Below, one piece after another: positions 1-40,922 of a stretch of DNA of 40,922 nt. Each line of letters starts with the position of its first letter. Positions within the stretch are counted from its first letter, which is position 1. The stretch comes from an uncultured Lachnospiraceae bacterium (GTDB lineage Bacteria > Bacillota > Clostridia > Lachnospirales > Lachnospiraceae). The position numbers were made by a program, and so were the translations under genes. The stretch is from NCBI GenBank assembly GCA_902789175.1, contig CADANF010000029.1, positions 1 to 40,922 on the forward strand. The letters run 5' to 3'. A model generated the notes under the pieces. That model was not told where the DNA came from. It made no database searches and worked only from the letters and a program-made list of their open reading frames with translations.

Positions 1-22
1 TTTTCAGGCAGAAAAGATTAGT

Positions 23-106
23 TTAAGCAGCATGGATCAAATTTAAAGCTTCATGGCACATGTTTTAGTTAGAAAACTGTTCCATGAATAATTCAGGTTT
101 ATTCAT
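23..106 (-). pseudogene. Short ORF with strong RBS, interrupted by an in-frame stop
   Basis: An excellent Shine-Dalgarno (AAAGGGAGG) stands before an ATG that opens a 13-codon ORF reading MNKPELFMEQFSN and then TAA. The same frame continues for 13 more codons (NMCHEALNLIHAA) to a second stop at 23-25. This may be a small protein gene with a premature stop, or a very short leader peptide. I do not recognise it. The window starts just beyond it, so its downstream context is unknown. Confidence 0.25.
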
Positions 107-210
107 AATTATCCTCCCTTTAATATCTCTGTTGTTTTTTATGTGTTTCTATGATAGAGATAATAAAGGTGAAAGCTTAAATTATACTTAATTTTTTTTA
201 TTTTAAAAAT

Positions 211-2583
211 TTATTTCTCTTTATTTAAAATTTCTTCAAATTGCTTTGAATCTACCGGCTTATAAAATAAGTAACCCTGTATCATGTCACATTCCGCATC
301 CAAAAGGAACTCTCTTTGTAACTCCGTCTCGACTCCTTCAGCAACTACATCAGCTCCAAGGGCATGAGCCATGCCTATGGTAGTTCTTATTATAGCTTCC
401 GCTGCCTTACTTACACCTATCTTTTTTACAAATCCCATATCAAGCTTAATGGTATCAAACTCAAATGTCTCTAATGTAGAAAGAGATGACATTCCACTTC
501 CATAATCATCAAGTAATACCTTAATGCCAAGTTTCTTTAATTTATTAAGATAATAAAGGGCTTCTTTTTCAAGTACTGCATATGCTGACTCAGTAACTTC
601 AACCTTAATAAGCTTATCAATATCTTTAATACTGGCTATTTTATTAATTGTTTCATCCATAAGCAAAGGATCATAAAAATCCATTCTTGAAAGATTTACA
701 GCACATGGAACTGTTACAAGTCCTTTATTTCTTCTCTCAATCCCAAGGCTTGCAACCGCATCCATCATATATCTTGTGATCTTTGATATCTCACCATTTT
801 CTTCAAATGTTGTGATAAAAAAAGAAGGTGGCAGCATTCCCATACTAAGGTGTTTCCATCTGACAAGTGCCTCAGCACTTACTATCTCTCCTGTCTTTGT
901 ATCAACTATCGGCTGATAATATGGAATGATATCTTTATTCCTAATTCCATCTGAAAGATCCTGAATAAGAATTTGTCTCATGTCATACTCTGTTATCATT
1001 TCACCATCATAAATCCTGATGTTTTCATTCAAAGCTTCATTTATCTTATTCTCAGCCAGTTTTGCACAATCTAACATATGAGTTACAGAGACATCTGGAT
1101 TCTCTATCGGATAAACACCAAGTCTTATATGAAATACATATTGTTTATATTTTTCTTTATAGATCTGTCTGCAGACTTTTTTAAGATTTTCTTTTTCCAA
1201 GTATCTATTTTCAACCACAAGGGCATAATGATCTGCATCCAGATGGCCTATAAGTAAAGGTTTTAATCCATTTCTAAGAGCATCTCTTTCCTGAAATATT
1301 ATAAGATCTCCCTTTTTTTCGCCAAAAAGATTATTTATAGCTTTAAAATTCAAAATGTTTGTAAAACAAAGAGAATAATTGTTAGTGCTTCCTATGGAAG
1401 GAAGAGCATTTTTTAAAGTTCTTATAAATCCTATCCTTGAATAGATATCTGTCATCCAGTCATGGTCAAGAGTAAATGCAATATCAACAATGATACACAT
1501 TAATTCACCCTTACACACAGTCCTGAATATCCTTACATTTTCAGCTCTTGTTCCCTCTTCTGTATCTACATGAAATGTAGCAACAAATATCCCCGTCTTT
1601 TCAATTTCCTGAATTACAAGATCCAGTGCAGTTCCATCATCCATAGCCTTTCTTTCTTCATCAACTATCATACCTGCAACTGCATCCAGAAATCCCCGGT
1701 AAGTCCTTACTCTAAGATCATCAAAGCCTTTTTTCTTAAAGAAATCACTGTAATGGATAAAATCGATCTTATCATTTTCTATATCCACCTTAAAAACCGC
1801 ATCATAGCCTGCATTTGATATGACCTTCCACTCATCTGCTTTTATCATTCTGTCAAAGGTATGAACCATTCCAGTCTTTATAGGATATATCTTTCCATCA
1901 AAAAGAACTTCTGCCTCTCCAAAAAGCTGAGTCTCTCCATCTTTTATCATAAAATAACTTCCATCCGGAAGCAGATAAAGTTTTCTTTCATAGGAAAAAG
2001 GGATAAATATATCATTCATCATATGTTTTCCATCAAGAATAACCTCTTTTAGATACCCGCTGTGAGGAATGATATTTATATCTGTAAGGCCGAGTCCCTC
2101 AGTAAAATATATAAAATCTTTATCTATAGCTTCCCCTTTTTCTTCAGGGATAAGAAAAACACTGCTTGCTGCATTTACGGAACCCGCACTAAGTCCTATA
2201 AAAATCCCGTTAAATTCCTTTAAAGCTTCTTTTAATCCTGTTTCTTTAATGAATTTATTCTCAGTTGGGCAATGTCCACCTGAAAGATAGATAACATCTG
2301 CCCAGTGGATCATTTTTTTAATATCCTCATTATTTCTATGATCATAGATATTTACATTTTCTATAGAAAATCCCGCCAAAGAAAAGCCATCCATTATTCT
2401 TTTCTTCTTAAAATCATTTTCAGGAAAATCCTCTGGATTGCTGGCAATTATAAGAATATTGGAATTATCCTTCCAGTATTTTTTCAGATTATAAATAAAG
2501 TCGTTACTATCCATAAGCGGACTTGGAATATAACTTTCTTTATCTGTATTTACGATAAAACTACTTGTAAGAAATGTTATCAT
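211..2583 (-). CDS. Peptidase S51-like / degenerate GGDEF / EAL fusion protein
   Basis: This 790-residue protein has three parts. Residues about 1-235 resemble peptidase family S51 (dipeptidase E, class I glutamine amidotransferase-like fold): the nucleophile-elbow motif GLSAGS lies near residue 133 and a histidine in IPHSGYL near 172. Residues about 380-540 look like a GGDEF domain whose active-site motif is degenerate (GHLDADHYALV near 448), so cyclase activity is unlikely. Residues about 550-785 form an EAL domain with the expected motifs EALVRW, VNLSR, EVTESA, LDDYGSG, KLD and AEGVET, all apparently intact, so c-di-GMP phosphodiesterase activity is plausible. No membrane segment or signal peptide is evident, so it should be cytoplasmic. 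It is divergent from the ATP-grasp gene. The motif reading for EAL is secure; peptidase activity of the S51 part is an inference. Confidence 0.85.
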   Translation of the reverse strand: MITFLTSSFIVNTDKESYIPSPLMDSNDFIYNLKKYWKDNSNILIIASNPEDFPENDFKKKRIMDGFSLAGFSIENVNIYDHRNNEDIKKMIHWADVIYLSGGHCPTENKFIKETGLKEALKEFNGIFIGLSAGSVNAASSVFLIPEEKGEAIDKDFIYFTEGLGLTDINIIPHSGYLKEVILDGKHMMNDIFIPFSYERKLYLLPDGSYFMIKDGETQLFGEAEVLFDGKIYPIKTGMVHTFDRMIKADEWKVISNAGYDAVFKVDIENDKIDFIHYSDFFKKKGFDDLRVRTYRGFLDAVAGMIVDEERKAMDDGTALDLVIQEIEKTGIFVATFHVDTEEGTRAENVRIFRTVCKGELMCIIVDIAFTLDHDWMTDIYSRIGFIRTLKNALPSIGSTNNYSLCFTNILNFKAINNLFGEKKGDLIIFQERDALRNGLKPLLIGHLDADHYALVVENRYLEKENLKKVCRQIYKEKYKQYVFHIRLGVYPIENPDVSVTHMLDCAKLAENKINEALNENIRIYDGEMITEYDMRQILIQDLSDGIRNKDIIPYYQPIVDTKTGEIVSAEALVRWKHLSMGMLPPSFFITTFEENGEISKITRYMMDAVASLGIERRNKGLVTVPCAVNLSRMDFYDPLLMDETINKIASIKDIDKLIKVEVTESAYAVLEKEALYYLNKLKKLGIKVLLDDYGSGMSSLSTLETFEFDTIKLDMGFVKKIGVSKAAEAIIRTTIGMAHALGADVVAEGVETELQREFLLDAECDMIQGYLFYKPVDSKQFEEILNKEK

Positions 2584-2698
2584 ATGCTTTTTTCCCCATT
2601 AGTACCAACCAATCAGCTACTTTTAATTTTACCACCACGGCAATGCACAATGTTAATAATTCACAGTTTATTTAAAATTTTATTAAGAAAAATTTAAG

Positions 2699-2727
2699 TT
2701 GGTAAAACGGTCGATTTATGATATCTT
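2699..2727 (+). promoter_or_regulatory. Possible promoter for the ATP-grasp gene
   Basis: TTGGTA (2699-2704), a 17-base spacer and TATCTT (2722-2727) match the vegetative promoter at 4 of 6 bases in each box. The site lies 52 bases before the TTG start of the downstream gene, in a divergent intergenic region. The evidence is spacing and weak consensus only. Confidence 0.3.
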
Positions 2728-2778
2728 ATTCATTGGAATTTTTTCTTAAATTCTAAACTATTTTATGAGGTGAAACTG

Positions 2779-3825
2779 TTGAGTAAATGTAATAAGTTTA
2801 CTGTTCTTCGTGCGCGCATTAAGAGCGGTAGCGTATCAAAAATGTGGAATTTTGCAAAAGTGATCCACAAAGAAAAGGGATATCCAACCTTTTTTATCTT
2901 TTTAGATATGGGCTTTTGTATTATAAAATATGGCATTGGTTATCAGGAATACCGTGGATATAATTTTGATGGCAAGAGCCCACGTCTCCGCCGTACTTTT
3001 ATGACTATGAATCATAATATTGCTCTTACAAGAGAGCTTAATCAGAAGGATAAAAATCCTATTCTTAAAGATAAACTCTTATTCATGGAAACATATAAAG
3101 ATTTTATCGGCCGCGAATTCTTAGATCTTCGTAAAACATCCTTAGAGGACTTTGAATCATTTGTAAATCGCCATGAATATATCATCGCTAAACCATTTGA
3201 TAATTTCGGCGGGCTTGGAATAAGAAAATATACTAAAGATGAGATTACTAACGGAGGGGCTTCTAATATTAAAGCCGTTTATGATGATCTTTTAAAGAAC
3301 AATGTTGTAGATATTGAAGAAGGAATCACTCAGCATCCTGAGATGTCACGTCTTTATCCATATAGTATCAATACTTTAAGAATTGCTACTATAAGAGGTG
3401 AAAATGGACCTGACTTCTTCTATGCCATCCTTAGAATGGGTGTCAATAAGAGTTTCCTTGATAATGCTACTTCAGGAGGCATTTACACTTCTGTAGATGA
3501 AGATGGTACTATAAGATTCGATGCTTACGCTGAAAAGAAGGGTATATATTACGATAAACACCCTGATACAGGCGTTGTATTTAAAGAGTTTAAGGTTCCG
3601 ATGATGAAGGAAGCTATTGAACTTACTAAGAAAGCTGCACTTTTAGTTCCTGAACTTGGTTATATCGGATGGGACGTTGCCATCTCCGATAAGGGACCTG
3701 TCATCGTAGAAGGAAATGACATTCCTGGTTATGATATGCCACAGAACGCTGCATGGCATCCAGATGGAAAAGGAATCCTTCCTGATATTGAAAAAATTCT
3801 CGGACATAAATGTCCAAAACTATAA
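2779..3825 (+). CDS. Sugar-transfer-associated ATP-grasp family protein
   Basis: The product is about 348 residues and resembles the ATP-grasp family found next to polysaccharide and glycosyltransferase genes. It shows the ATP-grasp lysine and glycine-rich loop (AKPFDNFGGLGIRKY, about residues 141-155) and a C-terminal metal-binding stretch (VIVEGNDIPG, about residue 310). I choose TTG at 2779 because GAGGTG lies six bases upstream; the GTG at 2770 overlaps that ribosome site and has none of its own. It is the only intact plus-strand gene in the first 40 kb and stands alone, convergent with the ABC transporter. The substrate is unknown and no glycan cluster is visible nearby. Confidence 0.75.
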   Translation: MSKCNKFTVLRARIKSGSVSKMWNFAKVIHKEKGYPTFFIFLDMGFCIIKYGIGYQEYRGYNFDGKSPRLRRTFMTMNHNIALTRELNQKDKNPILKDKLLFMETYKDFIGREFLDLRKTSLEDFESFVNRHEYIIAKPFDNFGGLGIRKYTKDEITNGGASNIKAVYDDLLKNNVVDIEEGITQHPEMSRLYPYSINTLRIATIRGENGPDFFYAILRMGVNKSFLDNATSGGIYTSVDEDGTIRFDAYAEKKGIYYDKHPDTGVVFKEFKVPMMKEAIELTKKAALLVPELGYIGWDVAISDKGPVIVEGNDIPGYDMPQNAAWHPDGKGILPDIEKILGHKCPKL

Positions 3826-3829
3826 AGTA

Positions 3830-3886
3830 AGTTGACATAAAAATGGACCACAGCCCCCGGGACTGTGGTCCATTTTTATGTCAACT
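3830..3886. terminator. Bidirectional terminator with a 24-bp perfect stem
   Basis: Bases 3830-3853 and 3863-3886 are exact reverse complements with a nine-base C/G-rich loop. The stem contains A-runs and T-runs, so each strand ends in a U-rich tract. It sits exactly between two convergent genes and should end transcription from both sides. Confidence 0.85.
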
Positions 3887-3891
3887 AAGCT

Positions 3892-5580
3892 TCACTCCCC
3901 TAACTGGCTTAGATTCTCTATTCCTTTCGTCATTGATTTTTTGTAGATCCATATATCTGCTATGGCAAATAAAACCAATACCACCACCGCTGTAATTCTT
4001 ACGTCTATTCCGCATCTTATGACAATAAAAATAGCCAGGAATCCCAGTGCCGCAACTATTATAGCTATTGCCATGGCAAAAAATGTATTGTAGTTTTCTC
4101 TTAAGGATGAAAGGGCATCCTCCCATTCCAGCTTGGGATTGATTGAATCAATATACATCCCCATATATGTAATAAAGAAAACTGCTGCAAGCATTATTGC
4201 TACGATAATAACTGACATCAGTACCCCTATATGCGTATAGATACATCCCGCCACAAAGAAAGGCACTGTACCGATAGCACTAAAGAAGAAGCTGATCAGG
4301 GCTTTCGCGTTCCACTGAATCTTCATATCCACCGGAATATATTTAATAAATTCAATTCCCTGTCCTTCTCTTGAAAATGAATTAGATCCAAGCGAATTCA
4401 TGGCAGTCATTATCACTGCGATCAGAAAGCCTGCCGAAAGCATTATACTTTCCAAAGAAGCATTTCCGGTCCTATGGCTCATTCTATAGCTTTCAAGAGA
4501 AACAATGGAAATATCTATATTTCTCAGCTTAATTATGATAAATACAAATAAAGGCCAGATAAAAGTAGCTAAAATGCAATTGGTAAAGTAAACCTGAGTC
4601 CTTACGAGACTCCTCAGTTCCTTTAGGAAAAGCGTTGCCAGATGTGGATTCTTCTTAAATATCTTTTTATTCTTTTTTATCTGATTCTCCAGCTTTTCTG
4701 CTTTTTTTGCAGTTCCGTCTCCCATTACAGACACAGATCTTATATAAAACTTTTCAGCAATAAGAAGAAAAACAATTACAAATGCCACAGAAATGACTGC
4801 ATAAGAAATAAAAAAAGTAAGATTTCCCGTCTTTAGATATTTTCCAAACAGGATTATCTGCGGAAACAGGATTTTCATCATCTTAACAAATACTATATCG
4901 CCCTTTGAAGCATTTAAGATAAACTCCTCTATATCTACACTGCTTAAGGATAAAATCGCTTCAACCATCACTACAAAGACAAGAAACATGAATATGAGTG
5001 ATATTCTTCTTACCTGATCCTTATTCTTTATAAATTTCGTAAATGACATCATGAGTATCCCTATTATCGCGCATCCTGCCATAGGCGCAAGAGAAAGGAA
5101 CAATCCACCAGATATTGCCAATATCCACTCTAAAATATTTAAGCCCGCAGCAATGCCGTAACCTGTGATCCCTGCTATAACCAGCAGACACTGCATAACG
5201 CTTTCACCGATAAAAACCGCTGTAAACCTTGCCCCGGCTATCTCCCACGGATGTAAAGGAAGAGGCAGAAGTTTTTCAATATCCGATGAAAAATAAAGTT
5301 CGCTGAAAATTACATTTATCCCGAATATCACTGTAAATATTGATATAAAGCAAAGCATAAGAGTTATCATGAAACTCTTATCTCCCTGCTCCATAAGGCT
5401 TTTTGTGGCAAGGAAGGTAAAAATGCCACTGACCACCACCACCGGGATAATTACAAAAACCACAGCAAATATGCTCAAAGCGATATTTTTTATCTTTCGC
5501 CCTTTATCTTTAGGATCATCCATAGCATTGGATTTCAGTATAGTTTTAGTCAGCAGCCTGTACTTTGAAAAATAATTCAT
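3892..5580 (-). CDS. ABC exporter permease, large multi-TM type
   Basis: This 562-residue hydrophobic protein has about 10-12 predicted membrane segments, for example around residues 33-55, 75-95, 115-180, 200-215 and several in 340-560. A soluble, lysine-rich loop lies near 270-300. Its N-terminal part (LPLPLHPWEIAGARF) is typical of a Firmicutes ABC permease family with the same gene partner. It lies directly downstream of the ABC ATPase gene with a 12-base gap, so the two form one operon and presumably one membrane complex. The exported substrate cannot be inferred. Confidence 0.8.
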   Translation of the reverse strand: MNYFSKYRLLTKTILKSNAMDDPKDKGRKIKNIALSIFAVVFVIIPVVVVSGIFTFLATKSLMEQGDKSFMITLMLCFISIFTVIFGINVIFSELYFSSDIEKLLPLPLHPWEIAGARFTAVFIGESVMQCLLVIAGITGYGIAAGLNILEWILAISGGLFLSLAPMAGCAIIGILMMSFTKFIKNKDQVRRISLIFMFLVFVVMVEAILSLSSVDIEEFILNASKGDIVFVKMMKILFPQIILFGKYLKTGNLTFFISYAVISVAFVIVFLLIAEKFYIRSVSVMGDGTAKKAEKLENQIKKNKKIFKKNPHLATLFLKELRSLVRTQVYFTNCILATFIWPLFVFIIIKLRNIDISIVSLESYRMSHRTGNASLESIMLSAGFLIAVIMTAMNSLGSNSFSREGQGIEFIKYIPVDMKIQWNAKALISFFFSAIGTVPFFVAGCIYTHIGVLMSVIIVAIMLAAVFFITYMGMYIDSINPKLEWEDALSSLRENYNTFFAMAIAIIVAALGFLAIFIVIRCGIDVRITAVVVLVLFAIADIWIYKKSMTKGIENLSQLGE

Positions 5581-5592
5581 AGCTATCTCCTC

Positions 5593-6312
5593 CTATACTG
5601 TAAGTTCCATAAATATCTCTTCTAAGGTTTCTCCCTTATATTTATCTTTTAATTCATCCAATGTTCCGTAATAAAGCATCTTACCTTTATTGATAATTAT
5701 AACCTTATCACAAAGCTTCTCTGCTACTTCCAGCACATGGGTTGAAAAAAGCACACTGTTTCCCTTATCTGCATGAGCTCTCATCATCGTCTTAAGCTTA
5801 AATGCAGCTTCCGGATCAAGTCCCACCATTGGCTCATCCAAGATCCATACATAAGGATCGTGTACAAGAGCCGCAACCACCATGGTCTTTTGTCTCATAC
5901 CATGGGAATAACCTGACATTTTTTCATTTAAAACATCCTCAATCCCGAATTCCCTGGCGAAAAATCTGGTCCTTTCCGCCCTCTTTTCTTCATCGACATT
6001 ATATATGTCAGCCATAAAATTGATGAACTCAAGCCCTGTCAGTTTAAGATACATATCAGGATTATCCGAGATATATCCTATGATCTCCTTTGCTTTAAGG
6101 CTTTCTTCTTCCATATCGATGTCATTAATAAGCACCTTACCTGAATCCGGCTTAAGTATTCCGGTAAGCATCTTAATAGTTGTGGTCTTACCGGCTCCAT
6201 TTTTCCCAATAAAGCCAACAATCTCCCCATCATTCACTGTAAAGGAAATGTCATCCACCGCCTTAATATCTTTTGATTTGTATGTTTTACTTAAGTTTTT
6301 AACTTTGATCAT
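5593..6312 (-). CDS. ABC transporter ATP-binding subunit
   Basis: This protein of about 239 residues carries Walker A (GKNGAGKTT), a signature region (MSGYSHGMRQK), Walker B (VWILDEPMVGLD) and the switch histidine (STHV). It is a typical ATPase of an ABC-2-like exporter and should energise the permease encoded next in the operon. The open frame reaches 6339, but the ATG at 6312 is preferred because AAAGGAG lies five to six bases before it, giving MIKVKNLSKTYK, the usual start of the family. Confidence 0.92.
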   Translation of the reverse strand: MIKVKNLSKTYKSKDIKAVDDISFTVNDGEIVGFIGKNGAGKTTTIKMLTGILKPDSGKVLINDIDMEEESLKAKEIIGYISDNPDMYLKLTGLEFINFMADIYNVDEEKRAERTRFFAREFGIEDVLNEKMSGYSHGMRQKTMVVAALVHDPYVWILDEPMVGLDPEAAFKLKTMMRAHADKGNSVLFSTHVLEVAEKLCDKVIIINKGKMLYYGTLDELKDKYKGETLEEIFMELTV

Positions 6313-6342
6313 AAGAACTCCTTTGAACCTTAAAAGCACGAC

Positions 6343-6628
6343 TTAACATTTCAAATATAACTCCAGTTTAAGTATACAAGGATTATGTGAATATATAAAG
6401 AAAAACAGAGCAAACATCACACTAAGTGCAATGCCGCTCTGCAAAATGTAGCCATTATTAGCGGGACCATTTTCTTTCGGAATAAGTTTTTCAATCCTGT
6501 CAGGCACATTTGCCGCCAATATCTGAGGTATTACAACAAATGCAAAAAATGCATGGTCATACCCCAGATCACAGATACAGTCCAAATGTCGTATTGTGCA
6601 TGTTTTCCACCCACCGTAAAACTTGGAC
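6343..6628 (-). pseudogene. Membrane-protein fragment joined to a DUF4236 gene fragment
   Basis: The distal part (about 6343-6570) encodes a peptide with one clear membrane segment (SGIALSVMFALFFFIYS) and no recognised family. The proximal part, 6581-6628, is nearly identical to the 5-prime region of the DUF4236 gene at 12609-12655, differing by one inserted T that changes the frame. The open frame that crosses both is therefore a chimera of two remnants and probably not a working gene. Confidence 0.55.
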
Positions 6629-6652
6629 ATGCATTAGGGCAACCGTCGGGAA

Positions 6653-8224
6653 TTAGTCTGTTACATTTAAGATATATTTTCCTTTACCCTGACCGACAAT
6701 CAAAATTAATATATTGGCTTTTCTCATCTCAGTTATGATTCTAAGTGCTTTTCTTTCTGAACAATCCAGAATTTTCTGAACATCCTTAGTTCCTATTACT
6801 TGGTTCTCACGAATATCAATCCAAGCAAATTTAGCTTTTAACCATGAACCCGTTGTTTCAATCCGCACGTTTTCATCTCCAATCCGCACGTTTTCATCTT
6901 CAATCCGCACGTTTTTGTTTCCAATCCGCACGTTTTCATCTTCAATCCGCACGTTTTTGTTTCCAATCCGCGCGTTTTCGTCTCCAATCCGCGCGTTTTT
7001 AGCCTGAATCGACGCATTTTCATCTCCAATCCGCACGTTTTGCGTCGATTCATGTTCAAACGACGCACTCAAAACCGTCGTTTTAAGAATAAACGTATTG
7101 TTATTATAGACCGGATCAGGAAGACCTATAGCCTCAAGTTCCTTACACATCCTATCAACGCCTTCACCATATTCTTTTACATACCCGTAATCCTTAAGGA
7201 ATGCTGCAATCTTAGGATTTCTGGAAAAATGAGTATATCTAATATTCTCTTTCTTGACCATTCCGGCAAATGCGCCAGGACTATCAACCTCCAGCCTATC
7301 ATCGAACATCTTTATCTGAATATCTGTGCCCTTAATACCATAGTCACGATGTGTAGCTGCATTTACCACAATCTCAGTACGTACAAACTCACTATATTCT
7401 TCTTCGGTCAAAAATATACCATCATGACCTAGGTAAGTTCTTTCCTTCATCTGTATCTTAATAAAGTCAACAGCCCTCTCTACTTGATCAAGAATACGTC
7501 CTTCAAAAATCACATCCTTGATAACATTCATATCTTTACCAACCTTAGCCTCAGTACCGTCATAACGAATGAAGCGTATAAATGCACGCGGGAAGAAAAG
7601 CTGCGGATTCTTACCAAAGAGAAGTATTGCCGCCACAGAAACCTGATCTTTACCATCCTTCACTGTGACGAAATTCTTGTTCTCTCTAACGTATTCTTCA
7701 GGTGTTTTTGTATAACCAATTCTTTTACAGTAACTACCCACAAAATCCATATCCAGATCCTGAATACTTGCATCCGCTACAGGTTCATCCTCATAGTAAC
7801 GAACACCTTTTGCATACATCAACGTCATACGATCATTGAAATCTAACTTCTTGCTTTTATCCCCAACACGAATAAATGCTTCATCTGCCTGATTAACATG
7901 AAGTAACGGACTCGCTTCTATATGCATCAAAAGAACATGATCCAGTTTACCATCACTATTTGTGCATTCAACCATTTCCGTAGTTACCGGAACTGTCGGA
8001 TTACAGAAATCTATCGGCGTACGAAGGATTTCATTCAACTGCTCTTCATGATAATCAACACCCTCAATCCTGCGATGCTTATCAGATATTCCAATAGCTA
8101 TCGTTCCTCCGTCTGCATTAGCAAAGGCACAAATCGTATCAGATAAATCCGCCGGATTAATCCTTATACTCTTTCTGTCAAATATTTGTTTTTCGTTCAT
8201 TTTTAGAACTTCATCTATTGTCAT
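6653..8224 (-). CDS. Schlafen/AlbA-type ATP-binding transcriptional regulator with heptapeptide repeats
   Basis: This 523-residue protein starts with an AlbA_2 (Schlafen-like) domain, about residues 10-130 (DRKSIRINPADLSDTICAFA, then ADGGTIAIGIS). A divergent GHKL-like ATP-binding region follows (TEIVVNAATHRDYGIKG, PGAFAG, RNPKIA, EYGEGVDRM; about 235-375). Nine tandem heptapeptides occupy about 395-457, and a winged-helix-like domain ends the protein (TKDVQKILDCSERKALRIITEM, about 480-505). The family is often annotated as an ATP-dependent DNA helicase-related regulator, but helicase activity is not evident here. GGAAGG lies about ten bases before the ATG. It stands alone between degraded sequences. 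Confidence 0.8.
   Translation of the reverse strand: MTIDEVLKMNEKQIFDRKSIRINPADLSDTICAFANADGGTIAIGISDKHRRIEGVDYHEEQLNEILRTPIDFCNPTVPVTTEMVECTNSDGKLDHVLLMHIEASPLLHVNQADEAFIRVGDKSKKLDFNDRMTLMYAKGVRYYEDEPVADASIQDLDMDFVGSYCKRIGYTKTPEEYVRENKNFVTVKDGKDQVSVAAILLFGKNPQLFFPRAFIRFIRYDGTEAKVGKDMNVIKDVIFEGRILDQVERAVDFIKIQMKERTYLGHDGIFLTEEEYSEFVRTEIVVNAATHRDYGIKGTDIQIKMFDDRLEVDSPGAFAGMVKKENIRYTHFSRNPKIAAFLKDYGYVKEYGEGVDRMCKELEAIGLPDPVYNNNTFILKTTVLSASFEHESTQNVRIGDENASIQAKNARIGDENARIGNKNVRIEDENVRIGNKNVRIEDENVRIGDENVRIETTGSWLKAKFAWIDIRENQVIGTKDVQKILDCSERKALRIITEMRKANILILIVGQGKGKYILNVTD
6854..7042 (-). repeat. Nine 21-bp in-frame tandem repeats in the AlbA-type gene
   Basis: Nine consecutive 21-base units encode heptapeptides with consensus [EK]NVRI[GE][DN]. 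A 42-base double unit (NKNVRIEDENVRIG) is present twice in exact succession, which indicates recent slippage or unequal exchange. The number of units could vary without changing the frame. Confidence 0.9.
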
Positions 8225-8305
8225 AAAGTGTATCCTTCCCTTTAATGAGCGTCACTGTAAAATCTACCCCAAGTTGGGGTAAAATTTCATTTTTGATATT
8301 TCTAT

Positions 8306-8622
8306 CTAGTTCTGAATCTCCATACCGTTATCAAACACATATTTTTCAAGATTTTCTGATTTAGGAAAAGCTAATCTTATGCAAGCCGCAATTGTCGGAT
8401 CATCTATCAAAACATATGTCTCTGTACTATCAAACGCTATCAATTCAAAAACTGCTTTAGGTTCTAAATGATGCAACTTATTCCTTAAATAAGGTTGATC
8501 AACAGTCAAATCAACAACAGAATTCTTTTTAATATCTTCACATAAAACATCTTTAGGACATGAATAAATACATCATATGGATATGTGACATATCCCTCTT
8601 CATTTAAAACAAGACCAACCAT
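8306..8622 (-). pseudogene. Frameshifted small gene, unknown family
   Basis: An ATG at 8622 opens MVGLVLNEEGYVTYPYDVFI, then the frame shifts near 8557. The shifted frame continues CPKDVLCEDIKKNSVVDLTV and on to EIQN and a stop at 8306. The parts together make a protein of about 105 residues, so one base has been lost or two gained. The downstream frame alone could give a 67-residue product from an internal ATG at 8509, but no good ribosome site is seen there. I do not recognise the family. Confidence 0.55.
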
Positions 8623-8832
8623 AATTTATAATCCTATCATTTATCCTCTATACATTAACAAAATACATTTTATTATGACTTAGCTAATAGATTTTTTAGA
8701 GAAAATCGTAATGGCACAAAGACCAAAATCGAATTATTGGCTGCCAGTGCGAAACTTGCTCTAATAAAAGATATAAAGGCTAAGAGCAAGTTCCTTGAAA
8801 TCAAGTTGTTCAAATTCTTCATTTCCAGTCCC

Positions 8833-9069
8833 CTATTTCTTTTGAAGTCTTTCTATTTCTTCAAGCAATTTAGGTATATCTTGTCTTGCATTAGCTATAA
8901 AATCGTAATCAGCTTCCGTAGCTCCTGTTAGTTCGATATCCTCTCCCTGAGTTTGAATAAAGCTCGAACCACATTGAAAATCCCTATCTTCAATATATGC
9001 TTTCCATGGTCCTTTTGTTGCACTTTCTGTTCTTTTTTTTATTTCAGCCAATTCATTATCACTTAACAT
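8833..9069 (-). CDS. Small phage-type protein (Ead/Ea22-like)
   Basis: This 78-residue acidic protein reads LSDNELAEIKKRTESATKGP, then a central beta-like part, then ATEADYDFIANARQDIPKLL and a helical lysine-rich end. The combination of an early ATKGPW motif and a late DYDFIANARQDIP motif is known from small Ead/Ea22-like phage and genomic-island proteins of unknown function. It is probably a passenger of mobile DNA. It is the first of a run of small minus-strand genes. Confidence 0.5.
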   Translation of the reverse strand: MLSDNELAEIKKRTESATKGPWKAYIEDRDFQCGSSFIQTQGEDIELTGATEADYDFIANARQDIPKLLEEIERLQKK

Positions 9070-9079
9070 TGTAAAACTC

Positions 9080-9274
9080 CTAAATCATTTTATCTTCCTG
9101 ACATATCTTTAATAAGTGGCAATAGTTTTTGATATATCCCTCCGTGCTTTCGCCTTTCCTCAAGCGATCGGTACCAATGTATGTATGAATTCCTGTCGTA
9201 AGATAATTATTTATCAAGTGTGCCAGTCTATATCCTGAAAGACATTTATCTTTATCTGTTACAGTTACCGTCAT
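9080..9274 (-). CDS. Hypothetical 64-residue protein
   Basis: An ORF of 64 residues (MTVTVTDKDKCLSGYRLAHL onward) lies 10 bases upstream of the Ead-like gene on the same strand and 17 bases downstream of the DMP19-like pseudogene. The tight spacing supports a real gene or the end of a degraded one. No motif is recognised. Confidence 0.35.
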   Translation of the reverse strand: MTVTVTDKDKCLSGYRLAHLINNYLTTGIHTYIGTDRLRKGESTEGYIKNYCHLLKICQEDKMI

Positions 9275-9291
9275 GGTATCCCCTTAAATTA

Positions 9292-9704
9292 CTATCTAAC
9301 TAATTCAGAATATTGATAGTCCCCATCAACAACAAATTCGCTCGGGTGCAATTCTATATATTCATCCATCAGCTTTTCAAACAAATCTCCCCCATAAAAC
9401 TCATCATCAATTTGATCAAAAGCTTTCATTCCATAAATCTCATAAACCTTTTCAAGCGCTTCATGTCTTTCATAATAATCAAAAGGAATATCACCTCCAA
9501 AAATCTCAACTGCCTTCTGAAGATTACTAGCTCCCTTTTCATCTCCAATCATTTTCATACCTTCGAGTGCATCTTTCCATACAATCCCCGTCGAGTTATG
9601 AAAAAACTGATCATGCCCCCCATTACAAACTTCAGAATCATACCATTGTAATGCAATAAATCTTCTTCCTTGTAATCAAAATGCTTGACAATATATCTAA
9701 TCAT
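9292..9704 (-). pseudogene. DMP19/DUF4375-like protein gene, frameshifted
   Basis: The region 9292 to about 9660 reads in one frame as a DMP19-type protein: ALQWYDSEVCNGGHDQFFHN, then KMIGDEKGASNLQKAVEIFG, then IDDEFYGGD and YIELHPSEF. No start codon exists in this frame. An ATG at 9704 opens MIRYIVKHFDYKEED in the neighbouring frame and would join it after a one-base shift near 9663. An 88-residue product from the ATG at 9558 is possible but lacks the conserved NGG-DQ-F core. Members of this family resemble immunity proteins of toxin systems; here no toxin gene is seen. Confidence 0.65.
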
Positions 9705-9717
9705 TTTCACTTATTCC

Positions 9718-9985
9718 TCATTCATAATCACATTCCATAGCTTTTATCATCTTCTTGTTCACCTTGAAGACATGCAGCTCTTCTTGCGATTCTATATAAT
9801 CCGGATACTCCGTATCTATAACTATACAGTTCCCCATATCCTCTAGTATTTCACATCTTATAACTGCCTCAAAAGGAAACTCGTATTTCTTATTCTCTAT
9901 TTCAAATTTTACCTTGCGACAGGATTGAATGCAAATATTACCTTTTCCCGATATTGTAGTTGTCTTCTTTAAATACTTATTCCTA
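9718..9985 (-). pseudogene. Truncated ORF of unknown family
   Basis: An open frame of about 88 codons ends with TGA at 9718-9720 (ending KMIKAMECDYE) but has no start codon at its upstream end, where it runs into the DUF6017-like fragment. The sequence is rich in charged residues and beta-like. An internal ATG would give only a 39-residue peptide starting MGNCIVIDTEY. It looks like the 3-prime part of a gene cut by a rearrangement. Confidence 0.45.
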
Positions 9986-10147
9986 ATGCAAGCAAATACT
10001 GTTTTATATTCTTTACATCACTGGTATTTTTCTTCATACATTCCATAACATACTGAACTGTCATCCTATCACATTTTTCAAATCTTGATACAACCATAGA
10101 TTTATGAATCTTCTTACCAGAGATTTCTATATAGTCTTTTTTAAGTC
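9969..10147 (-). pseudogene. Fragment resembling the C-terminus of a mobile-element DUF6017 replication protein
   Basis: The frame reads SRFEKCDRMTVQYVMECMKK and NTSDVKNIKQYLLAL, then stops. This matches my memory of the conserved C-terminal part of DUF6017 proteins encoded by integrative elements and plasmids of Clostridia, which normally continues with a short tail after YLLAAL. Only about 55 codons remain and both ends are abrupt, so it is a remnant. The attribution should be tested by search. Confidence 0.45.
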
Positions 10148-10151
10148 CTAT

Positions 10152-10740
10152 TTAATTTTGCGTTGTTTCATTTTTTTTATTGATTTCATTAAGATAACCC
10201 GCAGTAATAATACCTGCTGGAAGAGCTACTATTGCTATTCCAAGTATAGACGAAATCATTGTAATTATCCGCCCGGCATTTGTAACCGGATAAATATCTC
10301 CATATCCCACTGTTGTTAAGGAAATGGTCGCCCAATAAATCGCATCAAAAAAACTTTCAAATGAATCCGGTTCAACATTAAAAATCACTAAAGCCGAAAT
10401 AAGTATATAACTAAACGCCAAAGTGCACACAGCAAGCAATGCTTCTTTCGAATTCTTCATCACATTTATAATTATCCTGATGCTTTTGGAATATCTAAAT
10501 GCCTTAAAAATCCTAAAGATTCTAAAAGTTTTTACAACACGAAATAATCTAAGAAGTTTAAAACCACTATTAAGAACAGTAATGGTTGGTAATATTGAAA
10601 CCAAATCGATTATTGCCCAAAATGAAAGCTAGCGGTACAATACTTACTATAATAGCAAAAAGCATTGTTATATCATAAATAAAGCTAACCCTATCATTAT
10701 CCTTAGATACTTCTATGATTTCAAATATTCTTTTTCTCAT
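10152..10740 (-). pseudogene. Voltage-gated K+ channel-like gene with an internal deletion and frameshift
   Basis: The 3-prime part (150 codons from 10604) encodes the end of S3, an arginine-rich S4 (FKLLRLFRVVKTFRIFRIF), S5, the pore with TTVGYGD and S6. The 5-prime part from the ATG at 10740 encodes MRKRIFEIIEVSKDNDRVSF and one membrane segment (S1) in a different frame. The two frames meet near 10620-10630, where VPLAF is followed out of frame by SFWAIIDLVSILP. The S1-S2 loop and S2, roughly 40 residues in the family, are missing. The full-length channel is broken. A truncated pore unit starting at 10604 could in theory be made. Confidence 0.75.
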
Positions 10741-10748
10741 GACATCCT

Positions 10749-11696
10749 CTATTCTAATCCACTAGGTGAAAAAACATAAGACACACTAAAAACAGCAGTT
10801 TCCCCTTTATTTCTACCACCATTTTCTACAACTTCAACCTCAAAAGTCACTTCAAATCCATTACTTATATCTTCACCTGTTACAACATACGTCGTTGAAT
10901 TTTCACCTACATCTGGATTTTTATCATCTTCTGTAAATTTTGCGTAAAAAGTAATTTCATCTCCCGCAGTAACTGTCATTGAATTTGAGTATTGTTCCCC
11001 ATTAATAGATATGACATGGCTCCAGTCACTCCCAATGTTAACATCATCCTTTCTACTATAATTTGTTTTTACATTCATTAACGCCTGTGAAGAATCTACT
11101 TCTATCTCAAATGAATTGTTTATATTATTATCTGACATTACACTAATCGTTGCTGTTCCTCCACCAACACCTAAGACATTTCCGTCTGAGTCCACTTTAG
11201 CAATATTCTCATCACTTGATTTCCAGCTAAAAGTTGTTTCAACATTCTCAGGTGTATATCTAATTTCTGCCTTAAATTTTTCACCTTTTATTATTTTATT
11301 CTTTACTTCTACAAATTCAATTGATTCCACTTTTTTAACTTCTTCTGTTGTAATTTCGGCTTTATTTTCTTCACTTGTAACAACTGTATTATTGTTTATA
11401 CCTGTGGTATTTTCTTCGCTTGTTGCTACTATATTTTCTGTTGATGTTTCATTTTCACCTTTTTTTTCAGAGTTTACCCCCGCAATAGAAGTTCCTAACA
11501 ATACTGCTGAAAAACAAATACAAATAACTGGAATAATATATGGATTTTTTGCCTTAGGAGTATTTACACCTTTTCTATTAATTCCTGCCCTAGACCATTC
11601 ATTTCCGCAATCATTACAATAATAAAAAGAACGTAGTTTTTTCTCATCTGCAGAGATAGAAATATTATTTCCTCCACATTTAGGACACTTATGCAT
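10749..11696 (-). CDS. Membrane-anchored protein with N-terminal zinc ribbon and Ig-like (Big_2) domain
   Basis: This 315-residue protein begins with a zinc ribbon (CPKCGG near residue 4 and CNDCGNEW near 27). One membrane segment (PYIIPVICICFSAVLLGTSI, about 52-71) follows, then a Thr/Glu/Asn-rich linker (about 78-115). A bacterial Ig-like group 2 domain covers about 120-205 (TTFSWKSSDENIAKVDSDG, GGGTATISV). A beta-rich C-terminal domain of unknown type follows. The zinc ribbon should be cytoplasmic and the Ig-like part outside. It lies 18 bases downstream of the DUF4236 gene, so the two are likely co-transcribed. Function unknown. Confidence 0.75.
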   Translation of the reverse strand: MHKCPKCGGNNISISADEKKLRSFYYCNDCGNEWSRAGINRKGVNTPKAKNPYIIPVICICFSAVLLGTSIAGVNSEKKGENETSTENIVATSEENTTGINNNTVVTSEENKAEITTEEVKKVESIEFVEVKNKIIKGEKFKAEIRYTPENVETTFSWKSSDENIAKVDSDGNVLGVGGGTATISVMSDNNINNSFEIEVDSSQALMNVKTNYSRKDDVNIGSDWSHVISINGEQYSNSMTVTAGDEITFYAKFTEDDKNPDVGENSTTYVVTGEDISNGFEVTFEVEVVENGGRNKGETAVFSVSYVFSPSGLE

Positions 11697-11714
11697 AATT
11701 TTCTATCCTCCTTA

Positions 11715-12722
11715 TCACAACACTTTATCATTTTGAGGGATTACATTTATGCTGTCTGTAGTAAATCTCATATTCGTATCATCTATCTCATCACCTAAAT
11801 TTTTACTTAAGTCATTGATATTATGTACTTCTTCACCTATCTTATCATTACTGTTATTTTTGTCATCAACATCCTTATCATAAGGCGGTTCTATGCCATT
11901 ATCCGCCATATATTCATATAATACTTTCTTTGCCTCAATCGGCATTAAAAACAAGCTATTATCAAATCTTTCAAAATATTTTTTATACCTATTCTTTTTA
12001 CCTCTTTCAGTCTTTAATGACATAGCATCAAAATACACAGGATTAAATGTTCTGTTTAAATAATCCTTAATAGCTTTAGAAAAATAAATATCTGTAACAG
12101 GCTTTAAAAACTCTGGTTCTGCAAATATTTCATTAATTGCCTGAATCTGATAATACTTATTCTCTCGTTCTTTTAATATTTGACACAGCTCACTTACGTC
12201 CTCTCCATCAAATGCATTTGATTTGTCTTCTAATTGTGAAATATCTTGATTTAGAGTTTTTAATAGTCTTTTACTTTTAAGATAAACAGTCCATGCACTG
12301 TATTTTTTATTAGGTTCATTTTGATAGATGACCGATGCCAGTCTTTCAACCTGATCAGGATCCAACAATGTATTCGCCTTATAATATGTATATGCGATAT
12401 AAAGCGGACCTGCTATTATTGCTAGCGAAATCGCTATCGTCCCAATTGCTATTATTAAATAAAATGCTATAGCTAAACCAATTAAACCTAGGCATCCCGT
12501 AGCAGAGTTCTTTTGAGATTTGCTATTTTTAGAAATTTTAGTAGAAAATGAATTAGAATATCGTAACCCCTTTATAGGTGTACGAACAGAATTAGTAACT
12601 CTTCCATGTCCAAATGTCGTATGTGCATGTTTTCCACCCACCGTAAAACTTGGACCTGATTTAGAAATATTCATACGTATTCCAGGAGCAATTTTTTTGC
12701 TCCTTCTATATCTAAATCCCAT
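11715..12722 (-). CDS. DUF4236-domain membrane protein
   Basis: The 335-residue protein begins MGFRYRRSKKIAPGIRMNIS and continues SKSGPSFTVGGKHAHTTFGH, matching the N-terminal DUF4236 domain (about 1-58). A hydrophobic stretch of one or two membrane segments follows (about 74-112, LIGLAIAFYLIIAIGTIAIS). A long charged helical region covers about 120-290 and an Asn/Asp-rich tail ends it. GGAGGG-like bases (AAGGAGGGG) lie just before the ATG. It heads a probable operon with the zinc-ribbon/Ig-like gene. A copy of part of its 5-prime end is found at 6581-6628. Function unknown. Confidence 0.75.
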   Translation of the reverse strand: MGFRYRRSKKIAPGIRMNISKSGPSFTVGGKHAHTTFGHGRVTNSVRTPIKGLRYSNSFSTKISKNSKSQKNSATGCLGLIGLAIAFYLIIAIGTIAISLAIIAGPLYIAYTYYKANTLLDPDQVERLASVIYQNEPNKKYSAWTVYLKSKRLLKTLNQDISQLEDKSNAFDGEDVSELCQILKERENKYYQIQAINEIFAEPEFLKPVTDIYFSKAIKDYLNRTFNPVYFDAMSLKTERGKKNRYKKYFERFDNSLFLMPIEAKKVLYEYMADNGIEPPYDKDVDDKNNSNDKIGEEVHNINDLSKNLGDEIDDTNMRFTTDSINVIPQNDKVL

Positions 12723-12825
12723 ACTTTATTAACCCCTCCTTAAAACATAATACACTCCCCTGCAAAGAGTATTATATCACATTTATTAACCCACCTTTGT
12801 TTTTTCACTTTTTTATAACAAAAAA

Positions 12826-12853
12826 TGTCTACAAATATTTCTACTTATAGACA
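12826..12853. terminator. Weak bidirectional hairpin terminator
   Basis: TGTCTA (12826-12831) pairs with TAGACA (12848-12853). A T-run follows on the plus strand and an A-run precedes it, which is a T-run on the minus strand. It lies downstream of the hydrolase gene that ends at 12976. The stem is only six base pairs, so the call is tentative. Confidence 0.4.
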
Positions 12854-12975
12854 CCTTTTTTCTATTTACTCCTATAATAACAAGTTTTCTTTCCCTTATC
12901 CGCTGCTCTTTTCCCTTAAATCTTGTATAATTTTAATGGAAAGGTCAAACATTTAAGGGTATTTGGCTGAAATCT

Positions 12976-13602
12976 TCATCTTTTGATATACTCAATTTTG
13001 AAGTCGCAAAGGTCATCGCCTGCCCCGATCGTCTTTGTTCTGCTAAACTTCAAGCCCGGCAGATTGCCGTAGGAATGCTCGTCGTTTTCACAAAACAGGA
13101 TATTCAGTTCCGGGCACCCCAATTCAGTCAGATATTTGTGATAAGGGCATTGTATTATATCCATACGGAAACATCCTTTTTCTTTGGGATAAAATACATT
13201 TTTAAATCCAGCAGCCTCTCCGAACATCTTGTGGCTTAAGGAATCCCACATTCCAAGAAAGATTTTATTAAACCCCGGAATCTTGCATAGTTTTGCTATA
13301 ATCTGTCCGGTTTTTGTCGCTTTCTCTGCCATGACCTTCTTCATTACATCGTATGCCATATCCTTATCAACTTCCTTCATGGACAGATAAATGGCTGCTG
13401 CGGGAAATATAAAACTGTCTGTATGCATGGCCACGCCCTTGGACAAATCAGAATGCTCCACATACATCTTATATAACCGCTTATGTGCATCACGCCAAAT
13501 ACTATCACATTCTGTCTCGGACATCCTTTCGGCAATCTCATACTTAAATGCTGTTTTGCCTTTCATCGTTTTAATTGTTTTCTTCTTCAGCACCAAATTC
13601 AT
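12976..13602 (-). CDS. L-2-amino-thiazoline-4-carboxylic acid hydrolase family protein
   Basis: This 208-residue protein shows the family hallmarks in its C-terminal half: FRMDIIQCPYHKYLTELGCP (about 136-155), LNILFCENDEHSYGNLPGLK, and FSRTKTIGAGDDLCDFKIEY near the end. The family is named after an enzyme that opens the ring of L-2-amino-thiazoline-4-carboxylate on the way to cysteine, but most members are uncharacterised. No membrane segment or signal is seen. It follows a 21-codon peptide ORF by 22 bases and is probably transcribed from the promoter at 13819-13847, which is overlapped by paired operator-like repeats. Confidence 0.75.
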   Translation of the reverse strand: MNLVLKKKTIKTMKGKTAFKYEIAERMSETECDSIWRDAHKRLYKMYVEHSDLSKGVAMHTDSFIFPAAAIYLSMKEVDKDMAYDVMKKVMAEKATKTGQIIAKLCKIPGFNKIFLGMWDSLSHKMFGEAAGFKNVFYPKEKGCFRMDIIQCPYHKYLTELGCPELNILFCENDEHSYGNLPGLKFSRTKTIGAGDDLCDFKIEYIKR

Positions 13603-13624
13603 ATCTGTTTCTTCCTTCCCAATT

Positions 13625-13690
13625 CTATTTTACAAGCAGCTTTAGGAACTGACTCTTAATCTGGCTGATATAATCCTTAAATAAACCCAT
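13625..13690 (-). CDS. 21-residue amphipathic cationic peptide ORF
   Basis: The ORF reads MGLFKDYISQIKSQFLKLLV plus K and a stop. GGGAG lies nine bases before the ATG, and a longer in-frame ATG at 13705 would place the ribosome site inside the gene. The peptide would form an amphipathic helix with net positive charge, similar in form to delta-lysin or phenol-soluble modulins. It sits between the operator region and the hydrolase gene on the same transcript. It may instead be a residue of a hydrolase-family N-terminus or a leader peptide. No family recognised. Confidence 0.4.
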   Translation of the reverse strand: MGLFKDYISQIKSQFLKLLVK

Positions 13691-13724
13691 TTTAGATTCT
13701 CCCATTTTCGGCTATATACATCAG

Positions 13725-13740
13725 TTAGTTCTAACTAACC
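13725..13740. promoter_or_regulatory. Operator-like inverted repeat GTTAG-N6-CTAAC, copy 2
   Basis: A 16-base inverted repeat with half sites GTTAG and CTAAC. An identical design occurs at 13795-13810, centred exactly 70 bases away. It lies in the 5-prime leader of the peptide/hydrolase transcript. The form is like sites bound by MarR or TetR dimers; no regulator gene is adjacent. Confidence 0.5.
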
Positions 13741-13794
13741 TTTTGGCAAAAAAATATAGAAAAGACGCCCATATGTTATTTTTGTCTATCGTGT

Positions 13795-13810
13795 GTTAGG
13801 CATCGCTAAC
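13795..13810. promoter_or_regulatory. Operator-like inverted repeat GTTAG-N6-CTAAC, copy 1
   Basis: The same half sites and six-base spacer as the copy at 13725-13740. It begins eight bases downstream of the -10 box of the promoter at 13819-13847, so it would cover the transcription start, a classic repressor position. Confidence 0.55.
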
Positions 13811-13818
13811 CTTTCATA

Positions 13819-13847
13819 AGTATACATACCTAGGTGCCATTTTTCAA
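13819..13847 (-). promoter_or_regulatory. Strong vegetative promoter for peptide/hydrolase unit
   Basis: On the minus strand TTGAAA (13847-13842), a 17-base spacer and TATACT (13824-13819) match the consensus at 5 of 6 bases in each box. The start of transcription would fall near 13811-13813, at the edge of the GTTAG-N6-CTAAC repeat. Confidence 0.65.
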
Positions 13848-13930
13848 GACTTTTTCATAGACATAAAGAAAGCTTTATAATAGTCTTCTTATGAATGTTC
13901 TGTATATGGCCACGTATAAACTCCTTAATA

Positions 13931-14593
13931 CTAATCTTCATCTATCTTATACCCCGAACTCTTTAAGTAGCCCAGTGCATTTTTATAATCCTTTTCCTTT
14001 ACCAGAATATAATCTGTGTTAAATGTAGATATTGCAAATATACCGATTCCATTTGAAGCCATGATTTTTGAAATACGAGCAAGAATTCCGATGAGAGAGA
14101 AATCAAGCACTCCTTTGATACGGAAACATCTCCATCCATCATCTCTTTCGGTCGTATTATCTGGAACATTTTTCACCGAACAAACCAGTGAATTTTCTTC
14201 ATCTGTACATCCTGTAAAACAATACTTTTGTCCTACTTCAACACCAGAGTAATCCTCTACTTTACAAACAGAGAAAACCTCTTCAAGAGGCTGAATGATG
14301 ATGTTCTCAGTCCGAGCTGACATCAATGATTTGTTTAATCGTTTTCTGAGATTACTTCTGACGCTATTGTAATGCTTCCTAACTTCGTTCTCAGGAATCC
14401 ATATCTCAGCATCATCAATCTTGCTCATAACAGAAAAGAGTATTTTTTCGTCATCTTTAGTATCAGGAAACTTACCTTTTTCTTTATAACACTCAGCGTA
14501 TGCCTCATACATCCACTGATATATTTTTATCTTTTGTTTCTGATTCAGATGAGAATACTTCTTATTAGTCTGCAGAAACTTATCTTTCTCCAT
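13931..14593 (-). CDS. ACT-domain protein with an unrecognised N-terminal domain
   Basis: This 220-residue protein has a charged helical N-terminal half (KKYSHLNQKQKIKIYQWMYE to NSVRSNLRKRLNKSLMSART, about 10-105) that I do not recognise. Its C-terminal half resembles stand-alone ACT_7-type proteins: GWRCFRIKGVLDFSLIGILA, ISKIMASNGIGIFAISTF, NTDYILVKEKDYKNAL. In that fold two ACT domains sense small ligands such as amino acids. The protein is cytoplasmic and lies alone between the operator region and the IS66/macro scar. The N-terminal addition is unusual, since family members are often about 130 residues. Confidence 0.65.
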   Translation of the reverse strand: MEKDKFLQTNKKYSHLNQKQKIKIYQWMYEAYAECYKEKGKFPDTKDDEKILFSVMSKIDDAEIWIPENEVRKHYNSVRSNLRKRLNKSLMSARTENIIIQPLEEVFSVCKVEDYSGVEVGQKYCFTGCTDEENSLVCSVKNVPDNTTERDDGWRCFRIKGVLDFSLIGILARISKIMASNGIGIFAISTFNTDYILVKEKDYKNALGYLKSSGYKIDED

Positions 14594-14703
14594 ATCATTT
14601 CCTCATGTCAAACTTTCGATTTTGTATACTTCCTCATTAGGAAGCATATCACTGATAGACTCTTATTGCTTTATATGTATAAACAGCACAGATTTCATGT
14701 ATA

Positions 14704-14926
14704 TTCATATTATTTACCATATTTTTCTAATTCTTCCTGATACTCATTAAAAGTATTATCATCAAACAGAATCCACTTGATAACATCAAGCTTATCGGGA
14801 TTATCTTTAACAAATTTCTTTGCAGTTCCTATTGCAATCTTAACTGCCTTATCCAAAGGAAATGAATATATTCCAGTTGATATAGATGGGAACGCTATGC
14901 TTCTTACTCCATTTTCAACAGCAAGT
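14704..14926 (-). pseudogene. Truncated second copy of the macro-domain gene
   Basis: These 223 bases align without gaps to 17640-17862, the last 72 or so codons of the intact macro-domain gene plus the start of the next gene. The proximal 93 bases (14834-14926) are identical, while the distal 130 differ at about 11 sites. The copy ends abruptly at the junction with the IS66 remnant, so the 5-prime part of the gene, including the catalytic loop near NAAN, is lost. Confidence 0.9.
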
Positions 14927-15404
14927 CAAAAGGTAAGTCACAAGAAGAGATTTTAAATAACCGTAAGGCATCCGTAAAACCTCTTGTGGACTCTTTCTTT
15001 GCGTGGATTAAAACAATTTATGAATCAGGAGCACTTGATAAATCAAGCGAAACTTATAAAACCGTTCAATATGCAGTCAATCAGGAATCATATCTAAGAA
15101 AGTTCCTTGATAATGCTATTATCCCTCTGGATAACAATGATGCGGAACAGAGCATCAAAGCATTCTGCGTAGAAAAACATAGCTGGCACATCATTGATTC
15201 CAATAATGGTGCTGAGGCAAGTGCTATACTCTATAGTATTGCCGAGACAGCAAAGGCAAACGGCTTAAAACCGTATGAGTACTTCAAATATACCTCGAAG
15301 AAATCCTGAAGCATCAGGATGATCCATTAGAGGAATATATAAAAGGACTATTGCCATGGTCAGATGCCTTACCAGACAGCTGTCGAAAACAGATAAGTAA
15401 GTAA
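14927..15404 (+). pseudogene. IS66-family transposase (TnpC) C-terminal remnant, frameshifted
   Basis: The frame reads RKASVKPLVDSFFAWIKTIY, then FLDNAIIPLDNNDAEQSIKA and FCVEKHSWHIIDSNNGAEAS, the conserved C-terminal DDE region of IS66 transposases. A shift near 15289 separates it from the last part in another frame (LEEILKHQDDPLEEYIKGLL to CRKQISK, stop at 15402-15404). The N-terminal two thirds and the left end of the element are missing. The right-hand flank up to about 15470 (ending in ACTTACC) may hold the terminal repeat. Confidence 0.85.
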
Positions 15405-15440
15405 ATTAAAGCCATCCCTTCGGAGGTGTGGCTTTAATTT
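15403..15440. terminator. Terminator hairpin at the end of the IS66 gene
   Basis: AAATTAAAGCCA (15403-15414) is an exact reverse complement of 15429-15440, with a loop containing CTTCGG. The T-rich arm makes it work on either strand. It overlaps the transposase stop codon and also faces the AbiEii gene ending at 15499. Confidence 0.75.
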
Positions 15441-15498
15441 ACTGGTACACGAGTGATTTACCACTTACCTTGTATTCAACTGCAGGCCTCCAATAACG

Positions 15499-16380
15499 TT
15501 ATTCCCAGATTCCATTTTCGGGATTCCATTTTACTTTCGCTGTTCCTTCAATCACCGGACGGACAAATACTTTTACTCTGTCCATCATATCTGTCATGGA
15601 TACCTGTATAAGTGCCTTTTTCTTTTTCAGGAATGAGTTCCATCTTGTCTGATGCATTGGATCATTCAGGAATTCAGCCCCGAATGCAGCAGAATCCATT
15701 GTCATCTGAGTCTTTCTATTCTCAAAGGTCTCTACGACAGCATTCCGAAGCTCTTCATAAGAGAATTCGTACCTTTGGGATAGAACATAGATGTCATAAA
15801 AATCCTTATATCTGCTGTTCAGATAACCGTTATGTATGATGGCTTCCATTTTCTCCGCGATGGATGATTCCAGAGAGTAGGCGTTTACTCTCGGCGGATC
15901 CATATCAAGTATGACAGGGAAGTCCATTTTCACTGCATCAGGATAGATCACATCCCCAAATCCGATATCTATACCGACCGGAATCTTTGTCCGATCAAGA
16001 TATCCAACAGCTGAGATGTGAAGACCGTGATATTCCTTAAACTCTGTTATGTCCTCCACAGTTATGGAGTCCGTTTCAAATACAAGTGCATCATCAATAT
16101 CAAGAGAGAGTATTTCCCGGAATACGTTCTTCATTTCCTCCCCGCTATTGGATATACGCCTTGCAAGCAAATCCACATCTGTAGTTGCCCGTTCATACCT
16201 GCGATCAAATACCGCATACAAGAAGATTCCGCCCTTCAAAACAAATTGTTCCGCATATTTGGACACGGAAATTCGGTAGATTGTCCTTTCCAGCCCATAA
16301 TATGTAAGAGCTTCCTGAAAAGTGCTGCCGTTTTTTACTGCGAAGTTCTTAAGCCTCGCTTTTACTGAATCAGCATTCAT
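15499..16380 (-). CDS. abiEii: AbiEii/AbiGii-type nucleotidyltransferase toxin
   Basis: This 293-residue protein belongs to the AbiEii family of type IV toxin-antitoxin and abortive-infection systems. The nucleotidyltransferase core is visible as FVLKGGIFLYAV (about 47-58) and ERATTDVDLLAR (about 64-75). Later motifs include VGIDIGFGDVIYP (about 137-149) and SSIAEKMEAIIHNGYLNSRY (about 175-194) with the KMEAI and KD-D residues. It probably modifies tRNA or uses GTP, as shown for relatives. It is coupled to the upstream antitoxin by a TAATG overlap. G+C content is visibly higher than the genes around 20-30 kb. Confidence 0.9.
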   Translation of the reverse strand: MNADSVKARLKNFAVKNGSTFQEALTYYGLERTIYRISVSKYAEQFVLKGGIFLYAVFDRRYERATTDVDLLARRISNSGEEMKNVFREILSLDIDDALVFETDSITVEDITEFKEYHGLHISAVGYLDRTKIPVGIDIGFGDVIYPDAVKMDFPVILDMDPPRVNAYSLESSIAEKMEAIIHNGYLNSRYKDFYDIYVLSQRYEFSYEELRNAVVETFENRKTQMTMDSAAFGAEFLNDPMHQTRWNSFLKKKKALIQVSMTDMMDRVKVFVRPVIEGTAKVKWNPENGIWE

Positions 16381-16967
16381 TACACAAGTACCTCCAGATA
16401 CGTCCTTACGGTTTTCTCACAGCGCAGGCGTTTGGCATAGGCATAAAGTCTGTCAATCTGCCTGTCTCTGCGCTTCAGATAATTCCTAAGCACCTCAGAT
16501 GTTTCCTCAATCCCGATCTTGTTCCTGTAATAAATGATATCGACCACGGTTTTCTCGATATCGAAGATGTGGAAGCAGTTATCGCCATCCCAGACTTCAG
16601 TTACTCCAAGATCCATCCGGGATGCATCAAAATAAAAAATCCTGATCTCCGGCCATTCTGGCAGTGTATTAACCTTTTTCTTCCTTTCAATAGCAACATC
16701 CACGGCATCAGGCAGAAAATTGGTAAGTTCGTAATACCGTGCTGCACTCATCAGGCATATAACACCATTCGGTACAAAAGCGTCTGCGCTGAAGAAGTCG
16801 TTTTCATCGCCCTTATAGGTTAAGTTCTCATAAGTGCTTCGATTTACCCGTGACAGTATGCCCTGCTCTTCAAGCTTGCCAATCTTGTAATATGAATAGC
16901 CCATATCTTTTAGTTCAGCGATTGTGATAAACTTCTTATTTTCAGCGATTGCGTTCACATGAATCAC
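16380..16967 (-). CDS. abiEi: AbiEi-family antitoxin/transcriptional regulator
   Basis: This 195-residue protein begins with a winged-helix region (FITIAELKDMGYSYYKIGKL, EEQGILSRVNRSTYEN; about 13-50). The AbiEi C-terminal domain follows (GVICLMSAARYYELTNFLPD, DVAIERKKKV, IFDIEKTVVDIIYYRNKIG). In this family the protein represses its own operon and neutralises the AbiEii toxin. Its stop and the toxin start overlap in TAATG, so translation is coupled. No other gene of the unit is seen upstream, where a phage relic begins. Confidence 0.88.
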   Translation of the reverse strand: MIHVNAIAENKKFITIAELKDMGYSYYKIGKLEEQGILSRVNRSTYENLTYKGDENDFFSADAFVPNGVICLMSAARYYELTNFLPDAVDVAIERKKKVNTLPEWPEIRIFYFDASRMDLGVTEVWDGDNCFHIFDIEKTVVDIIYYRNKIGIEETSEVLRNYLKRRDRQIDRLYAYAKRLRCEKTVRTYLEVLV

Positions 16968-17006
16968 CTCCGCCTATACTATACATTATTCAAAGGAATA
17001 TTTCAA

Positions 17007-17290
17007 CTAATTTCGGCAGTTATCTTTTTTAGCCGATTTTAGTTTAATTTTATCCATATCATCCTGGCTTGCCAGCTGTTCATGCGGCTCATCATCCCCC
17101 TGAAGTTCCGCGTACATATCCAGCACGGTTCCGATCGTCAGCAATTCCAGTTCGCTGATATGGATTCCCAGCTGCACACACCTAAGCATCAGCAGCGGCG
17201 TTGTCATTTCCCGGTCAGTCGTTCGAAGTTTTTTTACTCTCCACCGAACTTACCGGCATTTGAAGCATACATAGCAAAAAATGGGCCGTA
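17007..17290 (-). pseudogene. Phage tail gene relic (tail-chaperone-region fragment plus 66-residue ORF)
   Basis: A 66-residue ORF at 17007-17207 (MTTPLLMLRCVQLGIHISEL, LTIGTVLDMYAELQ) resembles the small protein encoded just after, or frameshifted from, the tail assembly chaperone in Clostridia phages. Just upstream, 17235-17290 reads FAMYASNAGKFGGE and a stop, which resembles the end of a tail protein. No capsid, terminase or integrase gene is present. This is a small prophage scar with higher G+C than its surroundings. The 66-residue frame itself is intact. Confidence 0.55.
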
Positions 17291-17293
17291 TTT

Positions 17294-17644
17294 TTAGCGT
17301 ATATACGGATGCATTTTTCTAACCAATTTTTTGTCAGCCTCATTAATCTTGAACTTTAATCTCTCTAATATATATATCTTTTCAATAGGCTCTTTCTTGA
17401 GTTCCATGCATCTATTATAGTGTTTCTGAAACTCCTCATACATATCCGGTATAGACCACTTAACACCTGCGGCAGTTACCAGTTATCTGTATGCCTCAAA
17501 TCCTAATTCTTTATCTACAGTTGTTATGTCCCAAAGCGTGGCTCTTTCATCCAGCGTTAGATTGAAATATTCTCCAAGCGTTATCTTATATGACTGAATA
17601 TCACACAGTGCAAATACTGCAATCATTTCAGCTTCATCATTCAT
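17294..17644 (-). pseudogene. Small gene with an in-frame stop, next to the macro-domain gene
   Basis: The frame from ATG 17644 reads MNDEAEMIAVFALCDIQSYK to VDKELGFEAYR, meets TAA at 17483-17485, and then continues in the same frame (LVTAAGVKWSIPDMYEEFQK to MHPYIR) to a stop at 17294-17296. Without the stop it would make about 115 residues. It starts one base after the macro-domain stop codon, so it was the next gene of that operon. A single base change explains the loss. I do not recognise the family. A 53-residue shortened product is possible. Confidence 0.6.
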
Positions 17645-17645
17645 A

Positions 17646-18170
17646 TTATTTACCATATTTTTCTAGTTCGTCCTGATACGCATTAAATGTATTATCATCA
17701 AACAGAACCCACTTGATAACACCAAGCTTGTCGGGATTATCTTCAACAAATCTCTTTGCAGTTCCAATCGCAATCTTAACTGCCTTATCCAAAGGAAATG
17801 AATATATTCCAGTTGATATAGATGGGAACGCTATGCTTCTTACTCCATTTTCAACAGCAAGTTCTAGACATGACCTATAGCAGGATTCAAGCAAAGCCTC
17901 CTCATTTGATTTACCACCATTCCATACTGGTCCCGGAGTATGAATAATATACTTACATGGAATGTTATAAGCCTTGGTAATCTTAGCCTGACCAGTCTTG
18001 CATCCATTAAGCATTCTACACTCTGCAAGAAGTTCTTTCCCTGCAGCTCTGTGGATGGCACCATCAACACCGCCACCACCTAGAAGACTAGTATTGGCTG
18101 CGTTAACAATTGCATCTACATTATGGTTTTTTGTAATATCACCCTTAACCATTATAAAGTCTGTTTTCAT
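17646..18170 (-). CDS. Macro-domain protein, O-acetyl-ADP-ribose deacetylase type
   Basis: The product is about 174 residues, a stand-alone macro domain. Motifs are [20 protein letters not shown] (about 18-37), [27 protein letters not shown], and [19 protein letters not shown]. These match the YmdB-type class that binds ADP-ribose and removes O-acetyl or ADP-ribosyl groups. I choose the ATG at 18170 ([12 protein letters not shown]), preceded by AAGGAT; the frame stays open to 18305 but that extension covers a structured non-coding stretch. It follows the flavodoxin gene and precedes a broken gene by one base. A truncated second copy lies at 14704-14926. Confidence 0.9.
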
Positions 18171-18197
18171 AATCCTTATACCCCTCAATATAAAGTA

Positions 18198-18299
18198 AAC
18201 CGTATGCTGCCTAGGAGAATGCTCCACATCGCCTACGCCATTGAAAAAAGAGTCCCTAGGCAATTCAGCCGAAGCCAAACTCGTCATGAACACACGGTT
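18198..18299 (-). ncRNA. Candidate structured leader RNA upstream of the macro-domain gene
   Basis: On the minus strand an outer nine-pair helix joins 18291-18299 and 18198-18206 (AACCGUGUG with CAUACGGUU, one G-U pair). Inside it an eight-pair helix joins 18255-18262 and 18208-18215 (UGCCUAGG with CCUAGGCA). A third hairpin at 18264-18279 is closed by a C(UUCG)G tetraloop. The whole lies in the 145-base gap between the flavodoxin stop and the macro-domain start and ends 28 bases before the start codon. I recognise no known riboswitch consensus in it. Confidence 0.45.
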
Positions 18300-18314
18300 A
18301 TACACAAATTAAAT

Positions 18315-18791
18315 CTATAAAAACTTTTCAGCGATTGCCTTAAGCTCATCATCCGATTTGATACCATTTAACATATATCCCTCGGTGATACTTGCCCCAG
18401 GAGCACTTCCCTCAAGATCTTCTACCGAGCTACCAAAGCCGGAGCTGCCAGATGTTGCAAAGAGAACTATCTTTTTACCAGTCATATTATAACTTTCAAG
18501 AAATGTATTGATGATGGTTGGGTTGGAATACCACCAAATAGGAAAGCAAACAAATACGGTATCATACTCATCCATATTATCTACTTTAGCTCCACTTATA
18601 ACAGGCCTGCTAGATTTATCATTCATCTCAACTGAACTTCTTGACTGTTTATCTCTCCAGTCAAGATCAGCATTTGTATATGGAACTTCAGGTGTAATCT
18701 CATAAACATCTGCATTGATAGTTTTTGCTAATCTTGAAGCTACAACACCAGTTGTACCAGTTGCTGAAAAATATGCGACTAATGTTTTCAT
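18315..18791 (-). CDS. Flavodoxin family protein
   Basis: The product is about 158 residues and matches the short flavodoxin_4 type. The FMN phosphate loop is YFSATGTTGVVA (about 8-19), followed by FVCFPIWWYSNPTIINTFLE (about 86-105) and LFATSGSSGFGSS (about 115-127). It should bind FMN and carry electrons or act as a reductase in the cytoplasm. The ATG at 18791 is preferred to that at 18797, because GGAG is nine bases before the former and only three before the latter. It lies six to twelve bases after the 107-residue gene and belongs to the same transcript. Confidence 0.88.
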   Translation of the reverse strand: MKTLVAYFSATGTTGVVASRLAKTINADVYEITPEVPYTNADLDWRDKQSRSSVEMNDKSSRPVISGAKVDNMDEYDTVFVCFPIWWYSNPTIINTFLESYNMTGKKIVLFATSGSSGFGSSVEDLEGSAPGASITEGYMLNGIKSDDELKAIAEKFL

Positions 18792-18803
18792 AATCATTAA
18801 CTC

Positions 18804-19127
18804 CTATATAAATCTCTTTTTTAATTCTTTAATAGTATTCCTGAAATCATCGCTGAAGTCAGCCAAGTCTTCATCAGTGATAACACCATCCTTAAAGAAC
18901 CTTATCACATCAAAGAAAACATCCTGCTTATGATATTCAATAATCACACCTGGAGACTTCTGATCCTTCTTGATACGATCAGACAATTGCCAGAAATTAT
19001 CAGATGCATTTTTGTCCTGACTTAGAATCTTTATATATTCCTTATTCAATTTTGCCATATATCTTTCCTGCCACTCAGGAACGATTTCTCTGAACTTCTT
19101 CCAGTCACCTTTTGAAACTTCTGTCAT
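18804..19127 (-). CDS. Hypothetical 107-residue protein
   Basis: A charged, mostly helical protein (KKFREIVPEWQERYMAKLNK, NFWQLSDRIKKDQKSPGVII, DFSDDFRNTIKELKKRF). I have seen similar small proteins next to housekeeping-like genes in Firmicutes but know no function. Its ATG lies one base after the DUF1653 stop (TGATATG), and it is followed closely by the flavodoxin gene, so all three are in one operon. Confidence 0.7.
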   Translation of the reverse strand: MTEVSKGDWKKFREIVPEWQERYMAKLNKEYIKILSQDKNASDNFWQLSDRIKKDQKSPGVIIEYHKQDVFFDVIRFFKDGVITDEDLADFSDDFRNTIKELKKRFI

Positions 19128-19128
19128 A

Positions 19129-19413
19129 TCAAACCTCCGGCTCTTCCATTACCTTTTCAAATCTATACACCTGCTTTATATCAGGATACTTCTCTTTATC
19201 TACCTTTCCGATAAACATATCATAAGGTCTCACATACATTCCGAAATCACCATAAAGAGACTGATAAACAACAACCATCTCTTTGGTCTCTGTATGTTCT
19301 GCAATGCCTATTATCTTATAAAGGTAGATATTCTTTTCTCTATCCTTTTTAGATAAAGTCTCTCTTTTAAAGTGCTGAACTATGTCTCCAGCATATAATC
19401 TCCGGTCCCCCAT
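19129..19413 (-). CDS. DUF1653 family protein
   Basis: This 94-residue protein shows the DUF1653 pattern: YAGDIVQHFKRETLS (about 7-21), IYLYKIIGIAEHTETKEMVV (about 29-48), VYQSLYGDFGMYVRPYDMF (about 49-67) and a conserved end KYPDIKQVYRFEKV. It is a small cytoplasmic protein of unknown function. It appears to be the first gene of a run of DUF1653, hypothetical, flavodoxin, macro domain and a broken gene. Confidence 0.85.
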   Translation of the reverse strand: MGDRRLYAGDIVQHFKRETLSKKDREKNIYLYKIIGIAEHTETKEMVVVYQSLYGDFGMYVRPYDMFIGKVDKEKYPDIKQVYRFEKVMEEPEV

Positions 19414-19463
19414 CCTGATTTACCTCTATCTTAAAAACTATAATACTGTGATTTAGAATTATT

Positions 19464-19541
19464 TTAATACACTCCCCTCATAAGATCAGACAGATTCTTA
19501 AATGGTCCCGTTTTCTTATCATAATAATGATATAAAAGCAT
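19464..19541 (-). pseudogene. Truncated small gene (YHYYD...GPF family)
   Basis: A 25-codon frame reads MLLYHYYDKKTGPFKNLSDL, then MRGVY and stops. The N-terminal pattern YHYYD-GPF-NLSDL is familiar from larger uncharacterised Firmicutes proteins, so this appears to be the 5-prime end only. It starts 13 bases after the stop of the 54-residue gene, whose end supplies GAGGT as its ribosome site. Confidence 0.4.
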
Positions 19542-19554
19542 AACTTAATTTACC

Positions 19555-19719
19555 TCATATAGATCCTCGCTCTGAAGCGCTTTTCCTTTGTTCTAAATAA
19601 CGTCTATAACTTTCTTTTGCTTCTTCGGGAGCATCTTCTCTCAATACATAACCAAATCCATCCTCTTTTTCCTTTATCCATTCCTCTTTGCTCATCCAAA
19701 AATAATCCAACTTTGTCAT
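19555..19719 (-). CDS. 54-residue protein, paralogue of the gene at 20060
   Basis: The protein reads MTKLDYFWMSKEEWIKEKED, then GFGYVLREDAPEEAKESYRR, then YLEQRKSASERGSI. It aligns end to end with the product at 20060-20224, with the same length, start and DGFGY-L-EDAPEEA-ESY-R-LEQ core. The two genes flank a third small gene. The acidic, helical form is compatible with an antitoxin or immunity role, but nothing in the sequence proves it. Confidence 0.6.
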   Translation of the reverse strand: MTKLDYFWMSKEEWIKEKEDGFGYVLREDAPEEAKESYRRYLEQRKSASERGSI

Positions 19720-19757
19720 CTTTTTGATACACCCTCTTTACTTACATTATTTCAGAA

Positions 19758-19793
19758 TATTTATAATCACTTAATAATTTTAGGTACTAAAAA
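19758..19793 (-). repeat. Solitary decayed CRISPR repeat
   Basis: These 36 bases align without gaps to the array repeat at 30.0-33.8 kb, with 28 of 36 positions identical. The two longest shared blocks on the transcript strand are TTTTAGTACCT and ATTAAGTGATTA, in the same relative positions as in the repeat. It lies more than 10 kb from the array, in the same orientation, and overlaps the last codons and stop of the gene at 19780-19959. No second repeat is visible on either side. Confidence 0.75.
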
Positions 19794-19959
19794 TATCTTC
19801 ATAAATAATTCCATGATCACCCTCTACCTCTTTATTATGCATAACCTTATTCCAAAAGATTTCATCTGGTATCCCCTTAGGAAAAGCTTTACATTTTTTT
19901 ATTTTTCCTTCTACTATGATAAGATTTTTGCAATCTATGCACTGTGAAAATTGAACCAT
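19780..19959 (-). CDS. 59-residue protein with a cysteine motif, unknown function
   Basis: The ORF reads MVQFSQCIDCKNLIIVEGKI, then KKCKAFPKGIPDEIFWNKVM, then HNKEVEGDHGIIYEDIFST. The C-x2-C, later Cys, and AFPKGIPDEI plus GDHG motifs are those of a common small Firmicutes protein of unknown function, usually about 60 residues, so the gene appears intact. AAAGGG lies about 11 bases before the ATG. Its final codons (IFST) and TAA are formed from the solitary CRISPR repeat relic, which is unusual. Confidence 0.65.
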   Translation of the reverse strand: MVQFSQCIDCKNLIIVEGKIKKCKAFPKGIPDEIFWNKVMHNKEVEGDHGIIYEDIFST

Positions 19960-20059
19960 TATTTTCTATACCCTTTTCTAAAGCTTTTGAAAACATTTTT
20001 TGACCTTATCAAGATTTTTAAACAGGCGTTACTGCCAGTAGATTACCTATTTAACCACC

Positions 20060-20224
20060 TCACATAGCCCCGCGCTCTGTAGCTTTCTCAACCTGTTCTA
20101 AAAACCGTTTATAACTCTCTTGCGCTTCTTCGGGGGCATCTTCTTTTAATATATAGCCAAATCCGTCATCAGCTTCTCTAATCCATTCTTCATTACTCAT
20201 CCAATAAATATCCAATTTTGTCAT
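20060..20224 (-). CDS. 54-residue protein, paralogue of the gene at 19555
   Basis: The product (MTKLDIYWMSNEEWIREADD, GFGYILKEDAPEEAQESYKR, FLEQVEKATERGAM) is a homologue of the 19555 gene product. The open frame extends to 20314, but the ATG at 20224 is preceded by GGAGGTGG and matches the paralogue start. It lies 65 bases downstream of the acetyltransferase gene. Function unknown. Confidence 0.6.
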   Translation of the reverse strand: MTKLDIYWMSNEEWIREADDGFGYILKEDAPEEAQESYKRFLEQVEKATERGAM

Positions 20225-20289
20225 CTCTTCGCCACCTCCTCTTTTAATAACATTTACTTCTTTCATAAAATACTTTGACAAGTTATCTT

Positions 20290-20691
20290 TCAAAACCTTA
20301 TAAAACCGCAACATCCCACCTCTGACATTTCCAAAAAGCCAAGGGATTTATAAAATGCTACAGTTTCAGGCGTGTTGTCAGTGGCCAGCTCAATTTGACG
20401 CACATTTTTATAGCGCCGTAGCACATCCTTTAATAGTGCTGTCACAACGCCCTGCCTCTGCTTCTCCGGAAAAACAAGAATATCCTGAATGAAAACAATT
20501 GTTGCTCCATCACCAACAGCTCTTAAAATGCCAAGGAGCTCGTCTCCTTCGTAGGCCGCCAGCACTATCATGGAATTTTCAAATCCCGCCTGTAAAGCAG
20601 GCATGTTATCAGTATATGTAGTCCACCCAACCGCAGTGTAGAGGCGGTGGATTTCGTCGTAGTTGTAAGAGTGGTAGTGTTTGATTATCAT
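20290..20691 (-). CDS. GNAT-family N-acetyltransferase
   Basis: A 133-residue protein with the GNAT core: FIQDILVFPEKQRQGVVTAL (about 67-86), where QRQGVV is the acetyl-CoA pyrophosphate loop, then ELATDNTPETVAFYKSLGFL (about 100-119). The substrate is unknown. Its ATG lies 31 bases after the stop of the large helicase gene, with AAGGAT upstream, so it could be read from the same transcript. Its G+C content is clearly higher than the helicase, which suggests separate origin. Confidence 0.85.
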   Translation of the reverse strand: MIIKHYHSYNYDEIHRLYTAVGWTTYTDNMPALQAGFENSMIVLAAYEGDELLGILRAVGDGATIVFIQDILVFPEKQRQGVVTALLKDVLRRYKNVRQIELATDNTPETVAFYKSLGFLEMSEVGCCGFIRF

Positions 20692-20722
20692 GGTTAATAT
20701 CCTTATTAGTCTTTTTATCTAT

Positions 20723-23700
20723 TTATTTTTGTGGTATGTTTCTAATTAAATCCGCAGTTACTTCATCACTTGTATCAAATGCTTCAAGTGAATCATCAAA
20801 TACTTTATCCAGAAAATCCAAAACATATCTACGTTGAATAACATTATGGTAACGCTGATTACTATAATTTCTTAAGCAGCTATAGCATGATGTATCCTTT
20901 AGTTCCCCACCACAAGTACACTTATTAACAATTCTATAAGCCTCTTTAAGTACTTGTGTGAAAACATTACCATCATATAATCGTTTTACATGCCCAGCTC
21001 CGCCTGGTGTATCATCGTATAATATTATCTTATAGCACCCATGTTTTGTCTCTTTATTAATAAAGTACTGTATTGTTCCTGCAATATCACTTTGTTCTAT
21101 ATTTAAAACAGTGCACACGCCTTTCATCAATGCATATAAAACAGATAATGCCTGATAATAATCATCTAACTCAGGCCAACAGAACTTAATCTGTATTACA
21201 TCTGTTTGGAAACGATATCCTAATGAAAAACGTCTTAATTTTTTATTATGACACGTACTACCGCTTGCGTTTAAATGTTCCTTTTCTATTACTCTCTTTA
21301 AGAAAATAGCATCATCATTAATCTCTGCAAATCCACAACTCTCACAAACCATAAAATTCGACTGATTAAGAATTGCCATTTCATCATTTTGACTAAACTG
21401 CATTTCATATTTATGATTTCCATCAATAAATGATTTGCTTTCAATATCATCTTTATATCCAACGTAAGCAATATCACTATTATAGCTTCTCTTAGGTTTA
21501 ATCAAAGTGGCTTTTTCTACCTTATTGGCTTCAAAACCAAATTCTGGAACAATAAATGTTTTAATTTGATCTTGTCGTAATACTTTTCCGCATGTATGAC
21601 AAATGCTTAGATGATTAGAATCTTTATACTCGATATGTTGATCGATATTAAGTGTCTTACACTCGCATATTACATAGTCATACATTTTCCAACCTAAGTT
21701 TGGTATTTTTCTTATATATCTACTTGTTATAAGCTTTCCATCTGCAACAATTTGTGATCCAGGAGCATACTCAGAGATAGCCATACTTAAATCCCTTGAT
21801 AAATCAAGATGATAAACCGTATCTTTCTTGTTTTTTCCTGTTTCATATATGGATAATCCAACTGTATCAACTGGAAAACCATACTTAGGTAATACATTTT
21901 TTCTAGATAAGAAAGTAAGAATATTTTCCTCTTCAAAATTACGCTTACGCATTCTTATGTAAACTTCATTTCCACCATTTCCATCTTGAGCCTGTTTAAG
22001 AGAATATTCTAACTTTTTAATTTCATCCTTATAGTCACTAACTGCTTTTGTTAATGCACCCTCTTCTCCTATCAATCCTTCCGTCCATCCAAAATCATAA
22101 ACATTAAATCTATTTACAAGAACTTCCGGTAAAAAACTAACAAGATAGTCTTTTAAGTTTTCAGGTTTTTCACCCAAATAATCCTTAAATACATCTACAC
22201 CAGATTTATTCTTAATTTCATTAAGAGTAATAAAATCTGAAACACTTTTAAAATATTCGCTGTGCATTTTCCAGAAAAAAGCAAATGCAGAAGCATACAC
22301 ATGGCGAATTGCTATCTTCTCATTTTCAACCTTAAAAATAGGAGGATTGATTCTACCTCGAATCATTTCTTCAGGTTCATCAAAATATGTGAAATCATGA
22401 TTTCCCTTTGTACAGAATGTTAAAGCATATGCTGAAGATTTAATGCTTCGACCTGCACGGCCTGCTCTCTGCGCATAATTAGCTGGTGATGGTGGCATAT
22501 TACGCATCATTACTGTCTCTAAGCTACCTACATCAACACCCATTTCAAAAGTTGTAGAACAACTCAAAACATCTATCTGTTTATTTTTAAACTTAGACTG
22601 ATAATCATAAGCCTTTTCTTTATCAAGCTGTGCAGTATGCTCCACAACTCTAAGCTTGCGAATTTCCATATCCTGATACATACGATAATAATGATTATCA
22701 GCAAATTTCTTAGAAACATCTATTTCTTCCAATTCACCAGCACATCTATATGTAGGACAAACACCTTTCACATTGTATGGCGTAATCTTATGACACTTTG
22801 GGCACAGATAAAACTTTGCTTTTGGTACAATCCTCAATTTTTCAACATTTACCTGATATCCTTTATCATTCTTAATAAGTATTTCTTTTGCTAAAAAAAT
22901 AGATTTCCAACACAATTCAAGAAAACGTTCAGCGTCTTTCTCTGGTGCTATTTTTGCTAAAATACGTTCAATATAATCTATTCTTCTATTACGCAAATTT
23001 TGTTTTGATGGAATGAAGGATTTCATCCTCTTTGACTTAGATGAATCCGAATAATTAAATTCTCCCTCATGCCCATTATGTAAGAAGAATTCTTTATCAT
23101 CTGCATTTAATGCAACCGGATACTTTATTGCAGCATCTACCATCATCGTCATTAACATAACATTTGATATATTTGCCATCTCTTCTTTGCATAAATTCCA
23201 GCTCTTAGCCGCAGGTATTAAATCATTATCCACATCAAACTTTAAAAATCCTAAATTTTGAAGCGAATTACCACTATTTAAGTTTACCAACTCAGCCAAA
23301 ATAGCCTTCCATGCTTCTTTTTTAGGCTCACGTTGTAAGTCTAAAGAATCAATTATGTGATATTTTTCAATAAAAGCCTGTAAATCATTTACAAAATGAT
23401 AAAATTTTGTCGTTTCGGATCTATTCTTAAGAGCCTCAACAATAATACGTCTGTATAATATTTCTTCATAAGTTTCACTAAAATATGATGCAAAGTATGC
23501 TGCGGCCTGTCTACTATCTGAAAAAGCAATAAACTGTTTTGCAGTCTCTTCCTTTTCTACATTTGTTTCCTCTTCCTCATTAAAGTCAAATGAATCCTCA
23601 TCATTATTAATCTCAACTGTTTCATGGATAGTCTTATAAGATGGAAGTTCCTCAAATAATGCAGTACCAATTACACTTGTAACAGCTTCTTGTCCTGTAA

Positions 23701-25471
23701 AAAACTGTCGTGCAACACCACTTACTGAACTAGTGTTACCACATGAAACGCATGTTTTAACGGAATCAATTGGTTTATTTAAATTATAGACAGTAACATA
23801 CCTTTTACTATCATGCTCACAGCGCTCAATTGCAGACGCATTCTTCTGCATTATTTTTCCACAATGTGGACAAATACACATTTCTTCAATTTTATTCTTT
23901 TCATCCTCTAAATCAATTTCATCAGAAATGGTATCACCTAAATATAGCGTCGTACTCATGCCTCTTCCATTTTCAACACCCGTCTGTTTATAATAACCAT
24001 ATTCATCGATCTTCCCCACAAGATAAATATCATGACAGTATTTACAAACAGCAGCCTCAAATACTGCATATTCTTCACCATTTTCAAATATTGTATTACT
24101 ACGAGTTAAAAACAATTTTTTTGAAGGCTCTAATGTAATAAAAGCACTGTCCGTTGCTTTTAAAAACATATGATACTTCGCGTCAAGTAACTGCCCTCTT
24201 TCCTTAATTGCATAAGCAGCTACTGTAACAAGATTAACTATATCTTCTTTTTTACATTTCAGTTGTTTAGCCAAAAAACTTACTGTTCTAGGTTTATCTA
24301 ATAATTGTTTACGTACATCCCAGTAATTTTTATCTTTTATTAAATAGTTATAAAGATCTCTTTGAACCGTTTCTTCAGTAGTATCTAGTCCACTTAATTT
24401 TTTATATTCAGATACTATTAATACAGGATTTTCATCTTTAATAGCTTCTGCTATAGCTGTATATGAGTTCCACTCATTTTTAAACTCTACTTTAGCTTCT
24501 TCACCAGGTTTTTGCCTAATGGCACGAATTATTGAATTTTCAGAAAAGCTACTATTACAGAGTCTGCTGGCAAAATCAGCAACTTCTTTATTCTGCTTTT
24601 CGTCACCCAGAGTTGCAGATGTTAATATATAATTTAGTTTATTAACAGGTAAAGAGCTTGCAACTCGACGCAGAAGCATTGAAACTTCTATACCCGTTGA
24701 GCCTTTGTAAACATGAGCCTCATCTAAAACAATATACTTCCAATAATTTGCATATTTTCCAGAGAAGAATCCCGCTTCTTTAGGTCTCACCATTAAATAT
24801 TCGAGCATAGCATAATTAGTAATTAAAATATGTGGCGGATTACTTATCATCGCCTCCCTACTTATTAATTCATTTTTTTTAGGCAATCTACCCTTATTTA
24901 GATTTTGATAGTCCCTAAGTGCATCTTCCTGCTTCTGCTGAGTTTGACCAGTGTAACTTCCAAATGTGATTTCAGGATATTCTTCTAAAAGATCTCTTAA
25001 TCTTTCTACCTGATCATTTGCCAAAGCATTCATTGGATAAATCAACAATGCCCTAACACCAGGACATAATGTTCCCTTTTCAAGCTCTTTTGACAAATCA
25101 GAGAGAATTGGCAATAAGAAACTCTCTGTTTTACCTGAACCAGTACCTGTAGAAACAACAATATTAGTTTTTTCTTTTACCTTTCGTATTGCCCTTTCCT
25201 GATGCAAATAAAGCTTTCTATCTATTGGAAAATTAAGTTTTTCCATATTTCTAGAAACAACGCCTTCATCCATTAATTCAGATAAAGATTTTCCTTTTTT
25301 AAAAGTGTCTACTGCATCTAAATATGGACCTTTTGCAAGTATATTTTTTTCAGATAACGCTTTTTTTAAATGTTCCTCATAGTCTACATCTGCAATTTGA
25401 AATATTGTACTTAGATATTTTTTATACTTATCTACTATCACATCAGATGTATTTATTGGCGAAAATTTCAT
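20723..25471 (-). CDS. Very large DEAD/DEAH helicase with DUF1998-type C-terminus (DruE-like candidate)
   Basis: This 1582-residue protein is a superfamily 2 helicase. Motif I is STGTGSGKTESFLLP (about 104-118), motif Ia IYPMNALANDQ, motif II DEAH (about 248-251), motif III SATL (about 284) and motif VI YAQRAGRAGRS (about 1000). Several CxxC pairs lie between, for example CPHCGK and CVSCGN (about 530-580). The C-terminal region carries the cysteine-rich site CTCGGELKDTSCYSCLRNYS (about 1512-1531) typical of DUF1998/MrfA-like helicases. It starts 11 bases after the 1514-residue gene. Size, domain order and the two-gene context recall DruE of Druantia systems, particularly type III. DISARM DrmA and Dpd helicases are alternatives. 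Anti-phage function is inferred. Confidence 0.85.
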   Translation of the reverse strand: MKFSPINTSDVIVDKYKKYLSTIFQIADVDYEEHLKKALSEKNILAKGPYLDAVDTFKKGKSLSELMDEGVVSRNMEKLNFPIDRKLYLHQERAIRKVKEKTNIVVSTGTGSGKTESFLLPILSDLSKELEKGTLCPGVRALLIYPMNALANDQVERLRDLLEEYPEITFGSYTGQTQQKQEDALRDYQNLNKGRLPKKNELISREAMISNPPHILITNYAMLEYLMVRPKEAGFFSGKYANYWKYIVLDEAHVYKGSTGIEVSMLLRRVASSLPVNKLNYILTSATLGDEKQNKEVADFASRLCNSSFSENSIIRAIRQKPGEEAKVEFKNEWNSYTAIAEAIKDENPVLIVSEYKKLSGLDTTEETVQRDLYNYLIKDKNYWDVRKQLLDKPRTVSFLAKQLKCKKEDIVNLVTVAAYAIKERGQLLDAKYHMFLKATDSAFITLEPSKKLFLTRSNTIFENGEEYAVFEAAVCKYCHDIYLVGKIDEYGYYKQTGVENGRGMSTTLYLGDTISDEIDLEDEKNKIEEMCICPHCGKIMQKNASAIERCEHDSKRYVTVYNLNKPIDSVKTCVSCGNTSSVSGVARQFFTGQEAVTSVIGTALFEELPSYKTIHETVEINNDEDSFDFNEEEETNVEKEETAKQFIAFSDSRQAAAYFASYFSETYEEILYRRIIVEALKNRSETTKFYHFVNDLQAFIEKYHIIDSLDLQREPKKEAWKAILAELVNLNSGNSLQNLGFLKFDVDNDLIPAAKSWNLCKEEMANISNVMLMTMMVDAAIKYPVALNADDKEFFLHNGHEGEFNYSDSSKSKRMKSFIPSKQNLRNRRIDYIERILAKIAPEKDAERFLELCWKSIFLAKEILIKNDKGYQVNVEKLRIVPKAKFYLCPKCHKITPYNVKGVCPTYRCAGELEEIDVSKKFADNHYYRMYQDMEIRKLRVVEHTAQLDKEKAYDYQSKFKNKQIDVLSCSTTFEMGVDVGSLETVMMRNMPPSPANYAQRAGRAGRSIKSSAYALTFCTKGNHDFTYFDEPEEMIRGRINPPIFKVENEKIAIRHVYASAFAFFWKMHSEYFKSVSDFITLNEIKNKSGVDVFKDYLGEKPENLKDYLVSFLPEVLVNRFNVYDFGWTEGLIGEEGALTKAVSDYKDEIKKLEYSLKQAQDGNGGNEVYIRMRKRNFEEENILTFLSRKNVLPKYGFPVDTVGLSIYETGKNKKDTVYHLDLSRDLSMAISEYAPGSQIVADGKLITSRYIRKIPNLGWKMYDYVICECKTLNIDQHIEYKDSNHLSICHTCGKVLRQDQIKTFIVPEFGFEANKVEKATLIKPKRSYNSDIAYVGYKDDIESKSFIDGNHKYEMQFSQNDEMAILNQSNFMVCESCGFAEINDDAIFLKRVIEKEHLNASGSTCHNKKLRRFSLGYRFQTDVIQIKFCWPELDDYYQALSVLYALMKGVCTVLNIEQSDIAGTIQYFINKETKHGCYKIILYDDTPGGAGHVKRLYDGNVFTQVLKEAYRIVNKCTCGGELKDTSCYSCLRNYSNQRYHNVIQRRYVLDFLDKVFDDSLEAFDTSDEVTADLIRNIPQK

Positions 25472-25482
25472 CTACTTCCCCC

Positions 25483-28400
25483 TTATTTTTTCCAAATTGA
25501 ATTATTATTACTTTTCTTAAAATGCTCTTTTTTCATCCATTTTCTTGCAGCTTTTTCCATTAGTTGATTAACACTTACAAAATCAACATTCCAAAAATAT
25601 GTTTCTTCTTCGTCAGTCCATAATATTGGATCGAAGCGACGATATTTTTCGTTTTTGCCGTATTGATCACTATATTCAGGTGTAGCAACACATTCCGAAT
25701 AATTATCATATAAGAGATTATCTATTTCATCATATTCATCTAAAAAATCAACCATCAAATAATTAATCTTATTTAGTTTAGGAATAGTCATCCTCACCTT
25801 TTTTACATCCCTTATATCTGTGTTATGAAATGCAACAATAAGTGTCCCTTCATATGTATGCTGATCTAATTTTTTATCAATATGAATATAATTCTGCAGT
25901 TTATCACTAACCGATATATTACGTACTACCGTGCCATCATTAATATATGTTAAATATTTTAGTTCAATACATTCGCCAGTTATATCTGCCGGATTACGAA
26001 GATTTTTTTTCAATGTACCAACTATATGATAATTTATTTCATCAAATGAATCTTCTTCCTCTTCTCCTTCATATAAAATAACATCATAATAACCAGTTCT
26101 TATTTCAGTCTTAACAACAATCTGCCTCTCATTATTTAGCGGCTGTTTATCACATATTAATTTTCCTTGAAATAAAATATCTGCATAGTAACTTCCTTTA
26201 CCGAGAATATCAAAAATTCCTGTTATTGCACCATCATCTATGTCTGTAATTAACTCAACATTTTTAAATACACTATGATTAACTATTCGAATGAAATCAA
26301 AATTATTATTATCATCCAGTAATCTGATGTTATGCACCATTTTCTTTGTATGTGAAGGACCTATGTATGATTTTAGCTTAGTCAGATCACATTCTATAAT
26401 TCCATCATTACGCTTATCATATGTAAAAATATTTTTTTCTCTATTATCCTCAACAAGTTCAAGCTTAATTGTTTTTGCAGGATATGAAAGATAAATCATA
26501 CGAGGAATATCGGCATACCAATAATCTTCAGGCCTATAAAAAGTCCATTTCATCCTATCAAAACTAAGAAGGAGCATCGGTATCTTAAAATTAATGTAAT
26601 ACGTATTATTACCAACTAACAAAGGACATTTAAATATATTATTTTCTAAATCAATAAATTCAAAGTCCATGTATTTATTCTCTTCGGCCATTTCAGCAAT
26701 AATAGTTTTCTTCTCAATTTTATAATTAGTACATAATGTTCCTCTCGTTTTATAAATATATGGGGCATCCTCAAAAGAGAATTGAAAATCTTTTAAATAA
26801 AAGAAATCCAATTTTTTTCCCCTATTAGTTCCAGGAATATCCACATCAACTGAATTAATTCCTGATTTAATACCAGAAATATTGCTTAAATCAAAATAAT
26901 AATACTTCTGCCCCAATAAATGAGCATTTTTTATATCAATTGCCTTTAGATCAGTAACTCTTATTTTATTTCCATTAACAATAAGTGCAGTTCCATTATA
27001 ACGCTCATCTTCAATATTTATAACGAGTGCCGGTATTCTACTATAAATCGGCAACTTTGATTCACCTATTTCAACAAATACTTCTTTTAGTAATCCATCA
27101 TTCGAGAATCCTCTTTGAGGCACGTCTCCTATGTAATAGTTTGCTTCCTCTGGAACATATAAAATATCTCCAGCTCTGAAATTGAATTGATAATACGTAA
27201 GCCCTTTAATATTATATGAATCTTCAATCGCTTCAGATTTAACATTAATAGAAGGCAAAGAAAAACCTATATATTCTCCATCTGATATACTTTCCACATT
27301 TACGTTATTTCCAATTTCATTAAATACACAAATTTTACGATTGTCCCATCTAAATTTTTTAATGACCTCACCATTATCTACTAATTCAAAAGTATGTGCC
27401 AAAAATACTTCCTTTTCATCAATGAAAAAGCTAAATCCATTAGTTTTAAGTCCAAAACTGCCTTCTTTAACAATACACCTATATTCCTTTACTGATAGAT
27501 TGTTTGATACTCTCCAATAAATATTTCTATTCTCTTTAGCTGTATTCTGAAGAAGTTGTTTAGGTAAAACAATTTCAAATTGCAAATCATTAGAAAAATC
27601 ATTAGAAAATGAACATACTAGTTGTGGACTATTAAAGAATTTTCTGTAAGAATCCTCGTCACGTTCTTTTTTATTCTTTACTCTTCTAAATTCTCCCTTT
27701 TCGTTATTCTTCCATAAAATAAATTTATCGTATAATCTAATTGGCATGTCATCCACGTTAACAGACAAATCCCAAAAAGAATTATTAATTGCTGATAAAG
27801 AAGCAGCTATCACATTCTTGCAATAGTCATTTGCTGCATATACAGATAGTCCACTATAATCAGATAACATCTGCTGGCGTTTAGAATAAGGATTTTTAAT
27901 TGCATCACAAATATAACGTGCTTCTTCTTCACATGAATCTGAAATACTTCTTTCTAAATCCAAATTGTAAAATTGGAATAGATATTCAAAAAAATCAAAA
28001 GCAAAGTTATCTACAATAAAAGCATGCATTAAAATATTTTTAACATACTCACCTTCTTCAATATATGCCTTTCCATACTTAATAAGTGTTTGCGATACAA
28101 TTTTTCCAATTTTAGCCTGCTGTGGAACGGTGATACTTTCTACACCAATTTCATCAGCTACTTTTCCCCAATAGTTACTATCATAACTTCTAATTGCAAT
28201 TTGTACTAATCCAACCGTAAGCATAATATTAGGAGCAATTATTGGATTTTTAATATTTATTATTCTCTTGCATGTATCAATGAAATAATTTTTCATCAGA
28301 AGTAAAAATTCTTCATCGGACAGTTCAATTCTTCCTATTAAGTCTACTTCTATAAATTTACGTAATATTCTATTGTGAAGTTTTCCCCAGGTAGATTCTT

Positions 28401-30027
28401 TAGAAATATATCTATTCGAAATATTAGTTATTAATCTAATATCCGGATTTTGGCGTTGAATACCTTTATCTCCATCCTGAATCTTAGCAAGGGTAGATCT
28501 AGCTGCTGTATTATGTTCCAAACTTTTCAAATTATTTTTTATTATTTGAGGGTTAGCTCTATAATATCCATCAATAAAATAATTATTAAATTCTCTGAGT
28601 TTAGATTGAATTAATTCTTTACTAGTTCCATATTTTTGTTTATAAATACTTATTAAATAATTTTTTCCAACTGGCTCGTACTTTTCAATCAATTTCAATA
28701 TTTGACCATTTATCGATGCATTTCCAATACGTATTTCCAAATCATTTAAAAATGCCATATTAGCGCAGTATTTCCCTGCAAATTTTCTTAAATAATCATA
28801 TACTTCATATTTATTTTGTAAATTTGTAGCATGCATCAGTTCAGGATTATTCTCAATTAAAAGTGATACTGAAAATTCCTGGTTCTCATACTTATTTAAA
28901 TCAAGATATGGAATTACATTTCCCGCATTTATCCCCTTATTAGAATAAAATCTAAATCGATTATACCCACAATCTATTACGTCTATACGATCATATATTT
29001 CTGAATTAATATCAGTAATCATATAATCTACATCATTTGTTAAATCTGCTTCATTAATAAGAGAATTATACTTATTTGTAAACTCTAAAGCTGTAATTGG
29101 CTCAACGCAATATGTCTTTAAAATGTATTCAATTAGAGCATCTCTATTATATTTAACTACAGTATTATCAACATAAAGGTGGGCTTTATCAGTTTTACCT
29201 AAATCCACCAATACATCATACATATCCTTAGATGGTAAATAAAATAATTCTACCTCTTGCAATACTTTTATAATTGCATTAATTCCCTTCTTACCATTTA
29301 CAGTATATAGTCTTATACTGCTATCTAATTTAGGAATATTCTTTACTTTTTCTCGCTTAAATGTAATACGTCGTTTATTTTTTTGACATTCTGATAAAAA
29401 TTCATCTTTACCTTTTCCTTTAACAGCACGTTGTTTCACAGCATTGGAATAGGTATTTTTTGTAAATTGACGTCCAATCTCATAAGCAAGTTTTGCAATA
29501 TTAGAATTAAGAAAATAAAAATCACTTATATCAGAATTAGGGTTATGTACATATGCATTATATGTTAATAAGGCAGCACTTAACCATGCTGCCTCATTTG
29601 CAGAAAGATTCTCTACATAATTATTTTCAGGAATATGTTTTTTAATCCAAGTATAGTATTTTCTTAAAAAACTGCATACTTCTCCCTGATCATAATCAGC
29701 TAATGCAGACCAACCCTGCTTTGCAATTTCATATTTCTCCTTATAGGTTTCTACTTCATTTGGATATGCTAATCTAAAAAAACCTATACCTTCCTCATTA
29801 AATGCATTTACAATAAATTTAATCTTTTCATTTTTACTGCCATGTCCATAATAATAGTTATTAAGCAAAGATTTCTTAAATCTCTTTCCAAAATGCAATG
29901 AATTAAATGACAATTCTAATTCATCCTGAGTAAAAACAAGTGCATTATAATTTAATGTGCCTGCAACAAGATATTTATCATATATAATTTTTATAACTGC
30001 ACAGAATACTCTATCCCTATTATTCAT
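25483..30027 (-). CDS. 1514-residue protein of unknown fold, partner of the DUF1998 helicase
   Basis: The protein is cytoplasmic by sequence, with no signal peptide or membrane segment. The N-terminal 700 residues appear mainly helical (for example ANEAAWLSAALLTYNAYVHN and CEEEARYICDAIKNPYSKRQ). The last 750 are beta-rich with many aromatic residues and end in a basic tail. I recognise no catalytic motif and no zinc site. AGGGG lies nine bases before the ATG. It starts 15 bases beyond the last decayed CRISPR repeat and is coupled to the helicase gene. By position and size it would correspond to DruH of a Druantia type III pair, but this needs a profile search. Codon use is very AT-rich, like the helicase and the cas genes. 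Confidence 0.7.
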   Translation of the reverse strand: MNNRDRVFCAVIKIIYDKYLVAGTLNYNALVFTQDELELSFNSLHFGKRFKKSLLNNYYYGHGSKNEKIKFIVNAFNEEGIGFFRLAYPNEVETYKEKYEIAKQGWSALADYDQGEVCSFLRKYYTWIKKHIPENNYVENLSANEAAWLSAALLTYNAYVHNPNSDISDFYFLNSNIAKLAYEIGRQFTKNTYSNAVKQRAVKGKGKDEFLSECQKNKRRITFKREKVKNIPKLDSSIRLYTVNGKKGINAIIKVLQEVELFYLPSKDMYDVLVDLGKTDKAHLYVDNTVVKYNRDALIEYILKTYCVEPITALEFTNKYNSLINEADLTNDVDYMITDINSEIYDRIDVIDCGYNRFRFYSNKGINAGNVIPYLDLNKYENQEFSVSLLIENNPELMHATNLQNKYEVYDYLRKFAGKYCANMAFLNDLEIRIGNASINGQILKLIEKYEPVGKNYLISIYKQKYGTSKELIQSKLREFNNYFIDGYYRANPQIIKNNLKSLEHNTAARSTLAKIQDGDKGIQRQNPDIRLITNISNRYISKESTWGKLHNRILRKFIEVDLIGRIELSDEEFLLLMKNYFIDTCKRIINIKNPIIAPNIMLTVGLVQIAIRSYDSNYWGKVADEIGVESITVPQQAKIGKIVSQTLIKYGKAYIEEGEYVKNILMHAFIVDNFAFDFFEYLFQFYNLDLERSISDSCEEEARYICDAIKNPYSKRQQMLSDYSGLSVYAANDYCKNVIAASLSAINNSFWDLSVNVDDMPIRLYDKFILWKNNEKGEFRRVKNKKERDEDSYRKFFNSPQLVCSFSNDFSNDLQFEIVLPKQLLQNTAKENRNIYWRVSNNLSVKEYRCIVKEGSFGLKTNGFSFFIDEKEVFLAHTFELVDNGEVIKKFRWDNRKICVFNEIGNNVNVESISDGEYIGFSLPSINVKSEAIEDSYNIKGLTYYQFNFRAGDILYVPEEANYYIGDVPQRGFSNDGLLKEVFVEIGESKLPIYSRIPALVINIEDERYNGTALIVNGNKIRVTDLKAIDIKNAHLLGQKYYYFDLSNISGIKSGINSVDVDIPGTNRGKKLDFFYLKDFQFSFEDAPYIYKTRGTLCTNYKIEKKTIIAEMAEENKYMDFEFIDLENNIFKCPLLVGNNTYYINFKIPMLLLSFDRMKWTFYRPEDYWYADIPRMIYLSYPAKTIKLELVEDNREKNIFTYDKRNDGIIECDLTKLKSYIGPSHTKKMVHNIRLLDDNNNFDFIRIVNHSVFKNVELITDIDDGAITGIFDILGKGSYYADILFQGKLICDKQPLNNERQIVVKTEIRTGYYDVILYEGEEEEDSFDEINYHIVGTLKKNLRNPADITGECIELKYLTYINDGTVVRNISVSDKLQNYIHIDKKLDQHTYEGTLIVAFHNTDIRDVKKVRMTIPKLNKINYLMVDFLDEYDEIDNLLYDNYSECVATPEYSDQYGKNEKYRRFDPILWTDEEETYFWNVDFVSVNQLMEKAARKWMKKEHFKKSNNNSIWKK

Positions 30028-30042
30028 ACATAGTTCCCCTAA

Positions 30043-33000
30043 CTAAACACATTTATTAATTTTTCCAGGTACTAAAACTGGCAACTTACATATACCCCTC
30101 AGCAGTTTTTCTAATCACTTAATTTTTCTAGGTACTAAAACTACCATGGTCTCAACTTAATAAATAGTCGAGTTTTCTAATCACTTAATTCTTCCAGGTA
30201 CTAAAACCGCCGTTCTCTTCCATAGCTTCTTTTATGCGTTTTCTAATCACTTAATTCTTCCAGGTACTAAAACATTATTGTAAACTCTTCAAAAGCTTCA
30301 TCCAGTTTTCTAATCACTTAATTCTTCCAGGTACTAAAACCAGATATTTGTCGCAAACTTCAGCGGTTTTGTTTTCTAATCACTTAATTCTTCCAGGTAC
30401 TAAAACTGGGCGGAAGAGGAGCAACATTTGCCGGAGTTTTCTAATCACTTAATTCTTCCAGGTACTAAAACATATCGAACTTCAGAATCCTACTAATAGA
30501 GTTTTCTAATCACTTAATTCTTCCAGGTACTAAAACCAAAGAATAATAATAACCGCCAGTAGTAGGTTTTCTAATCACTTAATTCTTCCAGGTACTAAAA
30601 CAGCTACTAAAAAGTATATGAGGCAGACTTAGTTTTCTAATCACTTAATTCTTCCAGGTACTAAAACGCCTAGTATTCAAGTAGTATCAGCTATATGGTT
30701 TTCTAATCACTTAATTCTTCCAGGTACTAAAACTACCATTTGACAGTGGGGTGATAGTTATCAGTTTTCTAATCACTTAATTCTTCCAGGTACTAAAACA
30801 TCGTCTGTGTTGTTTCAATGTCAAATCCTGTTTTCTAATCACTTAATTCTTCCAGGTACTAAAACATGGTTTTGCGACGGTACCACAACTTGAAGTTTTC
30901 TAATCACTTAATTCTTCCAGGTACTAAAACCATTCGTTCTCCTTTCTTTTCACCTTAATTGTTTTCTAATCACTTAATTCTTCCAGGTACTAAAACCTCC
31001 ATTCAGAGCTGATAACCCTTTGATCGGTTTTCTAATCACTTAATTCTTCCAGGTACTAAAACGGGTTTCTTCTATTATAGGAACAAAAAAAGTTTTCTAA
31101 TCACTTAATTCTTCCAGGTACTAAAACATAAAAACTCCATTCTTAAGACTTATTTTGTTTTCTAATCACTTAATTCTTCCAGGTACTAAAACCTCGTCCT
31201 CTAGCATGGTTCCGCGCCTCAGTTTTCTAATCACTTAATTCTTCCAGGTACTAAAACTATCAACTCCAAACGACTTCGGAAATTCAGGTTTTCTAATCAC
31301 TTAATTCTTCCAGGTACTAAAACATGGGTTCGCAACGGTTCCGCAGGTTGAATGTTTTCTAATCACTTAATTCTTCCAGGTACTAAAACTCCGTTATTTT
31401 GATAGCTTCTGTATTTTCTGTTTTCTAATTACTTAATTCTTCCAGGTACTAAAACCAAGTCTCACAGTAGCACCCGAAGCTGGCGGTTTTCTAATCACTT
31501 AATTCTTCCAGGTACTAAAACCATCAGGCTGCTTCATTCTTAATAAATCTCGTTTTCTAATCACTTAATTCTTCCAGGTACTAAAACAGCAGTGTTCTTG
31601 AATCTGCTAAACTTGATGTTTTCTAATCACTTAATTCTTCCAGGTACTAAAACAAAAGCATACAAATAAGGAGGATTGTTTCGTTTTCTAATCACTTAAT
31701 TCTTCCAGGTACTAAAACTGATGCCGACGTGATCCAGTACCGGATCATGTTTTCTAATCACTTAATTCTTCCAGGTACTAAAACTGAAAAAACTGGATGT
31801 AAACAGGATATTAAGTTTTCTAATCACTTAATTCTTCCAGGTACTAAAACAAGCGCCATTGTTGACCATTACAACAATGGGTTTTCTAATCACTTAATTC
31901 TTCCAGGTACTAAAACTAACGGACATCAGCACGCTAACAAAGGCGGGTTTTCTAATCACTTAATTCTTCCAGGTACTAAAACCTTATGTATGGTTATGTA
32001 TTGATAACACAGGTTTTCTAATCACTTAATTCTTCCAGGTACTAAAACAGGATCCAAAGACTCGGAGGAAATGCGAGAGTTTTCTAATCACTTAATTCTT
32101 CCAGGTACTAAAACAATGGTAAATCAGGCAGAACAGGGGATCGGGTTTTCTAATCACTTAATTCTTCCAGGTACTAAAACAAGTGCATCACAGCCATAAC
32201 GGTTGCTGAAGTTTTCTAATCACTTAATTCTTCCAGGTACTAAAACATACTTATATATATTATTAATATGTTAATGTTTTCTAATCACTTAATTCTTCCA
32301 GGTACTAAAACATATCATTAACATAATCAACCAGCTGATTGGGTTTTCTAATCACTTAATTCTTCCAGGTACTAAAACCTATGCGTACAAATGATAGGAA
32401 ATCAACGGGTTTTCTAATCACTTAATTCTTCCAGGTACTAAAACCATTCAGATGCCGATAAAGAGTTCAAAGAGTTTTCTAATCACTTAATTCTTCCAGG
32501 TACTAAAACGTAGCAAACCAATATTGAGTAGTTAAAGGGTTTTCTAATCACTTAATTCTTCCAGGTACTAAAACAATTTTCCATCTGATAACCATCATAT
32601 ACAGTTTTCTAATCACTTAATTCTTCCAGGTACTAAAACTATTATAAACTACTAATAAAATTGTTTTTGTTTTCTAATCACTTAATTCTTCCAGGTACTA
32701 AAACCATTGTCCTTGTATATGTATTCTTCATAAGTTTTCTAATCACTTAATTCTTCCAGGTACTAAAACTAGATAGCTTCGATTATGAAGGCAAATCAGT
32801 TTTCTAATCACTTAATTCTTCCAGGTACTAAAACCATCCATCTGGTAACGCCTAACATAAACGGTTTTCTAATCACTTAATTCTTCCAGGTACTAAAACT
32901 AGCTGATCCACCATCTGAACCTTCTGAAGGTTTTCTAATCACTTAATTCTTCCAGGTACTAAAACTTTTCTAATCACTTAATTCTTCCAGGTACTAAAAC

Positions 33001-33784
33001 CGGATGTTCTTATATCATTTAAGCTATTTGTTTTCTAATCACTTAATTCTTCCAGGTACTAAAACTAACGGCGGTAGTCTTTACAGTGGTGTATCGTTTT
33101 CTAATCACTTAATTCTTCCAGGTACTAAAACAGGTTGCTGTAACTGTGCTGCAAATCTCTCGTTTTCTAATCACTTAATTCTTCCAGGTACTAAAACAAA
33201 CAGAATAGGGAGGGATATGTATCTTTAGTTTTCTAATCACTTAATTCTTCCAGGTACTAAAACTTGCTTTTATTCCGTCCGCTTCAAGCTCTTGTTTTCT
33301 AATCACTTAATTCTTCCAGGTACTAAAACCTAATGGTACTCAAGTTTTTGGAAATGGTGTTTTCTAATCACTTAATTCTTCCAGGTACTAAAACACTTGT
33401 CGGGTAGTTCTTCGTTAAACTGCGTTTTCTAATCACTTAATTCTTCCAGGTACTAAAACCTATGATATGTATCAATGTTGATATAAGAGTTTTCTAATCA
33501 CTTAATTCTTCCAGGTACTAAAACCTCAGATGGTTAACTCAAATGGTTTTTTGGTTTTCTAATCACTTAATTCTTCCAGGTACTAAAACAAGTAGGATCT
33601 AATGCAGAAAATGGTTTCGTTTTCTAATCACTTAATTCTTCCAGGTACTAAAACTGTAATTCTCAATAATCCCTTTATTGTATGTTTTCTAATCACTTAA
33701 TTCTTCCAGGTACTAAAACATATATACATTTCATACATTCCATACATTGTTTTCTAATCACTTAATTCTTCCAGGTACTAAAAC
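30043..33784 (-). CRISPR. Type II CRISPR array: 58 repeats, 56 spacers
   Basis: The 36-base repeat begins GTTTTCTAATCACTTAATTC and ends GGTACTAAAAC on the plus strand; the transcript strand is minus (GUUUUAGUACC first), as shown by the tracrRNA. Counting repeat starts gives 58 repeats and 56 spacers of 27-31 bases (mostly 29-30). The repeats are nearly invariant. Exceptions are the two at the 30.0-30.14 kb end, which are decayed as expected at the trailer, one C-to-T change near 31430, and one 35-base copy fused directly to its neighbour at 32966. The leader is at the 33.8 kb end, so the newest spacers are there. Confidence 0.98.
32930..33000 (-). repeat. Two CRISPR repeats fused without a spacer
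   Basis: A full repeat at 32930-32965 is followed at once by a 35-base repeat (32966-33000) that lacks only its first G. The spacer that should lie between them is absent, leaving a clean repeat-repeat junction within an otherwise regular part of the array. Confidence 0.95.
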
Positions 33785-33884
33785 ATCAAATCTTACTATT
33801 TTCTGCAAATCACAAGAACGTCTTCTATTAATTTGAAATAGTAAACTATTTAACATTTTAGTTCCTCCCAGACATACTGTATTA
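33785..33884 (-). promoter_or_regulatory. CRISPR leader
   Basis: About 100 AT-rich bases separate the csn2 stop from the first repeat. On the transcript strand it contains TATAAT close to the csn2 end, a perfect seven-pair palindrome (AAATAGT-AA-ACTATTT, about 33835-33850), and it ends in ATTTGAT directly at the repeat. Type II-A leaders of streptococci end in ATTTGAG, the site that guides spacer integration; the end here matches it at 6 of 7 bases. Confidence 0.7.
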
Positions 33885-34883
33885 TTATATCACTTTTTTA
33901 CTGAGTAAACACTGGATTTCTGGAATTTTAGGCTCTTTTTTCCAGTATTTTTTTATGTCATTTGTTTCATTTATCAGCTTAATTAATACTAATTCTTCTG
34001 GTTGAAAAATCTCTTCTGTAGAACCTATTTTTTGAATAATATTTGAAACACATTTTTTTACATAACTTTTTTCCCATTGTCTTTCAAGAGGATAATAATC
34101 TTTTATAAAATCCATAATATGATCAATTGTAGGCATTACAAAAACTTCCTCATTAATTATATTAATATTTTCCATTACGCTATCTGAAAGATATACATAA
34201 CCATCTAAAGAAGTAGCAAAAACAAACCAAATATTTGATTTATTACAAAGCTCTTCACATCTTAATACAATATTTTTATAATCCTTTATGCCAACAATAT
34301 GATCCAAATTTTCAAATATATACATTCTTTTTTCAGGTATTAATTCTTGCTGTTTTGAAATAATATTTATAAAAGCTTCAATCAATTCTGTTGTTGTTAA
34401 TTCATGAATATCCTTATCTTCTAACGTTCTTATTGATGTATGCTGTATCATACCAAGTACATCTTCCGATACAAATGAAAGCTGTAAATTATCATCTTTA
34501 AATAATTCTCTATTTAATCTATCAAAAAATCTGACAAGAATTGACTCTATTTGATACAAATCATTTTGGTAATCAAAAACACTTATATATTCTTTTAAAT
34601 ATTTAGTTAAAAGGCTTCCTTTTCCCAGCTGTATAAAATCAATAATATTTTCCTTAGAATTAATTCTATAACATTCCCACTGTTTTCTCCCCGGAATTTC
34701 ATCATCAATTTCTATGTTGTCAATAAAGCTCTCTTCATATTCCCTATATTTTTCCGTTGAAAAATGTTTACATATTGAATCGATTATATATTTTTTTAAA
34801 GGAATATTACTACCACACAACTGAGTAATAGAATTAAATGATAATAAATATTTTTTATTTAAATCCTTTATAGTCAGTTTCAT
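33885..34883 (-). CDS. csn2: Csn2 adaptation protein, long form
   Basis: This 332-residue protein lies between cas2 and the array, where type II-A loci carry csn2. Short Csn2 is about 220 residues; this length fits the long form known from Streptococcus thermophilus CRISPR1-type loci. Visible features are a beta-rich start (LTIKDLNKKYLLSFNSITQL), a central helical part, and RMYIFENLDHIVGIKDYKNI (about 190-209), which resembles a degenerate P-loop ATPase Walker B region. It should form a ring on DNA ends and help Cas1-Cas2 choose and insert spacers. It overlaps cas2 by four bases (ATGA). Assignment rests mainly on position and size. Confidence 0.8.
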   Translation of the reverse strand: MKLTIKDLNKKYLLSFNSITQLCGSNIPLKKYIIDSICKHFSTEKYREYEESFIDNIEIDDEIPGRKQWECYRINSKENIIDFIQLGKGSLLTKYLKEYISVFDYQNDLYQIESILVRFFDRLNRELFKDDNLQLSFVSEDVLGMIQHTSIRTLEDKDIHELTTTELIEAFINIISKQQELIPEKRMYIFENLDHIVGIKDYKNIVLRCEELCNKSNIWFVFATSLDGYVYLSDSVMENINIINEEVFVMPTIDHIMDFIKDYYPLERQWEKSYVKKCVSNIIQKIGSTEEIFQPEELVLIKLINETNDIKKYWKKEPKIPEIQCLLSKKVI

Positions 34884-35203
34884 ATTATGATCATCCTCTC
34901 AACACTAAGCACCTCTTCTGTTAATTTTTTACTTCCCACCAATAATTTCATATCCTCATATTGTTTTTCTGTAATTGTAAGGAGTCTAATATTTCCTTCT
35001 TTAGGAATTATTTTTTTTAGTCTCTTTTCCATTTGGTTTGCAAATTGTCTATTAGGACAAGTTCTAACATAAACAGAATATTGAATCATTATAAATCCTT
35101 CTGACATAATATCTTTGCGGAATTTTCTATACGCCCTCTGTTGATCAGAAGTATCAACAGGTAAATCAAACATACATAATAGCTTCATATATTTAGTAAT
35201 CAT
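34880..35203 (-). CDS. cas2: Cas2 integrase subunit
   Basis: A 107-residue Cas2 with the ferredoxin-like start MKLLCMFDLPVDTSDQQ, in which the conserved Asp lies in FDLP, then RKFRKDIMSEGFIMIQYSVY and IRLLTITEKQYEDM. It bridges two Cas1 dimers during spacer insertion. I keep the first ATG at 35203 because AGGGG lies just before it; it overlaps the end of cas1 by 11 bases. It also overlaps csn2 by four bases, so the three adaptation genes are translationally coupled. Confidence 0.95.
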   Translation of the reverse strand: MITKYMKLLCMFDLPVDTSDQQRAYRKFRKDIMSEGFIMIQYSVYVRTCPNRQFANQMEKRLKKIIPKEGNIRLLTITEKQYEDMKLLVGSKKLTEEVLSVERMIII

Positions 35204-36101
35204 CCTCTTCCCCTAAATAATCACAAACCTGTGGAAATATTACTTTTTCTCTTCTTCCTGATAAAAAAGCAGAATATTGAATTACATATTCTTCCAGCAT
35301 ATTAGCAAGGAACATTTTTTTATCCATATAGATAATTATATGATTTAAAATATTTACAAGTTGTCTTCTATGTTCACTTTTAAAATACTTTTCATTATCA
35401 AGTATTCTATACGCATATAAATCAACAAATGGCCTTATGGGCTCCATTAAATCATCTATGAGATTAAATCTATTAAATTCATTTTTATGATGTATCCCCA
35501 GTTGGCTATTAAGTCCATAACCCACACATAGTCGCGCTAAATATGATCTTATTATGGAATACCCGTAATCTAGACCTGAATTTAAAAGGATATCTTCATT
35601 GCCCCTTGAAAATGTTGTTCCCATTAACGTATTAAAATATACTTTTGCTGCATGTGCTTCTCTATTGGTCTTATCACCAACAGTTATTTCTTCTAAAAAC
35701 TGTTGTAATTTGTCATCCGCCCCTACTTTTTTTAAAGATCTTAACACTTGTTTTTGATTAAGGATTTTATAATAAACTATTATTTTCCAAAAACTATCAT
35801 AAAATACCGTGTCTTTTTCTATTTGAAATCCTATATTTTTTGAAATACGGCTATAATTATCATATGAACTGTAAAATCCTATAGGCAAATGCTCCATATT
35901 ACAAAAAATCACCCCTATATTATATTCCGCCAATGTACTAAGCAATCTTACTGTTAGATTAATTTTTAGATTATCAAGAACAATCATAGAAATATCTTCC
36001 AATGGAATCCATATTTCCCCATCACCTTTATCTATTAATAGATTATTAAGTTTTAAATGAATTGAACATTCATTTTCTATTAATATTACTCTAAATGCCA
36101 T
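35193..36101 (-). CDS. cas1: Cas1 integrase
   Basis: A 302-residue type II Cas1. The metal-binding residues are visible as the Glu in TNREAHAAKVYF (about 145-156), the His in LGIHHKNEFNRFNL (about 202-215) and the acidic cluster IDDLMEPIRPFVD (about 216-228). The N-terminal beta domain includes the typical GDGEIWIPLEDISMIVLDNL. AGGGG lies before the ATG. The tracrRNA terminator ends only about 32 bases upstream, so no separate promoter is evident and expression probably depends on read-through from cas9 or the tracrRNA. Confidence 0.96.
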   Translation of the reverse strand: MAFRVILIENECSIHLKLNNLLIDKGDGEIWIPLEDISMIVLDNLKINLTVRLLSTLAEYNIGVIFCNMEHLPIGFYSSYDNYSRISKNIGFQIEKDTVFYDSFWKIIVYYKILNQKQVLRSLKKVGADDKLQQFLEEITVGDKTNREAHAAKVYFNTLMGTTFSRGNEDILLNSGLDYGYSIIRSYLARLCVGYGLNSQLGIHHKNEFNRFNLIDDLMEPIRPFVDLYAYRILDNEKYFKSEHRRQLVNILNHIIIYMDKKMFLANMLEEYVIQYSAFLSGRREKVIFPQVCDYLGEEDDY

Positions 36102-36133
36102 ATTATCCCCTATAAACTAATAGCATTCTTTGT

Positions 36134-36232
36134 AAAAAGAAAAGGACGCCCGTCGGCGTCCTTTAGTTTCGGCATAAAGCCTTATTTTAGTAGGTCTGAA
36201 AAAATTAAGTGATTAGAAACTTTTTCTCTACT
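36134..36232 (-). ncRNA. tracrRNA
   Basis: On the minus strand the sequence begins near 36232 and carries an anti-repeat at about 36184-36226, complementary to most of the array repeat (including TTTCTAATCACTTAATT and CTACTAAAA, with a central bulge). It continues AATAAGGCTTTATGCCG, the typical nexus hairpin of type II tracrRNAs, then a strong final hairpin GGACGCCGACGGGCGTCC and a T-run. It lies between cas9 and cas1, as in Streptococcus thermophilus CRISPR1. Length is about 99 bases. It fixes the transcribed strand of the array. Confidence 0.95.
36143..36163 (-). terminator. tracrRNA rho-independent terminator
   Basis: On the minus strand AAAGGACGCC and GGGCGTCCTTT form a G/C-rich stem around a short loop, followed by TTTTCTTTTT. 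It is the 3-prime hairpin of the tracrRNA and also stands between cas9 and cas1. Confidence 0.9.
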
Positions 36233-36238
36233 AAGAAT

Positions 36239-36267
36239 ACTATACCTCAATAAAACACCTTTTTCAA
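36239..36267 (-). promoter_or_regulatory. tracrRNA promoter
   Basis: TTGAAA (36267-36262), a 17-base spacer and TATAGT (36244-36239) on the minus strand match the vegetative consensus at 5 of 6 bases in each box. Transcription would begin near 36232, just before the anti-repeat. The -10 box is 32 bases beyond the cas9 stop codon and nine bases separate that stop from the -35 box. Confidence 0.8.
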
Positions 36268-36275
36268 CATTTATT

Positions 36276-39200
36276 TTATTGTTTTCCAACTACAGTTGTA
36301 AACTTCATATTATTTACATAATAACGGTTACCCAATATATCTGTAACTACTTTTCTAATACTTTTTGTCTTGGATAAACCAATCAAATTTTGTTTTTTAA
36401 ATTTTGCTGCTTCAACCGGTTTTGTTTCAATATAGTTTCGAACTTTAGGCATTGTTCTTGATAAAAATCTTTCAATAAAAACTTCTCCTCCCTTTTCATA
36501 TTCAATAATATCCTCCTTGTAAAAAGACAATTTAAATTCATAACCTAATTTTTCTAAATCACTTCTTTTTTGTCCCGGAGCAATCATCTTTTCATTTATT
36601 AACGTTTCTGCATACTTATCCTCATCAATAATAAAAAGATTACCCTCGCATTTAACATCCGACTGTTTAATTCCCACCAGATAATATTGATTATCTTTAA
36701 AATAAACATCCATTCTAAACGGATTAAGTGAGTCCAAAATAACCTTTCGACTGTTTTTTTCAAATCCATATTTATGGGAAATATCTATACAACTTCCTAC
36801 TTCTCCATCTAAATACTTAAGCATGGTTATTTTAGGTCCATTATTTTTCTTTGAATATTTTCTTATTATATCACCAGTTTCCTTTTCATATTGTAAAAAA
36901 GGATTTTTTGAATCTGAATATTTTTCATAAATATCCATTATTAATTCAAACGTTTTGTGATTATTTTTATACATCAAAAAATTCTTTTCGTTTCCTTTTT
37001 CAATAAAGTTTTTAAACCTCTTAATCCCGTCATCAGTTCTAATATCAAGTTTACTTATTTTATATACCTTATCATCTACATTTCTTGTACAATAAACAGT
37101 TTGATTACATAATGCTCTGTTACATTTTTGATTTTTTTGATACCAATATTTATTAGTTTTTGCAGCATTTTCAATATTACTTTTTATTCTTAGCCATTTA
37201 CTTTCGTACATTGCCATTTTATATTCTAAGTCATTTTTTAACAAAGCTTCAAAACCTTCTTTGTTTTTTATTTCTCCGGTTTCATAGTCAATATACTTTT
37301 CAGTTATTTTATGATACGCTTCATAACCCATCTGTGAAAAGGCAATTAGCATAGCATCTACAGCATGATGAGCATATGATTCATCTCGATCTTTCTTTAA
37401 GCTAAGATTTACACGCATTTGGTGAGTAAAGCTACCTCTAATTACCTTAACTTTAGTATTAGCATTTTTACTAATAAAATAATCTTGTAGTAAATTCAAA
37501 ACAACTTTTGATGCATATCTAGTATCATTAATATTTCTATTAATAAATCCTTGTAAAACTTCTACTTTTGTAATATCCTGTTCATTTAAAAAATTATCCC
37601 TCTTCTTACGCTGAGTAACTCCTGAATAGTTTTCAAGAATATACTTAATAAAACTGTTATGATTCCATTCTCTATTAACTGTTGTTAAGTATGATAAAGG
37701 AGTTCTATTTCCTTTTTTCTGATTTTCTTCAGCATACACAAGGACTTTATTACTTCGGCTATCATCAAAAGAAATTGATAATGGAATTATATGATCTATT
37801 TCAAATTTATTTTGATCATCTATTAAATCATCAATTCTTATCATTTTTCCAGAATACGGGCATATTCCTCCCTGCTCATTCCAAAGTTTTAACTTAAGTG
37901 GTAATTTCTTATGATTTTTAAAATCTTTTTCAGTGATAAGACGACCATATTCTGATTTAATTTTATCTTTTATATTTTTTAATTCATTTTCATTGTCACG
38001 TTGTTCTTTCTTAATTCTTTTTTGCTCTTCATCTGTATTTTTGTCTCTTGGCATTTCAATAACAATTCTGTCAGGATAACCATACTTTTTAATTAAAGCA
38101 TTAAGAATTTTAACTGTTATTCTAACTGTTTTAGAAACAACAGGATTATATATATCCTCAACCATAACATCAGCTGGAATTATATTGCAGTCCTTAAAAC
38201 GCTCTTTTCTAGATTTTAAAATGCCCATATCTGAAAGGAGTTCCATCTGATTTTTAGGTTGTAAATACAATTCAGGAATCAACTCATTCATTATGGTTAA
38301 ACCAAAAGATTGCCATTTGCTAAATAAAGATCCGTTAGCTTTACGAATTTTTATTAAAATATCCTTTACATTTTCTGGTAAAACAATACTATTCCGATCA
38401 AAAGCTTTTATAATTGATTCTTTATCCGTATTTAATGTTAATATGTCACCTATTAAATCCAATTCATCTCTTGATAATGATGTAATATCAAACCCAATTT
38501 CCTCTAAGGCTCTTCTCATTTTATTGTAAGCTTCAAAAGAATGAAATATTTCTTTATCGTTCTTATCAATTCTTGCGCCTGTTATTACGCAATTTTTATC
38601 ACCAATCACCTCACCAATTATCTTTTTTACATTTACTGTTTTTGAAATTTTAATTTTCTCTACAATTTTTCTTTTAGCTTCTTCTGTTAATTTTCCTTGT
38701 TCAATAAGATCCGAATCTGATGTGATTGTAAGATTATTTAAATCATTAAGTACATTAAATTCTTGAGCAGTGTAAGATGCCCCTGATGCCCTCTTCTCAT
38801 CAGAATTAATACTACATTTACCAATGAGCTTGTCAAAAATATTATCAACAGTTATGTAATTTCCATCTTCTCCCATTTCTGTTGTATATTTTCCATAATC
38901 GGTTCTTGATAATTCATTGCCAGGTCCTTCATAATACTCTCTTTTTCGCCCAAATAATTCTAAATATTTATCTTTGAATTCTTCTGTTAACTTTGAATTA
39001 TATTTAAACTGACAATTGATAATTTCATTTATTTCTTTTTCATATGCCGATTTAGTATAAACATTTCTTAATGTGATACTTTCACCGTTTTCTTCAATTG
39101 TTATATTTCCTCGAAATGCATTATACTCTTGAAATCTTTCCCATTGTATTTCACATGGAAGTTTTTCTTTTAATTCTGCCTCATTTCTTGCGATACTTTT

Positions 39201-39587
39201 TGAATAATCTGATGAATCATCCCCACTATCAGCATCATCTAAATATGATATTCCTCTATGCTTCAAATAATTGAGCAACACCCAATAAAGTTTCTCGTTA
39301 GATATTTCTTCATTAAGTGCCTTTATTTTATATTCTAAAATATTGTTAATTGCCTTGTCTGGAATATTGAACCCACTTGACACCCACAATTGTTTAAAAT
39401 CTTCAATTCTTGTTTTTCTTCTTCTGGTTAATCTTCTTCCCTGTCTAAAACCACGTCTTTCTACGTTATTTGCCGTTTCTGCAGCTGGAAATATATTAGA
39501 ACATGACTCTAATATTTCATAATCATCATTTACCACAGCCCAACCAACTGATGCTATTCCTAAATCTAATCCTATTGAAATCCCCAT
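36276..39587 (-). CDS. cas9: Cas9 RNA-guided nuclease
   Basis: This 1103-residue Cas9 appears complete and active. RuvC-I has the catalytic Asp at residue 8 (IGLDLGIASVGWAVV). The arginine-rich bridge helix is RRGFRQGRRLTRRRKTRIED (about 44-63). RuvC-II has the Glu in RIVIEMPRDKN (about 505-515). The HNH domain shows CPYSGK (about 575), the catalytic IDHIIPLS (about 596-603) and the Asn in SNKVLVYAEENQ. RuvC-III has AHHAVDAMLIA (about 740-750). The C-terminal 300 residues should hold the PAM-reading part, which cannot be predicted here. GGGAGG precedes the ATG. The size is at the small end for Cas9, similar to the S. thermophilus CRISPR1 type. Confidence 0.98.
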   Translation of the reverse strand: MGISIGLDLGIASVGWAVVNDDYEILESCSNIFPAAETANNVERRGFRQGRRLTRRRKTRIEDFKQLWVSSGFNIPDKAINNILEYKIKALNEEISNEKLYWVLLNYLKHRGISYLDDADSGDDSSDYSKSIARNEAELKEKLPCEIQWERFQEYNAFRGNITIEENGESITLRNVYTKSAYEKEINEIINCQFKYNSKLTEEFKDKYLELFGRKREYYEGPGNELSRTDYGKYTTEMGEDGNYITVDNIFDKLIGKCSINSDEKRASGASYTAQEFNVLNDLNNLTITSDSDLIEQGKLTEEAKRKIVEKIKISKTVNVKKIIGEVIGDKNCVITGARIDKNDKEIFHSFEAYNKMRRALEEIGFDITSLSRDELDLIGDILTLNTDKESIIKAFDRNSIVLPENVKDILIKIRKANGSLFSKWQSFGLTIMNELIPELYLQPKNQMELLSDMGILKSRKERFKDCNIIPADVMVEDIYNPVVSKTVRITVKILNALIKKYGYPDRIVIEMPRDKNTDEEQKRIKKEQRDNENELKNIKDKIKSEYGRLITEKDFKNHKKLPLKLKLWNEQGGICPYSGKMIRIDDLIDDQNKFEIDHIIPLSISFDDSRSNKVLVYAEENQKKGNRTPLSYLTTVNREWNHNSFIKYILENYSGVTQRKKRDNFLNEQDITKVEVLQGFINRNINDTRYASKVVLNLLQDYFISKNANTKVKVIRGSFTHQMRVNLSLKKDRDESYAHHAVDAMLIAFSQMGYEAYHKITEKYIDYETGEIKNKEGFEALLKNDLEYKMAMYESKWLRIKSNIENAAKTNKYWYQKNQKCNRALCNQTVYCTRNVDDKVYKISKLDIRTDDGIKRFKNFIEKGNEKNFLMYKNNHKTFELIMDIYEKYSDSKNPFLQYEKETGDIIRKYSKKNNGPKITMLKYLDGEVGSCIDISHKYGFEKNSRKVILDSLNPFRMDVYFKDNQYYLVGIKQSDVKCEGNLFIIDEDKYAETLINEKMIAPGQKRSDLEKLGYEFKLSFYKEDIIEYEKGGEVFIERFLSRTMPKVRNYIETKPVEAAKFKKQNLIGLSKTKSIRKVVTDILGNRYYVNNMKFTTVVGKQ

Positions 39588-39737
39588 GTTATTCCTCCCT
39601 AAAATATTTTTAGATATTATAACTGTATTCCTATAATAATAAGACTACATTAAAATTTTACAACTTTTTCTCTGACTATTACATAATATTTTTTAAATCA
39701 AATTTTTTTTTGTTATATAAATTTTCTGCTATCCAGT

Positions 39738-40118
39738 CTATTTTTCTAAATAATAAAGTAACTGTTCGGTTGCTTTTGATGGTCCTCGCAAAGTCTTCAG
39801 GCCATTTTCAAGTAAATCTTTTTTCTTATATTTATCATCTGGGTAAGTCTCAATAAGTTTTAATCTCATATATTTTTTTGCTGGTTTTAGTTGTCCCTTA
39901 ATATTATATTCCTGATCATTATTACTTCCGTTTGCCATATCTACATCTATAACATTACATTTATACAGAATTGCACCAACTGATTGGCCAACATAAATAT
40001 ATACAATATCTCCTGCTTTTACCTTTGTGCTTTGACGCCAATCAATATAATCGAGATTTGCAAATGCCTCTCTATGTCGATAATACTTTTCATTACACGG
40101 AATGATCCAAGCTGTCAT
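39738..40118 (-). CDS. EVE-domain-like small protein
   Basis: This 126-residue protein has the outline of an EVE/PUA-like domain: TAWIIPCNEKYYRHREAFAN (about 2-21), IDWRQSTKVKAGDIVYIYVG (about 25-44), AILYKCNVIDVD (about 49-60) and YMRLKLIETYPD (about 83-94). EVE domains bind modified bases and are frequent in restriction and other defence loci. AGGAGG lies before the ATG. It lies 150 bases upstream of cas9 on the same strand; the gap is AT-rich and could hold the cas9 promoter, so co-transcription is uncertain. The assignment is by motif pattern. Confidence 0.65.
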   Translation of the reverse strand: MTAWIIPCNEKYYRHREAFANLDYIDWRQSTKVKAGDIVYIYVGQSVGAILYKCNVIDVDMANGSNNDQEYNIKGQLKPAKKYMRLKLIETYPDDKYKKKDLLENGLKTLRGPSKATEQLLYYLEK

Positions 40119-40167
40119 ATATAAACCTCCTCTATATAAAATAATTACTCATTTTATTAACCTGTTT

Positions 40168-40635
40168 TTACCTTCTCTCCCCATACATGCTATCCAGCCC
40201 TGACATGTTCAATCCTGACAAATTTGTTCCTGCCATGTTTGTCCCTGGCATATTCATCCCTTGTATATTTGTTCCTGGCATGTTCATTCCCGCCATGCGT
40301 CTTGTGGCAGTTTCTATAACATCTGTATTTTCTACTATTCTACTATTTTGTCTTACGATAATTACCATTCCATGTAAAACAAATCTATTAAATAGCCCCA
40401 TGAGAATTATAAAGACTCCGATTAAGATGTATAAGGCTCCTGAATACTGCAGAAAAAAGCCAAAAATTCCTATACCATTTCTGCTTGGACCACTTAATCC
40501 TTCTCTTATCGATTCAAATCCTGCAAGTAAACTTAACACTCCATATATAATAGGGACTCCACCAAATATACAGGATATAATAGTTATCCCCTTTGCTGTT
40601 GCAAGTGCTCCCTTTTCAAATTTCTCTTTTCCCAT
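40168..40635 (-). CDS. Small membrane protein with C-terminal pentapeptide-like repeats
   Basis: A 155-residue protein with two membrane segments (about 14-37, TAKGITIISCIFGGVPIIYG onward, and about 66-88, GALYILIGVFIILMGLFNRF). A short cytoplasmic or outer region follows (RQNSRIVENTDVIETATRRM). The tail is a run of five-residue units (MPGTN, IQGMN, MPGTN, MAGTN, LSGLN, MSGLD). The units resemble pentapeptide repeats in having Leu, Met or Ile at a fixed position. AGGATG precedes the ATG. Function unknown. Confidence 0.65.
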   Translation of the reverse strand: MGKEKFEKGALATAKGITIISCIFGGVPIIYGVLSLLAGFESIREGLSGPSRNGIGIFGFFLQYSGALYILIGVFIILMGLFNRFVLHGMVIIVRQNSRIVENTDVIETATRRMAGMNMPGTNIQGMNMPGTNMAGTNLSGLNMSGLDSMYGERR

Positions 40636-40740
40636 TTTTTTATTATCATCCTATTATGAAATCTTTCAATTTTCCTCAATTTTTATTTCAATTAAAGCAA
40701 TCTATTTTTCACCTTACTTCATCTTCCTCTATAATAACAC

Positions 40741-40770
40741 AAGAGCTGTCCATTAAAAAGGACAGCTCTT
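40741..40770. terminator. Hairpin between the membrane-protein gene and the right-edge gene
   Basis: AAGAGCTGTCC (40741-40751) pairs exactly with GGACAGCTCTT (40760-40770) around an A-rich loop. A clear T-run is lacking on the plus strand, so it may be a terminator for a distant transcript or a structured leader. The rest of 40636-40908 shows nothing else I can name. Confidence 0.5.
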
Positions 40771-40908
40771 GCTAAATTTTAGCCCTTAATTGCAATTCAG
40801 CCCTAGCTTATACTGTTCACTACCTGATGTTAGTATATAAATAGTTCAAATTAAAATGAGATTTCTCCTAAAACATAGTATTATATATCCAGATAGGAGG
40901 AACTCACT

Positions 40909-40922
40909 ATGGCTCGTAAAAA
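40909..40922 (+). CDS. Start of a plus-strand gene, cut by the window edge
   Basis: AGGAGG at 40895-40900 lies eight bases before an ATG that opens MARK. Only five codons are visible, too few to identify. The strong ribosome site and the change of strand suggest a new transcription unit at the right end. Confidence 0.6.

Follow-up and report, generated by a model that had tools for sequence, protein, structure and literature searches.

Our analysis of a 40,922-nucleotide stretch of DNA from an uncultured Lachnospiraceae bacterium (contig CADANF010000029.1, hereafter the window) points to a two-gene module in which a DruE-family helicase is paired with a partner protein from a family of its own, distinct from DruH. 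The pair is a probable defence system. A separate Druantia-like type, with a partner family of its own, describes it better than membership in Druantia type III does. Whether it forms an anti-phage module with the partner as its sensor is, in our judgement, an evenly balanced proposition.

Gene pair and genomic context

Both genes lie on the minus strand and start with ATG. The first (25483..30027) encodes the 1514-residue partner, which has homologues in the partners lying upstream in relatives; the second (20723..25471) encodes the 1582-residue helicase, recognized by its PADLOC DruE match and by its position in the tree. The ORF coordinates leave a gap of 11 bp and confirm the original prediction of a 1514-residue protein followed at 11 bases by a 1582-residue SF2 helicase. 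Since two unbroken reading frames of such length both have conserved homologues, the pair is not a product of chance. On its upstream side come a CRISPR array (30170..33785, seen as rows of tandem repeats) and then csn2, cas2, cas1 and cas9 of a type II-A system (33885..39587, minus strand; PADLOC, with NCBIfam for cas9 and cas1). An AbiE-like pair identified with Pfam spans 15499..16967 on the same strand and consists of an AbiEii toxin-like gene (15499-16380) and an AbiEi antitoxin-like gene (16380-16967). Around the helicase pair, promoter-like sites number 47, below the mean of 57.3 in shuffled sequences, and terminator-like sites are more numerous than in shuffles (8 versus 2.9). Across the genus, the matches from synteny searches were scattered, and a clear empty site for the pair was not found.

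In genome_contigs, the helicase has at least 540 relatives, from which we studied the best 80 loci, ranked by likeness to the present helicase family. Many of them sit on MAG contigs, for which the organism given may be incorrect, and three duplicates (L023, L024 and L028) were dropped before the tree, the partner BLAST and the counts of cores and N-terminal extensions. The pair also occurs in one Ruminococcus phage record, which was reached only through the helicase search; a tblastn search with the partner found no relative in plasmids and phages, nor did its N-terminal module and core find one in viral_contigs. A pairwise search with the partner matched 1 of 295 genomes, a figure that does not measure the size of the family because genomes with divergent partners (e.g. 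G116) were missed.

Helicase

Pfam assigns DEAD, Helicase_C and MZB domains to the helicase. A motif scan located motif I (Walker A; TGTGSGKT, residues 108-115, 25127..25150), motif II (DEAH, residues 250-253, 24713..24724), motif III (SAT, residues 285-287, 24611..24619) and motif VI (QRAGRAGR, residues 1001-1008, 22448..22471), all on the minus strand and invariant in an alignment of 11 helicases (A1). The MZB domain (MrfA Zn-binding; DUF1998 region) covers residues 1446-1533 (20873..21136, minus strand; PF09369, E 6.1e-13). Cysteines C1520, C1529 and C1532 are invariant in the same alignment, and the protein contains seven CxxC pairs, so that both the intact motifs and the DUF1998-type cysteine cluster noticed originally hold. 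Only about 49 residues follow the MZB domain, which means that a C-terminal nuclease would not fit. No Pfam PLD match was found on the C-terminus, a difference from Druantia type III, whose III-A form has two such domains.

Among PADLOC models, the helicase scored 590 bits with DruE3, 587 bits with DruE1 and 360 bits with DruE4; DpdJ and DrmA gave 90 and 79 bits versus 590 for DruE, on which DISARM and Dpd were rejected. A sequence search of the PDB returned a 2108-residue chain at 261 bits (9tu7_Y, deposited just as 'DEAD/DEAH box helicase') and the repair helicase MrfA/YprA at 66 bits (6znp). The latter shares the SF2 core and the MZB zinc domain but is a chain of 751 residues, and 590 bits with DruE versus 66 bits with solved YprA, though obtained with different search programs and models, speak against a housekeeping MrfA/YprA identity. 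By these scores, the protein is a DruE-family, YprA-like SF2 helicase and not a housekeeping YprA; the DruE type that had been predicted stands, and the grouping with MrfA/YprA proteins set against it was not observed. Elsewhere in the genome, the sole further match to a DruE model is a RecQ-like gene on contig C38.

In a quick maximum-likelihood tree of 104 helicases, built on uneven letter make-up and with rows of the present group chosen by similarity, 87 rows of that group fall on one side of a branch with an SH-aLRT of 99. The seven DruE3 references are found elsewhere (support of 70 for their grouping, 100 when a Chryseobacterium row is added), the three DruE1 references (L034-L036) make up another clade and four ARMADA-type references a separate, distant one. 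To judge from this tree, the helicase falls among neither the DruE3 nor the DruE1 references. Druantia type I (DruA-E), whose DruE1 score is on par with that of DruE3, was rejected on this separation and on a partner that matches no Dru model. For type IV (DruE, DruF and DruL in PADLOC), the partner had no PADLOC match. ARMADA type II (PMC12458937) also has a YprA-family helicase, and some relatives of the pair carry a UvrD-type gene downstream, but the partner is not a BrxHII-like helicase, nor is it a PglX methylase; this and the distant clade led us to reject ARMADA.

Partner protein

In Pfam, PADLOC and NCBIfam the partner had no match at E<=1, nor did any PDB sequence match it at E<=10. 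It had been described as devoid of recognizable motifs and beyond existing profiles, which is true of these collections, and no known non-defence family was matched; a family and a predicted fold nonetheless emerged through its relatives. A core of about 930 residues adjoins the helicase in 74 of the 76 testable genome loci among the best 80 of at least 540 relatives. In the window, it covers residues 514-1488 (25564..28488, minus strand; 938 positions of a core HMM seeded with 21 of 81 partner sequences, the window core included). A family profile built without the window partner recovered it with an hhalign probability of 97.3 and an hmmsearch E-value of 1.9e-12. By these similarities, the partner has its own family, separate from DruH by sequence.

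The predicted layout of the core is of about 270 helical residues (about 530-796, 27640..28440) followed by a tandem beta-sandwich part with Ig/fibronectin-III-like domains (about 802-1484, 25576..27624), both on the minus strand. No PDB sequence was matched by the core profile, and a fold search with the helical domain found no match among solved structures. Foldseek with the whole core returned Ig/FN3 proteins whose E-values go as low as 6.5e-08, but with TM-scores of only about 0.1 across the chain, and viral proteins matched likewise. DruH (9tud) was not among the matches listed from the fold searches, an absence that carries no weight, as the library (entries to April 2026) may not contain it. 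Ig-like folds are widespread. Across 74 aligned cores, the sole charged residue conserved at 60% or more is an Asp (65%), which is absent from the window partner, and one His reaches 82%; a conserved catalytic-looking set is missing from the core.

The N-terminal module of the window partner (residues 1-513, 28489..30027, minus strand) has no relative among those searched: it gave no BLAST match among partners, at most 0.5% with hhalign against six other extension groups, and a match in 1 of 61 genomes, its own. Among 26 partners, the N-terminal extensions fall into seven groups without detected mutual similarity. Matches in the family are to LRR_5 and RNA_pol_A_CTD/HhH, and the L024 partner also matches PglW models (E 9.6e-11) across its RNA_pol_A_CTD part. 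An extension of at least 130 residues is missing from 49 of 78 core partners, which indicates that the module is not needed in general (three more partners with a late-starting core match were left out of the count). Over 73 pairs, partner and helicase identities correlate (Mantel r 0.93, a value reached in 0 of 1000 permutations), and the partner diverges more (17% versus 38% mean identity).

Nuclease slot and neighbouring genes in relatives

Among the best 80 of at least 540 relatives, a third gene encoding NERD-UvrD occurs together with a helicase tail in 13 loci and is absent from all 46 loci without that tail. The UvrD-type gene lies directly downstream in 13 loci similar to the scanned L025, and a UvrD-like gene is also present at L077. 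In three loci, a tail judged by eye is Vsr-like (PD-(D/E)xK), with no PDB sequence match; most helicases have no C-terminal tail. The nuclease slot varies, with no nuclease in the pair described here and a NERD-UvrD gene or a Vsr-like tail elsewhere. The nearest neighbours of the pair in relatives match models of Cas3, type I methyltransferase, ThsA, CARF-RelE and type IV restriction, as raw occurrences (25 of 194 neighbour families shown).

Relation to Druantia type III

Druantia type III is the DruH-DruE system of E. coli ATCC 8739 (PMC13192584, PMC13316683). The PADLOC DruH models matched none of ten partners (nine searched at E<=1, the tenth at E<=0.1), and in a control E. coli DruH matched 10 DruH models. 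With hhalign, probabilities against a DruH alignment stayed at or below 0.2% in 12 of 12 runs, including those with 10- and 11-member family profiles. The core HMM reached a best E of 0.4 against seven DruH, and a DruH HMM a best E of 0.088 against 80 partners; the same DruH HMM recovered a Chryseobacterium (Bacteroidota) partner at 1.9e-17. Across the order, the DruH profile hit 0 of 392 genomes, in a search without known positive whose empty answer shows little. By PADLOC, hhalign and HMMs in both directions, the partner was rejected as a DruH by sequence. Since it shows no sequence relation to DruH although the DruH profile reaches another phylum, membership in Druantia III is unsupported. 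The proposal of a Druantia III-like or new two-gene defence system is retained for its two genes, DruE-type helicase and probable defence role and is dropped for Druantia III membership: of the PADLOC profiles it named, DruE was matched and DruH was not.

It is quite possible, at somewhat below an even chance, that the pair belongs to the helicase branch labelled Druantia type III-B (Bell et al. 2025 preprint), represented by GIH50614.1, and is hence of a known kind. Helicases of the III-like branch are described as carrying PLD occasionally, Vsr in other cases and most often no nuclease, and the underlying census of nearly 52,000 YprA-like helicases probably covered such proteins (PMC12458937). 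The present clade, mostly without nuclease and with its few Vsr-like tails, could fit this mix, with PLD domains looked for by Pfam in a few members. The likeness is one of description, however, and the main text of the same source describes no partner, using neither that word nor DruH.

We consider it unlikely that this is true Druantia III with a remote DruH homologue visible by structure only. Both pairs consist of two large co-directional genes, with the partner ahead of a DruE-family YprA helicase. Correlated identities with a faster-diverging DruH have been reported, as have alpha-helical regions and three Ig-like domains in DruH (PMC13192584), a general layout similar to that predicted here. 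Profile comparison is also an imperfect test within the present family, as hhalign linked the window partner to clade A at 85.2% and to the whole family at 97.3% but to clade B at 10.5% and to L023 alone at 0.4%. Against a hidden DruH stand the weak scores obtained both ways and the separation of the helicases in the tree; Ig-like folds are also common. Some members of the present family further differ from type III in carrying variable N-terminal modules.

Discussion

The reading of the pair as a defence module draws on its conservation, the intact helicase motifs, the exchangeable N-termini of some members, the matched divergence of both proteins and the defence genes nearby. By analogy, the partner is probably an infection sensor or licensing factor; as the N-terminal module of the window matches nothing, the sensor role rests on relatives and analogy. 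A variable N-terminal module (LRR, helix-hairpin-helix or of other kind), the Ig-like string or both would meet a phage-made trigger, upon which the core would release or recruit the helicase. The Ig-like strings could also be structural only. The helicase may then load on the 3'-tailed DNA of replicating phage genomes, as reported for 3'-tailed DNA and E. coli DruE (PMC13192584), and strip or block them. Lacking a nuclease domain, it would here halt replication by sitting on the DNA or unwinding it, or pass the DNA to host nucleases. Relatives would add a probable nuclease: in some the NERD-UvrD third gene, perhaps docked on the helicase tail, in others a Vsr-like domain present as a fusion.

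The missing nuclease might instead be looked for in the partner as an effector, a nuclease or other DNA-acting enzyme concealed in either the core or the 513-residue module, much as a nuclease activity that depends on dimer formation has been reported for DruH (PMC13192584). This appears improbable given the sparse conservation of charged residues in the core and a module that matches no family (Pfam; hhalign against the extension groups). A module for DNA repair or for plasmid or transformation control, recalling the YprA-family MrfA in mitomycin repair (PMC12458937), is less probable still: the partner is patchy and fast-diverging, defence genes lie nearby, a copy sits in a phage record and the helicase is far nearer to DruE than to YprA.

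Beyond the window, the defence reading may extend to a separate Druantia-like immunity across Bacillota and several other phyla, which we advance tentatively, at slightly under an even chance. A modular-receptor partner, whose conserved licensing core (helical domain and Ig-like string) would bear unrelated recognition modules, would act with a DruE-like helicase provided with an exchangeable nuclease slot. A census based on PADLOC that needs both DruE and DruH (PMC13192584) would leave the group uncounted, although the helicase has at least 540 relatives in genome_contigs. The group offers a natural experiment on how DruE-like helicases are triggered, as a related helicase works there with another partner and with interchangeable modules at both ends, and comparing these modules makes phage sensing in Druantia testable. 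If true, the modular-receptor reading would represent an NLR-like sensor logic joined to a DNA helicase.

Results

The pair lies on the minus strand, with the partner gene (1514 aa) at 25483-30027 and the helicase gene (1582 aa) at 20723-25471; the two ORFs of the original prediction are both present, at an 11-bp spacing. One side is occupied by a type II-A CRISPR system and its array, and the opposite side by an AbiE-like pair and by genes for a macro-domain protein, a flavodoxin and a GNAT protein. The region of the AbiE-like pair (15499-17236) shares 98% identity across 1.7 kb with another species of the genus (G402), perhaps reflecting a recent transfer in the same island. Elsewhere in the window, a 21-bp tandem repeat of about nine copies (6853-7041) is found within ORF 6653-8224, and the terminal ~100 bases (40825-40922), which recur at 93-100% in another species and on further contigs of this genome, are probably the end of a mobile element where the assembly broke.

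The second protein is indeed an SF2 helicase with intact motifs I, II, III and VI and a C-terminal cysteine cluster, since it displays TGTGSGKT (residue 108), DEAH (250), SAT (285) and QRAGRAGR (1001), seven CxxC pairs and a Pfam MZB domain at residues 1446-1533. As about 49 residues are left after MZB, no nuclease is fused to it. Its assignment to the DruE type is sustained by PADLOC scores of 590 bits for DruE3, 587 for DruE1, 410 for DruE2, 360 for DruE4, 110 for SngC, 90 for DpdJ and 79 for DrmA; among PDB sequences, the top chain is 9tu7, a 2108-aa 'DEAD/DEAH box helicase' (261 bits), and YprA of 6znp obtains 66 bits. On the same PADLOC scale, E. coli DruE3 reaches 2179 bits against the DruE3 model and 571 against the DruE1 model; the distance between the window helicase and type III is thus about that between types III and I. 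A quick tree built from 104 helicases places the window protein together with 86 relatives on the same side of a branch supported at SH-aLRT 99, and seven DruE3 (Druantia III), three DruE1 (Druantia I) and four ARMADA-type rows elsewhere. The unity of this group is partly a matter of choice, because relatives were gathered by similarity to the helicase family; that it lies apart from the references for DruE3 and DruE1 is no product of sampling.

The partner was described as lacking recognisable motifs, and it has no match in PADLOC, Pfam or NCBIfam (E ≤ 1) or among PDB sequences (E ≤ 10). At the level of sequence, it is not a DruH. Of the DruH models in PADLOC, at least ten in number, ten were matched by E. 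coli DruH and none by ten partners (the window, L112 and eight other related loci: L023, L024, L025, L026, L028, L030, L032 and L040) at E ≤ 1 for most and E ≤ 0.1 in one scan. Profile-profile comparison with seven DruH gave a probability of at most 0.2% in all 12 runs. Against parts of its own family, the window partner alone scores no more than 85.2%, 10.5% and 0.4%. A low probability obtained with a single protein therefore carries little weight, and family profiles are the better test of this question. A DruH HMM built from seven Pseudomonadota proteins finds the partner of a Chryseobacterium locus (L135; E 1.9e-17), whose helicase clusters with DruE3, and recognises none of the 80 other partners (best E 0.088); reciprocally, the partner core HMM gives a best E of 0.4 against the seven DruH. 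The partner is beyond existing profiles, as anticipated. The L135 pair (4962-13862, Chryseobacterium balustinum plasmid, Bacteroidota), whose partner is annotated 'hypothetical protein', is likely a Druantia III missed by annotation.

A family of such partners could be delineated. A profile of ten partners built without the window protein finds it with an hhalign probability of 97.3 (E 1.7e-11) and an hmmsearch E of 1.9e-12. Scanning genome_contigs by helicase alignment yielded at least 540 relatives, the best 80 of which constitute the locus set; a large same-strand gene lies directly upstream of the helicase in 71 of these 80 (73 if L051 and L135 are counted). An HMM of the core (938 positions; 21 of the 81 partners are seeds) matches 70 of the 71, as well as contig-edge fragments in L060 and L075 and a gene 3.1 kb upstream in L062; it was not found upstream of the helicase in L057 and L092. 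With L098, L108, L115 and L130, cut at contig edges, left out, the core is present in 74 of 76 testable loci among these best 80. From all sources together, it is found in 78 of 81 upstream partners, the misses being L051, L080 as called and L135. At L080 (4534-8041), the core is divided between adjacent ORFs of 351 and 796 aa, either a broken or a two-gene form. The viral contig L051 (about 4200-14300; IMGVR_UViG_3300004097_003605) encodes a 2098-aa DruE-like helicase and an upstream 1256-aa product without a match to either profile (DruH or core), which may represent a third partner family.

The two genes are separated by -62 to 238 bp (70 of 73 within -70 to 30) and have diverged together: over 73 pairs, their identities correlate with a Mantel r of 0.93, a value reached by none of 1000 permutations; identity averages 17% in the partner core and 38% in the helicase, and nearest neighbours agree in 45 of the 73. 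By record title, Bacillota predominate among the hosts of the matches listed, which also include Gastranaerophilales, Chloroflexi, Ignavibacteria, Spirochaetales, Aquificaceae, Scalindua, Parcubacteria and two archaeal MAGs. Across 61 genomes searched, the N-terminal module of the window partner occurs in one, the source genome itself; 36 of the remainder belong to the same genus. The partner occurs in one of 295 genomes of the order by pairwise search, which misses divergent members. Among the 84 nearest neighbour genes of the relatives' pairs (PADLOC, E ≤ 1e-10; 25 of 194 families listed; raw counts without background), matches include Cas3 (2), type I methylase (2), ThsA, CARF-RelE, HEC-05, PDC-S26, PDC-S41 and a type IV restriction enzyme. 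The same pair, annotated hypothetical, is carried by Ruminococcus phage NatCom_28274 (L040; 5248-12671 of the 59-kb record PV036439.1), where small hypothetical genes separate it from the flanking endolysin and exonuclease genes; it is possibly a phage-borne defence against rival phages.

Thirteen loci have an additional C-terminal helicase tail of 119-156 residues, and in all of them the helicase gene is followed directly, within 150 bp, by a gene for a 562-617-aa product of one similarity group (NERD-UvrD for the one member scanned, L025); this gene is absent from all 46 loci that lack such a tail and extend at least 1.7 kb downstream. Since the trait needs at least six gains or losses on the tree, a Fisher value is not a plain probability here. 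These tails are mostly alike, those of L025, L121 and L125 being similar only weakly. In L112, the locus closest to the window pair, the tail (~140 aa; 12564-13067) is unrelated and the third gene is missing. In L061, L077 and L089, the tail reaches 386-388 residues, with a pattern that we take by eye to be PD-(D/E)xK/Vsr-like; tails of this type have no match among PDB sequences, and the downstream gene encodes 684-872 aa (UvrD-like in L077). The window pair has neither the NERD-linked tail and gene nor the Vsr-like tail and its downstream gene. The probable nuclease slot of the helicase family appears swappable.

Discussion

The Druantia III-like assignment is supported as regards the DruE-type helicase. 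Membership of Druantia III itself is not supported, as the partner shows no sequence relation to DruH and the helicase stands apart from DruE3. Bell et al. set apart a 'Druantia Type III-like' branch of helicases (representative labelled III-B in a legend), most often without nuclease and sometimes with Vsr or PLD; the window clade fits the description of this branch, and the covered parts of the main text describe no partner for it (PMC12458937). Nor did the listed matches among open-licence PMC papers (main text) include one on the partner family.

In E. coli Druantia III, the covered part of one study reports that DruE unwinds 3'-tailed DNA and that DruH, more divergent and with Ig-like domains, is the likely sensor (PMC13192584). 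By analogy, we infer that the partner would sense infection and then license the helicase on replicating phage DNA, a mechanism for which our confidence is evenly balanced. The chemistry of the helicase is predicted by homology, and the absence of a nuclease can be read directly from its sequence.

To conclude, the window pair is real and unusual in make-up, joining a DruE-type helicase to a separate partner family. We consider it highly probable that it represents a defence-type DruE relative whose partner comes from a family in which no sequence relation to DruH is detectable.
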